From Hydrogenophaga sp. (GTDB taxonomy: Bacteria > Pseudomonadota > Gammaproteobacteria > Burkholderiales > Burkholderiaceae_C), in contig JAGKSX010000097.1 of assembly GCA_018993155.1 (NCBI GenBank), positions 1-55,371 on the forward strand: DNA of 55,371 nt, given 5' to 3'. The first letter of the stretch is position 1. Every line of letters begins with the position of its first letter. Below are positions 1 through 55,371 of the stretch, piece after piece. A program made the position numbers and the translations under genes. Below the pieces are notes generated by a model, which was given only the letters and a program-made list of their open reading frames with translations, had not been told where the DNA came from and ran no database searches.

Positions 1-94
1 CTCCTCCTTTACCCCGCTGCGCAGAGCGCCGACCACTCCCGCGCCAGAAGCGATGCAGGCGCCCCACGCGACTGACCGCACAGGTGCCAACGAG

Positions 95-198
95 GTCGTC
101 GAGGGTGGGGGTGGCCGGCGCAGCGAAGTAAAGGGGGAGAACCGGCGCAGCCGGTTCGGAGGACATGAGCGGAGCCGGCCACCCCCACCCTCGACGAC
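95..198. repeat. Long perfect inverted repeat with inner hairpin
   Basis: Two 25-base arms, 95-119 and 174-198, are exact reverse complements. They enclose 54 bases that hold a further hairpin, GAACCGG-CGCAG-CCGGTTC, near 139-157. The element sits 21 bases past the stop of the LacI-type gene read on the minus strand, so it could act as a transcript end or an mRNA-stabilising structure. There is no clean T-run, so I do not call it a simple intrinsic terminator. It may be a dispersed palindromic repeat of this genome. Bases 1-94 show no gene I can support. Confidence 0.75.
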
Positions 199-219
199 CG
201 GATCAGCCGGAGAAAGAAC

Positions 220-1254
220 TCAGGTGGTTTCCCGCTCGACGATGGAAAACCCCACATCCACCACCCGCTGGGCCACCTCCCGCCCCTCGGCCCGGTCGAT
301 CAGACACCGCCCCGCCATGCGCCCGATGTCCGCGCCGTTGATGTGCACCGTGCTCAGTGCCGGCACCATGTCCGCCACGAAAGGCACGTCGCCGAAACCC
401 ACGATGGCCAGACGGCCCGGGATGTCGATGCCGCGCACCCGCGCCTCCGTCACCACCCCTGAAGCCAGCAGGTCCGAACTGCAGAACACCGCGTCCACCT
501 CGGGCTCGATCTCCAACAGGCGGGCCAATGCATCCCGCCCACTCTTGATCGTGCGCGAAGCCCCCACGTCCACCACCTCCACCTTCGCCTCGGCCAGCCC
601 GCTGCGCGCCACCTCGGCCGCAAACGCCTTGGCACGCCGGTCCGCGCGCTCGTCGTCCGCGCGGATCATCGCCAGGCGCCGCCGTCCCTTGCCGATCAGG
701 AACTTCGCCACCTCGCGGCCGATGTCGGCGTGCGAGAAACCCACCAACATGTCGATCGGCGCCGGCGTCAGGTCCCAGGTCTCCACCACCGGAATGCCCG
801 ACGCCAGCAGGCGCGTGCGGCCCTTGCCCGAGTGCAGCACACCGGTGAGAAAGATGCCATCCGGCCGGCGGCCGATGATGGCCTCCAGCAGCGACTCCTC
901 GCGGCTGGCCGAGTAGCTCGACTGGCCCAGCATCAGCTGGTAACCCGCATCGAACAAGGTGCCATTGAGCGACTCGATGGTCTCCATGAACACCGACATC
1001 ACCGTGCTGGGCACCACCGCCGCGATCAGCCGGCTGCGCGAGGACGCCAGTCCGCCCGCCATGCGGTTGGGCACGTAACCCGTCTTCTGCACCGCGTCCA
1101 GCACCTTCTTGCGAACGTCCACCGACACCTGCTCCGGCGTGTTGAGCACGCGCGAGGCGGTGATGGGCGCCACGCCCGCGAGCCTGGCCACGTCGCGCAG
1201 GGTGATGGCCCCGCTGCCACGGCGCGAACGCCGGGTGTTGTCGGTTTCTTTCAT
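220..1254 (-). CDS. LacI-family transcriptional regulator (GntR-like)
   Basis: A 344-residue protein of normal LacI/GalR size. A helix-turn-helix at about residues 17-38 (ITLRDVARLAGVAPITASRV) is followed by the hinge and a periplasmic-binding-protein-like effector domain with the family segments AIVGFGDVPF and SSDLLASGV. It is divergent from the galactarate-dehydratase-like gene. The 87-base gap holds a perfect 14-base palindrome with a central CG, the usual LacI operator form. I infer that it represses sugar-acid catabolism, its own gene, or both. The effector cannot be read from sequence; the nearest family analogues respond to gluconate-type sugar acids. Confidence 0.9.
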   Translation of the reverse strand: MKETDNTRRSRRGSGAITLRDVARLAGVAPITASRVLNTPEQVSVDVRKKVLDAVQKTGYVPNRMAGGLASSRSRLIAAVVPSTVMSVFMETIESLNGTLFDAGYQLMLGQSSYSASREESLLEAIIGRRPDGIFLTGVLHSGKGRTRLLASGIPVVETWDLTPAPIDMLVGFSHADIGREVAKFLIGKGRRRLAMIRADDERADRRAKAFAAEVARSGLAEAKVEVVDVGASRTIKSGRDALARLLEIEPEVDAVFCSSDLLASGVVTEARVRGIDIPGRLAIVGFGDVPFVADMVPALSTVHINGADIGRMAGRCLIDRAEGREVAQRVVDVGFSIVERETT

Positions 1255-1267
1255 TTGCGGCTTAAAA

Positions 1268-1281
1268 TGGTACCGGTACCA
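1268..1281. promoter_or_regulatory. Probable LacI-family operator
   Basis: TGGTACCGGTACCA is a perfect 14-base palindrome with the central CG step typical of LacI/GalR operators. It lies 14 bases before the LacI-type start codon and 61 bases before the sugar-acid dehydratase start, so one bound dimer could control both divergent genes. Confidence 0.7.
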
Positions 1282-1341
1282 AATTGATCACATCGTAGCC
1301 TCAAACGGCCAGCGATGCGCGCTGAATCATAGGAGATGCGC

Positions 1342-2982
1342 ATGCCCGAAACCCTGGCTTCCCCCCCGGCCGCAGCGCCGCTGACCATCCGCATGCACGC
1401 CGCCGACAACGTGGCGATCGTGGCCAACGACGGCGGCCTGCCGGCCGGCACCGCCCTGCCCGGCGGTGCCGTGGTGCTGCGCGACCGGGTGCCGCAAGGG
1501 CACAAGGTGGCGCTGGTGGATCTGGCGCGCGGCGCGGCGGTGCTGCGCTACGGCGTGCCCATCGGCCATGCGCTGGACCCCATCCCGGCCGGCAGCTGGG
1601 TGCACGAGCGCCTGCTGCAGATGCCCGAGGCGCGCGGCCTGGAGAACCTGCCCATGGCCACGGTAAAGCCCGAGCCACAGCCCCCGCTGGAGGGCTACAC
1701 CTTCGAGGGTTACCGAAACCCGGACGGCTCGGTCGGCACGCGCAACATCCTGGCGATCACGCAGACGGTGCAGTGCGTGGCCGGCGTCACCGACTTCGCA
1801 GTGAAGCGCATCAAGGCCGAGCTGCTGCCCAAGTACCCGCACGTGGACGATGTGGTCGCGCTGGAACACGGCTACGGCTGCGGCGTGGCCATCGACGCGC
1901 CCGACGCGGTCATTCCCATCCGCACGCTGCGCCACATCAGCCTGAACCCCAACTTCGGCGGCGAGGTGATGGTGGTCAGCCTGGGCTGCGAGAAGCTGCA
2001 GCCCGAGCGCCTGTTTCCCTCGGACGCGATCCCGATCCAGAACGCCCGTGGAACCGGCTTCGCCGGGCCACAGGGTGTGCCCCCCCTCCCAGGGGGGGAG
2101 CCGCGCAGCGGCGCGGGGGGGTTAGACACCGTTTGCCTGCAGGACGACGCGCACGTGGGCTTCATGTCCATGGTCGAGTCCATCCTGCGCCAGGCCGAAG
2201 AACACCTGAAGCGCCTGAACGCGCGCCAGCGCGTGACCGTGCCGGCCAGCGAACTCGTGGTGGGCGTGCAGTGCGGCGGCAGCGACGCGTTTTCCGGCGT
2301 CACGGCCAACCCGGCGGTGGGCTTCTGCACCGACCTGCTGGTGCGTGCCGGCGCGAGCGTGATGTTCTCCGAGACCACCGAGGTGCGCGACGGCATCGCC
2401 CAGCTCACCGCGCGCGCCACCACGCCCGAGGTGGCCCAGGCCATGGTGCGCGAGATGGCCTGGTACGACGCCTACCTGAAACGCGGCAGCGTGGACCGCA
2501 GCGCCAACACCACGCCGGGCAACAAGAAAGGCGGCCTGTCCAACATCGTGGAGAAGGCCATGGGCTCGATCGTGAAGTCGGGCAGCGCGCCGATCAGCAA
2601 CGTGCTCTCACCCGGCGAGAAGCTCAAGGCCAAAGGCCTGACCTACGCCGCCACGCCCGCGAGCGACTTCATCTGCGGCACGCTGCAGCTGGCCGCGGGC
2701 ATGAACCTGCACGTGTTCACCACCGGGCGCGGCACGCCTTACGGGCTGGCACCGGTGCCGGTGATCAAGGTCGCCACCCGCAGCGACCTGGCGCGGCGCT
2801 GGCACGACCTGATGGACCTCAACGCCGGCACGATCGCCGACGGCACGGCCAGCATCGAGGACGTGGGCTGGGCGCTGTTCCACCTCATGCTCGACGTGGC
2901 CAGCGGCCGCCGGCAGACCTGGGCCGAGCGCTGGAAGCTGCACAACGCGCTGGTGCTGTTCAACCCGGCGCCGGTGACTTGA
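1342..2982 (+). CDS. garD: Galactarate/altronate dehydratase family protein (GarD-like)
   Basis: A 546-residue UxaA/GarD-family dehydratase that would dehydrate a hexaric acid such as galactarate to a 5-keto-4-deoxy product in the cytoplasm. The N-terminal SAF-like domain covers about residues 15-90. The C-terminal dehydratase domain follows, with family stretches [42 protein letters not shown] and [11 protein letters not shown] chose ATG 1342 because AGGAG at 1331-1335 is six bases upstream; the in-frame ATG at 1336 touches that site. About 20 residues near 242-262 are encoded by a GC-rich palindromic repeat that keeps the frame, so the protein is slightly longer than usual. The exact substrate (galactarate or altronate) is inferred. 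Confidence 0.85.
2078..2127. repeat. Palindromic GC-rich repeat inside the garD-like gene
   Basis: A C-run/G-run pair (about 2080-2099) is followed by the small hairpin GCCGC-GCA-GCGGC (2100-2112) and another G-run to 2121. This layout is typical of intergenic palindromic repeats in Comamonadaceae, but here it lies in a coding region and is translated as a Pro/Gly-rich insert. A related but more degraded G/C pattern appears near 47,610-47,720. Confidence 0.7.
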
Positions 2983-3001
2983 CTCAAGAGCGGACCGCGC
3001 G

Positions 3002-3961
3002 TCAAAGGGTCTTGATGACTCGTACGCAGCGGGCACTGAACGAAGAGCCCTTGGGTTCCGATCGCTGACTCGACGTGCCACCTGTCGCGAATTGGTGTTG
3101 GATACTTTGCGTCACGGGCTGTGCCAGTGATTCGGTGGAACTCCAATGCCATGTGACCGGACCCGTCAGCGTGCCGTTGGTGTCGACCAGGTTGGTCTGC
3201 ATGTTGGGTTGGCCCGGCGTGCAGCCAGCGGCAGCCGAACTCATCTCGCAAATGGCGGGCAAGTACCAGGGGTTCTGGCCATTGCTAGGTAGTGCAGTGC
3301 AGGCGCCCGCCGCGTAGTCGGCGCGCGAGACGGAAAGGGCATCGTAGATGGTCACGATGGCCTGTGTGTTGGCCATTCCATCGTTCAGGCTGGCTGCATT
3401 GATCAGCGCTGACGTGGTGCTCCAGGGGAGGGCCGAAGCCAGGTCATTCAGCGCCGCAACCTTGCCACCCACGCTGGTGGCATTGGACGTGGTGTCATCC
3501 AGCGCGAACACATAACCATTTTGAAAAACGCTGCCGTAGTCCAGTACATGCAACGCGGTCGTCGAAAGGTTGGTGTTGACGCCACCCACGTTCATTGTGA
3601 TGGGCGTCGGGTTGGTGATGCCTGGCGCCGCCGTCGCCGAGGCGCCGGGCGTGATGGTGATCTGGCAGGAGGCACCAGGAGCCAGCGTACTGCAACTCGA
3701 CACCGTGTTGACAGCCACTGGCGTTGCTGGCGTCAAGGAGTAAATGACGGACAACGCAGGCGCTGAGCCAGTGTTGGTCACCGTGACAATGCGCGCCTTG
3801 CCCGATACCGCGAGGGCCAGCTCAGGAACGCTCAGGCTGATCGTCGTTGAAGGGGCGGGCCCCGTGGGCGCGCCAGCCCCTCCCCCGCTTCCGCCACAAG
3901 CCGCCAACAGCACAGCGGAACACAAGGACATCCAACGGGCGGCAGAAAGGTGATGCAACAT
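3002..3961 (-). CDS. Putative lipoprotein with Lcl/DUF1566-like C-terminus
   Basis: A 319-residue secreted protein. A short basic start and hydrophobic stretch end in the lipobox LLAACG, followed by a Gly/Ser linker. The middle is a beta-rich domain (LSVPELALAVSGKARIVTVT) like bacterial immunoglobulin or choice-of-anchor repeats. The C-terminus has NPWYLPAICEM, WSSTES and ARCVRVI, the pattern of Lcl/DUF1566 domains found in surface proteins. I prefer ATG 3961; a GTG lies three codons upstream. No strong ribosome site is visible. It is convergent with the dehydratase gene, 19 bases apart, and divergent from the phospholipase gene. The function is unknown; an envelope or adhesion role is only an inference. 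Confidence 0.7.
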   Translation of the reverse strand: MLHHLSAARWMSLCSAVLLAACGGSGGGAGAPTGPAPSTTISLSVPELALAVSGKARIVTVTNTGSAPALSVIYSLTPATPVAVNTVSSCSTLAPGASCQITITPGASATAAPGITNPTPITMNVGGVNTNLSTTALHVLDYGSVFQNGYVFALDDTTSNATSVGGKVAALNDLASALPWSTTSALINAASLNDGMANTQAIVTIYDALSVSRADYAAGACTALPSNGQNPWYLPAICEMSSAAAGCTPGQPNMQTNLVDTNGTLTGPVTWHWSSTESLAQPVTQSIQHQFATGGTSSQRSEPKGSSFSARCVRVIKTL

Positions 3962-4070
3962 GATGAACACTCAACAAAATGTCAATGCGTTGAACATACC
4001 ATTCGTTACAACTCGCCTGCACACCATGCCCGCCGCCGTTCACAACAAAGTCACAAAAGAGGTTCGAAGC

Positions 4071-5498
4071 ATGTTGCACCAGCCCCACGGATCATGGCGA
4101 AGGGCCCAGGGCCTGACGGCGGGTCTGCTGCTCGCATTCGGCCTGGTCGGCTGCAAAAGCCTGCCGCGGGTGGTGCCGGATCTGGACCGGCGCCCGCCGC
4201 CCGTTCGCCTCGAAGGCTCCCAAGGCCCGCTGTCGGCCGAGCGCAGCCGCGCCATCCTGGAGCGCCTGCGCGCGGGTGGCCAGGGCAGCGACGTGCTCTC
4301 GCGGCACCTCGCGCTGGAAGAGGCCATCGTCGGCAGCCCGTTGACCGCCGGCAACAAGGTCGATCTGCTGGAGGACGGCCCGGCCACCTACAAGGCCATG
4401 CTCGCGGCCATCGACACGGCCAAGGACCACATCCACCTGGAGACCTACATCCTCGACGACGACGAGGTGGGGCAGCAGTTCGCGGCCGCGCTGATGGCCA
4501 AACAGTTGCAGGGCGTACAGGTGCACCTGATCCACGACAGCGTGGGCACCCTCGGCACACCCGACGAGTTCTTCAAGCGCCTGGCCGATACCGGCATCAA
4601 GGTCGTCGAGTTCAATCCGATCAATCCCGCGCAGGCGCGCAAGGAATGGGAACTCAATGAGCGCGACCACCGCAAACTGCTGATCGTGGATGGCCGCATC
4701 GCCTTCCTGGGCGGCATCAACATCAGCGGCGTGTACTCCAGCGGCTCCCTGTCGATGGGGTCGGGCAGCAGCGGCAAGACGGATGGGAAAAAGAGCGACA
4801 TCGACGGCATCCCCTGGCGCGACACGCATGTGCAGCTGCAGGGCCCGGTGGTGGCGGAGTTCCAGAAACTGTTCCTGGAGGCCTGGGCGGCACAGAAGGG
4901 CGAGCCCATGGTCGCGCGCAACTACTACCCCACCCCGGTGCGCGCCGGCTCGGACGTGGTGCGCGCCATCGGCAGCTCACCCAAGGACAGCTACAGCGCG
5001 ATCTACGCCACGCTGCTCTCCGCCATTGGCAGCGCGGAAACCACCGTGTACCTCACCAATGCCTACTTCGCGCCCGACCCGCAACTGCTGACGGCACTGG
5101 AAGACGCGGCGCGGCGCGGTGTGGACGTGAAGCTCATCCTGCCGGGCAAGACCGACTCGTGGCTGATCTTCCACGCCGGGCGCAACTACTACACGCAGCT
5201 GCTCAAGGCCGGCGTGAAGATCTACGAGCGCCAGGGCGTGATCCTGCACGCCAAGACGGGGTCGGTCGATGGCGTGTGGTCCACCATCGGATCCACCAAC
5301 CTGGACTGGCGCAGCTTCCTGCACAACTACGAACTCAACGCCGTGGTGCTGGGCGCGGAATTCAACGCCCAGTTGCAGAAGCTGTTCGACGCCGATCTCG
5401 CGGCGTCGAAACAGGTCACGCTCGAAGAATGGAAGCGGCGCGGCCTGAACCTGCGCTTCAAGGAATTCTTCGCGCGGATGTGGGAGTACTGGCTCTGA
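4071..5498 (+). CDS. Phospholipase D/cardiolipin synthase-like lipoprotein
   Basis: A 475-residue member of the phospholipase D superfamily with two HxKxxxxD motifs: HRKLLIVD at about residue 199 and HAKTGSVD at about residue 393. The second is followed by STNLDWRSF, as in cardiolipin synthases. The N-terminus is a lipoprotein signal ending LVGC, so the enzyme is probably anchored to a membrane facing the periplasm. It may join or exchange phospholipid head groups. I chose ATG 4071 because AAAGAGG lies eight bases upstream and the signal peptide begins there; the frame stays open to 3960. It is monocistronic, and its stop is eight bases from the next convergent stop. Confidence 0.85.
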   Translation: MLHQPHGSWRRAQGLTAGLLLAFGLVGCKSLPRVVPDLDRRPPPVRLEGSQGPLSAERSRAILERLRAGGQGSDVLSRHLALEEAIVGSPLTAGNKVDLLEDGPATYKAMLAAIDTAKDHIHLETYILDDDEVGQQFAAALMAKQLQGVQVHLIHDSVGTLGTPDEFFKRLADTGIKVVEFNPINPAQARKEWELNERDHRKLLIVDGRIAFLGGINISGVYSSGSLSMGSGSSGKTDGKKSDIDGIPWRDTHVQLQGPVVAEFQKLFLEAWAAQKGEPMVARNYYPTPVRAGSDVVRAIGSSPKDSYSAIYATLLSAIGSAETTVYLTNAYFAPDPQLLTALEDAARRGVDVKLILPGKTDSWLIFHAGRNYYTQLLKAGVKIYERQGVILHAKTGSVDGVWSTIGSTNLDWRSFLHNYELNAVVLGAEFNAQLQKLFDADLAASKQVTLEEWKRRGLNLRFKEFFARMWEYWL

Positions 5499-5506
5499 CC
5501 TGAACC

Positions 5507-6058
5507 TTAGCGCGACGGCAGCGGGGCCGTTGGTGGCAGCGGCGCGGGCGTCGGGTTCATCGAAGGCGGTGGCGAGAGCGACGGTGGTGGGGACATGGGC
5601 GCCGGCTGCAGCGGCGGCGACAACACGGGCGCCTGGGGCGGCGGCGGTGGTGGTGGGGGCACCGGCAGGGTCTCCTGCGTCACCAACTCGCGAATGGTGC
5701 CGCCGCCCTGAACGGAGCCGGACACCGAGCCTTCGCCGCGCGCCATGCGCTCGCAGATCGTGCGTTGTTCGCCGGTGTGCCGCTGGCAGCGTTGCAGCGC
5801 GTTGCGTTCAAGGTCTTGCGGCGACGTGCCGCCCCGGATGCCGGAGCGCAGGGCCTGCGCGCGGTGCGCGCCCGCATCGCGCAGGCAGCTGGTGCGGTCC
5901 TGCGTGGGGCTGAGGGCCTGGCAGGCGGCGCGATCGCGCTGGTAGGCGGCTTCGATCGCGGCCTTGTCGGGGCCGGCGGCCCAGGCCGCAGGCAGGCAGA
6001 CGGCGAGTGCCGCTGCGGCCACCCAGCCGCGGGGGTGGTGACAAATGGATGCAAACAT
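5507..6058 (-). CDS. Secreted protein with proline-rich tail
   Basis: A 183-residue protein with a classical signal peptide ending AWA. Next comes a Cys-containing helical part of about 90 residues (AAYQRDRAACQALSP, QDRTSCLRDAG, ALQRCQRHTGEQRTIC) and a tail of about 55 residues made almost wholly of Pro, Ser, Leu and Ala. The Cys spacing suggests disulfides in the periplasm. ATG 6058 has AGGAGG eight bases upstream, which excludes the longer in-frame start at 6172. I do not recognise the family beyond a general resemblance to short Burkholderiales exported proteins. Confidence 0.75.
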   Translation of the reverse strand: MFASICHHPRGWVAAAALAVCLPAAWAAGPDKAAIEAAYQRDRAACQALSPTQDRTSCLRDAGAHRAQALRSGIRGGTSPQDLERNALQRCQRHTGEQRTICERMARGEGSVSGSVQGGGTIRELVTQETLPVPPPPPPPPQAPVLSPPLQPAPMSPPPSLSPPPSMNPTPAPLPPTAPLPSR

Positions 6059-6172
6059 GGTGTGAACCTCCTGAGAGCGAGGCGGCGCGGGGGGCACCGC
6101 CCCTGGATTCACCATGCTAGGAAGGGGTAGCGGAAGCGTCTGTAGGCCCAGTCCGACCCAGGCCTCGGACAT

Positions 6173-6604
6173 TCACTCCCAATGCAGTTCGATCAGCTTC
6201 CACTCGCTGCCGTCCAGCCGCCATTGCAGCTGGACGGCATAGGGTTCGGCGCGCTCGGGAATGAGCCCCTGCGCGCCCGTCACCACCACCTTGGCGTCGG
6301 TGTGGCCCACCTGCGAACTGCCACTGTCGATGCGGCTGCTGCGTGTGACGGCGATGATCTTGATGTTGGCATAGCGCATGAACATGAGCGCCATCGTGCG
6401 CTTGGCCCACTCGCGGTCCATGCCCTCGCCCGCCTGGAAACTCGGGTGCAGCTGGTCCATCACGGCCCCGGTCTTTTTCGCCTCCAGGCTGTCCTGCAGC
6501 TTCTGCACCGCCGCTTCGAGCGCGGCCTGAGGATCGGTCTTGCCGCAGCCCACCAGCAGGAGGGGCACCAGCAGCAAGGTCCAGACAAGTCGGCGGGCCA
6601 GCAT
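6173..6604 (-). CDS. Small lipoprotein of unknown function
   Basis: A 143-residue protein starting with a lipoprotein signal ending LLLVGCG. The mature part begins with an acidic/basic helix (DPQAALEAAVQKLQDSLEAK) and then a compact alpha/beta region ending LQWRLDGSEWKLIELHWE, a pattern seen in small NTF2-like or nuclear-transport-fold lipoproteins. AAGGA a few bases before ATG 6604 fixes the start. It lies upstream of and on the same strand as the proline-rich secreted protein, 114 bases away. The function is unknown. Confidence 0.75.
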   Translation of the reverse strand: MLARRLVWTLLLVPLLLVGCGKTDPQAALEAAVQKLQDSLEAKKTGAVMDQLHPSFQAGEGMDREWAKRTMALMFMRYANIKIIAVTRSSRIDSGSSQVGHTDAKVVVTGAQGLIPERAEPYAVQLQWRLDGSEWKLIELHWE

Positions 6605-6810
6605 CGAACATCCTTTCAGCGTTGAAGAAAAACGCGCGACCATAACATCGGTGCGCGACACCCGAACAAGAGCCCGCGCTGAGCGGGCTTTCTCACGCGA
6701 CGCGCGCACGCCGTTGCCCGACTCACGTGAGTGCCATCCCATGGATCAACGGGACTACCATCGGTTGCCCTGTCAACTCACCGCGAATTCATTCCACCGC
6801 CCGGAGTCCC

Positions 6811-7758
6811 ATGACCTTTGACACGCCCACCCTCGACCTCCTCGAACGTGTTCGCACCGCCGGCCGCAAGCCCTTCTCGGCCTGCACCGCGGTGGAGGCG
6901 CGTGCCTTCCCCACCCTGATGAAAAGCCTGTTCGGCGAGGGCCTGCCGGTGGCCCGGGTGCAAGACCTCGCCCTGCCCACGCCCGAGGGCCACCCGCTGC
7001 CCGCGCGCCTTTACGTGCCCGAAGCCTGCAACGGCGACCTGATCGTCTACTTCCATGGCGGCGGCTGGGTGCTGGGCTCGGTGGCCGACCACGACCCGTT
7101 CACCGCCACGCTGGCGGCCCGCACCCACGCGGCCGTGTTGTCGGTGGACTACCGCCTGGCCCCGGAGAGCCCCCACCCCGGCCCGGTGGACGACGCCATC
7201 GCCGCGTTGCTGCAAGGCGGCCAGGCCGGTGCGACCTGGCTGCGCCAACCCCTGCGGCGCCTGATCGCGATGGGCGACAGCGCCGGCGCCACCCTGGCCA
7301 CCGTGGCCACACGGCGCCTGCGCGAGCTGCCCGGGGCGCGGCCGGTGGACTTGCAGGTGCTGGTGTACCCGGTGACCGACGCCGGCTTCGACACCGCCAG
7401 CTACCGCGACTTCGCGCAGGGCCACTTGCTGAGCGCGGACGACATGCGCTGGTTCTGGGACCACTACTGCCCCGACACGGCGGCGCGCCGCCACCCCGAC
7501 GCCTCACCGCTGCAGGCCACCGACCTCGCCGGCTTGCCGCCCGCGCGCATCTTCACCGCCGAGTGCGACCCGCTGCGCGACGAGGGCGAAGCCTACGGCG
7601 AACGCCTGACGGCGGCGGGCGTGGACTGCGAAACCGTGCGCTGCCCGGGCCTGCTGCACGCCTTCCTCTCCATGATCCACGGTTCTCCGAACGCCGCCCG
7701 GGCCTTCGAGGGCATCGTGCAAAGCCTGGCGATGCAAGACGGCGAGCAGCGCGCCTGA
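6811..7758 (+). CDS. Alpha/beta hydrolase (hormone-sensitive-lipase type esterase)
   Basis: A 315-residue cytoplasmic esterase of the HSL (bacterial family IV) group. The oxyanion-hole motif HGGGW lies at about residue 78 and the nucleophile elbow GDSAG at about residue 156. The acid in AECDPLRDEG and the His in LLHAFLS complete the triad. Such enzymes hydrolyse short acyl esters. I chose ATG 6811 because the protein starts at the usual distance from the domain; the longer ORF from 6727 adds residues unlike the family. The gene is alone on its strand and convergent with the histidine kinase gene, 10 bases away. Confidence 0.88.
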   Translation: MTFDTPTLDLLERVRTAGRKPFSACTAVEARAFPTLMKSLFGEGLPVARVQDLALPTPEGHPLPARLYVPEACNGDLIVYFHGGGWVLGSVADHDPFTATLAARTHAAVLSVDYRLAPESPHPGPVDDAIAALLQGGQAGATWLRQPLRRLIAMGDSAGATLATVATRRLRELPGARPVDLQVLVYPVTDAGFDTASYRDFAQGHLLSADDMRWFWDHYCPDTAARRHPDASPLQATDLAGLPPARIFTAECDPLRDEGEAYGERLTAAGVDCETVRCPGLLHAFLSMIHGSPNAARAFEGIVQSLAMQDGEQRA

Positions 7759-7768
7759 AGCCGCTTTC

Positions 7769-9187
7769 TCAACCCTGGGGGGCAGCCGTCACCGGCAGGG
7801 TCCACCAGAAGGCCGCGCCCTCGCCGGGCGAGGACCACGCGCCAACCGTGCCGCCGTGCCGCTCCACCGCGCGCTTGACCACCGTGAGCCCCAGGCCCGT
7901 GCCGCCGGCCTGGCGCTCGTCCAGCCGGGAAAACGGCTTGAACAGCTCCCCGCTCTTGTCGGGATCGAAGCCCGGCCCGTTGTCCGCCACCGAGAAGCGC
8001 CAGAAACCGCCTTCCTCGCGGGCGTCGAGCGCGATGTGCAGGTCGCGCCGCTCGGCACCGAACTTCAGCGCATTGCCCAGCAGGTTCATCAGCACGTGGC
8101 GCATCAGGCCCGCATCGGCCTGCACCACCGGCAGGGGCGCGGCCTGCACCGCCTCGGGCGCCTGCGGGAACTGCACGGCCAGCGACTGCAGGCATTCGCG
8201 CAGCAGGGCCTGCATGTCCACCGCCTCGGGGCTGGGCGGCCCCTGGTCCACCTTGGCCAGCGTGAGCAGGTCGCTCACCATGTCGGTGGCGCGCCGCGCC
8301 TCGCGGCGGATCAGCTCCAGCGAGCGCTCCGCCCCGGCGGTGTTGCCCGCGCGGTAGTCCTCCAGCGCCAGATCGGCCAGGCCGGCGGTGTTGCGCAAGG
8401 GGCCACGCAGGTCGTGCGAGACCATGCCCGCGAACGAGCGCAGACCCTGGATGATCTCTTCGAGCTGGCGCGTGCGGCTGCGCACGATCTCTTCCAGCGA
8501 ATCGGTGAGCTGCTGCAGGGCCTGCTCGGCCCGCACGCGCTCGCGCAGCTCGCGCGCGAGGATCAGCGAGTCGCGCTGCAGGATCAGGGTCATCACGAAC
8601 ACGTAGGCGATGCTCACCGGCAACGGCGTGACCTGGCGGAACTGCAGCAGGCTCATGTCGGAGAGCATGGCGACCACGAACAGCACGGGGTAGCCCAGGC
8701 ACAACACGGCCAGCACCAGCTGCCCGCCCCAGCCGTCGCGCGTCCACAGCCAGGCCAGCCAGCAGGCGGTTGCCGTGAAGATGAGGGCGATCGCCGCCGG
8801 CCCGGCGAAGGCCCAACCGTCCATCAGGCCGCTCATCGCCACCACCAGCACCGGGGCGCCCACCAGCACGGCGGCGAACACGCGCGAGGGCGGTGTGCCA
8901 CCCGGGGTGAAGCAGGCCTGCAGGCCCGCCAGCAGGGCGGCCAGGGCGCCCAGGCCCATCGCGGAGCCCACCGGGCCGGCGACCTCGCCCGAGATCCAGC
9001 CCAGCGCGTCCGCCGACACCAGCAGCCCCTGCGTGACCCCAAACACCAGCGCCGAACCCGCCAGCCATTTCACGTACGGCCATGAGCGGGCGCTGGCGTG
9101 CGCCAGAAAGGTCATGCCCAGCATCGCGATCAGGATGGCGGACAGGATGCGGATGTCGCTGAAGAAACTCAGGACCGGGTGGGTCAC
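7769..9187 (-). CDS. Membrane sensor histidine kinase
   Basis: A 472-residue kinase. Six or seven hydrophobic segments fill about residues 8-205. A charged coiled-coil linker follows, then a HisKA domain with the phosphoacceptor in MVSHDLRGPL and an HATPase domain with N-box (LMNLLGNALKF), G1 (DNGPGFD), F-box (LFKPFSRL) and G2 (GTGLGL). It would sense an envelope or membrane signal and phosphorylate a response regulator, but none lies nearby, so it is an orphan. I chose GTG 9187 because GGAGGA is just upstream. The longer frame to 9400 lacks membrane or family features. Confidence 0.85.
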   Translation of the reverse strand: MTHPVLSFFSDIRILSAILIAMLGMTFLAHASARSWPYVKWLAGSALVFGVTQGLLVSADALGWISGEVAGPVGSAMGLGALAALLAGLQACFTPGGTPPSRVFAAVLVGAPVLVVAMSGLMDGWAFAGPAAIALIFTATACWLAWLWTRDGWGGQLVLAVLCLGYPVLFVVAMLSDMSLLQFRQVTPLPVSIAYVFVMTLILQRDSLILARELRERVRAEQALQQLTDSLEEIVRSRTRQLEEIIQGLRSFAGMVSHDLRGPLRNTAGLADLALEDYRAGNTAGAERSLELIRREARRATDMVSDLLTLAKVDQGPPSPEAVDMQALLRECLQSLAVQFPQAPEAVQAAPLPVVQADAGLMRHVLMNLLGNALKFGAERRDLHIALDAREEGGFWRFSVADNGPGFDPDKSGELFKPFSRLDERQAGGTGLGLTVVKRAVERHGGTVGAWSSPGEGAAFWWTLPVTAAPQG

Positions 9188-9350
9188 GACGGCCTCCTCC
9201 GTGATGCGCTTGGGCTCGGCAAGCTTGCGCCCAAGTCTGCCGGGCGCCATTTGCGCAGTGTAGGGCAGCCGACCCGACAGCGCGAGACCCCCATTCGGCG
9301 CCTCTCGGGCGGGATCAGCCGGTGCATGATGGTCAGGCTTCGGGGGTTGA

Positions 9351-9688
<338 letters not shown>

Positions 9689-9689
<1 letters not shown>

Positions 9690-10237
9690 TGCGGCCCGCC
9701 CTGCCCGAGCGGCACGTGGTGGTGATCGGCGCGGGCGGCGGTGCCGGCGGCGCCGCCTTGCACGCCGCGCTGGGCGACGCCCGCTACGACCAGGTCACGG
9801 TGCTGACCACGCGGCGCTTTCTGCGCATGCCACCGCGCCTGGCCGATGCGGTGGTGACAGCAGACGACTGGGTCGCCGCGCTGCCCGTGGCGGGCCACGC
9901 CGTGATCGTGTTCGACACGGTGCGGCGAGCGCGCGAGCGGGTCTACTGGCCACCTGCGCGGGCCGACCTGGTGCCGCTGGCCACGGCGCTGCGCGCCCAG
10001 GGCGTTCGCACATTGGAGGTGGTGATCGCCGACAGCCCGGACCCGAGCCCGGCCGAGCGCCAGGCGCTGGCGTCCCTGGGCTGGGACCGGCTGGACATGC
10101 ACGCGGCCTCGGTGGCCGCGCCGCCGCCCGCCCCCACTGGGCCCTGGCTCGAGCGGCTGGCGCTGTGGCTGATCCGCACCCTCGTGGCCACGCTGCTCAT
10201 GGCGCAGACCGCGTACGGCCGCCGCCCACCGCGGTGA
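9689..10237 (+). CDS. Rossmann-fold NAD(P)-binding-like protein coupled to the c-subunit paralogue
   Basis: A 182-residue protein with an N-terminal beta strand and glycine loop (VVVIGAGGGAGGAALHAAL, about residues 10-28). Later segments resemble short epimerase-type reductases (VTVLTTRRFL, AVIVFDTVRRA, VRTLEVVIADSP). The last 30 residues contain a hydrophobic stretch (LALWLIRTLVATLLM) that could lie on or in the membrane. Its ATG overlaps the TGA of the c-like gene, so both are probably made together. I cannot name a reaction. The coupling to a membrane proteolipid and the C-terminal hydrophobic segment suggest a shared site at the inner membrane. Confidence 0.7.
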
Positions 10238-10258
10238 GCGGCGCGCGGGCCCTGATCT

Positions 10259-11296
10259 CTACGCCGGCACCGCTTCCTTCGCGATGTGTTCATCGATCAC
10301 GCGCCGCGCCTGCACGCCGCCCGCGTCGATGTTGAGCTTGAGCAGCTTGCGCTGCGCGAAGGCGTCCAGGTTCTGCTGCTGGCGCTCCAGCACTTCGAGG
10401 TCTTCCGAGAAGATGCCGTGCTGCCCGGCGCGGATGCGGTCGGTCAGCGCCGCGTCCTGCGGCCGGAAGCGGCGCGCCATGCCCCAGAAATACCACATGG
10501 AGCCATCGACCTCGGGCGTGATGAAGTCGGTGACCACGCTGTAGACCTTCTTGTCGTCGGGCGCGTCGTAGCCGCCCTGGCCGGCCAGGGCCACGCCGAC
10601 CTCGATCAGCACATGGCTGGGCGGCGAGAAGCGGCACACCTGCCAGCGGTCCACCCTGGGGTTGCCCTCCACGCCGATGGCGCGCAGCGCATCAAGCCAG
10701 AACGGTGGCGCCTCGATGTTCTCCATGAAGCGGCTGGTCACCACCGTGGTGCCCTCTCGGCGCGTGGTGCAAGGCGTCTCGTCGATCTCCTGCTGGCCGA
10801 TGCTGGTCGAGTGCACGTAGGTCTCGTGCGTGAGGTCCATCAGGTTGTCGATCATCAGTCGGTAGTCGGCCTTGATGTGGAACAGGCCGCCGCCGTAGGC
10901 CCAGGCCGGGTTGTCGTGCCATTCGAGCACCGGAATGGTCGAGGGATCGGCCTGGTCGGCCTCGCCCGCCCAGACCCAGATGAAACCGTAACGCTCTTCC
11001 ACCGCGAAGCGCTGGATGCGCGGGAACGCCGCCACGCGCTGGCCGGGCATCGAGCGGGTCACGCCGTCGCCGCCCATGACCAAGCCGTGGTAGCCGCACA
11101 CCAGCTCACCCTTGCACACGCGGCCCAGCGACAGCGCCGCGCCCCGGTGCGGGCAGAAATCCTCCACCGCCTGCACGCGGCCTTCCGCGTCGCGGAAAAA
11201 AGCCATGCGGGCGCCCAACAGGCGCCGGCCCAAGGGGGCATCGCCCACCTCCACCGAGGTGGCACCCACATACCAGGCATTGCGCATCCAGCTCAT
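10259..11296 (-). CDS. vanA: Rieske non-heme iron oxygenase, vanillate O-demethylase type
   Basis: A 345-residue oxygenase of the VanA family, which removes methyl groups from methoxybenzoates or hydroxylates related acids. The Rieske 2Fe-2S ligands are C48/H50 (CPHRG) and C67/H70 (CGYHG). The mononuclear iron site is in NLMDLTHETYVH, with two His at the expected spacing. A reductase partner (VanB) is not adjacent. A MarR-type regulator lies just upstream on the same strand. A 16-base palindrome covers the promoter or leader, followed by GGAGA and the ATG. Specificity for vanillate rather than another methoxy or chlorinated aromatic is inferred from overall similarity. Confidence 0.85.
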   Translation of the reverse strand: MSWMRNAWYVGATSVEVGDAPLGRRLLGARMAFFRDAEGRVQAVEDFCPHRGAALSLGRVCKGELVCGYHGLVMGGDGVTRSMPGQRVAAFPRIQRFAVEERYGFIWVWAGEADQADPSTIPVLEWHDNPAWAYGGGLFHIKADYRLMIDNLMDLTHETYVHSTSIGQQEIDETPCTTRREGTTVVTSRFMENIEAPPFWLDALRAIGVEGNPRVDRWQVCRFSPPSHVLIEVGVALAGQGGYDAPDDKKVYSVVTDFITPEVDGSMWYFWGMARRFRPQDAALTDRIRAGQHGIFSEDLEVLERQQQNLDAFAQRKLLKLNIDAGGVQARRVIDEHIAKEAVPA

Positions 11297-11308
11297 GTCG
11301 TCTCCTTC

Positions 11309-11324
11309 ATTCAGTACACTGAAT
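11309..11324. promoter_or_regulatory. Candidate MarR operator at the vanA-like gene
   Basis: ATTCAGT-AC-ACTGAAT is a perfect palindrome with 7-base arms. It ends 12 bases before the vanA-like ATG, next to its ribosome site. Binding here by the adjacent MarR protein would block transcription. The 67-base gap contains no other strong signal. Confidence 0.6.
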
Positions 11325-11363
11325 CAAATGGTAGCCCAAGCCGGGGCCGGTCGTCAACCGGGT

Positions 11364-11843
11364 TCAGGCGGGGGTTTTGCCGAGCAGCTTGTGCATCAGG
11401 CCCATGAGCACCTCGCGCTCACCGGCGTCCAGTGTGGCGAGGATGCGGTCGGCCAGCACGGCTTCGGACTGGAGCATCTCGTTGAGCACCCGCTGGCCCT
11501 CGGCCGTGAGCTCCAGCCGGCGCTGGCGCCGCGCGCCCAGCTCGCGCACGATCCAGCCGTCGCGCTCCAGGCGCACCGCGATCTCGGCCGTGGTGGAGGT
11601 GTCCAGCGCGATGGCCGCGGCCAGCGTGACCTGGTCGATGCCCGGGTGCTCCTGCAGCACGCGCAGCGCGGCGTACTGCAGCGGCGTGACGGCCCGCCCG
11701 AACACCGCGTTGAAGCACGACACCGAATGCTGGTGGGCGCGCCGGAACAGGTGGCCGGGCTCGTGCAGGCCCAGCATGGCTTGCGATGGGCCATCGGCGG
11801 CGGCAGAGGCCAGGGTGCGAGGGGTGCGGGACGAAGCGGGCAT
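11364..11843 (-). CDS. MarR-family transcriptional regulator
   Basis: A 159-residue winged-helix regulator. The recognition region is VTLAAAIALDTSTTAEIAVRLERDGWIVRE and the wing RRQRRLELTAEG, preceded and followed by dimer helices (HQHSVSCFNAVFGRAVTPLQYAAL; GEREVLMGLMHKLL). MarR proteins usually repress nearby aromatic catabolic genes and release DNA on binding a phenolic ligand. It sits directly upstream of the vanA-like gene, 67 bases away, with the palindrome between them. I prefer ATG 11843; the frame extends to 11882 with low-quality sequence. Confidence 0.87.
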   Translation of the reverse strand: MPASSRTPRTLASAAADGPSQAMLGLHEPGHLFRRAHQHSVSCFNAVFGRAVTPLQYAALRVLQEHPGIDQVTLAAAIALDTSTTAEIAVRLERDGWIVRELGARRQRRLELTAEGQRVLNEMLQSEAVLADRILATLDAGEREVLMGLMHKLLGKTPA

Positions 11844-12022
11844 GGTGAAACAGGGGTGGAGCGGCCGGTCGGGTGGACGCACCGCCGATTGTCACTCCGA
11901 CTGCGACCGCTCATTCCGCCGCCGCCCCGCTTCGTGCCACCTGCGGAGCACTTGAAGCATGTGGTGATCGGCATACCCCCCACGGTACGAAGATGGCACC
12001 GTCCCACACCGGAGTGAGCACC

Positions 12023-12688
12023 ATGCAGCAGACAGCGGCCCTGTACCGATCCGACATGCGCACCCTGCTGGCCGAATTCTCGACCCACGATGCGCCCCTG
12101 CTGGTCAGCGAATACCTGCGGAAGGTCTTGCTGTTCGTCCACGCGAACACCGAGTCGCGCACCAAGGACCTGCCCATCGAACGCTCACTGGCGCTGCGAC
12201 TGCTCATGCGCCACGGGCAGATCGCTGGCCGCTTCGTGACCCTGTTTCGCAACGAACTGCAAGGCCCTCTCTCATCGCCCGTGCGCTCCAACAACGTGCA
12301 CCGCCTGTCCAAGCGCATCGGCGCCAACACACGCGACGAGTCGGCGGCCCTGGAGCGCATCCTGCAACAGGAGCGCCTCGACTTCGACCTTGCCGCCAGC
12401 GCGTTCGACGCGGTGCGCTACGCCCATTGCCTCGAAGGTGCGCTGCAGGACGCGATCGAACTCGCCCCGCTGGAAAAGGACATCGTCTTTCGCGGCTGGT
12501 CGGGCCTGTACGCAGAAACGGTGCGCGAGTCCTACGTCAAGTACATCCAGGTGTTGCTCAGCAACAGCGAGCTCGCGCCCAAAGTCCAGCAGGACTTCGT
12601 GGACACCATCCCCTTCTCGCTCCAAACCCGCCCCGGCCCGGCACCCGCTGATGGGGCCCGCCTGCCGCTGCGGCTCAGCCCAGCGTGA
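12023..12688 (+). CDS. Conserved hypothetical protein, helical
   Basis: A 221-residue soluble protein rich in Leu, Arg and Glu and probably mostly helical. Recognisable stretches are LLAEFSTHDAPLLVSEYLRKVLLFVHANTE and a C-terminal LQTRPGPAPADG tail. I do not recognise a domain. The chosen ATG 12023 has CGGAG nearby; the frame extends to 11873 with unconvincing residues. It is divergent from the MarR gene across 179 bases that hold no clear operator, and convergent with the YCII-family gene. Confidence 0.6.
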   Translation: MQQTAALYRSDMRTLLAEFSTHDAPLLVSEYLRKVLLFVHANTESRTKDLPIERSLALRLLMRHGQIAGRFVTLFRNELQGPLSSPVRSNNVHRLSKRIGANTRDESAALERILQQERLDFDLAASAFDAVRYAHCLEGALQDAIELAPLEKDIVFRGWSGLYAETVRESYVKYIQVLLSNSELAPKVQQDFVDTIPFSLQTRPGPAPADGARLPLRLSPA

Positions 12689-12730
12689 AGGACTCGCTGA
12701 TCGAGGTGGGCGCGGCCAGCGCGGCGTCCC

Positions 12731-13099
12731 TCAACCCAGGAAGAAATCCAGCGGAATCAGCTCGACGCCCCACCCGCCCGCCTCACCCAGGGTGGCGGCG
12801 GGGTGCATGCTCGCCAGGCGCAGGGCCTCGTCGCGGCTGTCCGCCTCGATGATGAACATCCCGCCCACCATCTCCTTGGCCTCGGTGTAGGGGCCATCGG
12901 TCATCTGCGGCTTGCCGCCGCGCGGGCGCAGCGAGACCCAGTCTTTCGGCTCGGCGAGCGATGCGGACACGAGCATCTTGCCGGTGGCCTGCATCTTCTC
13001 GTCCAGCGGCGGGCATTGGCTGACCAGGGCCTGCACGTCCTCGGGCGCCATGGCGGCGAATTTCTCGGGGTTCCAATACGCAAGACCGAGGTACTTCAT
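12731..13099 (-). CDS. YCII-related domain protein
   Basis: A 122-residue dimeric alpha/beta-barrel protein of the YCII/DGPF family, recognised by the segments DGPYTEAKEMVGGMFIIEADSRDEA and ASMHPA. Such proteins are small cytosolic proteins often linked to extracytoplasmic sigma factors, and their reaction is usually unknown. ATG 13099 has AAGGAG upstream; the longer frame to 13207 runs into the shared promoter region with arsR and is not used. No sigma factor gene is adjacent. Confidence 0.85.
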   Translation of the reverse strand: MKYLGLAYWNPEKFAAMAPEDVQALVSQCPPLDEKMQATGKMLVSASLAEPKDWVSLRPRGGKPQMTDGPYTEAKEMVGGMFIIEADSRDEALRLASMHPAATLGEAGGWGVELIPLDFFLG

Positions 13100-13202
13100 G
13101 GGTGGCTCCTTGGGGTGGGTGATGCCTGTACGACGAAGCAGGAGCACAGGAATCGACAAGATTAGTGACATTCCGGCGCAAGGTCCTCTCTTGACTGCCC
13201 CC

Positions 13203-13223
13203 TTCAATTCGACTATTGTTGAA
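13203..13223. promoter_or_regulatory. Candidate ArsR operator abutting the arsR start
   Basis: TTCAA at 13203-13207 and TTGAA at 13219-13223 are complementary arms. Inside them CAAT (13205) and ATTG (13215) form a second pair. The site ends two bases before the arsR ATG, so bound repressor would cover the transcription or translation start. The A/T-rich character fits ArsR-family operators. Confidence 0.6.
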
Positions 13224-13225
13224 AT

Positions 13226-13552
13226 ATGGAATTAAAAGAAGTCGTTCAAGCACTGGCGGCGCTGGCTCACCCGTTGCGCCTGGAAGTTTTCCGGGCCTTG
13301 GTGGTGGCTGGACAAAGCGGGCTCACGCCCGGTGTCATTCAGGACGCCTTGGGCGTCCCCCCCGCCACGCTCTCTTTCCATCTGAAAGAGCTGGCCAACT
13401 CGGGTCTGGTGACCCAGGAGCGCGCCAGCCGCCACCTCATCTACAGAGCGGCCTACGACAACATGAACGCACTGGTCGGCTACCTCACCGACAACTGCTG
13501 TCAGGGTGCCGCCTGCGTGGTGGAAGCCACCGGCGACGCTTGCAACTGCTGA
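13226..13552 (+). CDS. arsR: ArsR-family arsenic-responsive repressor
   Basis: A 108-residue ArsR/SmtB winged-helix repressor. The recognition region is GVPPATLSFHLKELANSGLV. The C-terminus ends NCCQGAACVVEATGDACNC, with a Cys pair and further cysteines that can bind As(III); this replaces the helix-4 Cys pair of plasmid ArsR. It heads the arsR-aqpS-arsC-arsH operon. No ribosome site is seen before ATG 13226, so the mRNA may be nearly leaderless. Arsenite binding should release it from the palindrome and switch on the operon. Confidence 0.92.
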   Translation: MELKEVVQALAALAHPLRLEVFRALVVAGQSGLTPGVIQDALGVPPATLSFHLKELANSGLVTQERASRHLIYRAAYDNMNALVGYLTDNCCQGAACVVEATGDACNC

Positions 13553-13568
13553 CCCCTCGGCGAGAAAC

Positions 13569-14234
13569 GTGAACGACATCTCCAGGAAGTTGTTGGCGGA
13601 AGCGCTCGGCACAGCGCTTCTGCTCACCGTGGTCATCGGCTCCGGCATCATGGCCGAGCGACTGGCCGGCGGCAACATGGCCATCGCCTTGCTCGCCAAC
13701 ACCCTGGCCACGGTCGGCGGTCTGTACATCCTCATCGAGGTATTCGGACCAGTGAGCGGCGCGCATTTCAACCCGGCCGTGTCGCTCGTCATGGCAGCCC
13801 GCGGCACCATGCCGCGCGCGCTGGCGGCGCCTTACGTCGTCGCCCAGTTGGGCGGTGCCATGCTGGGTGCCTGGCTCGCGCATGCGATGTTCGATGCCAC
13901 CCTCTTTCAGTTCTCCACGAAGCTTCGCAGCGGCGCAGGCCAGTGGCTGGCCGAGGCCGTCGCGACGGCGGGCTTGATGCTGGTGATTCTGCGCGCCCCG
14001 CCGGGCAGGGTGGCTGCCATGGTGGCCTGCTACATCGGTGCGGCCTACTGGTTCACGGCGTCGACGTCCTTTGCCAACCCCGCTGCGGCATTTGGCCGGA
14101 TGTTCAGCGACAGTTTCGCGGGCATTGCCCCGTCCGGCGTGCCGGGCTTCGTGGCCGCGCAGCTCATCGGCGCAGGCATCGGCGCTGCCATTCACGACGC
14201 GCTGACGCCAGGCGCCACCTCTAACCATGACTGA
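13569..14234 (+). CDS. aqpS: Aquaglyceroporin of the arsenic operon (AqpS type)
   Basis: A 221-residue major intrinsic protein with six membrane helices and two pore motifs: FNPAVS at about residue 68 and ANPAAAFGR at about residue 170. In arsR-aqpS-arsC-arsH operons, as in Sinorhizobium meliloti, the channel lets arsenite made by ArsC flow out down its gradient. The operon here has the same order. The best start is GTG 13569, since the frame upstream overlaps arsR. Its end overlaps arsC by eight bases, so the two are co-translated. Confidence 0.9.
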   Translation: MNDISRKLLAEALGTALLLTVVIGSGIMAERLAGGNMAIALLANTLATVGGLYILIEVFGPVSGAHFNPAVSLVMAARGTMPRALAAPYVVAQLGGAMLGAWLAHAMFDATLFQFSTKLRSGAGQWLAEAVATAGLMLVILRAPPGRVAAMVACYIGAAYWFTASTSFANPAAAFGRMFSDSFAGIAPSGVPGFVAAQLIGAGIGAAIHDALTPGATSNHD

Positions 14235-14649
14235 CATCACCATCTACCACAACCCCGACTGCGGAACCTCTCGCAATACCCTGGCATTGATCCGGCACAG
14301 CGGCGTGGAGCCGCGCGTCATCGAGTACCTCAAGACGCCCCCTTCGAAGGCGCAGCTGAAGCACCTCATCGACGCGATGGGCGTGCCGGTTCGCGACGCC
14401 ATCCGCCAGAAGGGAACGCCCTATGCCGAGCTGAAACTCGATGACCTCAAGTGGTCGGACGATGAGCTGCTCGACTTCATGGTGGCGCATCCCATCCTCA
14501 TCAATCGACCCATCGTGGTCACGGCGTTGGGAACCCGGCTGTGCCGCCCTTCGGAGGCAGTCCTCGAGATCCTGCCCTCCCAGAAGCTCCCGCCTTTCAC
14601 CAAGGAAGATGGGGAACGGGTGGTCGACGATGGGGTGCGCCGTGTTTGA
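14227..14649 (+). CDS. arsC: Arsenate reductase (glutaredoxin-dependent)
   Basis: A 140-residue ArsC of the thioredoxin-fold, glutathione/glutaredoxin class. The catalytic Cys is C12 in [11 protein letters not shown]. It reduces arsenate to arsenite in the cytoplasm. Arginines expected to hold the oxyanion fall in [18 protein letters not shown]. The start overlaps the aqpS stop and the end overlaps the arsH start, showing tight operon packing. The length and motifs are standard. Confidence 0.95.
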
Positions 14650-15364
14650 GAACCCGCCCAGCTTCCCGGCGCTCAACGCCGACCTGGTCGAGGTGCCGAC
14701 GCACGAGCGGCTCGTGGCGCGTGAGCCATCCCCGCACCGGCCACGCTTCCTGATGCTCTATGGCTCGCTGCGCGAGCGCTCCTACAGCCGGCTCCTGACG
14801 CTCGAAGCCGCGCGGCTTCTCGAGGCCATGGGGGGCGAAGTGAAAGTGTTCGATCCGGCCGGGCTTCCCCTTCCCGACGGCGCACCGGACATCGACCCGA
14901 AGGTTCAGGAGCTGCGCCAGCTGGCCGAGTGGTCTGAAGGCATGGTGTGGACCTCTCCCGAACGGCACGGTGCCATGACCGGCATCATGAAGGCGCAGAT
15001 TGACTGGATTCCCCTGGCCGTGGGCGCCGTGAGGCCCACGCAAGGCAAGACGCTGGCGGTGATGGAGGTGTCTGGCGGCTCGCAGTCGTTCAACGCCGTC
15101 AACCAGATGCGTGTGCTCGGCCGATGGATGCGGATGCTGACCATCCCGAACCAGTCATCCGTCGCCAAGGCTTTCCTCGAGTTCGACGAGGCCGGACGGA
15201 TGAAGCCTTCAGCGTACTACGACCGGGTGGTCGACGTCATGGAAGAGCTGTTCAAGTTCACGCTGCTGACGCGCGATGCCGTACCGTACCTTGTCGACCG
15301 ATACAGCGAACGCAAGGAAAGCGCGGCCGAACTCTCGAAGCGGGTCAACCAGAAGGCCCTATGA
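14630..15364 (+). CDS. arsH: Arsenical resistance protein ArsH (NADPH-dependent FMN reductase)
   Basis: A 244-residue flavodoxin-fold protein. [12 protein letters not shown] binds the FMN phosphate and [22 protein letters not shown] is a strong ArsH signature. ArsH oxidises organoarsenicals or protects against oxidative stress. I use ATG 14630, which overlaps the arsC end by 20 bases; GTG 14642 is an alternative. The stop overlaps the next gene as ATGA. The gene is intact, unlike the MFS gene that follows. Confidence 0.93.
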
Positions 15365-16559
15365 GGGTCAGCGCGCAGGCCGGCGTTGTCACCGCCCTGG
15401 GCGCGGCGCAGACGCTGGCCTGGGCGTCGTCCTACTACCTGCCCGCCATGCTGGCAGGTCCGATGGCGCGGGATCTCGATGTGCCGGTGTCGACGGTCTT
15501 CGCCGCCTTCTCCTTCGCCCTCGTGGTTTCCGCGTTGCTCGGGCCCTATGCCGGCCGGGCCATCGACCGGTGGGGCGGCCGGCCTGTCTTGATGGGCACC
15601 AACCTCGTGTTCGCCACTGGTCTGGTGGTGCTCGGCGCGGCGAAAGGTGCCGCCGGCCTCTTTGCCGCCTGGATGCTCATCGGCATCGGGATGGGGGGCT
15701 GACTGTACGAGGCGGCGTTCTCGGCCTTGGTGCGGCTCTACGGTCGAGACTCGCGCAGCGCCATCACCGGGATCACGTTGCTGGCGGGCTTCGCCAGCAC
15801 GGTCGGCTGGCCGCTGTCGACGCTCCTCGAAGCGCAGTTCGGATGGCGCGGTGCGTGCTTAATGTGGGCGGCGTTGCATCTCGTGCTCGGGGCGCCACTC
15901 AACGCCTGCGTGCCGCAAGTCGCCCGACCCGGCATCCCACCCATCGAACCCGATGCGCCAACCAACGTTGCTGCAAGTGGCGGCGGTGCAACCTCGAACG
16001 CGCGATTCGCCAGCTGGCTGCTGGCCTCCGTGTTCGCCGCGACGTGGTGCATCAGCACAGCCATGGCAGCGCACCTGCCACACCTCCTCCAAGCCAGCGG
16101 TGCCAGCCTGGGTGCGGCCGTCGCGATCGGTGCACTCGTCGGCCCAGCCCAGGTTGCCGGGCGCCTCCTGGAGTTCGGATTCCTGCGTCGAGTCCATCCA
16201 CTGTTGTCTGCGCGACTGGCAGCGCTCTTGCACCCGGTGGGCGCCGCGGTACTGCTGATGGCAGGCGCCCCGGTGGCCGCCCTCTTCGCCGTGCTGCACG
16301 GCGCCGGCAACGGCATCCTGACGATCGCCAAGGGCACCTTGCCCCTCGTCCTGTTCGGTCCGCAGGGCTATGGGGCCCGGCAAGGGCTGCTGATGGTGCC
16401 CGCCCGTATGGCGCAATGCTGTTCGGGCTCTGCCTGGACCGGTGGGGCGCGGGCGCCCTGTGGCTGTCGGCCGCGCTCGGGATGCTCGCGTTCGCGGCTT
16501 TGCTGATGACCGGGTTCGTCGTCGGTCGACCGCGGCCAGGTCGGTCTACAGAAAGATGA
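15361..16559 (+). pseudogene. Broken MFS transporter gene at the end of the arsenic operon
   Basis: Translation from ATG 15361 gives an MFS N-terminus (AQTLAWASSYYLPAMLAGPM) that hits TGA at 15700-15702 inside GIGMG-G-stop-LYEAAFSALVRLYG. Homologous patterns run GMGLYEAAF, so six bases (GGCTGA) look inserted. The same frame resumes until about 16,410, where the reading moves to another frame at VPARMAQ and continues as MLFGLCLDRWGAGALWLSA to 16559; about ten bases appear missing. Two independent lesions make it a pseudogene unless there are sequencing errors. An intact copy would be a 12-helix efflux protein linked to ars operons. Confidence 0.85.
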
Positions 16560-16992
16560 AGTGGTTGCAAGCCGACACGAAAGCGGGTGACGCATCGGGC
16601 CGGCCGAAGCCGTAGACCGCGATGTCGGCTTCGCGGATGCGCCCGGCGATGCCGGTGAAGTCGCTGTCGCACGAGGCGATGCAGATGCCGTCGAGCCGGG
16701 GGCTTTGGGTCTTGAGTTCCATGGCGTCCATGATGAGCGCGGCGTCCGAGGCGTTCTTGTGGTGGGCGTAGTGGAACTGCTGGATGGGGCGGATGCCCTG
16801 CACGTGCAGGATCTTGCGCCAGGTCAGTTGCCGGGGACTGGTCCAGTCCGCGTAGGCGCGGCGGATGATGGCGTCGCCCCGGTCGGCGACGTGGGACATG
16901 AGCCGCAGGGCCTTGCGGGCGCTGAAGTTCTCGGCGTCGATGAGCAGGGCCAGGCGGGGTCGCCGTGTGGCCACGAAAGGAGCGTGTTGCAT
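16546..16992 (-). CDS. NYN-domain (LabA/DUF88-type) protein, probably C-terminally shortened
   Basis: A 148-residue PIN-like NYN nuclease domain. LLIDAENFSARKA carries the first acidic residue, IIRRAYADWTS and NASDAALIMDAMEL follow, and CIASCDSDFTG carries the second acidic cluster. VYGFGRPDASPAFVSACNHFIF ends abruptly at a TAG. Relatives normally continue past this strand to a linker and a LOTUS/OST-HTH domain, so the 3' end seems lost; it overlaps the end of the MFS pseudogene by 14 bases. It may cleave RNA. The leader to 17,200 is rich in hairpins. Confidence 0.8.
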   Translation of the reverse strand: MQHAPFVATRRPRLALLIDAENFSARKALRLMSHVADRGDAIIRRAYADWTSPRQLTWRKILHVQGIRPIQQFHYAHHKNASDAALIMDAMELKTQSPRLDGICIASCDSDFTGIAGRIREADIAVYGFGRPDASPAFVSACNHFIFL

Positions 16993-17020
16993 GTGCCTTC
17001 CTGTTGCTGACTGGTGATGT

Positions 17021-17047
17021 CACCGCCACCCTTGTGAGGTGGCGGTG
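17021..17047. promoter_or_regulatory. Hairpin in the leader of the NYN gene
   Basis: CACCGCCACC (17021-17030) and GGTGGCGGTG (17038-17047) form a perfect 10-base stem with a 7-base loop, 29 bases upstream of the NYN start on the minus strand. A smaller hairpin, GAGAC-TTGC-GTCTC, lies at 17091-17104. Together they suggest a structured 5' leader rather than a terminator, as no T-run follows. Confidence 0.45.
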
Positions 17048-17146
17048 GCCCAAGCAGGTTGGCGTACCGGCCCTGAAAGTCAACTCCGGCGAGACTTGCG
17101 TCTCCCCGCCCGGGCCACCATAAAAGTGACACAGACAAGAAGAAGG

Positions 17147-17178
17147 AAGTGGCTGCAACGCACTTGTTGCAGCCACTT
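17147..17178. terminator. Strong hairpin downstream of the DUF1828 unit
   Basis: A perfect 13-base stem (17147-17159 and 17166-17178) with a 6-base loop lies 75 bases past the stop of the DUF1828 gene on the minus strand. The minus-strand sequence after it is CCTTCTTCTTGTC, a pyrimidine-rich but broken T tract. A smaller CGGGA/TCCCG hairpin is at 17196-17211. The spacer 16,993-17,252 holds no gene, only these hairpins and A/T-rich sequence near 17,220-17,245. Confidence 0.5.
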
Positions 17179-17252
17179 CGTCAATTTTCAGGGTTCGGGA
17201 CGCCAATCCCGGTTGCACATATTTTGTACAACAAAAGAAGTATACACAGACG

Positions 17253-18047
17253 TCAATGAACGGTCGGGTCAATGCCCAACGCCTCTCGCACGATGCGCTT
17301 GCAAGCGGCTTCCTCGTCACCACGGAAGTTGGGAACCGCAGTGAGGTGGTTGTTCGCACGCTGGCGGGTCTTGCCTTTGACAGCGCCTTCCGTCTCCAGA
17401 AGTGCGATCACCTTGCAATCGACCTTCTTGTTTTCGGCATACGACTGCAAGAGCAACGCTTCCATCACATGCGAATCGTCGATACCAAAAAAGACCGCCA
17501 CCGGTGGTCGGTTGGGAGCGAGGATCGCAAGCTCTGCGGAAACATCCGAGATCAGTGGACTGACGACGTAGTTCTCGATGATCTCAGCTCGATCGCCTGC
17601 GATCTGGCGAATCAGAACCGATGCGTCCTCTCGAAATGTGCTGAGCGTGCGTTCCTGCGTCGTCAGCAACAGATCCTGCACCCGCAACATGAAGGCGATA
17701 AAACGCATGGCGACGCGCCCGACTTCCTGCTGATCGATGTGGTCCGTCTTCAACTCCCCGGACTCCTGATCGAAAAGGACCGCGTATTGCTCTCGCAATT
17801 CAGAAAGCATCGCACTGCGCGACTTGTTGGTGAGGTCAACGCCAGATGCTTCCAGCGTGGCCATCGTGAGGCCGTCGTCCTGAACCACGTATCGACCAGC
17901 GATGTCAGGTCCAATCACGTAGAAGCCGATGTGATCTCCATTCATGCCCTCATGACCGGTGCCTACGGCATAACCGGCCGGTATCTCATGGACCGACAGC
18001 ATCCCGCAGAACGCCTGGCACAGTTCTTCTTTGATCATGCTTGCCAT
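17253..18047 (-). CDS. DUF1828-domain protein
   Basis: A 264-residue protein. The N-terminal ~95 residues match the DUF1828 pattern: LCQAFCGMLSVHEIPAGYAVGTG, then GDHIGFYVIGPD and GRYVVQDDGLTMATLEASG. A helical middle follows (about 100-170). The end (PPVAVFFGIDDSHVMEALLLQSYAENKKVDCKV) resembles the DUF1829 part often found with it. The biochemical role is unknown; such genes occur in accessory regions with phage, plasmid or defence genes. ATG 18047 has GGAGGG upstream. It overlaps the preceding gene by 13 bases, so the two form one unit. Base composition is visibly lower in GC than the neighbours. Confidence 0.75.
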   Translation of the reverse strand: MASMIKEELCQAFCGMLSVHEIPAGYAVGTGHEGMNGDHIGFYVIGPDIAGRYVVQDDGLTMATLEASGVDLTNKSRSAMLSELREQYAVLFDQESGELKTDHIDQQEVGRVAMRFIAFMLRVQDLLLTTQERTLSTFREDASVLIRQIAGDRAEIIENYVVSPLISDVSAELAILAPNRPPVAVFFGIDDSHVMEALLLQSYAENKKVDCKVIALLETEGAVKGKTRQRANNHLTAVPNFRGDEEAACKRIVREALGIDPTVH

Positions 18048-18628
18048 GGTTGACCCTCCAACTCGTAGGGCGGGGTTTTGGACAGCCGGAACACCCGGTC
18101 CGCACGCTTGTAAGCATCCTCGGCGCGTGTGATGCCCAGTGTCAACTCCCGATGAAACGAAGCCCAGTGAGGCAGACGCTTGTCATCGCAGGTCAACCGC
18201 CCGGAGGTTTTGTCCTTGTCATCACAGATGCAGTGCATGTGCCACCCCGGCTCGTCTGCGTGGAACTCATATCGGCAGAGAACCAGCATCTCAGACACGA
18301 CCTCCTTGCCCAGGTAGAACATCGCACGCTGCAAGTCCAGCCGATACGCCATCAGAAGGCGAAACGACTCGCCTTCGCACAGGAATCGAACGATACGCCA
18401 TGTGTACTTGCCCGGCACCTTGAACCCCGCTCCGCGCACGGGGAACGCGGTCCTGGGCATCTTTTCGCCTGTTTTCCACGATCCCACGTCTTTGATGGTT
18501 TTCTCGCCATTGATGACACGTCGCAGTTTCACGAGCCCCTCCATGATGGTCGGTTTCAGGGACGGCCAGCTATGAAACAAGGCAGTGCAACGCGCCGAAC
18601 GGCCTCCCCACTGATGGTGAGCCTGCAA
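18035..18628 (-). CDS. Unknown partner of the DUF1828 protein
   Basis: A protein of up to 197 residues with no family I recognise. It has a basic N-terminal half (LVKLRRVINGEKTIKD, WKTGEKMPRT) and a central FKVPGKYTWRIVRFLCEGESFRLLMAYR. A His/Cys/Asp-rich patch, EFHADEPGWHMHCICDDKDK, could bind metal or be catalytic. The outer start is TTG 18628, and ATG 18544 is possible (169 residues). Its 3' end overlaps the DUF1828 gene by 13 bases, so they are co-translated. Lower GC and lack of a known homologue point to horizontal transfer. Confidence 0.6.
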   Translation of the reverse strand: MQAHHQWGGRSARCTALFHSWPSLKPTIMEGLVKLRRVINGEKTIKDVGSWKTGEKMPRTAFPVRGAGFKVPGKYTWRIVRFLCEGESFRLLMAYRLDLQRAMFYLGKEVVSEMLVLCRYEFHADEPGWHMHCICDDKDKTSGRLTCDDKRLPHWASFHRELTLGITRAEDAYKRADRVFRLSKTPPYELEGQPWQA

Positions 18629-18654
18629 CGCCCACTTAAATGTAAACCGAAATC

Positions 18655-18660
18655 AGTATA
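18655..18660 (-). promoter_or_regulatory. Possible -10 element of the two-gene accessory unit
   Basis: The minus strand reads TATACT here, a near-consensus -10 box about 27 bases before the TTG start, in an A/T-rich patch (18,630-18,665) that contrasts with the surrounding GC. I see no convincing -35 box. Confidence 0.3.
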
Positions 18661-18669
18661 TCCACAGCG

Positions 18670-20316
18670 CTAAGCGCCGCGCACCCGATCAATCAAGGCC
18701 AGGGGATCGGCCGGCAGTTCATCCCCGCGCCAGGCCACATGCTGGTCCGGCCGGGACAGCACCCAGCGGTGGCGGTAGACGCCAGCGGCGTCGGCCGAAG
18801 CCAGGTCCACCACGCGCAGCGGCAGGCCGCGCTGCTTCGCGGCGTCGAGCAAAGGGCCCGCATTCGCCTGGGGGTCGGTGCTCAGCAGCGCAAACCCATC
18901 ACCCATCGCGTCGTAGAGTGAGCGCCCATCATCCAGCCACACATGCGGCGTGCGGCAGCCCGGCACGGTGGAGGGCGTGAACGTGTCCATGGTGTAGCCG
19001 GGCGGGCTTTCACCGTCGGGCGCGATCAAGGGTGAGGTGTCGTAGAAGTAGCCGAAGTTCAGGCCCGCGCAGCAGTACTGCTTCACGTTGAGGTCGTACA
19101 GGGTCTTGCCGGCGGCGGCGCGCAGAGCCACACCTGTCGGGCCTTCGGCTTCCAGGTCGGGTGGCACGCTCTCGCGCTCCTTCTGCAGCGCAATGGCATG
19201 GTTCATGGCGAAGCGCGACACCTGTTCGGTGATGGGCAGGCGCTCGGCTTCGTAGGCATCGAGGGCGCGCGGTCCGGCCCAGCCCTGCAGGTGGCCCGCG
19301 AGCAGCCACGAGAGGTTCATGGCGTCGGCGATGCCGGCGTTCATGCCGTAGCCGGCCATGGGCACCCAGAGGTGCGCGGCGTCGCCGCAGATAAAGATGC
19401 GCCGCTCGCGCAGCTTGTCGGCCACGAGGCGGCGGCCGATCCAGTCTTCCTTCGAGATCACGTCGTAGCGGAAGTCGGCGCCCACGCCGAGGATGGTGCG
19501 GATGCAGGCGTCGCGGTCCACCGACTCGAAGTCGGTCTCGCCGGGGCGCAGGTAGTTGTGCACCACGAAGGTCTCGATGCCGTCGATGGCGTACACGTTG
19601 CCGCTGCGGCGCGGGTTGTACGAGAAGGTGGCCCAGGCCGGTGGGTGCTTGGCGCGTTGCAGCAGGTCGGGCGCGCGCAGGAAGGTGGACTGCACGCGCT
19701 GCACCACTTCCACCCCGTGCAGCGCGGCCCCGATCTTCTTGCGCACGAGAGAACGACCGCCATCGCAGCCAATGAGGTAGTCGGCGCGCAGCATCACCGT
19801 GCCGCCGCTGGCGATGTCCACGGCCTGGGCGCTCACGCCCGTGTCGTCCTGCGCGAGGTCTTCAATGCGGGTGTGCGTGAGGATGCGCAGGCCGGGCGTG
19901 GCCAGCGCGTGGTCGAACAGCACCGGCTCCAGGTAGATCTGGTTGATGCGGTGCGGCGGCTCGGGCGTGGGCCAGCCGGTGTCGGGGCCTTGCGTGGCGG
20001 TGTAGCGGTCGCGCCGCGAGGGGATGGGGATGCGCGAGAGTTCGTCGCCGGTGAAGGTGGTGCGGTAGGCCACGTCGGCGGGGTGGTCGGCCGGCAGACC
20101 GGTGTCGCGCAAGGCCTTGGCCACGCCGAGGCGGCGAAAGATCTCCATGGAGCGCGCCGAGACGTGGTTGCACTTGGCCTCGGGCCGTTCGCCGCGCGGG
20201 CGCTGCTCGACCAGCAGCACGTCGATGCCACGTTGTGCGAGGTCGATGGCGAGCGTGAGGCCGACCGGGCCGCCGCCCACGATCAGGACCTGGGCCGAAT
20301 GGGTGGTGGTGCTCAT
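18670..20316 (-). CDS. FAD-dependent aromatic hydroxylase (group A flavoprotein monooxygenase)
   Basis: A 548-residue flavin monooxygenase. The FAD dinucleotide site GGGPVGLTLAIDLA is at about residues 13-26, the DG motif is in IGCDGGRSLVRKKIG, and the GD motif is in FICGDAAHLWVPMAGYGMNAGIADAMN. A C-terminal thioredoxin-like part follows, as in phenol or 3-hydroxybenzoate hydroxylases. It is the last gene of the arylmalonate/mandelate operon and probably hydroxylates the ring of the acid formed upstream, preparing cleavage. ATG 20316 overlaps the preceding stop as ATGA. The substrate is inferred from context only. Confidence 0.85.
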   Translation of the reverse strand: MSTTTHSAQVLIVGGGPVGLTLAIDLAQRGIDVLLVEQRPRGERPEAKCNHVSARSMEIFRRLGVAKALRDTGLPADHPADVAYRTTFTGDELSRIPIPSRRDRYTATQGPDTGWPTPEPPHRINQIYLEPVLFDHALATPGLRILTHTRIEDLAQDDTGVSAQAVDIASGGTVMLRADYLIGCDGGRSLVRKKIGAALHGVEVVQRVQSTFLRAPDLLQRAKHPPAWATFSYNPRRSGNVYAIDGIETFVVHNYLRPGETDFESVDRDACIRTILGVGADFRYDVISKEDWIGRRLVADKLRERRIFICGDAAHLWVPMAGYGMNAGIADAMNLSWLLAGHLQGWAGPRALDAYEAERLPITEQVSRFAMNHAIALQKERESVPPDLEAEGPTGVALRAAAGKTLYDLNVKQYCCAGLNFGYFYDTSPLIAPDGESPPGYTMDTFTPSTVPGCRTPHVWLDDGRSLYDAMGDGFALLSTDPQANAGPLLDAAKQRGLPLRVVDLASADAAGVYRHRWVLSRPDQHVAWRGDELPADPLALIDRVRGA

Positions 20317-21452
20317 GACAGGCGAAGGTGGGAAGGCCGAAGTTCGTCGATGCGGGTGCAGCCCAGCAGGGCCAGGCTGGTCTTGATCTCGCTCTGCAGG
20401 ATGCCGATCGCCTGCTCGACCCCGGCCTGCCCGCCGACGGTGGCGGCGTACAGCATGGGGCGGCCCACGAAGACCAGGCGCGCGCCGAGCGCGAGGGCCT
20501 TGAGCGCATCGGTGCCGCGCCGGATGCCGCCATCCAGGCACACCGGCAGCTCGCCCGCCGCGTCCAGCACCTCGGGCAGCACGTCCAGCGGCGCGGCCGC
20601 GCCATCGAGCTGGCGCCCGCCATGGTTGGAGACGATGAGGCCGTCCACGCCGGCTTCGCGCGCCAGCCGCGCGTCGTCGGCGCTGAGCACGCCCTTGATG
20701 AGCAGCGCCCCGCCCCACTGGCGGCGGATGAAGGCCACGTGGGCCCAGGTGAAGCGGTCGCGGTCCGAGCGGGCGGCGGCCGTGGGCGTGGCGATGATGG
20801 GCCGGCCCGTGGCCTCGCCGCCGAAGTTGGGCAGGCGCGGAATGCCGTCGGCCAGCAGGGTGCGCGCGAAGGTGCCGCACAGCCAGCGCGGGTGCAGCAC
20901 GCCGTCCACGGCGAGCGAGAGGCGCGGCTTGAGCGGGATGGTGAAGCCCAGGCGCCGGTCGCGGTCGCGGTTGGAGGCAATGGGCACGTCCACCGTAACG
21001 ACGAGCACGTCCACCTTGGCGCTGCGCAGCCGCGTCAGCAAGGCGGTGATGCGCGCCTCGTCACCGGGCACGTAGCCCTGGTACCAGCTGCCGGGCGCGG
21101 CTTCCATCACCTGCTCCAGCGGCACGCTGGAGGCGGCGCTGAGCACGAAGGGCACGCCGCCGGCGCGCGCGCCCAGCGCGAGCGCGAGGTCCGCGCGGTG
21201 CGCGAACAGCGCGCAGCCGCCCATGGGCGCGATGCCGAAGGGCGAGGCGTAAGTGGTGCCGAACAGCGTGGTGTCCTGCTTCACGGAGGCCACGTCCACC
21301 AGCGTGCGCGGCACGAAGGCCCAGCGCTCGAACGCGCGCGCGTTGGCCTGCACCGAAGCGCCGCGCTCCGAGCCGTTGGCCGCGAAGCCGTAGAGCGCGC
21401 GCGGCAGGCGCGATCGCGCGGCGGCCTCGAAGTCGTCGACGTTCAGGATCAC
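20313..21452 (-). CDS. FMN-dependent 2-hydroxyacid dehydrogenase (mandelate/lactate type)
   Basis: A 379-residue alpha-hydroxyacid-oxidising TIM barrel. The N-terminal part has PRALYGFAANGSE and FGIAPMGG. The catalytic His/Arg pair is in SNHGGRQLDGA, and the FMN phosphate site is in LDGGIRRGTDALKALALGA. It oxidises an (S)-2-hydroxyacid to the 2-keto acid; next to benzoylformate decarboxylase, mandelate or a ring-substituted form is the likely substrate (MdlB role). The start is GTG 21452, four bases after the preceding stop, and the end overlaps the hydroxylase start. Confidence 0.88.
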   Translation of the reverse strand: MILNVDDFEAAARSRLPRALYGFAANGSERGASVQANARAFERWAFVPRTLVDVASVKQDTTLFGTTYASPFGIAPMGGCALFAHRADLALALGARAGGVPFVLSAASSVPLEQVMEAAPGSWYQGYVPGDEARITALLTRLRSAKVDVLVVTVDVPIASNRDRDRRLGFTIPLKPRLSLAVDGVLHPRWLCGTFARTLLADGIPRLPNFGGEATGRPIIATPTAAARSDRDRFTWAHVAFIRRQWGGALLIKGVLSADDARLAREAGVDGLIVSNHGGRQLDGAAAPLDVLPEVLDAAGELPVCLDGGIRRGTDALKALALGARLVFVGRPMLYAATVGGQAGVEQAIGILQSEIKTSLALLGCTRIDELRPSHLRLS

Positions 21453-21456
21453 GGCG

Positions 21457-22581
21457 TCAGGCCCGCAGCGCCTGCACGGCGCCGGGGATCAGGGCGAAGC
21501 CCAGGCCCGGCGCTTCCGACATGGTGATGCGCCCACCCACGGGCTCGGGGAAGCCCTGGTAGAGGTGCTTCATCATGGCCACCACCGGCAGGTGCCACTC
21601 GACCTTGGTGCCGTTGCCCACGCCGGCCTGCAGGTGCATGTTGTGCAGCGGGTAGGCGCCGCCGCTGGTGATGGAGACGTTGAAGGCGTTGGCCAGCGCG
21701 GCGATGCGCACGCACTGCGTGAAGCCGCCGGTGATGACCACGTTGGGTTGCACGAAGTCCACGCTGCGCGCCATGAGCCAGTCGCGGAAGCGGTAGGCCA
21801 GGCCTTCGTTCTGGCCGCAGGTCAGCGGCATGCCGGTGCGCGCGCGCAGGTCGGCCATGGCGAGCACGTCGTTCTGCGTGATCGGCTCTTCGAAGAAGCC
21901 GAGGTTGCAGTCGGCGGTCAGGCGGATCAGGCGCTCGGCGTGGTACGCGTCCAGGCCGCAGTTGGCGTCCATGTAGAGCGAGACCTCGTCGCCCGCGGCC
22001 TCGCGCACCGCGCGCACGCGCCGGGCGTCTTCCTGGATCACGGACATCAGGCTGCGGCTCTCGCGGCGCGGCAGCGCGCGAAAGCCCACCACCATCTTCA
22101 GGTGCTCCACGCCTTCGGTGGACAGCGACTTGACCGCGCTTCGCAGGCCGTCGATGTCGAGGAACTCGAAACCGAAGGTGGCATAGATGTCGAGCTCCTT
22201 GCGCGCCGCGCCGAGCAACCGCCAGATCGGCTGCTTCAGCGCCTTGCCCTTGATGTCCCACAGCGCCACGTCGATGGCGGCGATGGCGTGCTGCGCATAG
22301 CCGGTCTGCCCGCGCGAGGCGGTGAGCCAGTACATCTGCTCCCAGCGCGCTTCGTGCGCCAGCGGGTCGGTGCCGATGAGGGCGGGCGCGAGCACGTGGG
22401 TGATGATGGACTCGGCCACCTTCTCCTGCGTGATCGCCGTCAGGCCGTGGCCGATCAGGCCTTCGTCGGTCTCTACTTCGACCACGCAGCAGCCAAGCGC
22501 TTCCTTGTGCTGGCCGCCGCCGGGCACGTCGAGCGTGAAGGGGATGTGGAGCGCGGTGGCGGTGATGCGGGTGATTTTCAT
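21457..22581 (-). CDS. Mandelate racemase/muconate lactonizing enzyme family protein, variant active site
   Basis: A 374-residue enolase-superfamily protein with the N-terminal capping domain and TIM barrel. Metal-ligand candidates are D in YMDANCGLD, E in FFEEPITQND and E/N in GQNEGL. The usual KxK pair reads K-M-V (HLKMVVG), and the usual Asp of the QPD strand is Asn (QPNVVITGG), while LHNMHL offers a His. So the canonical two-base racemase chemistry is not obvious. The operon position between arylmalonate decarboxylase and the hydroxyacid dehydrogenase suggests isomerisation or dehydration of an aryl hydroxyacid. ATG 22581 is chosen; upstream sequence belongs to the next gene. Confidence 0.82.
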   Translation of the reverse strand: MKITRITATALHIPFTLDVPGGGQHKEALGCCVVEVETDEGLIGHGLTAITQEKVAESIITHVLAPALIGTDPLAHEARWEQMYWLTASRGQTGYAQHAIAAIDVALWDIKGKALKQPIWRLLGAARKELDIYATFGFEFLDIDGLRSAVKSLSTEGVEHLKMVVGFRALPRRESRSLMSVIQEDARRVRAVREAAGDEVSLYMDANCGLDAYHAERLIRLTADCNLGFFEEPITQNDVLAMADLRARTGMPLTCGQNEGLAYRFRDWLMARSVDFVQPNVVITGGFTQCVRIAALANAFNVSITSGGAYPLHNMHLQAGVGNGTKVEWHLPVVAMMKHLYQGFPEPVGGRITMSEAPGLGFALIPGAVQALRA

Positions 22582-22597
22582 GGTCGAAGTGTGGAGT

Positions 22598-23320
22598 TCA
22601 GGCCAGGGTGAACAGGCGGCCGCCGGCGGTGCGACTGCGCGGGTCTTGGCCCGCCGCGCGCACCACGTCCCAGAAGCCGCTGGGCGAGCTGCCAATGGCG
22701 GGAAGGCCGAGCTGCTCTTCCAGCGTGGCGATGGCGTCGAGCGTGAGCAGGCCGCCGCAGGACATGAAGATGGCCTGCGCGCCAGGCGCCTGGGCATGCA
22801 CCTTCCGGCTCAGCGCAACCAGGCGTTCGGTGGAGACCTCGGCCGCACCACCGACCGGCTCGATGCCCAGGCCTTCGATGGCGGTGACTTCGAAGCCCAG
22901 GGCGCCGAGGTAAGCGACCAGGCGCGTATTGAGTTCGTCGATGTACGAGGTGGCCACCGCGACGCGCTGCACGCCCAGGGCCTGCAGGGCCGAGACGACG
23001 GCGTGGCTCATGGTGGTGCAGGGCACGCCCGTGGCCTGCTGCATGGCGTCGCGCAGCTGGTCGGTGAAGGCCGGGCCCTGGTAGAAGCTGAGCGAGGTGC
23101 CCATGAGCGAGATCGCCTGCGCGCCGTCCGCGTGCAGGGCGCGGGCGTGGTCCACGATCTGGTTCACCACCGGCGCGAAGCCGCGCGGCGACACGCCGTC
23201 GATGCCGAGGCCGCGCGCGATGAAGTCGAAGCGATCGCCGTACAGCAGGGGCGCATCGGGCGGCACGCGCCCATGGGCCGGCGGCACGATCAGGCCGATG
23301 CGGGGGCGCGGCGCGCTCAT
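22598..23320 (-). CDS. Arylmalonate decarboxylase (AMDase)
   Basis: A 240-residue Asp/Glu-racemase-fold protein. Its key residues fall at the same numbers as in the Bordetella bronchiseptica enzyme as I recall it: G74, T75 and S76 (MGTSLSFY), Y126 (TSYIDELN) and C188 (SCGGLLTLDAI). That length is also the enzyme's. The reaction is cofactor-free decarboxylation of alpha-aryl malonates to single-enantiomer arylacetates or arylpropionates. A maleate isomerase or racemase is less likely, because those have a second catalytic Cys where Gly74 stands. ATG 23320 overlaps the upstream Bug gene stop as ATGA. It sits mid-operon between a Bug receptor and the enolase-family gene. Confidence 0.92.
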   Translation of the reverse strand: MSAPRPRIGLIVPPAHGRVPPDAPLLYGDRFDFIARGLGIDGVSPRGFAPVVNQIVDHARALHADGAQAISLMGTSLSFYQGPAFTDQLRDAMQQATGVPCTTMSHAVVSALQALGVQRVAVATSYIDELNTRLVAYLGALGFEVTAIEGLGIEPVGGAAEVSTERLVALSRKVHAQAPGAQAIFMSCGGLLTLDAIATLEEQLGLPAIGSSPSGFWDVVRAAGQDPRSRTAGGRLFTLA

Positions 23321-24297
23321 TCGGCCGAGATGCCCTGGGCCTTGATGACCCGGCCCCACTCCGCGTACTCGCGCTTCACGTCGGCCGCCAGCGGGCCCGG
23401 CGCCATGTAGGCGGTGGTGACGCCTTGCGCGGCGGCGGCGCTGACCGCTTCGGGCGCGGCAAGCAGCTCGCCCACGGCCGCGCTCAGGCGGTCGATGATG
23501 GCCTGCGGCGTGCCGGCCGGTGCCAGCAGCATCTGGCGGGGGGCGACGTGAAAGCCCGGCACCACCTCGGCCAGGGTGCCGATGTCGTCCGCGCCGGCCA
23601 GGCGGGTCGAGCTGAACATGGCGACGGCCTTCACGCGCCCGCTGCGCACCTGCGGCACGCCGGCCGCGGCGCTCACCACACCGAACTGCAGCTGGCCGTT
23701 GATCACGTCGGTGACGAGCTGCGACGCACCCCGGTAGGGAATGTGCAGCAGGTGCGTCCTGGTGCGCGACTTGAACAGCTCCACGCCCAGGTGGTGCACC
23801 GTGCCGATGCCGGAGGTGCCGTAGGTGAAGCGGCCCGGATTGGCCTTGACCAGCGCAAGGAATTCGGCCGGGTTGCTGGCCTTCACGTCGTTGTTCGCCA
23901 CCAGCAGCAGGCGCGACTGGAACAGGCCCGCGACGGGCACGAGCGCCTTGATCGGGTCCAGCGAGGAGGTCTGGTTCTGCAGCTGCGGCGCGATCAGCAG
24001 CGCGCTTTCGCCGTGCAGCAGCGTGTAGCCATCGGCGGGTGACTTGGCCACGGTGTCGGCGGCCAGCAACCCGGCCGAGCCGGCGCGGTTTTCGACGATG
24101 ACGGACTGGCCCAGCGCGGTGGTGAGGCGTTGCGCGACGATGCGCGCCATGGTGTCCACCGCGCCGCCGGCGGCGTAGCCCACGAAGATGCGGATCGGCC
24201 GGTTGGGGTAGGGGCCGGCCTGGGCGAAGGCCAGGGGCGCGGCGCCCGCGGCGAGGGCTGCGCCCACGAAGCTTCGTCGGCGGAGGTTGGGGTTCAT
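23317..24297 (-). CDS. Bug-family (TTT) periplasmic substrate-binding protein
   Basis: A 326-residue exported receptor. A Tat-like leader (RRRSFVGAALAAGAAPLAFAQ) is followed by the Bug hallmarks PNRPIRIFVGYAAGGAVDTMAR, LGQSVIVENRAGSAG and ADGYTLL. These proteins bind carboxylates or amides and feed TctA/TctB carriers, none of which lie in the window. Its position directly before and overlapping the AMDase gene suggests an arylmalonate-type ligand. AGGAGACAAG precedes ATG 24297. Confidence 0.92.
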   Translation of the reverse strand: MNPNLRRRSFVGAALAAGAAPLAFAQAGPYPNRPIRIFVGYAAGGAVDTMARIVAQRLTTALGQSVIVENRAGSAGLLAADTVAKSPADGYTLLHGESALLIAPQLQNQTSSLDPIKALVPVAGLFQSRLLLVANNDVKASNPAEFLALVKANPGRFTYGTSGIGTVHHLGVELFKSRTRTHLLHIPYRGASQLVTDVINGQLQFGVVSAAAGVPQVRSGRVKAVAMFSSTRLAGADDIGTLAEVVPGFHVAPRQMLLAPAGTPQAIIDRLSAAVGELLAAPEAVSAAAAQGVTTAYMAPGPLAADVKREYAEWGRVIKAQGISAE

Positions 24298-24322
24298 CGT
24301 CTTGTCTCCTGGTTGTGGTTGT

Positions 24323-25912
24323 TCAGGCGACCCGCACTTCCACGAGCGAGGGGCCTCTCGAGGCGAGGGACGCTTTCAAGGCCGCGTGCAACTGGCCGGC
24401 GTCCTCCACGCGCTCGCCGGGCACACCATGCCCTTGCGCCAGCGCCACGAAGTCGATGCCGGGCAGGTCGGTGCCCGGCAGCACGGCGCCGGCCGGGAAA
24501 CCGAGCACGCCGCCGAAGCGCTTCATCGCGCCGTAGCGGCGGTTGTTGACCACGACGAAGCTGATGTTCAGGCCGAGCTGCGCGGCGGTCCACAGCGTCT
24601 GGATCGAGTACATGCTGGAGCCGTCGCCGATGATGGCGATCACGCGGCGCTCGCGCCAGGCCAGCGCGATGCCGGCGGCCGCCGGCATGCTGTGGCCCAG
24701 GCCACCGCTGGCCATGGTGAAGAAGCTGCTCGGCTTCAGGATGGGCAGGTGCTGGTGCATCACCACGCGGGCGGTGGGGGCCTCTTCCACGATCACGTCG
24801 TCGGGCGAGCGCAGTTCGGCGATGGTCTGCAGGAGGTAGGCCACCTGGATCGGCGCGCCCGGCTCGGCGCGCGCTTCGCGCACCCAGGCCGGCGGCGCGG
24901 TGCGCGGGCGCTGCGGCTGCGCGCCTTGCAGCGCCTGCAGCGCCAGGGCCACGTCGCCCACCACCGAGGTGCCCACCGGCGTGCGCGCGGCGGCGTCGGG
25001 GTCCTCGGTGAGCTGCCACAGCGTGGCGCCGTCGGGCAGGTGCGGGCCGTCGCCTTCCACGTGGTAGGTGAACACCGGCGCGCCGATCACCAGGATCAGG
25101 TCGTGGCCGGCGAGCTTCTGCACGATCTGCGCCTTCACCGCGGGCAGGAAGCCGTGGAACAGCGCATGGTCTTCGGGGAAGCCCGCGCGCGCCGACATGG
25201 GCGCGTTGAACACCTTGGCACCGTGGCGCTCGGCCAGGGCGACGATGCCGTCCCAGGCGCCGGAACGGTCCACTTCCGCGCCGGCCACGAACACCGGCCG
25301 CTCGCAGGCCGAAAGCGCGTGCGCCAGCGCGGCGATGGCCTGCGGCTCGGGCGCCGTGCGCCGGCTCATGGCGCGGTGCGCGACCGGCTCGGCGGGCTGG
25401 TCCCAGTCGTCCGAGGGCACGGAGACCAGCACCGGGCCGCAGGGCGCCTGCAACGCGCGGCGGCAGGCGGTGGCGATGGCCTGGGGCACGTCCTGCGCGC
25501 GCGCGGGCTCGATGCTCCATTTCACGTACGGCTGCGGCAGCTCGGTGGCGCGCTCGGAGGCCAGGTAGGCGTCCAGCGGCTGGATGGAGCGCGACTGCTG
25601 GCCCGCGATGACCACCAGCGGCGTGCGGTTCTTGAACGCCGTGTAGAGGTTGCCCATGCCGTGCCCCACGCCAGCGGCCGAGTGCAGGTTGACGAGACCG
25701 ACCTTGCCGGTGGCCTGGGCGTACCCATCGGCCATGCCCACGCACACGGCTTCCTGCAGGCCCAGCACGTACTGGATGTCGCTGGGGAAGTCGCGGAACA
25801 TGGGCAGCTCGGTGGAGCCCGGGTTGCCGAAGATGGTGTCCACGCCGAACTGGCGCAGCACGTCGTACACGCCGTCGCGCACGGTGAAAGGGGTCGGGGA
25901 AACGGGGCTCAT
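24323..25912 (-). CDS. mdlC: Benzoylformate decarboxylase
   Basis: A 529-residue thiamine-diphosphate enzyme. Active-site residues of the Pseudomonas enzyme recur with an offset of seven: S33 (GNPGSTELPM), E54 (LQEAVCVGMADGYAQ), H77 (NLHSAAGVGHGMG) and a His in VFTYHVEGDG. The ThDP/Mg motif is GDGSSMYSIQ...NN. It splits an arylglyoxylate into aryl aldehyde and CO2. The start ATG 25912 overlaps the aldehyde dehydrogenase stop as ATGA. The next gene, a Bug receptor, begins 25 bases downstream. The frame continues open upstream to 27,307, but that part is an antisense shadow of the next gene. Confidence 0.95.
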   Translation of the reverse strand: MSPVSPTPFTVRDGVYDVLRQFGVDTIFGNPGSTELPMFRDFPSDIQYVLGLQEAVCVGMADGYAQATGKVGLVNLHSAAGVGHGMGNLYTAFKNRTPLVVIAGQQSRSIQPLDAYLASERATELPQPYVKWSIEPARAQDVPQAIATACRRALQAPCGPVLVSVPSDDWDQPAEPVAHRAMSRRTAPEPQAIAALAHALSACERPVFVAGAEVDRSGAWDGIVALAERHGAKVFNAPMSARAGFPEDHALFHGFLPAVKAQIVQKLAGHDLILVIGAPVFTYHVEGDGPHLPDGATLWQLTEDPDAAARTPVGTSVVGDVALALQALQGAQPQRPRTAPPAWVREARAEPGAPIQVAYLLQTIAELRSPDDVIVEEAPTARVVMHQHLPILKPSSFFTMASGGLGHSMPAAAGIALAWRERRVIAIIGDGSSMYSIQTLWTAAQLGLNISFVVVNNRRYGAMKRFGGVLGFPAGAVLPGTDLPGIDFVALAQGHGVPGERVEDAGQLHAALKASLASRGPSLVEVRVA

Positions 25913-27354
25913 GCGGAATAGCTGCGGTTGACGAACTTGGTGTGGAGGTAGCTGTCGAGGCCCTCTTCGCCGCTCTCGTAGCCGTAGCCGCTGTCGCGCA
26001 CGCCGCCGAACGGCGCTTCGGCCACGGTGACGACGGTGCTGTTGATGGCCACGCTGCCCACCTCCAGCTCGGCGATCATCTGGCGCTGCAGGCGCGCGGA
26101 GTCGGTGAACACGTAGGAGCCCAGGCCGTAGCGCGTGGCGTTGGCCAGTTCGATGGCCTGCGCGGGCGTGTCGAAGGCGCGGATCAGCGCGACCGGGCCG
26201 AAGGGCTCCTCGCGCATGGCTTTCGCATCGGGGTTCACGTCGGCGAACACGGTGGGCTGGTGGAAGTAGCCCTGCTCGCCCACGCGCTCGCCGCCGGCCA
26301 CCAGCGTGCCTTCGGACCGGGTCTGGGCCACGAGTTCGCGGATCGCGCCCAGGCGCCGGCCGTTGGCCAGCGGCCCCATGTCGGTGCCTTCGGCCAGGCC
26401 GTCGCCCACGCGCAGCTGCGAGGCAGTGGCCGCGAAGGTGTCGACGAAGCGTGCGTAGGCGCCCTTTTGCACGAAGAAGCGCGTGGGCGCGTGGCAGAGC
26501 TGGCCGGCGTTGCGGAACTTGGCCGCGACCAGCTGGCGCGCCACGGCGTCCACGTCGGCGTCGTCGAACACGATCACCGGCGAGTGGCCGCCGAGCTCCA
26601 GCGTGAGGCGCTTGAGGCCGGGCGCGGCCAGGCGAGCCAGGCCCTGCCCCACCGCCACCGAACCGGTGAAGGACACCTTGCGGATCACGTCCGACGCGAT
26701 CAGGTGCGAAGACACGAAAGACGGCACGCCGAAGACGAGGTTGATGACGCCATCGGGCGCGCCGGCTTCGATGAAGCACTCGACCATCTTCGCGACCGAG
26801 GCCGGGGTTTCCTCCGGCGGCTTGAGGATGCAGGAACAGCCCGCCGCGAGCGCGCCGCCGAGCTTGCGCGCGGCGAGGATCACGGGCACGTTCCAGGGCG
26901 ACATCAGCAGGCAGGGGCCCACCGGCTCCTTGCGCACCTCGTAGTCGGCGCCAGGCTGCGGCGCCGGCAGGATGCGGCCGTAGACGCGCTTGGCCTGCTC
27001 GGCGTACCACTGCACCATGTCGGCCGCCACATCGACTTCCATGCGCGCCTGGGCCAGGGGCTTGCCCTGCTCCAGCGTGAGCAGGCGCGCGATGGCCTCG
27101 CGCTGCGCGCGCAGGTTCTGTACCCCTTGGCTCAGCACCCGCTGGCGGGTCGCTGCGGGCGTGGCGCGCCAGACGCGGAAGCCCTGCTCGGCGGCAGCCA
27201 GCGCGTCGTCGAGGTCGCGCACCGAGGCGTGCGTCAGCTCGTCGAGCACCGCCTCGGTGGCCGGGTTGATCACGCGGCTGCGCGTGTCCGCGCTGCCGGC
27301 GCGCCATTGCCCACCAATGAAGAGGCTCGGCGCGCGGTAGACCGTCTCGCTCAT
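25909..27354 (-). CDS. NAD(P)-dependent aldehyde dehydrogenase (benzaldehyde-type)
   Basis: A 481-residue ALDH. The active-site Glu is in TLELGGHSP and the catalytic Cys in NAGQLCHAPTR; EEPFGPV and GYGYESGEEGLDSYL are typical of the succinate-semialdehyde/benzaldehyde branch. In this operon it should oxidise the aldehyde released by benzoylformate decarboxylase to the aryl acid (MdlD role). The start ATG 27354 is two bases from the Bug gene stop, and the stop overlaps mdlC. It is cytoplasmic and of standard length. Confidence 0.92.
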   Translation of the reverse strand: MSETVYRAPSLFIGGQWRAGSADTRSRVINPATEAVLDELTHASVRDLDDALAAAEQGFRVWRATPAATRQRVLSQGVQNLRAQREAIARLLTLEQGKPLAQARMEVDVAADMVQWYAEQAKRVYGRILPAPQPGADYEVRKEPVGPCLLMSPWNVPVILAARKLGGALAAGCSCILKPPEETPASVAKMVECFIEAGAPDGVINLVFGVPSFVSSHLIASDVIRKVSFTGSVAVGQGLARLAAPGLKRLTLELGGHSPVIVFDDADVDAVARQLVAAKFRNAGQLCHAPTRFFVQKGAYARFVDTFAATASQLRVGDGLAEGTDMGPLANGRRLGAIRELVAQTRSEGTLVAGGERVGEQGYFHQPTVFADVNPDAKAMREEPFGPVALIRAFDTPAQAIELANATRYGLGSYVFTDSARLQRQMIAELEVGSVAINSTVVTVAEAPFGGVRDSGYGYESGEEGLDSYLHTKFVNRSYSA

Positions 27355-27356
27355 GC

Positions 27357-28319
27357 TCACTGGTCCGCCTTGATGTTGTTCTTGCGGGCGACCTCGGTCC
27401 ACGCGGGGATCTCCTGCGCGATCTGGCGGGTGAAAGCCTCCGAGGTGCTGGAGGCCGGCGTCAGGCCCAGCTGGGCCATGCTCTTGAGCGTCTCCGGGTG
27501 CTGCACCGCCTTGGCCACTTCGCGCTCCAGCAGCTTCACGATGGGCGCGGGCGTGCCGGCGGGCGCGAACAGGCCGATCCAGAACTGGATGCTCAGGTCG
27601 ATGCCCTGCTCCTTGAGCGTGGGGATGTCGGGGAAGGACGGGTTGCGCACGTCGGACGAGACGGCCAGGCCCCGCACCAGCTTGCCGTGGATGGCGCCGG
27701 CCGCCGGGCCGGGGTCGAGCATGCTGAAGGTGGTCTCGCCACCGGCCACGGACTTCATCGAGTCGCCGCTGCCTTTGTAGGGCACGTGTTGCGACTGGAT
27801 GCCGGTGCGCTCCTTCAGCAGCTCGGTGGCGAGCTGGAAGGTGGAGGCGCTGGAGGCGTAGTTGGAGAGCTGCGGGTTCTCCTTGGTGAACTTCACCAGG
27901 TCGGGCATGTTCTTGAAGGGCGAGTCCGCCTTGACCGAGACGATCAGCGGGAAGGTCGCGATCGTGGAGATCGGGATGAAGTCCTTCTGCGGCGAGTACG
28001 GCAGGTTGGAATAGGTGGCGGCGTTGATCACCAGCGGGCCGCTGGCGCCGATCATCAGCGTGTAGCCGTCGGGTGCGGCCTGCTTGGTCACCACCGCGCC
28101 CACGATGGCGCCGGTGCTCGGGCGGTTCTCCACCACCACCGGCTGGCCCAGGCTGTCGCCCAGCCGCTTGGCGACGATGCGCGCCAGGATGTCGTTGGAC
28201 CCGCCGGGCGAATAGCCGACGACGAACTTGATGGGCTTGGACGGGTAGTTGTCCTGGGCGTGGGCGGCAAGGGCAACGGCGCAAAGCGCGATGCCCGCCA
28301 CGAGGCGTCGGCGGATCAT
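27357..28319 (-). CDS. Bug-family (TTT) periplasmic substrate-binding protein
   Basis: A 320-residue exported receptor and first gene of the leftward operon. The signal peptide MIRRRLVAGIALCAVALAAH ends before QDNYPSKPI. Bug motifs are FVVGYSPGGSNDILARI, LGQPVVVENRPSTG and APDGYTLMIGAS. It probably captures the operon's aryl (di)carboxylate, the second such receptor in the same operon. An AGGAGACAAG ribosome site precedes ATG 28319. Transcription should start in the 107-base gap shared with the divergent LysR gene. Confidence 0.92.
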   Translation of the reverse strand: MIRRRLVAGIALCAVALAAHAQDNYPSKPIKFVVGYSPGGSNDILARIVAKRLGDSLGQPVVVENRPSTGAIVGAVVTKQAAPDGYTLMIGASGPLVINAATYSNLPYSPQKDFIPISTIATFPLIVSVKADSPFKNMPDLVKFTKENPQLSNYASSASTFQLATELLKERTGIQSQHVPYKGSGDSMKSVAGGETTFSMLDPGPAAGAIHGKLVRGLAVSSDVRNPSFPDIPTLKEQGIDLSIQFWIGLFAPAGTPAPIVKLLEREVAKAVQHPETLKSMAQLGLTPASSTSEAFTRQIAQEIPAWTEVARKNNIKADQ

Positions 28320-28377
28320 GGTCTTGTCTCCTGTTCTTGAAGGCTTCGAGTATTGACCCGATGCCATGCCACGTAAA

Positions 28378-28395
28378 ATGAGAAATTGCTCTCAT
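28378..28395. promoter_or_regulatory. Candidate LysR binding site of the arylmalonate operon
   Basis: ATGAGA-AATTGC-TCTCAT is a perfect 6-base-arm palindrome in the divergent promoter between the Bug gene and the LysR gene, 32 bases before the LysR start and 59 before the operon start. The shape suits an activator site of the divergent LysR protein. Confidence 0.6.
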
Positions 28396-28426
28396 CCATA
28401 ACTTTCAGGACATAGCAGGACCGCCC

Positions 28427-29368
28427 ATGGACTGGACGAATCGACTGCGCCTGCGGCACCTGCAGATCCTGGTCAGCCTGGCCGAGACGCAGAACATCAG
28501 CCACTCCGCCGAGCGGCTGCACATGACGCAGCCCGCGCTCTCGAAGTGGCTCAAGGAGCTGGAAGCCGACATCGGCCTCACGCTGTTCGAACGCCACGCG
28601 CGCGGGCTGCGCCCCACCGCCCACGGCCAGATCCTGCGCGAGTTCGCGGTGCACATTGGCAACGAGCTCGACCGCGCGCGGGAAGAGATGGCCGCGCTGC
28701 GCAGCGGCGGCAGCGGCCGCGCCGTGATCGGCGCCTCGGGCGCCACCATCGCGGGCGTGGTGCCGCAGGCGGTGCTCTCGCTGCTGGCCACCATGCCCAA
28801 CGCGAGCGTGGAACTGGTCGAGGCGCCAATGGACCGGCTGTTCCAGCAGCTCACCCAGCGCGAGATCGACATCGCGGTGGGCCGCCCCGCGGCCAAGTAC
28901 CACGACCCCGGCATCGCCTCGGAGGTGCTGTACGAAGAGCGGCTGCACTTCGCGGTGCGCCCGGACCACCCGCTGGCCCGGCGAAAATCCCTGCAGTGGT
29001 CACACCTGCTGGCGCAGCGCTGGGTGGTCTGGACGCGCGACATCCCCGCGCGCGACCTGCTCGAATCGGCGCTATCGGCCGCCGGCCGCGCGATCCCGGG
29101 CGCGAGCGTGCAGTCCAACTCCCTGCTCGCCACCATCGCGCTGGTGGCCGAAAGCGACATGGTGGCCGTGGTCTCCGAGCGCGCCATCGAACTGCCCGAG
29201 CGCTGGAAGATGCTCAAGCGCCTGCCGCTGAAGCTGGAGACGGCCAGCGCCATGACCATGTACTGGCGCAAGGACGCGAGCGGCTTCGCAGCGGTGGACG
29301 GCCTGCTCGATGCGCTGCGCCAGGTGGCGCGGCAGCCGGCGCGCACCGTGCGCCCTCGCAAGGCCTAA
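28427..29368 (+). CDS. LysR-family regulator of the arylmalonate/mandelate operon
   Basis: A 313-residue LysR protein. The helix-turn-helix is in NISHSAERLHMTQPALSKWLKELE, close to the N-terminus, followed by a co-inducer domain that opens RAVIGASGATIAGVVPQAVLSLL. It is transcribed away from the operon across 107 bases that carry a perfect palindrome, the usual LysR layout, so it probably activates the operon with an aryl acid as inducer. Its end overlaps the next convergent LysR gene by four bases. Confidence 0.9.
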   Translation: MDWTNRLRLRHLQILVSLAETQNISHSAERLHMTQPALSKWLKELEADIGLTLFERHARGLRPTAHGQILREFAVHIGNELDRAREEMAALRSGGSGRAVIGASGATIAGVVPQAVLSLLATMPNASVELVEAPMDRLFQQLTQREIDIAVGRPAAKYHDPGIASEVLYEERLHFAVRPDHPLARRKSLQWSHLLAQRWVVWTRDIPARDLLESALSAAGRAIPGASVQSNSLLATIALVAESDMVAVVSERAIELPERWKMLKRLPLKLETASAMTMYWRKDASGFAAVDGLLDALRQVARQPARTVRPRKA

Positions 29369-30261
29369 CCGGGCAGGCGCGAGGCCGCCTTCTTCACGGC
29401 AGACGCGAAGGCCGTGGCCGCCAGCTTGGGCTGGGTGCCGCGCAGCGACACCACGTGCAGCTCGATGTGCACCGTGGGGTTGCCGAGCATGGACACCTTG
29501 AGGCCCTGGCGCAGGCAGTCCTCCAGCGCGAAGGACGGCACGATGGCGTGGCCCCGGCCGGCGCGCACCATCGCGATCAGGGTGCCGATCAGGTTCATGC
29601 GCGGGCGCTCCTCGTGCGCGCGCCCGATGCGCGCGAGGTGTTTTTCGATCACGGCCTGGATCGGGTTGTCGACCGGCAGGCTGATGAGTGGCAACTCGGC
29701 CAGGCTGCTCCAGGTCTGGCTGGGCCCCAGGCCGCCCGCACCCTTGCCCGGCGGGCTGATGCGCATCAGCCGGAACTTGCACAGCGGCTGGCGCTGCAGG
29801 CCCACGGCGGGTTTGATGAAGAAGCCCAGGCCAATGTCGGCCTCCCCTTCCAGGATGCGCTGGCGCACCACGCTCACGTCCACGTCGGCCAGGTGGATCT
29901 GCACCTGGGGGTGGCTCTGGTTGAAGGCGCTGATGACCTCCGGCAACAGGCTGGCCGAGACCATGGGCGTGGCCGCCACGTCGATGCGCGAGCGCACGGC
30001 CGCCTCGGTGCCACCGATCACGTCGTCGATGGCCCGCAGCTCGGCCACGATGCGCTCGGCCACCGGCTGCAGGCGGCGCCCGGCGTCGGTGAGCGTGACA
30101 GAGCGCGTGGTGCGGTCGAACAGGCGCGCACCCACCTGGTCTTCGAGTTCCTTGACCAGCATGCTCATGCCCGAGGGCGACAGGTGCACCTGCTCGGCCG
30201 CCTTGGCAAAGCTGCGCAGGCGCGCGACCTCCAGAAAGGCCTGGAGTTGCCGACTGCCCAC
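29365..30261 (-). CDS. LysR-family regulator of the second aromatic cluster
   Basis: About 298 residues from GTG 30261. The helix-turn-helix is AFLEVARLRSFAKAAEQVHLSPSGMSMLVKELED, followed by an effector domain with SLPVDNPIQ and HAIVPSF. The frame is open to TTG 30315, but the added 18 residues are not LysR-like. An inverted repeat (30302-30343) would then lie inside the gene's start, so I prefer the shorter form. It is divergent from a Bug receptor and flavin hydroxylase, which it probably controls. Confidence 0.82.
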   Translation of the reverse strand: MGSRQLQAFLEVARLRSFAKAAEQVHLSPSGMSMLVKELEDQVGARLFDRTTRSVTLTDAGRRLQPVAERIVAELRAIDDVIGGTEAAVRSRIDVAATPMVSASLLPEVISAFNQSHPQVQIHLADVDVSVVRQRILEGEADIGLGFFIKPAVGLQRQPLCKFRLMRISPPGKGAGGLGPSQTWSSLAELPLISLPVDNPIQAVIEKHLARIGRAHEERPRMNLIGTLIAMVRAGRGHAIVPSFALEDCLRQGLKVSMLGNPTVHIELHVVSLRGTQPKLAATAFASAVKKAASRLPG

Positions 30262-30301
30262 ATTGATCAATTTTCTTGAAGAGTTGTTCAAAATCTTCCG
30301 T

Positions 30302-30343
30302 TTGATGAATGTCAAAGGTGTTGCTGTAATTGTCCTTCATCAA
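30302..30343. promoter_or_regulatory. Inverted repeat in the LysR-Bug divergent promoter
   Basis: TTGATGAA (30302-30309) and TTCATCAA (30336-30343) are perfect 8-base complements 26 bases apart. They lie between the LysR gene and the Bug gene, directly before the latter's ribosome site (GGAGA). The spacing could suit a LysR tetramer. Confidence 0.5.
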
Positions 30344-30356
30344 TGGAGACAGCACC

Positions 30357-31352
30357 ATGAACACCCCATCCGCCTTTCTTCCCCCCTCCCCGCTGCGCCG
30401 AAGCCTCGTGCTGGGTGGCCTGGCCACGGTGGCCGCGCCTTTCGTGATGGCCCAGGACGCCGCCAGCCGGCCGGTCCGGCTCGTGGTGCCGTTCACCCCG
30501 GGCACTGGCATCGACCTGATCGCGCGCCAGATCGCGCCGCAACTGGCCGAGCGCCTGAAGCGGCCCTTCTTCGTCGAGAACAAGGCCGGCGCCTCCGGCA
30601 ACATCGGCACCCAGGAGGTCGTGCGCGCCGCGCCGGACGGCAGCACGCTGCTGGTGAGCGTCAACACGCTGGTGATGAACGCCGCGCTGTACCCGAACGC
30701 GGGCTTCAACCCGGTCAAGGACCTCGCGGCCGTCTCGCTCACGAGCTGGGGCCAGCTGCTGCTGGTGACCCACCCCAACACCAGGATCGATTCGCTCAAG
30801 GGCCTGCTGGAGCGCGCCCGCGCCCGGCCCGGTGCGCTCAACTACGGCTCGCCCGGTGCCGGCACGCCGCATCACCTGGCGATGGAGCTGCTGAAGAACC
30901 GCGCCAAGATTTCCATCACGCACATCGGCTACCGGGGCACGGCGCCGGCCGTGACCGATCTGCTGGGCGGGCAGATCGAACTGATGTTCCTGCCGATCCA
31001 CGTGGCGCTGCAGCACATCAAGGCAGGCAAGCTCAAGGCGCTGGCCATCAGCTCGAGCCAGGCGAACCCGCTGCTGCCCGACGTGCCACCCCTCAGCAGC
31101 CTGAACATCGGCAACCTGAATGTGGACATGTGGTACGGCGTGCTGGCGCCCGCGGCCACGCCGCGCGCGCTGATCGACCAGCTGAACAAGGAGCTGCGCG
31201 ACATCCTGGCGCAGCCCGCGATCGCGACCGCGTTCGAGACCCAGGGCATGACACCCGCCCATTCCACCCCGGAAGCGTTCCAGCAGCTGATGGCCACCGA
31301 CGCCCAGCGCTGGGCCAGCCTGATCAAGGCCCAGGGCATCACCGCCGAGTAA
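30357..31352 (+). CDS. Bug-family (TTT) periplasmic substrate-binding protein
   Basis: A 331-residue exported receptor. The leader runs RRSLVLGGLATVAAPFVMAQ. Motifs are PVRLVVPFTPGTGIDLIAR, KRPFFVENKAGASGNIGTQ and APDGSTLLV. It is the first gene of a rightward pair with a flavin hydroxylase 16 bases downstream, so it probably binds that enzyme's aromatic acid. GGAGA precedes ATG 30357. No carrier genes are nearby. Confidence 0.92.
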   Translation: MNTPSAFLPPSPLRRSLVLGGLATVAAPFVMAQDAASRPVRLVVPFTPGTGIDLIARQIAPQLAERLKRPFFVENKAGASGNIGTQEVVRAAPDGSTLLVSVNTLVMNAALYPNAGFNPVKDLAAVSLTSWGQLLLVTHPNTRIDSLKGLLERARARPGALNYGSPGAGTPHHLAMELLKNRAKISITHIGYRGTAPAVTDLLGGQIELMFLPIHVALQHIKAGKLKALAISSSQANPLLPDVPPLSSLNIGNLNVDMWYGVLAPAATPRALIDQLNKELRDILAQPAIATAFETQGMTPAHSTPEAFQQLMATDAQRWASLIKAQGITAE

Positions 31353-31368
31353 GAGAGAAGAGCGACAC

Positions 31369-32991
31369 ATGAGCCAACACAGCAACAAGGCCGACGGCAC
31401 GTTCGACACCGAGGTGGTCATCGTCGGTGGCGGCCCGGTGGGCATGGGCCTGGCGATCGAGCTGGGACAGCGCGGCGTGCGCTGCGTGGTGGTGGAGCGC
31501 TACCCGCAGCCACAGCCGATCCCCAAGGGGCAGAACCTGACGCAGCGCACCATGGAGCACTTCCACGCCTGGGGCGCCGAAAAGGAACTGCGCGCCGCGC
31601 GCACCATTCCGCCGGAGTACGGCATCGGCGGCCTGACGGCTTATGGCACGCTGCTGGGGCCGCACTACGACTGGCTGCAGCGCGACCTGGTCAAGCCCTA
31701 CTACTTCACCGGCAACGAGCGCCTGCCGCAGTACGCCACGGAGGCCGTGCTGCGCCGCCGCGTGGCCGAGCTGCCCAGCGTGCACACCCTGTACGGCTGG
31801 GAGGCCGAGGACGTGCAGCAGGACGCCGACGGCGTGACGGTGAGCGTGGTGGAGCGCGGTGGCGCCGGCCGCCGGCAGCTGCGCGCGGCCTATGCCGTGG
31901 GCTGCGACGGCGCGCGCTCGGTGATCCGCGACAAGGCCGGCATGACCCAGACCCGCACCGACCACGACCGCATGATGGTGCTGCTGGTGTTCAAGTCCGA
32001 AGGGCTGCACGAGCTGCTCAAGCGCTACCCAGGCAAGTCCTACTACAACGTGCTGCAGCCGGGCCTGAAGGGCTACTGGAAATTCTTCGGCCGCGTGGAC
32101 CTGGGCAGCACCTGGTTCTTCCACGCGCCGGTGCCGCCGGGCACCACCAGGGACAACTTCGACTTCGCGGCCTACCTGCACGAAGCCGTGGGCGCGCCGT
32201 TCGAGGTCGAGTTCGAGCACATCGGTTTCTGGGACCTGCGCTTCATGCTGGCCGACACCTACCGCCAGGGCCGCGTCTTCATCGCGGGCGACGCCGCCCA
32301 CAGCCACCCGCCTTACGGGGGGTATGGCGTGAACTCCGGCCTGGAGGACGCGCGCAACCTGGGCTGGAAGCTGGCGTCCACGCTGCAGGGCTGGGGCGGC
32401 GTGGACCTGCTCGACTCCTACGACGCGGAGCGCCGCCCCGTCTTCGGCTCCACGATCCGCGACTTCATCGCCAAGTCGATCGACACCGACCGCGAGTTCC
32501 TGGAGACGCACGACCCGGCCGTCGACCAGGCGCGTTTCGACGCCGCCTGGCAGGCGCGCGCGAAAGGCGCGGTGGGCGAGGTGCACGCCTTCGAGCCGAA
32601 CTACGAAGGCTCGCCCGTGGTGCAGCCCAACGGCAGCGGGCAAGGGCCGAGCTCGGTGGGTTCGCACCAGTTCGTTGCGCGGGCCGGCCACCACATCGCG
32701 CCGGCGGTGCTGTCCTCCGGCCGCAACGTGTACGAGGCCTTCGGGCCGGGCTACACCCTGATCGCGCTGGGGGCCAGCGCCGCTGAGGCGCAGGCGTTCC
32801 GCGATGCCGCGGCCGCCCTGAAGCTGCCGCTGAACGTGGTGGAAGACACCCGGACCGGCGAGGCCGCACGCTACGAGGCCCGCCTGGTGCTGGTGCGGCC
32901 CGACAGCTTCGTCGCCTGGACCTCGGACACACCGGCGGAGGTGGATGCAGCGCAGGCGCGCGCGGTGCTGGCGATGGCGCGCGGCGGCTGA
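31369..32991 (+). CDS. FAD-dependent aromatic monooxygenase
   Basis: A 540-residue group A flavoprotein hydroxylase. The FAD site is VVIVGGGPVGMGLAIELGQRG, the DG motif is in AVGCDGARSVIRDKAG, and the GD motif is in FIAGDAAHSHPPYGGYGVNSGLEDARN. A C-terminal thioredoxin-like part follows. It resembles phenol or 3-(3-hydroxyphenyl)propionate hydroxylases and would add oxygen to a phenolic acid. ATG 31369 follows the Bug gene with a GAGAAGAG site. It is convergent with the CocE-type gene, one base apart. The substrate is unknown. Confidence 0.87.
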   Translation: MSQHSNKADGTFDTEVVIVGGGPVGMGLAIELGQRGVRCVVVERYPQPQPIPKGQNLTQRTMEHFHAWGAEKELRAARTIPPEYGIGGLTAYGTLLGPHYDWLQRDLVKPYYFTGNERLPQYATEAVLRRRVAELPSVHTLYGWEAEDVQQDADGVTVSVVERGGAGRRQLRAAYAVGCDGARSVIRDKAGMTQTRTDHDRMMVLLVFKSEGLHELLKRYPGKSYYNVLQPGLKGYWKFFGRVDLGSTWFFHAPVPPGTTRDNFDFAAYLHEAVGAPFEVEFEHIGFWDLRFMLADTYRQGRVFIAGDAAHSHPPYGGYGVNSGLEDARNLGWKLASTLQGWGGVDLLDSYDAERRPVFGSTIRDFIAKSIDTDREFLETHDPAVDQARFDAAWQARAKGAVGEVHAFEPNYEGSPVVQPNGSGQGPSSVGSHQFVARAGHHIAPAVLSSGRNVYEAFGPGYTLIALGASAAEAQAFRDAAAALKLPLNVVEDTRTGEAARYEARLVLVRPDSFVAWTSDTPAEVDAAQARAVLAMARGG

Positions 32992-32992
32992 A

Positions 32993-34621
32993 TCAGGGGC
33001 TGCTGGCTGCGCGTTGCGGCAGCAGCAGCCGAGACGGGTGCAGCCGGTCGTGGTGATAGGTGTCGGTGCCGACCTTCTGCCCATACCAGTGCGTCATCGG
33101 CTGGTCGATCATCGTGGAGTCGTTGTTCGTGATCTCCAGCCGCAGGCGCTCGCCGGGCTGCGCGACGAAGCCCATGGGCATGAGTTCGATGCGCAGCTCC
33201 ACCACCTGCCCAGGCGCCACGGGCTCGACCCGGTTGTGGGTGTGGAAGGGGCGCAGCTCCTGCGTCAGCGCCGGGTCCTCGCGCCGGTGCGAGGCGCGCA
33301 GCCAGCCCTGGCTCATCTTGCGCGCGGGCCCGGGGCGGCCCGGTGCGGGCAGCAGGCTGAGTTTGACGAACACGTCGAAGTCGGTCTGGTCGGACGAGGC
33401 GTGCAGCACCAGGGTGCCCTGGCCGGTGAACTCGGTGTCTTTCTCGAACGGCGCCGTGGTGAAGGTGTTGACCCGGGCCACGTGGTCGGGCACGCCGTTG
33501 ATGAAGGTGGTCACACCGGCCACCCACTGCGCATCGGGATAGGTCCACGGGGTGCAAGCCGCTGCCTCGGCGGGCGCGGTGTCGGTGAGCGAGCCGTCGT
33601 TGAGCGAATTCACCACGCCGCTGCGCGCGCCGCAGAGGTAGAAGGCGCGCGGTGCCGCATCGGCCGGTGGCCAGGCGTCGGTGCTGGCATAGTGCCCCCG
33701 CCCATTGACGAAGTAACGCACCGCCGCCTGGTCCATGACACCGTTGTCCACGCCCTTGAGGTGGTGGTCGTACCAGGGCAGCAGTTCCTCGCGGTGCAGG
33801 GCCTCTTCGGCGAAATAGTGCTGGGCCTTGTGGAAAGTGTCGGGCTCGGTGATGAGCAGGCGGCGCGGGCCGCGCACGCCGGCAAAGCCGTTGACGTTGC
33901 CGCGCAGGTGCAGCGAGGCCTTGCCCCAGACGCCGATGGAGAACACCGGGATGTCGATGTTCCCGAGTTCCCAGAAGGCGGCGCGGCGGCGGTGCCACTC
34001 GTCGTCCAGCGTGTGCGACAGCACGTCGGGCAGCACCTCGTGGCGCGCGCCACCGCGCACGTCGTGGCCTTCGGCGGTGTGCTGCAGCAGCACCGAGCCG
34101 ATCAGCCAGGAGCCCAGGAAACCCTGGATGGGCACACCCCCGTGGTACATGAAATCGCGGTAGGGGTCGCACGAGCCGTCGTACGGCACGATGGTGGTGA
34201 GGTGCGGCGGGCGCGTGCGCGCGGCGTTCCACTGGCTCATGGCGTAGTAGGACTGGCCGATCATGCCGATGCGCCCGCTCGACCAGGGCTGGGTGGCGAT
34301 GTATTCGATCGCGTCGTGCGTGGCCTCGCCTTCGGCCCTGGACCACGGGTCCCAGAGGCCCTCGGACACGCCCGAGCCCGGCAGGTCCAGGATGACGTAG
34401 GCGTATCCGTGGTCCAGGTACAGCTGGATGGGGCCGTACTCGATGAACGGGAACACGCCCATGGCGGGCAGGCGGCGCAGGGACTTCTGGTAGGGCGAGG
34501 CGGCCAGCAGCGTGGGGAACGCGCCCTGCCCACCGGGCGGCAGGTACACGTCGGCGCGCAGCAGCAGGCCGTCGCGGGTGCGGAACTGGATCTCGAACGG
34601 GGTGACGTTCACGGTGGTCAT
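32993..34621 (-). CDS. CocE/NonD-family hydrolase
   Basis: A 542-residue hydrolase of the X-Pro dipeptidyl-peptidase S15/CocE group. The nucleophile Ser lies in GMIGQSYYAMSQW, the acid in ITEPDTFHKA is possible, and the C-terminal jelly roll covers about residues 340-530 (TLVLHASSDQTDFDVFVKL, GERLRLEITNND). CocE enzymes split aromatic esters such as benzoyl esters. The ATG overlaps the VOC gene stop as ATGA, so it is the third gene of a leftward operon: reductase, VOC protein, hydrolase. Confidence 0.87.
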   Translation of the reverse strand: MTTVNVTPFEIQFRTRDGLLLRADVYLPPGGQGAFPTLLAASPYQKSLRRLPAMGVFPFIEYGPIQLYLDHGYAYVILDLPGSGVSEGLWDPWSRAEGEATHDAIEYIATQPWSSGRIGMIGQSYYAMSQWNAARTRPPHLTTIVPYDGSCDPYRDFMYHGGVPIQGFLGSWLIGSVLLQHTAEGHDVRGGARHEVLPDVLSHTLDDEWHRRRAAFWELGNIDIPVFSIGVWGKASLHLRGNVNGFAGVRGPRRLLITEPDTFHKAQHYFAEEALHREELLPWYDHHLKGVDNGVMDQAAVRYFVNGRGHYASTDAWPPADAAPRAFYLCGARSGVVNSLNDGSLTDTAPAEAAACTPWTYPDAQWVAGVTTFINGVPDHVARVNTFTTAPFEKDTEFTGQGTLVLHASSDQTDFDVFVKLSLLPAPGRPGPARKMSQGWLRASHRREDPALTQELRPFHTHNRVEPVAPGQVVELRIELMPMGFVAQPGERLRLEITNNDSTMIDQPMTHWYGQKVGTDTYHHDRLHPSRLLLPQRAASSP

Positions 34622-35127
34622 GCGCGGGTTTCCTCAGAGGGGGTCATGTCGAAGCGGTCGCCGAAGTCGAAGTAGTCGTCGTGCACGAAGCCATTCTCGT
34701 AGTACTGGATCTCCCACCAGTTGTGGTCGAGGTCTTCGAAGTAGAACGAGTACACGCCGTGCATGTCCTGGATGGGGAGCACCTGGCGGATGCCGTAGGT
34801 GTCCTTGAACCGCAGCGCCAGCGCGTGCGCGTGGTCCACCTCGTCGCGCGAGGCGACATCCAGTCCCCAGTGGTTGAGCACGTTGCAGGGGTGGATCTGG
34901 TCGCCCACCTCCACGCACACCACATGGAAGCGCATGCCCAGGCGGATCGACATCGCGGGCTTGGCGTGGCGCGCGCATTCGAGCCCCAGGAACTCTTCAT
35001 AGAAGCGGCGCGAGGCCGTGAGGTTGAAGCACTCCAGCGTGCCATGGCTCAGGCACAAAGGCTTGAGCACGGAGTGGCGCGCGGGCGGTTCGACGCGGCA
35101 GTTGTCGGGGACGAATCCAGCGATCAT
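34618..35127 (-). CDS. VOC-family (glyoxalase/extradiol dioxygenase-like) protein
   Basis: A 169-residue single vicinal-oxygen-chelate protein. Possible metal ligands are the His in SHGTLECF, the His in DMHGVYSFYFEDLDHNWWEIQYY and the Glu near its end. VOC proteins of this size next to aromatic oxygenases are often ring-cleavage or lactoylglutathione-lyase-like enzymes. It lies between the CocE gene (ATGA overlap) and the reductase (26 bases upstream). Its actual reaction is not readable from sequence. Confidence 0.8.
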   Translation of the reverse strand: MIAGFVPDNCRVEPPARHSVLKPLCLSHGTLECFNLTASRRFYEEFLGLECARHAKPAMSIRLGMRFHVVCVEVGDQIHPCNVLNHWGLDVASRDEVDHAHALALRFKDTYGIRQVLPIQDMHGVYSFYFEDLDHNWWEIQYYENGFVHDDYFDFGDRFDMTPSEETRA

Positions 35128-35153
35128 GGCGATGGGTCTCTCTCGGTTGAAGG

Positions 35154-36188
35154 TCAGTGCGGGGCCGGCCGGCGGTCGGCCTCGGAGACGAAGGCGTCGG
35201 CAAAGAACTGGTTGGCCGGCAGGCCGGCCTCGCCGAAGTCGCGGCGGGCCGCGTCCACCATGGGCGGTGCGCCGCAGGCATACACCTGGTGCTCCGACAG
35301 GTCGGGGTGGTCCTGCAGCACGGCGCGGTGGACGAAGCCGGTGCGACCGGTCCAGGCGGGGTCGTCGCCCGCTTCGCTGAGCACCGGCACGTAGCGGATG
35401 TGGGGGTGCTCGGCGGCCCATTGGCGCGCCTGCGCATCGAGGTAGAGGTCGATCCGCCGGCGGCCGCCCCAGTACACGTCGATGGGCCGGCGCAGGCCCT
35501 GGGCCAGGCTGTCTTCCACCATCGCCTGGATGGGCGCGAAGCCGGTGCCCGAGGCGAGCATGACCACCGGTTTGTCGCTGTCCGCATCGAGGAAGAAGCT
35601 GCCCTGGGGCGCCTCCACGCGCAGCAGGTCGCGTTCGCGCAGCTGACTGAACACGTGGTCGGTGAAGCGGCCGCCGGGCATGTGGCGGATGTGCAGCTCG
35701 ATCTGCCGCCGGCCACCGGCGCGCGGTGCGCCGGCCATGGAATAGCAGCGCCGCAGCCCGTCGCCGAGCACGATCTCGAGGTACTGGCCAGCGCGCCAGT
35801 TCAGGGGCTCGTTCGGTGGCGTGCCCAGCAGCAGGCGCATCACGTCGGGCGCGAGCCGCTCCATGCGCAGCACCCGCACCGGCAGCGTGCGCGCCGGCAC
35901 CAGGTGGGGGTCGAAGGGTTCGACCTCGAAGCTGCAGTCCGTCAGCGGGCGCGCGCAGCACAGGTGCACATGGCCCTGCGCCTTTTCTTCGTCGGACAGG
36001 TAGTGCGGGTGCACGTCGCCGAAATCCACCTGTCCCGACACGAGGCGGCCCCGGCAGGTGCGGCACACGCCCGAGCGGCAGCTGTAGCGCATGGCCACAC
36101 CACTGGCCAGGCCGGCGCGCAGGATGTCGGTGCCGGGACCACAGGCAAAGGATTGGGCGGCCGGGTGCAACGTGATGGTGAAGCTCAT
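35154..36188 (-). CDS. Ferredoxin-FNR type oxygenase reductase
   Basis: A 344-residue electron-transfer protein. The N-terminal plant-type 2Fe-2S domain has cysteines in YSCRSGVCRTCRG and HLCCARPL. An FNR domain follows, with FAD-binding RCYSMAGAP and NAD-binding MLASGTGFAPIQAMVED and YACGAPPMV. Such proteins pass NADH electrons to phenol hydroxylase or Rieske oxygenases. No oxygenase component is in this operon; the nearest Rieske oxygenase is 24 kb away. ATG 36188 is the start and the gene heads the leftward operon. Confidence 0.88.
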   Translation of the reverse strand: MSFTITLHPAAQSFACGPGTDILRAGLASGVAMRYSCRSGVCRTCRGRLVSGQVDFGDVHPHYLSDEEKAQGHVHLCCARPLTDCSFEVEPFDPHLVPARTLPVRVLRMERLAPDVMRLLLGTPPNEPLNWRAGQYLEIVLGDGLRRCYSMAGAPRAGGRRQIELHIRHMPGGRFTDHVFSQLRERDLLRVEAPQGSFFLDADSDKPVVMLASGTGFAPIQAMVEDSLAQGLRRPIDVYWGGRRRIDLYLDAQARQWAAEHPHIRYVPVLSEAGDDPAWTGRTGFVHRAVLQDHPDLSEHQVYACGAPPMVDAARRDFGEAGLPANQFFADAFVSEADRRPAPH

Positions 36189-36320
36189 GCGCGAGACTTT
36201 GGCAGCGCACCGCGAGGCCGTCCAACAAATAGTCGTGATGGGCGCCATGTCGCTGCGAAATGACCTTCGTGGCTTTCCCCAATGGACGCGAGCGCCAGCC
36301 TGCCTACACTGCCCCCACCC

Positions 36321-37265
36321 ATGAACATCAACACCGTCGACCTGAACCTGTTCCTTGTCTTTCAGGCCATCTACGTCACCGGCAGCGTGACCGTCGCCGG
36401 TGAAAAGGTCTGCATGACGCAGTCGGCCGTGAGCAACGCGCTCAAGCGCCTGCGCGAGCGCTTCGACGACCCGCTGTTCGTGCGCACGCCCAAGGGCATG
36501 GTGCCCACGCCCATGGCCAAGCAGCTCATCGGCCTGGTCGAGGAAGGCCTCGCCAAGTTCAACCAGGCGCTGGACCAGGTGCGGCGTTTCGACCCCGCCA
36601 CCAGCGACCGCCTGTTCCGCATCGCCATGAACGACGTGGGCCAGCTGGTGGTGCTGCCGCGCCTGATGTCGGCGGCGCGCGCGCAGGCGCCGCATGTGCA
36701 GTTCGAGATCATCGGCACCTCGCCGGAGGAAACGCGCCACCGGATGGCGGACGGCGGTGTGGACCTCGCGATCGGCAGCTGGGCGCCCATGGGCGCGGGC
36801 TTCCATGCGCAGCACCTGTTCGACGAGACCTTCTTCGCGCTCATGCACGCGGACCACCACATCCGCGCCGAGCGCATGAGCTTGGACGAGTACTTCGGCG
36901 CCGAGCACCTGGCCTACCGGCCCAGCGGCGCCAGCGACGCGGCCCTGCAGTCCACGCTGATGGCGGCCGACCTGCTGGCGCGGCGCAAGGTGGTGCTGAC
37001 GGCCGCGCACTCCCTGGGCCTGTCGGCCTTGCTGAGCGAATCGCGCCTGGTGCTCACGGTGCCGTGCCGGCTCGGCCAGGCCATGATGGCCTCGCGCGAC
37101 AACCTGCGCTCGGCGCAACTGCCGTTCGAGGTGCCGCCGTTTTCGGTGCGCCAGCAATGGCACGACCGCGCGCACGCCGATGGCGGCAACATCTGGCTGC
37201 GCGAACTCACGCTGGCCACGCTGCACGACACGCAGGCGGCGGCCTCGCCCGGCGAAACCGGCTGA
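36321..37265 (+). CDS. LysR-family regulator
   Basis: A 314-residue LysR protein of the NodD/LeuO-like branch. LNLFLVFQAIYVTGSVTVAGEKVCMTQSAVSNALKRLRERFDDPLFVRT carries the helix-turn-helix, followed by a typical effector domain. It is divergent from the reductase operon across 132 bases and convergent with the FAH gene (10 bases apart). ATG 36321 has no clear ribosome site; a start at 36282 would add an unlikely leader. Confidence 0.88.
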   Translation: MNINTVDLNLFLVFQAIYVTGSVTVAGEKVCMTQSAVSNALKRLRERFDDPLFVRTPKGMVPTPMAKQLIGLVEEGLAKFNQALDQVRRFDPATSDRLFRIAMNDVGQLVVLPRLMSAARAQAPHVQFEIIGTSPEETRHRMADGGVDLAIGSWAPMGAGFHAQHLFDETFFALMHADHHIRAERMSLDEYFGAEHLAYRPSGASDAALQSTLMAADLLARRKVVLTAAHSLGLSALLSESRLVLTVPCRLGQAMMASRDNLRSAQLPFEVPPFSVRQQWHDRAHADGGNIWLRELTLATLHDTQAAASPGETG

Positions 37266-37275
37266 AGCACCTTCG

Positions 37276-38235
37276 CTAGCGCGCCGCCACCAGGGTGTTG
37301 CGCAGCGTGCCGATGCCGGAGATGGCGACCTCGATCACGTCGCCCGCCTTCATGAACACCGGCGGCGTGCGCCCGGCCCCCACACCGGCCGGCGTGCCCG
37401 TCAGCAGCACGTCGCCGGCGTTGAAGCAGTACCAGCGCGAGAAGTGCGCGATGGTTTCGGGCAGGCTGAAGATCAGGTCACTCACGGGCGAGGACTGCAT
37501 GAGCGCGCTGTTGAGGTGGGTGGTGATGTGCAGCCGCCCCACGTCGGGCACTTCGTCCGCCGTGAGCAGCACCGGCCCGAGCGGCGTGAAGCCTTCGAAC
37601 TGCTTGCCCATGATGTTGACCTCCCAGGTCTGGCGCGCCTCCCAGGGCTGCGTCGCGCCCCAGACGTCGCGCACCCAGTCGCGCGCGGAGATGTCGTTGG
37701 CCACGGTGTAGCCAGCGACGCAGGCCATCGCCTGCTCCGCGCTCACGCGGTGGCAGCGCCGGCCGAACACGACCGCGAGCTCGCCCTCGTAGTCCACGTG
37801 CGCGGGCGCGTCGGCGGGCAGCGCCACCGCGTGTTCCGGTCCGACGACGGAGGCCGCCACCTTGAGAAAGCCGGTGGGCTGCCGGGGCGCGGGCGTGCCG
37901 GCCATTTCGGCCAGGTGCAACTTGTAGGCCAGGCCCGCGGCCACCACCAGGCCGGGGTTGGGCACGGGCGCGAGCAGGCGGGTGCCCGGTGGCATCAGCG
38001 CCCCGCGCTGGCGCAGGCGGTCCTGCAGGCCGGTGTCGGCCTGCACGCGGTCCACCAGGCCGCGCACCAGGCCCAGCGCCGCAGGCCCGCCGGCCAGCAG
38101 CTCGCGCAGGCTCTCGGGCAGCCAGGCCTCCAGGCTGTCGGCCTGGGCCGCGCGCCGCAGCGCCAGCACCTCGCCCGAAGGCAACAGGGCGCCGGGCTCG
38201 CCGCCGCGCACCGAATCGATGGTCACGAGTTTCAT
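37276..38235 (-). CDS. Fumarylacetoacetate hydrolase family protein
   Basis: A 319-residue protein. Metal-binding acids are in DYEGELAVVFGRRCHRVS and in the NDISARDWVRD stretch. FMKAGDVIEVAISGIGTLRNTL and LTGTPAGVG are conserved FAH-domain segments. Family members hydrolyse or decarboxylate acyl pyruvates and related ring-cleavage products, which fits the neighbouring hydroxylase, VOC and reductase genes. It is followed on the same strand by no gene and preceded by a porin gene seven bases away, so the two may be cotranscribed. Confidence 0.88.
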   Translation of the reverse strand: MKLVTIDSVRGGEPGALLPSGEVLALRRAAQADSLEAWLPESLRELLAGGPAALGLVRGLVDRVQADTGLQDRLRQRGALMPPGTRLLAPVPNPGLVVAAGLAYKLHLAEMAGTPAPRQPTGFLKVAASVVGPEHAVALPADAPAHVDYEGELAVVFGRRCHRVSAEQAMACVAGYTVANDISARDWVRDVWGATQPWEARQTWEVNIMGKQFEGFTPLGPVLLTADEVPDVGRLHITTHLNSALMQSSPVSDLIFSLPETIAHFSRWYCFNAGDVLLTGTPAGVGAGRTPPVFMKAGDVIEVAISGIGTLRNTLVAAR

Positions 38236-38242
38236 GGGGATC

Positions 38243-39322
38243 TCAGAAGTGGTGGCGCATGCCGAGGGCGTAACCGGTGCCGGAACGCAGGCCGGTGGCC
38301 CGGTCGTTCATCACCACGGCATACACATCGGTGCGCTTGGACAAGCTGTGCAGGTAGCCCGCGGCCAGCGTGGTGCGATCGCGCTCGGCGGTGCCGGCCT
38401 GCGTACGTTCGGTGCGCGCCCACGAGGCGATGAAACGCCCCGCGCCGAAAGGCACGGCCGCGTGCACACCGACCGTGTCCAGGTCGATCTCGGCCTGGCC
38501 GCGCGGGCGCAGCGTGGCCTTGGCCCACTGGCCGAACAGCTTGACCACCTGGAAGTCGTAGGACACGCTGCCGAGCGTGCTCGACTCGGCTTCGATCACG
38601 TAGGGCGCGCCCGCCGGGTCGGTGCGCGACCGTGGCACGTTGTAGGCCGCCGCCCGGATCCTGCTGACGCTCAGCGCCGCCGCGAAGGGGCCCGAGCGGT
38701 AGTTCGCCGTGCCATCGAAGCGGCGCCCTTCGGGCGCGGCTTCGCCCGGTGCGACCTGCAGCGAGCCCGAGAAGTTGCCCAGCGTGGGCGTGTTGTAGAC
38801 CAGGGAGTTGTTCCAGCTGCCGTCGCTGATGCCGTGCGAGGCCAGCATGGGCTGCGAGCCGACGAAGGTGTGCAGCATGAACGGGCCCAGCGTGGTGGAG
38901 TCGCCAAAGGGCGTGAAGCTCAGCGTGTTGACGAAGCTGCCGGTGGGAATGCGGCCCGCGCGGAACTGCCCGAAGGCGCCGCGCACACCGACGAAGCTGT
39001 AGCGCGAGAAGAAGCGGCCGGCGGCGTTGTCGCCCGGGTGGCGGCCGACCTCGCCGGTGTCCAGGCGGAAATGGCCACCGAGGTCGAACAGCGCGGTGAG
39101 CCCGCCGCCCAGGTCTTCCGAGCCGCGGATGCCCCAGCGCGAGGTGGTCATCATGCCGCCGTCCATGCGCGAGACGCGGGTCTCGCCCGCGAGCTGCCGG
39201 GCGTAGAAGCCGCCATCGACGGTGCCGTACAGCGTGGGGCCGGTGTTGCTCTGTGCCGTGGCCTGCAGGGCGGTGAGGGCCAGTGCCGCTGCGACGGCGA
39301 TGCCGCTTTTCGGGATGTTCAA
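38243..39322 (-). CDS. Betaproteobacterial general porin
   Basis: A 359-residue outer-membrane porin of the trimeric OmpC/OpcP type. The signal peptide (IAVAAALALTALQATAQ) is followed by SNTGPTLYGTVDGGF, the beta-barrel pattern RWGIRGSEDLGGGLTALFDL and SRYSFVGVRGAFGQFRAGR, and the C-terminal Phe (GMRHHF) needed for assembly. The start is TTG 39322, with GGAGA eight bases upstream; there is no ATG in a better place. It probably admits the cluster's aromatic acid. A large concentric palindrome lies in the divergent promoter with the Bug gene. Confidence 0.88.
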   Translation of the reverse strand: MNIPKSGIAVAAALALTALQATAQSNTGPTLYGTVDGGFYARQLAGETRVSRMDGGMMTTSRWGIRGSEDLGGGLTALFDLGGHFRLDTGEVGRHPGDNAAGRFFSRYSFVGVRGAFGQFRAGRIPTGSFVNTLSFTPFGDSTTLGPFMLHTFVGSQPMLASHGISDGSWNNSLVYNTPTLGNFSGSLQVAPGEAAPEGRRFDGTANYRSGPFAAALSVSRIRAAAYNVPRSRTDPAGAPYVIEAESSTLGSVSYDFQVVKLFGQWAKATLRPRGQAEIDLDTVGVHAAVPFGAGRFIASWARTERTQAGTAERDRTTLAAGYLHSLSKRTDVYAVVMNDRATGLRSGTGYALGMRHHF

Positions 39323-39396
39323 AAGAGGTCTCCTGGTTGTTGAATACGGGCAGCGGGATGCTAGGTATTCGACTTCCGGAAAACCAATGAAAGCTC

Positions 39397-39461
39397 GTGA
39401 TGCGGCGCATGCGTTTGCGAAATGTCGGCCGGACATTTTCAAAACGGATGGGCCGCATCAC
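39397..39461. promoter_or_regulatory. Concentric 65-base imperfect palindrome between porin and Bug genes
   Basis: Outer arms GTGATGCGGC (39397-39406) and GCCGCATCAC (39452-39461), and inner arms AAATGTC (39420-39426) and GACATTT (39432-39438), share the same centre at 39429. The 13-base stretches between them match at about eight positions. This could be a large operator bound by a tetrameric regulator or a cruciform-forming site. It sits 75 bases before both divergent starts. Confidence 0.55.
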
Positions 39462-39535
39462 CAATCTTCGTTTGAAGCGCGCGAGCAGCCGGCCTAGCAT
39501 GCGGACAGCCCAACACAAACACAGGAGACAGACCC

Positions 39536-40510
39536 ATGCGCCTGAGCAGAAGAAGCCTTGTCGCGGCGATGGCCGCGACCTCACTCACCACCAGCACTGG
39601 CCTGGCGTTCGCGCAGGACGCGGGCCGCCCCATCCGGCTGCTGGTGCCGCTGCCGCCGGGCTCGGGCGGCGACAACATCGCGCGCATCCTCGCCACGCCC
39701 TTGCGCGATCTGCTGGGCCACCCCATCGTGGTGGAGAACCGCCCGGGCGGCGACATGATGATCGGCGCCAGCCAGGCGGCCAAGGCGCCGGCCGACGGCA
39801 ACACCTTGCTGATGGCGCACATGTCGACCATGGTGATGAACCCCTTCGCCTACAGCAACATCAGCTACGACCCGGTGAAGGACTTCAGCCCCATCGGCAA
39901 GATCAGCGAGAGCACCGCCGTGGTGGTGGTGCACCCCGCCGTGCCGGCCAGGACGCTGGGCGAGTTCGTGGCCTACGTGAAGGAGCGGCCGGGCCAGGTG
40001 TCGTACGGCACGGCCATCCTGATGGTGCAGATCGCTGGCGAACAGCTGGTGCACACGCGGCAGCTCCAGATGACGCGCGTGCCGTACAAGGGCGGTGCCC
40101 AGGTGATGCAGGACACGCTGGCGCGCCACATCGACATGTCGATCGCCGACACCTCGTCCTACCTGGCGCTGATCAAGGCCGGCAAGCTGCGCCCGCTGAT
40201 CACCACCGGCGCGGAGCGCAACCCCCTGCTGCCCGACGTGCCCACCGCGCGCGAGGCGGGCTTTGCGGAAATGGAGATGCGCGGCTGGTGGGGCCTGTTC
40301 GCGCCGGCGCAGACCTCCAAAGAGGTGGTGAACAGGACGGCGGCGGCGCTGCAGAAGGTGCTGGCCCTGCCGGAGGTGGTGCAGCAGCTGCGCGCCATCG
40401 GTGCCGAGCCCCGGCCGCTACCGCCCGAGGCTTTCGCGCAGGAGATGAAGCAGCAGCAAGACCATTGGGGTCACGTCATCAAGACGCTGAAGATCAAGGC
40501 CAGCGAATGA
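39536..40510 (+). CDS. Bug-family (TTT) periplasmic substrate-binding protein
   Basis: A 324-residue exported receptor. The leader RRSLVAAMAATSLTTSTGLAFAQ is followed by PIRLLVPLPPGSGGDNIARI, LGHPIVVENRPGGDMMIGA and ADGNTLLMAH. It is the fourth Bug protein of the window, divergent from the porin, with AGGAGACAGACCC before the ATG. The pairing with a porin suggests outer-membrane entry followed by periplasmic capture of the same compound. It is convergent with a small hypothetical gene six bases away. Confidence 0.92.
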   Translation: MRLSRRSLVAAMAATSLTTSTGLAFAQDAGRPIRLLVPLPPGSGGDNIARILATPLRDLLGHPIVVENRPGGDMMIGASQAAKAPADGNTLLMAHMSTMVMNPFAYSNISYDPVKDFSPIGKISESTAVVVVHPAVPARTLGEFVAYVKERPGQVSYGTAILMVQIAGEQLVHTRQLQMTRVPYKGGAQVMQDTLARHIDMSIADTSSYLALIKAGKLRPLITTGAERNPLLPDVPTAREAGFAEMEMRGWWGLFAPAQTSKEVVNRTAAALQKVLALPEVVQQLRAIGAEPRPLPPEAFAQEMKQQQDHWGHVIKTLKIKASE

Positions 40511-40516
40511 CCTGCC

Positions 40517-40972
40517 TCAGTACAGGAACACCTCGCCACCCCGGCTGACGAAGAGTTTTCTCGCGCAGTCCCTCGCCGCCTCGCGTTCCTGGCCGGCCAC
40601 CGCGCGCACGTAGTCGAGCTTCCCGGCGTTCAGGCGCGGGAACCGCACGGCGATGTCGGCGTCGCTGCGCGCCGCGCAGCGCACAGCCTCGCCGTACGAC
40701 CAGCGCAGGTCGTTGCACAGCTCCAGCACCTGCCGGGCATCGACGGCGCGCGGCAGGCGCAGGCCGTGGAACTCCAGGTACTGCACCAGGCGGGCTTCGT
40801 CATCGGGCTCGATGAGCAAGGTGCCGTTCTCCGCATGGATGCCGGTGCAGGCATAGAAGTCGATCTGGGTCAGGGCCTCCAGCTCGTCGATGGCCAGGCG
40901 GGCCACCACGGGGTCGGCGGTGGGGGCGGTGCTGTGCCGCGAGTGGGTCAACGGAAACGGAATGACGGGCAT
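40517..40972 (-). CDS. Conserved hypothetical protein
   Basis: A 151-residue soluble protein without a family I recognise. After a polar N-terminus (PLTHSRHSTAPTADPVV) comes a helical part with LAIDELEALTQIDFYACTGIHAENGTLLIEPDDEARLVQYLEF, then two more helices. It lies on the minus strand after the IclR gene, separated by 129 bases, and is convergent with the Bug gene. No function can be assigned. Confidence 0.5.
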   Translation of the reverse strand: MPVIPFPLTHSRHSTAPTADPVVARLAIDELEALTQIDFYACTGIHAENGTLLIEPDDEARLVQYLEFHGLRLPRAVDARQVLELCNDLRWSYGEAVRCAARSDADIAVRFPRLNAGKLDYVRAVAGQEREAARDCARKLFVSRGGEVFLY

Positions 40973-41016
40973 GGGCCGGAAACGGAGTTCAACTGCCTCG
41001 ATTCTGCAGAACCTTC

Positions 41017-41039
41017 TCCCGCCGGACGGGCCGGCGGGA
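41017..41039. terminator. Weak hairpin between IclR and hypothetical gene
   Basis: TCCCGCCGG and CCGGCGGGA form a 9-base stem with a 5-base loop, about 60 bases past the IclR stop on the minus strand. No T-run follows, so a role as terminator is uncertain. Confidence 0.3.
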
Positions 41040-41101
41040 TCGGGGCGCGCAGAAAGCCCTCAAAAACGTGAATTCGTCATTGCGGGCCCGCCACAGGCCC
41101 G

Positions 41102-41809
41102 TCACACCTTGCGCACGCCCAGCAGCCAGTCGGCATCGCCGCCGGCGTGCTGCGTCAGCTTGATGGCGGCCTCGCGCACCGCCGCCGTGTGCGAGGGCAG
41201 CACCGCCTCGGCGAAGCGGTGGGACGGGCCGGAGATGGCGACCGAGCCCACGACCTGGTCACCCGGCCCGAACACGGGCGCGGCCAGCGCCGCGATGTCG
41301 GGCTCGCGCTCGCCCACGGTGAAGATCACGCGGGTGGCAGGCCAGCTGGCGGGCGGACCGTCGAACTCCACCAGCGCGCGCCCCGCCGCGCCCTGGCCGA
41401 GCGGCAACACCTGCCCGGCGTAGATGTGGTCGCGCACCGAGTGGCGCGGATCGACCCGGAACAGGCACAGGCGCACGTCGCCCTCGCGCCGGAAATAGGA
41501 AGCCCCCTCGCCCGTGAGGTCGACCAGGCGGTTGAGCACCGGCGCGACGTGGTCTTCCATGCGCAAGGACTGGCGATAGACGCTCCCCCACTTCATCACC
41601 GCGTAGCCCAGCTTGTAGCTGGCATCGGGCAGTTGCTGCACACAACCGAACCGGATCAGGGACGCGAGCAGGCGAAGGATGGTGCTCTTGTAGAAGCCGG
41701 TCCGGGCGGCCAGCTCGTGCAGGGTCAGGGCCTGATCCTCGATGCGAAACGCATTCATGATCGTCAGAGCCCGCTCCACGGCGGCCACGCCGTCCTTGTT
41801 CTCAGTCAT
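41102..41809 (-). CDS. IclR-family transcriptional regulator
   Basis: A 235-residue IclR protein. The winged helix is ALTLHELAARTGFYKSTILRLLASLIRFGCV, then an effector-binding GAF-like domain with GQVLPLGQGAAGRALVEF and GSVAISGP. It is the last gene downstream of the acyl-CoA operon on the same strand, 99 bases after it, and probably regulates that operon. ATG 41809 (MTENKDGVAAVERAL) is chosen; the frame upstream to 41872 lacks family similarity. A GC-rich hairpin at about 41,881-41,907 lies between the operon and this gene. Confidence 0.88.
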   Translation of the reverse strand: MTENKDGVAAVERALTIMNAFRIEDQALTLHELAARTGFYKSTILRLLASLIRFGCVQQLPDASYKLGYAVMKWGSVYRQSLRMEDHVAPVLNRLVDLTGEGASYFRREGDVRLCLFRVDPRHSVRDHIYAGQVLPLGQGAAGRALVEFDGPPASWPATRVIFTVGEREPDIAALAAPVFGPGDQVVGSVAISGPSHRFAEAVLPSHTAAVREAAIKLTQHAGGDADWLLGVRKV

Positions 41810-41908
41810 GTTGGTAGGTGGGTGTAGTTGGCGCACGGCGGCCGTCCGCCAGGATGTCTCGGCGGGAGCCATTCTAGGGGGGGCGGGCGCAGCGCGCCGG
41901 CCCGCCCT

Positions 41909-42688
41909 TCAGTGCCCGGTGAAGCGCGGTTCCCTTCGATCGCGCACGGCGGCCAGGCCTTCCTGGAAGTCGGCGGTCTTGCCAAGCCAGGCCTGCTCGG
42001 TCATCTCGCGCTCCAGCGCCAGCTCCACGGCCTGGATCAGGTCTCTGCGGTGGGTGGCGCGCGTGGCACGCAAGGCCAGCGGCCCCACGCCGGCCAGCTC
42101 CTGCGCCAGCTTCATCGCGGCCTCGTGCACCTCGGCCTGAGGCACGATCTGGTCGACCAGCCCCATGCCGAGCGCAGCCGGGCCGTTCAGCGTGCGGCTG
42201 GTATAGAACATCAGCGCGGCGTTCTGCCGGCCGATCAGCCAGGGCAAGGTGGCCGTCAGGCCGAAGCCCGGGTGAAAGCCCAGCCGCGTGAAGTTGGCGC
42301 TGAGGCGCGTCTCCACGCAGGCGATGCGGAAATCCGCCACCAGCGCCAGGCCGAGCCCGCCGCCGATCGCCGCGCCGTGCACGGCCGCGACGATGGGTTT
42401 GCCGGTCCTGAAAATGCGCAGCGCCTCGCGGTAGGTGTGGCGCGACGGATGCACCGGTGCCGCGCCGGGAGCGCTCTGGCCACCCAGGTTGGCGCCAGCA
42501 CTGAAGGACTTGCCTTGCGCCCGCAGCACCACGGCGCGCACCTCGGGGTCGGCATCGAAGGCTTCGAAGGCGTCGGCCATGCGGGTGATGAGGTCGAGGT
42601 CGAAAAAGTTGTGCGGAGGGCGCCGCATTTCGATCACGGCCACCGCGCCGTCGCGTTCGATGCCCAGGTCTTCTGTGGAGGTCACCAT
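41909..42688 (-). CDS. Enoyl-CoA hydratase/isomerase family protein
   Basis: A 259-residue crotonase-fold protein. The oxyanion-hole segments are KSFSAGANLGG and GAAIGGGLGLALVADFRI. The first catalytic Glu position of classical hydratases is not clear here, so isomerase or another crotonase reaction is possible. It is the last gene of the operon: amidase, FadJ type, thiolase, hydratase. ATG 42688 starts two bases after the thiolase stop. It acts on acyl-CoA in the cytoplasm. Confidence 0.88.
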   Translation of the reverse strand: MVTSTEDLGIERDGAVAVIEMRRPPHNFFDLDLITRMADAFEAFDADPEVRAVVLRAQGKSFSAGANLGGQSAPGAAPVHPSRHTYREALRIFRTGKPIVAAVHGAAIGGGLGLALVADFRIACVETRLSANFTRLGFHPGFGLTATLPWLIGRQNAALMFYTSRTLNGPAALGMGLVDQIVPQAEVHEAAMKLAQELAGVGPLALRATRATHRRDLIQAVELALEREMTEQAWLGKTADFQEGLAAVRDRREPRFTGH

Positions 42689-42690
42689 GG

Positions 42691-43869
<1,179 letters not shown>

Positions 43870-43922
43870 CTTCATTCCTTCGCGTTTGCATCAATGGGTC
43901 GACCGGGAGTGCGTGCAGCGCG

Positions 43923-46010
43923 TCACTCGAAGCCTTTGTTCTGTTCGGCCAGCTGCAGCAGCAGGGGCGCAGGCGCCTTGAACGCCGAGTCCGGCCGGCT
44001 GCGGATGCGCCGGATGGCGCGCACCACACTGGGCAGGCCCACCGTCTGCGCGGCCATCATCGGGCCGCCGCGCCAGCGCGGGAATCCGTAGCCGTGCAGG
44101 TAGACCAGATCGATGTCGGAGGCGCGCGCGGCAATGCCTTCCTGCAGGATGTAAGCCCCTTCGTTGACCAGCGCATAGATGCAGCGCTCGACGATCTCCT
44201 CGTCGCTGAACGCGCGCGGCGTGCGGTTCGTGGCGGCGAAGTGCGCCGCAATCAGCGCCTGGACCTCAGGATCGGGCTGCGCGGAGCGCTGACCCGGCAC
44301 GTACTTGTACCAACCCTTGCCGTTCTTCTGGCCCAGGCGGCCAGCCTCGAACACCTTGTCCGCGATCGGGCTGCGGCGCGCGCCCGGGTCTTCGGCGTAC
44401 TGCCGCTGGCGGATGGTGTAGCCGATGTCGAGCCCGGCGAGATCGCTCATGCGGAACGGCCCCATGGCCATGCCCCAGGTCTCCAGCGCCCGGTCGATCT
44501 GCTGCGGCGAGGCGCCCTCCTCCAGCAGCACCATGCTCTGCTCCAGGTAGAAGGTGATCATGCGGTTGCCGATGAAGCCGTCGCACACGCCCGACACCAC
44601 GGCCACCTTGCCGATGCGCCGCGCCAGCTGCATCACGGTGTGCAGCACGTCCGGGGCGGTGGCGGCACCGCGCACCACTTCCAGCAGCTTCATCACGTTG
44701 GCCGGGCTGAAGAAATGCATGCCCAGCACGTCGGCCGGTCGCTGGGTGAAGGCGGCGATGCGGTCCACGTCCAGGCGCGAGGTGTTGGTGGCCAGGATCG
44801 CACCGGGCTTCATCACCGCGTCGAGCTTGCGGAACACGTCTTCCTTTACCGCCATGTTCTCGAACACGGCTTCGATCACCAGGTCGGCGTCGGCGATGGC
44901 GCCGTACGCCGTTGCCCCGCTGAGCCGGGCCATGCGCTGCGCCATCGCGTCTTCGCTCAGGCGACCGCGCTGGACGGTGGTTTCGTAGTTGCGGCGCACG
45001 TTGGCCAGGCCGCGCTCCACGTCCTCGTCGCTGCGGTCCAGCAGGACCACGGGAATGTCCGCATTGAGGAAGGCCATGGCAATACCGCCGCCCATGGTGC
45101 CGGCACCGATGACGGCCACGCGCTCGATCGCCCGCGCCCGCGTGTCGCCCGGGATGCCGGCCACCTTGGCGGCCAGGCGCTCGGCGCGGAAGATGTGGCG
45201 CATGGCGCGCGAGTACGGCGCCTGCTCCAGCGCGGCGAAGGCCTCGCGCTCCAGGCGCAACCCCTCCTGCAAGGGTTTGTCCACCGACGCGGCCAGGGCG
45301 TCGATCACGCGCAGCGGTGCCGCGTTGCCGCCCTTGAGGCGCGGGCGCACGGTGTTGCGCGCGAATTGCAGCAGGCTTTGTGCGTAGGGCTCGTCCACGC
45401 TCAGATCGGCGGTGCGGCGGGGCGCTTCGCCCGCGTCCACGATTTCCATGGCGACTTCGCAGGCTTGCCGGATCAGGTCGCGGGCGACCACGCGGTCGAA
45501 CAGCGCGGTCTCCATGAGCCGCTCGGCGCGCACGGTCTCACCGGACAGCATGAGGTTGAGCGCCCAGGTCAGCCCGGTCAGGCGCGGCAGCCGCTGCGTG
45601 CCGCCCGCGCCCGGCATGAGGCCGAGCTTGATTTCGGGGAACGAGATCTGCGCATCGCTCAGCGCCACGCGGTAGTGGCAGGCGAGCGCGATTTCCAGGC
45701 CACCCCCCATGCAGATGCCGGCGATGGCGGCCACCACCGGCTTGCGGGCGGCTTCGATCTCGCGGATGAGCGTGAAGATGTCGGGGTCCTGCGCGGCCTT
45801 GGGCGTGCCCAGCTCGGGAAGGTCGGCGCCGGCGCAGAAGGCCTTGTCGGTGCCGGTGAGCACGACGGCCTGCACGGCGCCGTCCACCAGGGCGCGGTCG
45901 AGAGCGGCGGCCAGGTCGCGGCGCAGTTCATGCGCCAGGGCATTGACGGGCGGGTTGTTCAGGCTCAGCACAGCGACTTGCTGCACCTGCTCGTATCGGA
46001 CGAAGTTCAT
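43923..46010 (-). CDS. Bifunctional enoyl-CoA hydratase/3-hydroxyacyl-CoA dehydrogenase (FadJ-like)
   Basis: A 695-residue fusion. Residues ~1-190 are a crotonase domain (FCAGADLPELG, GICMGGGLEIALAC). Residues ~295-480 are the NAD-binding dehydrogenase domain (VAVIGAGTMGGGIAMAFLNADI), followed by two C-terminal dehydrogenase domains (GFIGNRM, GPFRMSDLAGLDIGY). It hydrates an enoyl-CoA and oxidises the hydroxy product. The start overlaps the amidase stop as ATGA. No true CoA ligase is visible in the operon, so the activation step must be elsewhere or the amidase plays a different entry role. Confidence 0.93.
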   Translation of the reverse strand: MNFVRYEQVQQVAVLSLNNPPVNALAHELRRDLAAALDRALVDGAVQAVVLTGTDKAFCAGADLPELGTPKAAQDPDIFTLIREIEAARKPVVAAIAGICMGGGLEIALACHYRVALSDAQISFPEIKLGLMPGAGGTQRLPRLTGLTWALNLMLSGETVRAERLMETALFDRVVARDLIRQACEVAMEIVDAGEAPRRTADLSVDEPYAQSLLQFARNTVRPRLKGGNAAPLRVIDALAASVDKPLQEGLRLEREAFAALEQAPYSRAMRHIFRAERLAAKVAGIPGDTRARAIERVAVIGAGTMGGGIAMAFLNADIPVVLLDRSDEDVERGLANVRRNYETTVQRGRLSEDAMAQRMARLSGATAYGAIADADLVIEAVFENMAVKEDVFRKLDAVMKPGAILATNTSRLDVDRIAAFTQRPADVLGMHFFSPANVMKLLEVVRGAATAPDVLHTVMQLARRIGKVAVVSGVCDGFIGNRMITFYLEQSMVLLEEGASPQQIDRALETWGMAMGPFRMSDLAGLDIGYTIRQRQYAEDPGARRSPIADKVFEAGRLGQKNGKGWYKYVPGQRSAQPDPEVQALIAAHFAATNRTPRAFSDEEIVERCIYALVNEGAYILQEGIAARASDIDLVYLHGYGFPRWRGGPMMAAQTVGLPSVVRAIRRIRSRPDSAFKAPAPLLLQLAEQNKGFE

Positions 46011-47413
46011 GCGGGGTGGTTTCCTGCGCCAGGAGTGGCGCCATTGAGGGTGATGGGGGGGCGTTGCAGGTGCCAGTCGGTGATGCGCTGCAGGGCGGCA
46101 CCGAGCTGGATCAACAAGGCTTCGCTGTGGGGACGGCCGATCAGCTGAACGGCCAGGGGCAGGCCGCGGCGGTCCCGCCCCACCGGCAGGGACAGGGCGG
46201 GCAGGCCGAGGTAGTTGATGGGTCGCGTCAGGCGCGTCATGTCGCGCGCGATGCGGTTCATGGCCGGGTCGCTCTCGGCGCCGACGTCGTCCAGACGCGG
46301 CACCGGCATCGCCATGACCGGGGCCACCAGCACATCGGCCTGCGCGAACACCGAGTCGCTGAACTCGGCCAGCGCGAGCGCGCGGTAGCGCTGCGCGCCC
46401 ACGTAGTCCTCGGCGCTGAACCGCGCACCCTGCTCCAGGCGCTCCAGCACGGTGGGCGAGTAGCGGTCGGCGTGCGGCGCCATCAGGGGCCGGTGCGCGG
46501 AGGTGGCCTCGGACATGATGATCACGCTGGCGTTCGCGTTGGCCTGCGGCAGGCCGGCCGGTGCGACCGGGACGACCCGCGCGCCCAGCTCGCGCAAGGT
46601 CGCGAGCGCGTCGTCCAGCCCCCGGGCCACCTCCGCGTCGATGTCGTCGACGAAGTAGCGCGTGGCCACGCCCACGCGAAGCCCGGCGGGCAGGTCGTTC
46701 GCGGCGCGCAGGGTCTGTGTGCCGGCGAGGGCGTCCAGCATCAGGCCGCAGTCGCGGGCGCTGCGGGCGATCGGCCCCAGCGTGTCGAGCGAGTAGGACA
46801 GCGGAACACAGCCGCTCGCATCCACCAGCCCATGGGTGGGCTTGAGTCCGGTGACACCGCAGCAGGCGGCGGGCACGCGGATCGAAGCGGCGGTGTCGGA
46901 GCCGATGGAAGCGAAGTTGAAGCAGGCCGCCACCGACGCCGCCGAGCCGCTGGAAGAACCACCGGTGACGTGCTCAAGATGCCAGGGGTTGCGCACATGC
47001 CCGTGCGCCCAGTTGTGGCCCGTGGGGTTGTAGGCGAACTCGGACAGCTGCACGCTGCCCAGGTCGACGGCCCCCGCGCCCTCCAGGCGCGCCAGCACGC
47101 CCGCGAGCCGGGCCTGGGCCGGCACCGGCACCCGCGAGCCGCACAGCGGCGCGCGCCCGGGGCGGAAGAACAGGTCCTTGTGCGCCAGCGGCACGCCGTG
47201 CAGCGGCCCGCGCACCTGGCCGCGCTGGCGCTCCTGATCGCGCTGCGCGGCCTGTGCGCGGGCCGCATCCTCGTCCCATTCGGCGACGGCATGGATCACG
47301 GGGTCCAGGCGGCGCGCCTCGGCCAGCAGTGCGTCGAGCAGCTCCACGGAGCTGGTGCGCCCCGCCGCCAGCGCGGCGCAGGCCTCTTCCAGGGACATCT
47401 GTGTGAGCGTCAT
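46007..47413 (-). CDS. Amidase (amidase signature family)
   Basis: A 468-residue enzyme. The Ser-cisSer-Lys triad is represented by K in PLAHKDLFF, GGSSSGSAASVAA and SDTAASIRVPAACCG. It hydrolyses an amide to a carboxylic acid and ammonia, possibly providing the acid for the downstream acyl-CoA enzymes. ATG 47413 is the start. Its first bases overlap the stop of a 54-codon ORF. The frame is also open upstream to 47,812 across the low-complexity junction, but that sequence is not protein-like. Confidence 0.9.
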   Translation of the reverse strand: MTLTQMSLEEACAALAAGRTSSVELLDALLAEARRLDPVIHAVAEWDEDAARAQAAQRDQERQRGQVRGPLHGVPLAHKDLFFRPGRAPLCGSRVPVPAQARLAGVLARLEGAGAVDLGSVQLSEFAYNPTGHNWAHGHVRNPWHLEHVTGGSSSGSAASVAACFNFASIGSDTAASIRVPAACCGVTGLKPTHGLVDASGCVPLSYSLDTLGPIARSARDCGLMLDALAGTQTLRAANDLPAGLRVGVATRYFVDDIDAEVARGLDDALATLRELGARVVPVAPAGLPQANANASVIIMSEATSAHRPLMAPHADRYSPTVLERLEQGARFSAEDYVGAQRYRALALAEFSDSVFAQADVLVAPVMAMPVPRLDDVGAESDPAMNRIARDMTRLTRPINYLGLPALSLPVGRDRRGLPLAVQLIGRPHSEALLIQLGAALQRITDWHLQRPPITLNGATPGAGNHPA

Positions 47414-47574
47414 GGGGCGGCCTGGCGTTGGAGTTCGAGAAGGAACGCGTCGGGAGCGGCGTCGATGGGCAGCAGAGCCACGACCGGGCGCGCCATGTCC
47501 AGAATGGGCTGCAAGGCCGCCGATCGGGCATCGGCTGCAGGCGCGGCGGGGAGGGGGGAAGGCATCGAACTCAT
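47410..47574 (-). CDS. Small ORF coupled to the amidase
   Basis: A 54-codon ORF (starts MSSMPSPLPAAPAADARSA, ends AFLLELQRQAAP). Its TGA overlaps the amidase ATG as ATGA, and an in-frame stop lies a few codons upstream, so it is closed before the G-rich junction. The codon pattern looks coding (ILDMARPVVALLPIDAAPDAF). Small accessory subunits such as AtzG (DUF4089) occur beside some amidases, but I see no firm match. No good ribosome site is visible. Confidence 0.4.
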   Translation of the reverse strand: MSSMPSPLPAAPAADARSAALQPILDMARPVVALLPIDAAPDAFLLELQRQAAP

Positions 47575-47599
47575 GGCGGGCCAGGATCTTGTGGATCAA

Positions 47600-47740
47600 G
47601 GCAGGAACGCGGGCCACCCGCCCCCCGCGGGCGCGGGGGGGCCCCGGGGGCGCGGGGGGGGGGGGGGGGGGGGGCCCTTTCCCCCCTCCCCCCGCGGGGG
47701 GGGAGGGGCGGGGGAGGGGGGTGGGAACGCGACGCAGGCC
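47600..47740. other. Low-complexity G/C tract, likely assembly junction of two genomes
   Basis: The sequence is almost only G and C with runs such as 21 consecutive G at 47,654-47,674, then C- and G-runs and GGGGAGGGG blocks. The left flank belongs to the Comamonadaceae-like amidase operon; the right flank begins alphaproteobacterial core genes. Bases 47,575-47,925 hold no supported gene: this tract, a second palindrome and a G/C-rich spacer are all I see. Confidence 0.75.
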
Positions 47741-47813
47741 AGGGCGAGCGCCGGAGGCGGGCCGGCCTCTCGCGCCCCTCCCGGAGACGGAAGCGAACCC
47801 ACCCCCACCCAAA

Positions 47814-47836
47814 CCCTCCCCCCTCGAGGGGGAGGG
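47814..47836. repeat. Near-perfect C/G palindrome centred on CTCGAG
   Basis: CCCTCCCC and GGGGAGGG arms flank CTCGAG with one unpaired C, about 90 bases before the end of mscL. Such CCCTCCCC...GGGGAGGG palindromes are common between genes in Caulobacter and Brevundimonas, so this probably belongs to the right-hand genome. Confidence 0.5.
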
Positions 47837-47925
47837 CTTCGGTCACCCGCACCGAAGCACAGGTCCCGTTGTGCCCGCTGTGTCCTCGCTGTGGCCGCTG
47901 TGATTCCTTGATCGAGCGGCGCGCC

Positions 47926-48345
47926 TCAGCCCTTCGGACGGGCGCGCAGCTCGTCGCGGATCTCGGCCAGCAGGGTCTCGGTGGGGGTTGGGGCCGGGGG
48001 CGCGGCGGGGGCCTCGGCCTGCTGGCGGCGCAGCCGGTTAATGGCCTTGACCATCAGGAACACCACGAAGGCCACGATCAGGAACTGGATCACGGTGTTG
48101 AGGAAGGCGCCGTACTGGATCGCCACCTTCTCCACCGCCTCGGTCGCCGGATCCTCGGGCGCCAGCACCCACTCCAGGTTCGAGAAATCGACCCGGCCGA
48201 GCAGCAGGCCGATCGGCGGCATCACCACCTGCTCGACCAGGCTGGTGACGATCTTGCCGAAGGCCGCGCCGATGATGACCCCGACCGCCAGGTCGATGAC
48301 GTTGCCGCGCGCGGCGAACTCCTTGAACTCCTGAAGCAGGCCCAT
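47926..48345 (-). CDS. mscL: Large-conductance mechanosensitive channel MscL
   Basis: A 139-residue inner-membrane channel. The N-terminus ([34 protein letters not shown]) contains the S1 helix and pore-lining TM1, followed by the periplasmic loop, TM2 ([19 protein letters not shown]) and a Pro/Ala-rich charged tail. It opens under membrane tension to release solutes. The start has GGGAGAG upstream. Standard length and motif make the call firm. Confidence 0.95.
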
Positions 48346-48373
48346 GCGGCTCTCCCGTGTTGCGGCCCGCGCC

Positions 48374-48850
48374 TCAGGCGGCGGGCAGGTCCAGATGAAG
48401 GAAGGTGGTGAAGGGGGTCGGGGCGTAGCCGCCGAACGGCGGCCCGTCTACGAACCCGCGCCGGCGATAGAGGGCCAGGGCCGCGGCGAAATCCGGCCCG
48501 GACCCGGTCTCGAGGCTCAGGCGGCGATAGCCGCGGGCCCGCGCCTCGGCGATCAGATGCTCGAGAATCCGCGCCCCCACGCCGCGCCCCAGGGCGTCCG
48601 GGGCGGTGCGCATCGACTTGATCTCGCCGGTCGCGGCGTCGAGCGCCTTCAGCGCGCCGAGCCCGAGCAGCCGGTCGTCCTCCCACAGGGCGTACAGGGC
48701 GATGTCGGGGCTTTGCAGCCCGCCCAGGTCCAGCACATGACAGGCGTCGGCCGGCGACTGGCCGCGCATGGCGGCGAAATGCAACGCCAGCAGGTCGCGC
48801 ACCCGGGCGTCGTCGAAATCCGCCGCGACGATCCGTGATCCGGGGCCCAA
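48374..48850 (-). CDS. GNAT-family N-acetyltransferase
   Basis: A 158-residue acetyltransferase. The acetyl-CoA binding loop is in [28 protein letters not shown], followed by [23 protein letters not shown] and a C-terminal Pro/Phe-rich strand typical of this subfamily. It transfers acetyl groups to an unknown amine. The start appears to be TTG 48850 with GAGGGG immediately upstream, 10 bases from the ihfB stop. It is also close to mscL. Confidence 0.85.
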
Positions 48851-48860
48851 CCCCTCGGCC

Positions 48861-49151
48861 TCAGGCGTCGCCCGAGGCGTTCAGCCGCTCGCGCAGCTCC
48901 TTGCCGCTCTTGAAGAAGGGCACCGACTTGGCCGGCACCTCGACCGTCTCGCCGGTGCGCGGGTTGCGCCCGGAGCGCGCCGGCCGCGACCGCACCGAAA
49001 AGGCCCCGAAGCCGCGCAGCTCGACCCGGCCGCCCTCGGCCAGGGCGTCGGTCATGCGGCCCAGCACGATATTGACCACCCGCTCGACCTCGGCGTGGGT
49101 CAGGTGCGGGTTCTCGGTCGCCAGCCTGTCGATCAGTTCGGACTTGATCAC
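48861..49151 (-). CDS. ihfB: Integration host factor subunit beta
   Basis: A 96-residue HU/IHF DNA-bending protein. [26 protein letters not shown] opens the helices and [36 protein letters not shown] is the beta arm with the Pro that inserts into the minor groove. Adjacent to rpsA, as is usual for ihfB, and upstream of the acetyltransferase on the same strand. A strong hairpin terminator separates it from rpsA. Confidence 0.95.
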
Positions 49152-49206
49152 CGGCCCCTCCCTGAGCGTTGATCCACAGACACCCTAGACCTCGCGCGTC
49201 ACGTGA

Positions 49207-49238
49207 AAAAGCCCCGGTCGTCGCCGACCGGGGCTTTT
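49207..49238. terminator. Bidirectional intrinsic terminator between rpsA and ihfB
   Basis: AAAAGCCCCGGTCG (49207-49220) and CGACCGGGGCTTTT (49225-49238) form a perfect 14-base stem with a 4-base loop, flanked by T-runs in either direction. It lies 52 bases past the rpsA stop and should end the rpsA transcript. Confidence 0.85.
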
Positions 49239-49290
49239 CGTTCTTAACGGCGAGGAACGGAGCCCCCGGACAGGCCGGGGGCCGCCGCCA

Positions 49291-50994
49291 TCACTCCTTG
49301 CCCGAGCGCTCGCGCAGGGCCGCGCCGAGGATGTCGCCCAGCGAGGCGCCGGAGTCCGACGAGCCGAACTGCTCGATGGCCTCCTGCTCGTCCTTCATCT
49401 CCAGCGCCTTGACCGACACCGAGATGCGGCGGCTGGCCTTGTCGACGTTGGTGACCATGGCGTCGATGCGGTCGCCCACGGCGAAGCGCTCCGGGCGCTG
49501 CTCGTTGCGGTCGCGGCTCAGGTCCGACTTGCGGATGAAGCTGCTGACCGGGGCGTCGTCCTCACCGAACTTGACCTCGATGCCGCCCGACTCCACCGCC
49601 GTGACGGTGACCGTGACCTGCTGGCCCTTGCGGTAGGTGTCGCCCTCGCCGATCGGGTCGCCGCCGAGCTGCTTGATGCCCAGCGAGATGCGCTCCTTCT
49701 CGACGTCGACGTCCAGCACCTTGGCCTTGACCATGTCGCCCTTGCGGTAGCGCTGGATGGCTTCCTCGCCGGAGACGCTCCAGTCGAGGTCCGACAGGTG
49801 CACCATGCCGTCGATGTCGCTGTCCAGGCCGATGAACAGGCCGAACTCGGTGGCGTTCTTGACCTCGCCCTCGACGGTCGAGCCGATCGGATGGGCTTCC
49901 AGGAAGGCGTCCCACGGATTGGCCTGGGCCTGCTTCAGGCCCAGCGAGATGCGGCGCTTGGCCGAATCCACGTCCAGCACGACCACGTCGACTTCCTGCG
50001 AGGTCGAGACGATCTTGCCCGGGTGGACGTTCTTCTTGGTCCACGACATTTCCGAGACGTGCACCAGGCCCTCGACCCCGGCTTCCAGCTCCACGAAGGC
50101 GCCGTAGTCGGTGATGTTGGTGATGCGGCCGGTGTACTTGGCGCCGACCGGATACTTGGCCTCGACGCCGTCCCACGGATCGGCCTGCAGCTGCTTCATG
50201 CCGAGGCTGATGCGCTGGGTGTCCGGGTTGATCTTGACGATCTGCACCTTGACCGTGTCGCCGACCGCCAGCACCTGCGACGGGTGCGAGACGCGCTTCC
50301 AGCTCATGTCGGTGACGTGCAGCAGGCCATCGATGCCGCCCAGGTCCACGAACGCGCCGTAGTCGGTGATGTTCTTGACGACGCCCTCGCGGACTTCGCC
50401 TTCCTGCAGCTGGCCGACCAGTTCGGTGCGCTGCTCGGCGCGGGCCTCTTCCAGGATGGCGCGGCGCGAGACGACGATGTTGCCGCGCGGACGGTCCATC
50501 TTGAGGATGGCGAACGGCTGCTCCTTGCCCATCAGCGGGCCGACGTCGCGGACCGGGCGGATGTCGACCTGCGAGCCCGGCAGGAAGGCCGAGGCGCCGC
50601 CCAGATCGACGGTGAAGCCGCCCTTGACGCGGCCGACGATCACGCCGTTGACCGGCTGGCCTTCGGCGAACACGCCTTCCAGACGGGTCCAGGCTTCCTC
50701 GCGGCGGGCCTTGTCACGGCTGATGACGGCCTCGCCCAGGGCGTTCTCGACGCGCTCCAGATAGACCTCGACGGTGTCGCCGACCTTCGGCAGCACCGCG
50801 CCCTCGCCCTGGCCGAACTCGCGCACGGCAATGCGCCCTTCGGTCTTCAGACCCACGTCGATGATCAGGATGTCCTTTTCCATGCCGACGACGCGGCCAT
50901 GGACGACCTGGCCTTCGCCGAGGTCGCGACCTTGCAGTTGCTGGTCGAGGAGGGCGGCGAAATCGTCGCGGGTGGGGGAGAGGGTGTCGGTCAT
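49291..50994 (-). CDS. rpsA: 30S ribosomal protein S1
   Basis: A 567-residue S1 with six S1 RNA-binding repeats, each recognisable by the pattern GxVxxxxxxGxFVxLGGxxGLLHVTDMSW or variants (e.g. ITDYGAFVDLGGIDGLLHVTDMSW, ITDYGAFVELEAGVEGLVHVSEMSW, SDIDGMVHLSDLDW). It docks mRNAs on the 30S subunit. The start ATG 50994 lies in the expected place. Upstream is a 158-base gap to cmk that could carry the S1 autoregulatory leader. Order rpsA after cmk is a conserved bacterial arrangement. Confidence 0.98.
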   Translation of the reverse strand: MTDTLSPTRDDFAALLDQQLQGRDLGEGQVVHGRVVGMEKDILIIDVGLKTEGRIAVREFGQGEGAVLPKVGDTVEVYLERVENALGEAVISRDKARREEAWTRLEGVFAEGQPVNGVIVGRVKGGFTVDLGGASAFLPGSQVDIRPVRDVGPLMGKEQPFAILKMDRPRGNIVVSRRAILEEARAEQRTELVGQLQEGEVREGVVKNITDYGAFVDLGGIDGLLHVTDMSWKRVSHPSQVLAVGDTVKVQIVKINPDTQRISLGMKQLQADPWDGVEAKYPVGAKYTGRITNITDYGAFVELEAGVEGLVHVSEMSWTKKNVHPGKIVSTSQEVDVVVLDVDSAKRRISLGLKQAQANPWDAFLEAHPIGSTVEGEVKNATEFGLFIGLDSDIDGMVHLSDLDWSVSGEEAIQRYRKGDMVKAKVLDVDVEKERISLGIKQLGGDPIGEGDTYRKGQQVTVTVTAVESGGIEVKFGEDDAPVSSFIRKSDLSRDRNEQRPERFAVGDRIDAMVTNVDKASRRISVSVKALEMKDEQEAIEQFGSSDSGASLGDILGAALRERSGKE

Positions 50995-51152
50995 GAAGCT
51001 CTGGGGTTGGAGAAAGGGTTGCGGCGCGCGGCCGTTCGGCCCCGCGCGAGGTGGATTTCAGAATGAAGTCAGGTCGTCGGGACGCGAGGCCTGAAGGGCA
51101 GCCAGAACGCCCGCGGTGATCGAGGTTGGGAGCGTTGGATTTGCGAAGTCGG

Positions 51153-51803
51153 TCAGAGGCCGTTCTTCGCGCGCGCCGCCTCGACGATACGGCGGGCCGC
51201 ATCGAAGGCGGCCTCTATATCCATATCGGTCGTGTCCAGCAAGACGGCGTCGGCCGCCTGCACCATGGGCGCGGCCCCGCGGCCGGCGTCGCGCTCGTCG
51301 CGTTTGACGATGTCGGCCAGCATGTCCTCGAAGGCGATCGCTTCGCCCCGGCCGGTGAGCTGCTTCCAGCGCCGCGTGGCGCGCACCTCCGGCGTGGCGG
51401 TGACATAGAGCTTGGCCGGGGCGTGCGGCGCGATGACGGTGCCGATGTCGCGGCCGTCCAGCACCGCCCCGCCGGGCTGAGCGGCGAAGGCCTTCTGGAA
51501 CTCGAGCAGGGCCGCGCGCACGCCCGGGTGGCCCGCCACCCGGCTGGCGGCCTCGCCGGCGCCCCGGCTGGTCAGGCGCTCCGTGTCGGTCAGGTGGCTG
51601 GCGTCCAGCGCCCGGGCCACCGCCTCGGCCGCACTCTCGTCGTCCAGCGATCCGCCGCGGTCCAGCACCCCCAGGCCGACCGCGCGATAGAGCAAGCCCG
51701 TATCCAGGTGCGGCAGGCCATATAGCGCCGCCAGCCGGGCGGCGATGGTGCCCTTGCCCGAGGCGGCGGGTCCGTCGACGGCGATGATCAGGGCGGGGCT
51801 CAT
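51153..51803 (-). CDS. cmk: Cytidylate kinase
   Basis: A 216-residue CMP kinase. The P-loop is [10 protein letters not shown] at about residues 10-19. [11 protein letters not shown] binds CMP and DGRDIGTV is the conserved lid region. It makes CDP/dCDP. ATG 51803 overlaps the aroA stop as ATGA. The chain aroA-cmk-rpsA is a typical order in alphaproteobacteria. Confidence 0.96.
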
Positions 51804-53188
51804 GTGGAGGCCGCGATATCGGCCCCGAGCCCGCACATCAACTCCACGAAGCCCGGGAAGCTGGTGGCGATCATGGCGGGCTCGTCGACCGTGACCGGCT
51901 CTCCGGCCGCCAGGCCCAGCACCAGATGGCTCATGGCGATGCGGTGGTCGTGGGCGGTGCGCACCGTTGCGCCGCCGCGGACCGGGCCGCCTCCGACGAT
52001 GAAGCCCTCCGGCTCCTCCTGCACCTCGACGCCGCAGGCGCGCAGGCCGGCGGCCATCAGGGCGATCCGGTCGCTCTCCTTCACCCGCATCTCGCCGATC
52101 CCCCGCATCACCGTCTCGCCCTCCGCGAAGGCGGCGGTGGCGGCGAGGATGGGATACTCGTCGATCATCGAGGCGGCGCGCCCCTCGGGCACGACCACCC
52201 CCTTCAACGTGGAATGCCGGGCCGTGACGTCGCCGACCTCCTCCCCGCCCGCCGCACGGCGGTTCGAGATCGTCAGATCGGCGCCCATCTCACGCCAGGT
52301 CTCGAACAGACCGGTGCGCAGCGGGTTGAGCATGACGCCCTCCACCGTGACCTGAGAGCCGGGAACGATCAGGGCCGCTGCGAGCGGGAAGGCGGCGGAG
52401 GACGGGTCCCCGGGGACGGAGACGGACGCGGCGGTGAGCTTGCCGCGCTCAAGCCAGATCGTCCGCTCGGCGTTCACCACCGTTCCACGCCGCTCCTGTC
52501 CGGTGGCCGGGTCCACGGAAAGCGTCTCGACGATCTGGCCCGCGTCTACGATCCGGATGTCGGCTCCAAACGCGGCCAGCATGAGTTCGGTGTGGTCCCG
52601 GCTGCGCACGGGCTCGATCACCTGGACTCCGCCCTGCGCATTCACGCCGGCCAGAAGCATCGCCGACTTCACCTGGGCCGAGGCGACCTCAAGCCGGAAG
52701 GTTCGTTCGAAAAGGGGCGAGCCACCCGTGATCCGTAGCGGCAGCCGGTCGTCCTCGCCGAGCCATTCGAAAGTCGCACCCATGTCCGCCAAAGGGTCGG
52801 TCACCCGCTTCATCGGCCGTTTCCGCAGCGAGGCGTCGCCGTCGAAGGTCACGGTGATCGGATAACCCGCCGCCGCGCCCATCAGCAGGCGCACGCCGGT
52901 GCCGGCGTTGCCGCAGTCGATGACGCCGGCCGGCTGGCGGAAGCCGCCGTGTCCCTCGACCCGCCAGCGGCCCGGGCCGAGGCGTTCGACGCCGGCGCCG
53001 AAGGCCGCGACGGCCCGGGCGGTGGCGAGAACGTCGTCCCCCTCCAGCAAGCCGTCGATGTCGGTGACGCCGGTCGCCATGGCGCCCAGGATCAGGGCCC
53101 GGTGAGACATGCTCTTGTCGCCGGGCGCGCGCGTCGTTCCAGACAGCGGCCGGCTGCGACGGGCGGTCAGATGAAGGGGGGTCGTCAC
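51800..53188 (-). CDS. aroA: 3-phosphoshikimate 1-carboxyvinyltransferase (EPSP synthase, class II)
   Basis: A 462-residue EPSP synthase joining phosphoenolpyruvate and shikimate 3-phosphate. Motifs are [36 protein letters not shown] and RVKESDR. It resembles the Agrobacterium CP4 class II enzyme, but the active-site loop reads GNAGTG with Gly where CP4 has Ala (GNAATG). The best start is GTG 53188; the longer frame to 53,347 overlaps the divergent gene's promoter. It is followed by cmk with an ATGA overlap. Confidence 0.95.
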
Positions 53189-53294
53189 CCGGCGGACTCC
53201 GGCGGAACAGGGCGGCGCGGAGATCGCTTTTGACAGCGGCCCCCGGCAGTGGCAAGGGAGCCGCCCGAATTCCCACACCGTGCGAGGCGCCCCC

Positions 53295-53771
53295 GTGGCC
53301 AATCCCGAACTGGGCCAGAAGCAGGTCTGTCCGAACTGCCAGGCCAAATTCTACGACCTCAACCGTCGTCCGGCCCACTGCCCGAAGTGCGACACCGACT
53401 TCGATCCGGAAGAGGCCCTGAAGCTGCGCAACCGCCGCGGCCGGCCGGGCGGCTACACGCCTGACGAGACGCCCGACGAGGACGCCGAGGATCAGGTCGA
53501 CAAGAAGAAGGCCGCCGGCGACGACGAGGACGAGGACGAGACCGTCACCGCCCCGGAAATCGACGAGGAAGGTCATGAGCCGATCCTGACCCCGGACGAT
53601 GAGGACGAGGACGCCGTCGATCCGACCGAGGAGCCCGGCATGGGCGAGGCGAGCGACGAGGACGACGTACTCGGCGACGACGACGACGACGATTCCGTGC
53701 CCTTCATCGAGGACGAGGACGACGACTCCTTCGACGAGGACATCGTGAAGCCCGAGAAGGACGAGGACTAG
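53295..53771 (+). CDS. FYDLN-acid domain protein (TIGR02300)
   Basis: A 158-residue protein beginning [36 protein letters not shown], with two CxxC pairs that likely hold zinc. The remaining ~100 residues are an acidic tail (runs of Asp and Glu). The family is characteristic of alphaproteobacteria and of unknown function. I use GTG 53295, which aligns with the usual MANPELG start; GTG 53280 is an alternative. It is divergent from aroA across 106 bases. Confidence 0.92.
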
Positions 53772-53778
53772 GATCAGA

Positions 53779-53810
53779 GGGGCGGTTCCGGCCTTGTCGG
53801 GAGCCGCCCC
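53779..53810. terminator. GC-rich hairpin after the FYDLN gene
   Basis: GGGGCGGTTCCG (53779-53790) pairs with CGGGAGCCGCCCC (to 53810) around an 8-base loop, with one or two imperfect pairs. It lies eight bases past the stop. The T-run after it is weak. The rest of the gap to the tRNA holds no gene. Confidence 0.45.
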
Positions 53811-53949
53811 CAAGCCCTTCCGGAGCGCTTCGGAAGCGGCGAAAATAAATGTCGGAACCGGGCTTGATCGACGAAAAGCCCTGACATAGGTTCCGCCGCC
53901 TCGCCGGGGGGCGATCACCAATACCCCCGGCGATCCGACCGAAAGGTTC

Positions 53950-54025
53950 GGGGCTATAGCTCAGTTGGTAGAGCGCTTGAATGGCATTCAAGAGGTCAGC
54001 GGTTCGACTCCGCTTAGCTCCACCA
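53950..54025 (+). tRNA. tRNA-Ala (anticodon GGC)
   Basis: The 76 bases fold as a complete tRNA with the 3' CCA encoded. The acceptor arm GGGGCTA pairs with TAGCTCC, the D arm is GCTC...GAGC, the anticodon stem CTTGA/TCAAG encloses the loop ATGGCAT (anticodon GGC), and the T loop is GGTTCGACTCC. The identity rests on the anticodon, the GGGGCTATAGCTCAG alanine pattern and the CCA end. Confidence 0.97.
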
Positions 54026-54027
54026 TG

Positions 54028-54055
54028 AAGGCCCCGCGGGAAACCGCGGGGCCTT
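54028..54055. terminator. Intrinsic terminator after tRNA-Ala
   Basis: AAGGCCCCGCGG and CCGCGGGGCCTT pair perfectly (12 bases) around a GAAA tetraloop, followed by CGCCTTTT. It starts two bases after the CCA end. Confidence 0.8.
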
Positions 54056-54180
54056 CGCCTTTTCCGGGCCGCGTCGTCCGTTGAAGAACACCACGCCTGA
54101 CCCCATCTGAAGCTCGACCGGCGCCTTGCCGATTGCGGGAGGCGCGGACGGTCGCAACGCCTGCTTCGGGGGCAAGAGAC

Positions 54181-54600
54181 GTGAACACGCGCACCATCCT
54201 GTTCGACAGCCCGTTTCTGCTCGGCTTCGATCACACCCGCGCCCTGATCGACCGGGCCGCCCGCGCCGCCGCGGACAGCTATCCGCCCTACAATGTCGAA
54301 CAGCGGGGGGAGCGCGCCGTGCGCATCAGCCTGGCGGTGGCCGGCTTCGGCCCGGACGACCTGTCCATCACCGTCGAAGGCAGGCAGCTGACCATCTCGG
54401 GCAAGCGCGACGACGCAGGCAAGGCCGACCAGGCCTTTCTGCACCGGGGCATCGCGGGTCGGGGCTTCGTGCGCAGCTTCGTCCTGGCGGACGGCCTGGA
54501 GATCGACGGCGCGCGGCTGGAGCACGGCCTGCTGCACGTCGACATGAGCCGACCCGAGGACGCTCCGGCGGTGCGGCGGATACCCATCGCGACGGGCTGA
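54181..54600 (+). CDS. Small heat-shock protein (Hsp20/IbpA type)
   Basis: A 139-residue alpha-crystallin-domain chaperone. The N-terminal TRTILFDSPFLLGFDHTRALIDRAARAAADSYPPYNVEQ is typical of alphaproteobacterial Hsp20. The beta sandwich is VRISLAVAGFGPDDLSITVEGRQLTISGKR, then GIAGRGFVRSFVLADGLEI and ARLEHGLLHVDMSRPE. It would bind unfolded proteins. GTG 54181 is the start; upstream frame sequence to 54,133 is not family-like. It is followed by DUF1150, a usual neighbour. Confidence 0.93.
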   Translation: MNTRTILFDSPFLLGFDHTRALIDRAARAAADSYPPYNVEQRGERAVRISLAVAGFGPDDLSITVEGRQLTISGKRDDAGKADQAFLHRGIAGRGFVRSFVLADGLEIDGARLEHGLLHVDMSRPEDAPAVRRIPIATG

Positions 54601-54686
54601 CAGCCGTCGAATCCATCGGCCGCCGGTTCCGGGGCCGAACCACAGCGCCAGCCGGCGCGTTAGTAGCGAGTAAGGAGGCGGTCCTG

Positions 54687-54944
54687 ATGACGCCGATGAT
54701 GATGACTAGGGAAGACTTCGCCGACCTCGGGGCCCCCGATCTGGTCTATGTGCGTGAGATCCGGGCGGCCGACGTCCTGGCCGACACGCCCGTAGCGGCC
54801 ATCCAGGGCCTGTCCATCGACCCCGAGGCCACCCTCTACGCCGTGCATGGCGCCGATGGCGAGCGGCTGGCCGTCATGATGGATCGCGAGACCGCCTTCG
54901 CGACCGCGGTGGCCCACGAACTGGAGCCCGTCTCCGTCCACTAG
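54687..54944 (+). CDS. DUF1150 family protein
   Basis: An 85-residue protein with the DUF1150 pattern: MTREDFADLGAPDLVYVREIRAADVL and GLSIDPEATLYAVHGADGERLAVMMDRETAFATAVAHELEPVSVH. It is restricted to alphaproteobacteria and usually follows hsp20 genes; the function is unknown. AGGAGG precedes ATG 54687. It is 86 bases after the hsp20 stop, likely in one operon. Confidence 0.93.
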   Translation: MTPMMMTREDFADLGAPDLVYVREIRAADVLADTPVAAIQGLSIDPEATLYAVHGADGERLAVMMDRETAFATAVAHELEPVSVH

Positions 54945-54967
54945 ACCGCCGCCCCGAGGCGGCCCGG

Positions 54968-55371
54968 TCAGGCCGCGGTGGCGGGGGCGTTGTCGCGCAC
55001 GAAGAGGGCGCGGATGGCGTCGGCCGTGCGGGCCTGGCGCAGCTGCTCGCGCATCTCCGGAGACCTCAGGGCGCGCGAAACCGCCGCCAGGGCGCGAAGG
55101 TGATCCCCGCCGGCCCGGGGCGGCGCGAACAGGGCGAACAACAGGTCCACCGGGCGATCGTCGACCGCGCCGTAGGCGACCGGCGTGTCCAGCCGCACAA
55201 ACACCGCCGTCACCCGCTCCACGCCCTCGAGGCGGGCGGGCGGCACGGCGGCGCCCGCCCCCAGGCCCGGCCCGCCGAGCGCCCCCCCCTCGAGCCGCGC
55301 CTCCAGAACCTTCTCCTCCCCCACGCCCACCGCCCGGGCCGCGACGGCCGCGGCCACGGGGGAGGCCCCGC
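54968..55371 (-). CDS. ptsN: PTS EIIA(Ntr)-like protein PtsN, 5' end outside the window
   Basis: At least 130 residues of an EIIA-Ntr fold, running out of the window on the right. Recognisable are EEKVLEARLEGGALGGPG, VTAVFVRLDTPVAYGAVDDRPVDLLFALFAPP and GDHLRALAAVSRALRSPEMREQLRQA. The phosphate-accepting His of the family (pattern G-x-A-x-P-H) is replaced: the sequence reads GAGAAVPPARL. So the protein may not accept phosphate in the usual way. The neighbours DUF1150 and hsp20 are convergent. Confidence 0.8.
   Translation of the reverse strand, partial: GASPVAAAVAARAVGVGEEKVLEARLEGGALGGPGLGAGAAVPPARLEGVERVTAVFVRLDTPVAYGAVDDRPVDLLFALFAPPRAGGDHLRALAAVSRALRSPEMREQLRQARTADAIRALFVRDNAPATAA

Follow-up and report, generated by a model that had tools for sequence, protein, structure and literature searches.

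The window, a stretch of 55,371 nucleotides from Hydrogenophaga sp. (contig JAGKSX010000097.1), carries eight co-directional genes in one run on the minus strand (28319-18670). These are predicted to encode two Bug receptors, an aldehyde dehydrogenase (ALDH), a benzoylformate decarboxylase (BFDC), an arylmalonate decarboxylase (AMDase), an enolase-superfamily protein (MR-like), an FMN-dependent 2-hydroxyacid dehydrogenase, and a flavin hydroxylase (Table 1), and all the genes named in the original prediction are present in this single run. Bug1 and ALDH are separated by 2 nt, BFDC and Bug2 by 25 nt, AMDase and MR-like by 16 nt, and MR-like and FMN by 4 nt, while ALDH/BFDC, Bug2/AMDase, and FMN/FAD share ATGA overlaps. 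Such overlaps had been described as many; they exist, but at three of the seven junctions. A scan for promoters and terminators gave no signal exceeding that of shuffles. The divergent LysR gene is the probable regulator of the operon. With respect to a tripartite tricarboxylate transporter, the operon contains two TctC genes and no TctA or TctB, and five TctA matches are found elsewhere in the assembly.

Table 1. Genes of the operon, in order of transcription, and the divergent regulator.
Feature	Coordinates	Strand	Basis
Bug1, TctC-family periplasmic receptor, 320 aa, operon's first gene	27357..28319	-	PF03401 1.1e-62; gene call
Aldehyde dehydrogenase (ALDH), 481 aa	25909..27354	-	PF00171 5e-152
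Benzoylformate decarboxylase (BFDC), ThDP, 529 aa	24323..25912	-	NF005485 771.8 bits, cut-off 493
Bug2, TctC-family receptor, 326 aa, recurrent AMDase neighbour	23317..24297	-	PF03401 4.7e-52
Arylmalonate decarboxylase (AMDase), 240 aa	22598..23320	-	NF052327 304 bits, cut-off 225; PF17645 5e-90
MR/MLE-like enolase-superfamily protein, 374 aa, non-canonical active site	21457..22581	-	PF13378/PF02746
FMN-dependent 2-hydroxyacid dehydrogenase, 379 aa, GTG start	20313..21452	-	PF01070 5.5e-120
FAD aromatic-ring hydroxylase, 548 aa, last gene	18670..20316	-	PF01494 1.5e-71 + PF21274 (longer frame); NF004780 692 bits, cut-off 445
LysR regulator, divergent, PcaQ-like	28427..29368	+	PF00126/PF03466; TIGR02424 160 bits, under cut-off 304

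Membership of the AMDase family (EC 4.1.1.76) was judged by the 12 criteria of PMC4996985. In the alignment the catalytic positions G74, T75, S76, Y126, C188, and G189 are retained, and the first five, singled out in the original prediction, coincide with the B. bronchiseptica positions. P14, P15, V43, V156, and the motif LMGTSLSF are also identical to the solved AMDase, while L40, Y48, M159, and ILLSCGGL are replaced by the similar or hydrophobic but non-identical I40, F48, A159, and IFMSCGGL. Judged by curated score and catalytic residues, this protein is a true AMDase. It is the only copy in the assembly.

By the same kinds of evidence, a curated cut-off and catalytic residues, the ThDP enzyme is a BFDC: S33, E54, H77, and H284 align to S26, E47, H70, and H281 of 1bfd. 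The FMN enzyme retains all eight catalytic residues compared (Y, Q, Y, D, R, K, H, R); the solved chain it matches best is that of (S)-mandelate dehydrogenase 6bfg, and no NCBIfam model scored over its cut-off. An ALDH for the predicted oxidation of aldehyde to aryl acid is indeed present, with Cys287/Glu253 motifs located by eye, but as a benzaldehyde-type dehydrogenase it qualifies as a superfamily member whose nearest families are semialdehyde dehydrogenases. Its best model is SSADH, with a score under that model's cut-off, and its nearest solved chain is alpha-ketoglutaric semialdehyde dehydrogenase. The best solved chain for the flavin hydroxylase is RebC. Two of its closest orthologues (71 and 73% identity) lie within HpaR/HpaG/HpaE-type homoprotocatechuate clusters (2/10 regions fetched), and there is no support for placing ring hydroxylation last.

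The placement of the enolase-family enzyme in its superfamily was correct, but its residues are not those of a mandelate racemase. Relative to that enzyme, K164 is kept, K166 is replaced by V, D270 by N, and H297 by G, and E247 is changed. None of the 53 aligned sequences (the window protein and 52 relatives) keeps K166, H297, or D270, and identity as mandelate racemase was rejected because both bases are gone in all 53. The loss of these bases leaves a stereochemical gap in the pathway. An AlphaFold model (pLDDT 84.7) has the enolase-superfamily fold; since residues 281-284 and 314-319 fall below pLDDT 50, no catalytic inference was drawn from it.

To describe the neighbourhood of AMDase in relatives, we sampled 80 loci. 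Our home-made gene caller, trained on the window operon, made no calls in L188 and few in some loci whose composition differs, so linkage counts were taken from tblastn. Within 5 kb of AMDase, 60/80 loci have an MR-like gene and 67/80 a TctC receptor, and a Bug2 relative (at least 45% identity) is directly upstream in 45/80. The commonest core is receptor, MR-like protein, and AMDase alone. A 2016 paper (PMC4996985) had already described MR/MLE and transporter genes as neighbours of AMDase, and among its clusters TTT-I to TTT-V those of betaproteobacteria combine AMDase, MR/MLE, and an orphan TctC, as does the window. Beyond these, the window carries an FMN dehydrogenase, a BFDC/ThDP enzyme, and an ALDH, none of which is named as an AMDase neighbour in most of its body text; "benzoylformate" has 0 occurrences in the text of that paper.

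Sixteen of the 80 loci have an FMN 2-hydroxyacid dehydrogenase within 5 kb of AMDase, against ~0.6% expected per locus. When loci were grouped by AMDase cluster (80% identity), the linkage was present at 5 of 34 clusters, compared to expectations of 0.19 at 0.5 genes per Mb and 0.6 at 1.6 per Mb (binomial P 1e-6 to 3e-4). The other 64 loci, some ended early by contig ends, have no FMN enzyme within this distance. Seventeen control loci (296 kb), 7 centred on superfamily members that score under the AMDase cut-off and 10 on hydroxylase orthologues, gave no FMN dehydrogenase or MR-like match. A ThDP-enzyme match was obtained in three controls (L049, L050, and L190), and a nearby ThDP gene is consequently less telling on its own. 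The neighbourhood of AMDase in relatives, on which the original prediction had staked itself beforehand, is therefore non-random with respect to MR-like, TctC, and FMN genes. As far as the text of the cited papers goes, we have not found the linkage between AMDase and FMN 2-hydroxyacid dehydrogenase in print.

In a tree, the AMDase-linked FMN enzymes fall into at least three, and probably four, separate subfamilies, with eight label changes, six of them forced by well-supported branches. Thus, FMN dehydrogenases have apparently been recruited to AMDase loci repeatedly. Two of them nest within the clade formed by enzymes of BFDC clusters, from which the window enzyme's clade is separate, and 6bfg, when added, groups with no AMDase-linked enzyme. 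For the LldD-like group, the linkage may partly reflect a landing site and not a function. The flavin hydroxylase is not a regular AMDase partner, as its sole match in the 80 loci (E 1e-15 plus coverage filter) is a 34% identical protein 10 kb away in L071.

AMDase acting on a plain arylmalonate yields an arylacetate, not mandelate. Because of this, a mandelate-type product requires an alpha-hydroxy-arylmalonate, and the feeding of a plain arylmalonate into the mandelate steps is ruled out by chemistry; of the pathway originally predicted, the position of AMDase within a mandelate-type set stands, while its formation of a mandelate-type acid from a plain arylmalonate does not. Wild-type AMDase does turn alpha-hydroxy-phenyl- and heteroarylmalonates into alpha-hydroxy acids, alpha-hydroxy-alpha-phenylmalonate being a substrate, although plain phenylmalonate is favoured over the hydroxy form, according to the text of PMC4517146. 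This preference would suit a route in which AMDase acts last: a 3-aryl-malate-type acid would be converted to aryl-oxaloacetate (FMN enzyme), arylmalonate semialdehyde (ThDP enzyme), arylmalonate (ALDH), and finally arylacetate (AMDase), which the flavin enzyme would hydroxylate toward a homoprotocatechuate-type ring. The resemblance of the ALDH to alpha-ketoglutaric and succinic semialdehyde dehydrogenases and the homoprotocatechuate setting of the two hydroxylase orthologues point the same way, and a 3-hydroxyisobutyrate-dehydrogenase-family gene, beside or within ~3 kb of AMDase in nine alphaproteobacterial loci, would suit conversion of tropate to arylmalonate semialdehyde; among the literature matches listed, no paper dealt with a bacterial tropate degradation pathway. 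Nevertheless, we consider this route unlikely, given that the window ThDP enzyme belongs to the arylglyoxylate family and that the commonest AMDase core lacks enzymes to build a malonate.

BFDC, ALDH, and FMN dehydrogenase genes also occur together without AMDase in six 20-kb regions (L147, L149, and L151, of the same genus, and L152, L162, and L163), where the BFDC is 58-60% identical to that of the window and the FMN enzyme is of another clade. BFDC relatives (E 1e-100) are present in 53/399 family genomes, the window's included. Thirteen family genomes have an AMDase over the cut-off; three of these have a BFDC match, and the genes are linked in the window alone, being far apart in G246 and G254. 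A general BFDC-AMDase linkage was thus rejected (0/17 BFDC regions fetched from among the family and genus matches with AMDase; 1/3 dual-gene genomes linked), and near other AMDases the matches to the window's BFDC are weak ThDP-superfamily ones (L060, 24%, 1.1 kb off on the opposite strand; L111, 31%, 8 kb off). From the regions without AMDase and the genome counts, it could be argued that one promoter serves an AMDase core (Bug2, AMDase, MR-like) and a separate mandelate/benzoylformate module that do not share products as substrates. We regard this as improbable, since the genes interleave (ALDH-BFDC-Bug2-AMDase-MR-FMN) with three overlapping junctions, FMN enzymes adjoin AMDase without BFDC in several lineages, and Ponticoccus likewise has these classes in one cluster.

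Plasmid p-SCP4 of the marine alphaproteobacterium Ponticoccus alexandrii (NZ_CP047170, L195) encodes an FMN oxidase, MR/MLE, TctCBA, AMDase, ALDH, and a ThDP enzyme, the same five enzyme classes as in the window. However, the ThDP enzyme is 25% identical and of another subfamily, the ALDH is 32% identical, the gene order differs, and the cluster has a complete TctCBA, a MarR regulator, and no flavin hydroxylase within it. A second genome (L205) has a near-identical cluster.

In nine alphaproteobacterial loci, an ILVD/EDD dehydratase takes the place of the MR-like match. Together with the closeness of MR-like to sugar-acid dehydratases, cycloisomerases, and unassigned enzymes, and the acceptance of alkenyl malonates by AMDase (text of PMC4517146), this is consistent with an alkenyl or sugar-acid-derived malonate as substrate, with MR-like acting as a dehydratase and the aromatic genes as a local addition. 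We think this very unlikely: BFDC and an aromatic hydroxylase share the window's gene run, and acyl-CoA ligase, IorA/IorB-like and, on an Aminobacter plasmid, 4-hydroxyphenylacetate 3-hydroxylase-family genes lie near other AMDases.

The mandelate pathway of Pseudomonas putida consists of the racemase MdlA, the FMN (S)-mandelate dehydrogenase MdlB, the BFDC MdlC, and the benzaldehyde dehydrogenase MdlD. The window is similar in that a single operon combines a BFDC, an FMN 2-hydroxyacid dehydrogenase, an ALDH, and an enolase-superfamily protein. Unlike that pathway, it has an AMDase, two Bug receptors, and a terminal flavin hydroxylase, its MR-like protein lacks the racemase bases, and its ALDH is semialdehyde-like. 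The reading we prefer, tentatively and at slightly less than even chances, is a catabolic operon with AMDase as the entry step of a mandelate-type pathway. A Bug receptor would capture an alpha-hydroxy-alpha-arylmalonate (aryltartronate), which AMDase would decarboxylate to CO2 and an (R)-2-hydroxy-2-arylacetate of the mandelate type. MR-like might alter the configuration or catalyse a neighbouring step. The hydroxy acid would then be oxidised by the FMN enzyme to an arylglyoxylate, from which BFDC would make an arylaldehyde and ALDH an aryl acid, with ring hydroxylation by the flavin enzyme before or after. The substrate, step order, uptake, and roles of MR-like and the hydroxylase are inferred. 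Counted in support were the gene set, the families, the catalytic residues, the recurrent linkage, and the recurrence of these classes elsewhere, where the ThDP and ALDH genes are different ones. Members of this FMN family usually act on (S) acids, and the (R) products of AMDase were counted against the pathway, as were an MR-like protein lacking both racemase bases, the ALDH's resemblance to semialdehyde dehydrogenases, and the preference of AMDase for plain phenylmalonate. To our knowledge, aryltartronates have no known natural source.

AMDase is widely used as a biocatalyst for profens, yet its natural substrate was still termed unknown in April 2026 (text of PMC13096762), and its strict (R)-preference is described as puzzling in the text of PMC4996985. 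More speculatively, and with considerable doubt on our part, aryltartronates could be the natural substrates of AMDases and so far unnoticed environmental nutrients, which AMDase would bring into a branch of mandelate catabolism put together separately in beta- and alphaproteobacteria. The (R)-selectivity would then exist because a stereospecific 2-hydroxyacid enzyme follows, and MR-like would have a new base arrangement and act on the product or substrate of AMDase. Its unusual active site singles out an unassigned enolase-superfamily group. The recurrent linkage to a 2-hydroxyacid enzyme, together with a second full set built from partly other genes, provides a short list of testable compounds and enzymes.

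An AMDase (arylmalonate decarboxylase) within a mandelate-type catabolic operon, as described in the original prediction, was confirmed: the eight genes are co-directional, and both the AMDase (304 bits against a curated cut-off of 225) and the benzoylformate decarboxylase (BFDC, a ThDP enzyme; 772 bits against 493) exceed their thresholds. Neighboring genes overlap by ATGA at three of the seven junctions and are 2, 4, 16 and 25 nt apart at the others, and a LysR gene lies divergently upstream. For most of its length the operon has a GC content of ~0.70-0.73, against 0.65 in the stretch holding the end of its last gene. Only one AMDase is present in the assembly. Because the same contig carries an alanine tRNA and, by eye, rpsA-, cmk- and aroA-like genes, it appears to be chromosomal proteobacterial DNA.

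An identical leader, CAGGAGACAAGAC, stands one base upstream of the ATG of both Bug genes, which encode TctC-family receptors. A second catabolic cluster adjoins the operon and includes LysR, a Bug-like receptor and a glyoxalase-like protein (both by eye), a CocE/NonD hydrolase, a second PRK06126-like flavin hydroxylase, and a BenC/MmoC-like reductase and an FAH/HpaG-like protein, both below their cut-offs. Elsewhere in the window, a Rieske oxygenase looks by eye like vanillate O-demethylase and matches no NCBIfam model at 1e-30.

Features of the window and of AMDase loci in other genomes
Feature	Sequence	Position	Strand	Remark
Operon	window	28319-18670	minus	Bug1 (TctC receptor), ALDH, BFDC, Bug2, AMDase, MR-like, FMN enzyme, FAD aromatic hydroxylase
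MR-like gene	window	21457-22581	minus	
Leader before Bug1	window	28321-28333		
Leader before Bug2	window	24299-24311		
GC 0.65 stretch	window	18000-19999		end of FAD hydroxylase gene
LysR gene	window	28427-29368	plus	divergent
Second catabolic cluster	window	29365-39322		
PRK06126-like hydroxylase	window	31369-32991		below model cut-off
Rieske oxygenase	window	10259-11296		
Broken Bug and FMN genes	Ramlibacter terrae, L052	9257-11666		each broken by a frame change
Full AMDase set	Ponticoccus plasmid, L195	4101-13922		complete TctCBA
Near-identical full set	L205			G473 family
MR, FMN oxidase, Tct	L209			G473 family; same place as L126
MR, Tct	L202, L203			G473 family
MR, TRAP	L199			G473 family
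ILVD, HIBDH, without MR	L196, L197, L198, L200, L201, L204			G473 family
None of these partners	L206			G473 family

The operon enzymes match their apparent families, except for the enolase-superfamily (MR-like) protein and the aldehyde dehydrogenase (ALDH), which is nearest to semialdehyde dehydrogenases. In the AMDase, G74, T75, S76, Y126, C188 and G189 (B. bronchiseptica positions) are present, with I40, F48 and A159 in place of L40, Y48 and M159. When aligned to the solved reference 1bfd, the BFDC retains the Ser, Glu and two His corresponding to S26, E47, H70 and H281; roles for Ser26, His70 and His281 are documented (PMC6028569). All eight residues compared in the FMN-dependent 2-hydroxyacid dehydrogenase (FMN enzyme) are retained, and its best solved relative is the (S)-mandelate dehydrogenase 6bfg.

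The MR-like protein has an enolase-superfamily fold, with sugar-acid dehydratases, cycloisomerases and unassigned enzymes as its closest matches. In the alignment it keeps K164 and the ligands D195 and E221 of mandelate racemase, with the substitutions K166 to V, E247 to Q, D270 to N and H297 to G. None of these four residues is retained in any of 53 aligned MR-like sequences (the window's and 52 from AMDase loci). In this group one KxK lysine is left, Q replaces the third metal ligand and the His-Asp dyad is absent; H313, H316, H330, R172 and E259 are conserved.

Scanning one genome per species yielded 84 relatives, and the best 80 of these 84 loci were used. Within 5 kb of AMDase we found an MR-like gene in 60 loci and a TctC receptor in 67, and a Bug2-type receptor lies directly upstream in 45, with some misses falling at contig ends. 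This core of MR/MLE and TctC has been in print since 2016 (PMC4996985), where MR/MLE is given for 61% of available sequences and an orphan TctC for betaproteobacteria. An FMN enzyme lies within 5 kb in 16 of the 80 loci (L052, L053, L056, L059, L073, L077, L079, L086, L088, L090, L094, L096, L103, L105, L108 and L126), at 9.3 kb in L119, and also near the AMDase in L146, a locus of the window's own genus outside the 80. After AMDases were collapsed at 80% identity, FMN linkage held in 5 of 34 clusters. The background, estimated from 30 genomes (~111 Mb) with 56 long FMN_dh matches (>300 bits, hand count), predicts 0.19 linked clusters at mean density or 0.6 at that of the densest genome in the set (P = 1e-6 to 3e-4). 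Since 17 control loci contained no FMN enzyme and no MR-like gene but three ThDP-enzyme matches, linkage of the FMN and MR-like genes to AMDase is the firm part, and a nearby ThDP gene alone is weaker evidence. We found no earlier report of the FMN-AMDase linkage in the open-licence literature.

Weak ThDP matches occur near L060 (24%, on the opposite strand) and near L111 (31%, 8 kb away). Some loci have further enzymes of 2-oxoacid or aryl-acid metabolism close to AMDase. IorA-like genes are present in L059, L065, L130 and L102, where the contig end cuts the gene, and the first three of these loci also have IorB. A CoA ligase adjoins AMDase in L070 and L089 and is one gene away in L099. Nine loci without an MR-like match (L123, L124, L128, L129, L196, L197, L198, L201 and L204) carry an ILVD/EDD dehydratase and a dehydrogenase of the 3-hydroxyisobutyrate-dehydrogenase (HIBDH) family, mostly with TRAP, a possible non-homologous replacement. 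The gene splits in L052 are probably an assembly error. An in-frame TGA lies within one AMDase gene (G739 C31, L204), and Nitratireductor pacificus (the genome of L119; G476 C7/C12, L208 and L207) has two AMDases over the cut-off, in agreement with a published report.

In a tree of 48 FMN enzymes, with 6bfg added as reference, the 21 AMDase-linked sequences need eight label changes, six of them forced by well-supported branches; apparently, these enzymes were recruited to AMDase loci more than once. The window enzyme clusters with those of L052 and L053 (97/88), those of L056 and L059 fall within a clade of BFDC-cluster enzymes (100/97), and a third group consists of L119 and L126. Those of Variovorax, Pseudacidovorax and L146 resemble lactate dehydrogenases and lie near a group holding a non-linked gene of the window's genome, and their linkage could partly reflect a landing site. 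The reference 6bfg groups with none of these linked enzymes.

The window operon unites the AMDase core and a mandelate-type module, as judged from the distribution of the two decarboxylases and from the surroundings of BFDC genes. Among 67 genomes of the genus, including the window's own, five others have a BFDC relative (57-59%), and three, window included, have an AMDase over the cut-off; in a family sample of 399 the corresponding counts, again with the window, are 53 (BFDC at E 1e-100) and 13. None of 17 fetched BFDC regions contains an AMDase, and within ~3 kb of BFDC an FMN dehydrogenase occurs in six and an ALDH in 11. We also fetched ten regions around orthologues of the hydroxylase. 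Two orthologues (L184 and L186; 73 and 71%) lie within homoprotocatechuate clusters, L184 having HpaE at 810 bits against 638 and HpaG-N slightly below its cut-off, and two (L187 and L189; 70 and 67%) adjoin Rieske dioxygenase genes. L188 gave no gene calls; in the remaining regions there are genes for Bug, LysR or ABC transporters, or a clear pathway is lacking. These surroundings hint at a hydroxyphenyl substrate and do not fix the step.

Of 240 plasmid records with a match, 20 of them listed, two were examined. On the Ponticoccus alexandrii plasmid NZ_CP047170, genes for an alpha-hydroxyacid oxidase, MR/MLE, TctCBA, AMDase (272 bits, over the cut-off), ALDH and a ThDP-requiring enzyme are adjacent. 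Identities to the window are 38% (FMN), 49% (MR), 40% (AMDase), 32% (ALDH) and 25% (ThDP), and the ThDP enzyme, of a different subfamily (PRK08327), scores 146 bits where the BFDC cut-off is 493. This ThDP gene is not orthologous to the window BFDC and the ALDH is probably not orthologous to its counterpart; thus, the same enzyme classes are grouped here with another ThDP gene and probably another ALDH gene. Among 394 genomes of the family of G473, we fetched all 12 AMDase places, found in 11 genomes (10 over the cut-off; table). On an Aminobacter plasmid, ABC transporter genes surround AMDase; an aldo/keto reductase is close by, and a gene of the 4-hydroxyphenylacetate 3-hydroxylase family lies ~3 kb away.

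The interpretation that the operon encodes arylmalonate breakdown was supported in part, with its chemistry corrected: the AMDase product suits the FMN enzyme only if the substrate bears an alpha-hydroxy group. The economical route would run from an aryltartronate through an (R)-mandelate-type acid, an arylglyoxylate and an arylaldehyde to an aryl acid. FMN enzymes of this family usually accept (S), and stereochemistry, an (R) product from AMDase versus the usual (S) substrate, is the weak point of this route. Because the MR-like gene, which sits between the AMDase and FMN genes, lacks the known mandelate racemase bases, either it encodes a new kind of racemase, or the FMN enzyme accepts (R), or the route is incorrect. 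In the strongest rival the order is reversed, so that an arylmalonate is made from a semialdehyde and AMDase acts last; the family of the ALDH and the HIBDH loci favor this, whereas the identity of the window ThDP enzyme as BFDC argues against it. For the aryltartronate route, wild-type B. bronchiseptica AMDase is described as converting alpha-hydroxy-alpha-phenylmalonate and its heteroaryl counterparts to alpha-hydroxy acids, whose configuration was compared to (R)-mandelic acid, with plain phenylmalonate a better substrate than the alpha-hydroxy form (PMC4517146). As late as April 2026 the natural substrate of AMDase was described as unknown (PMC13096762), and the gene set of this operon makes that question testable.
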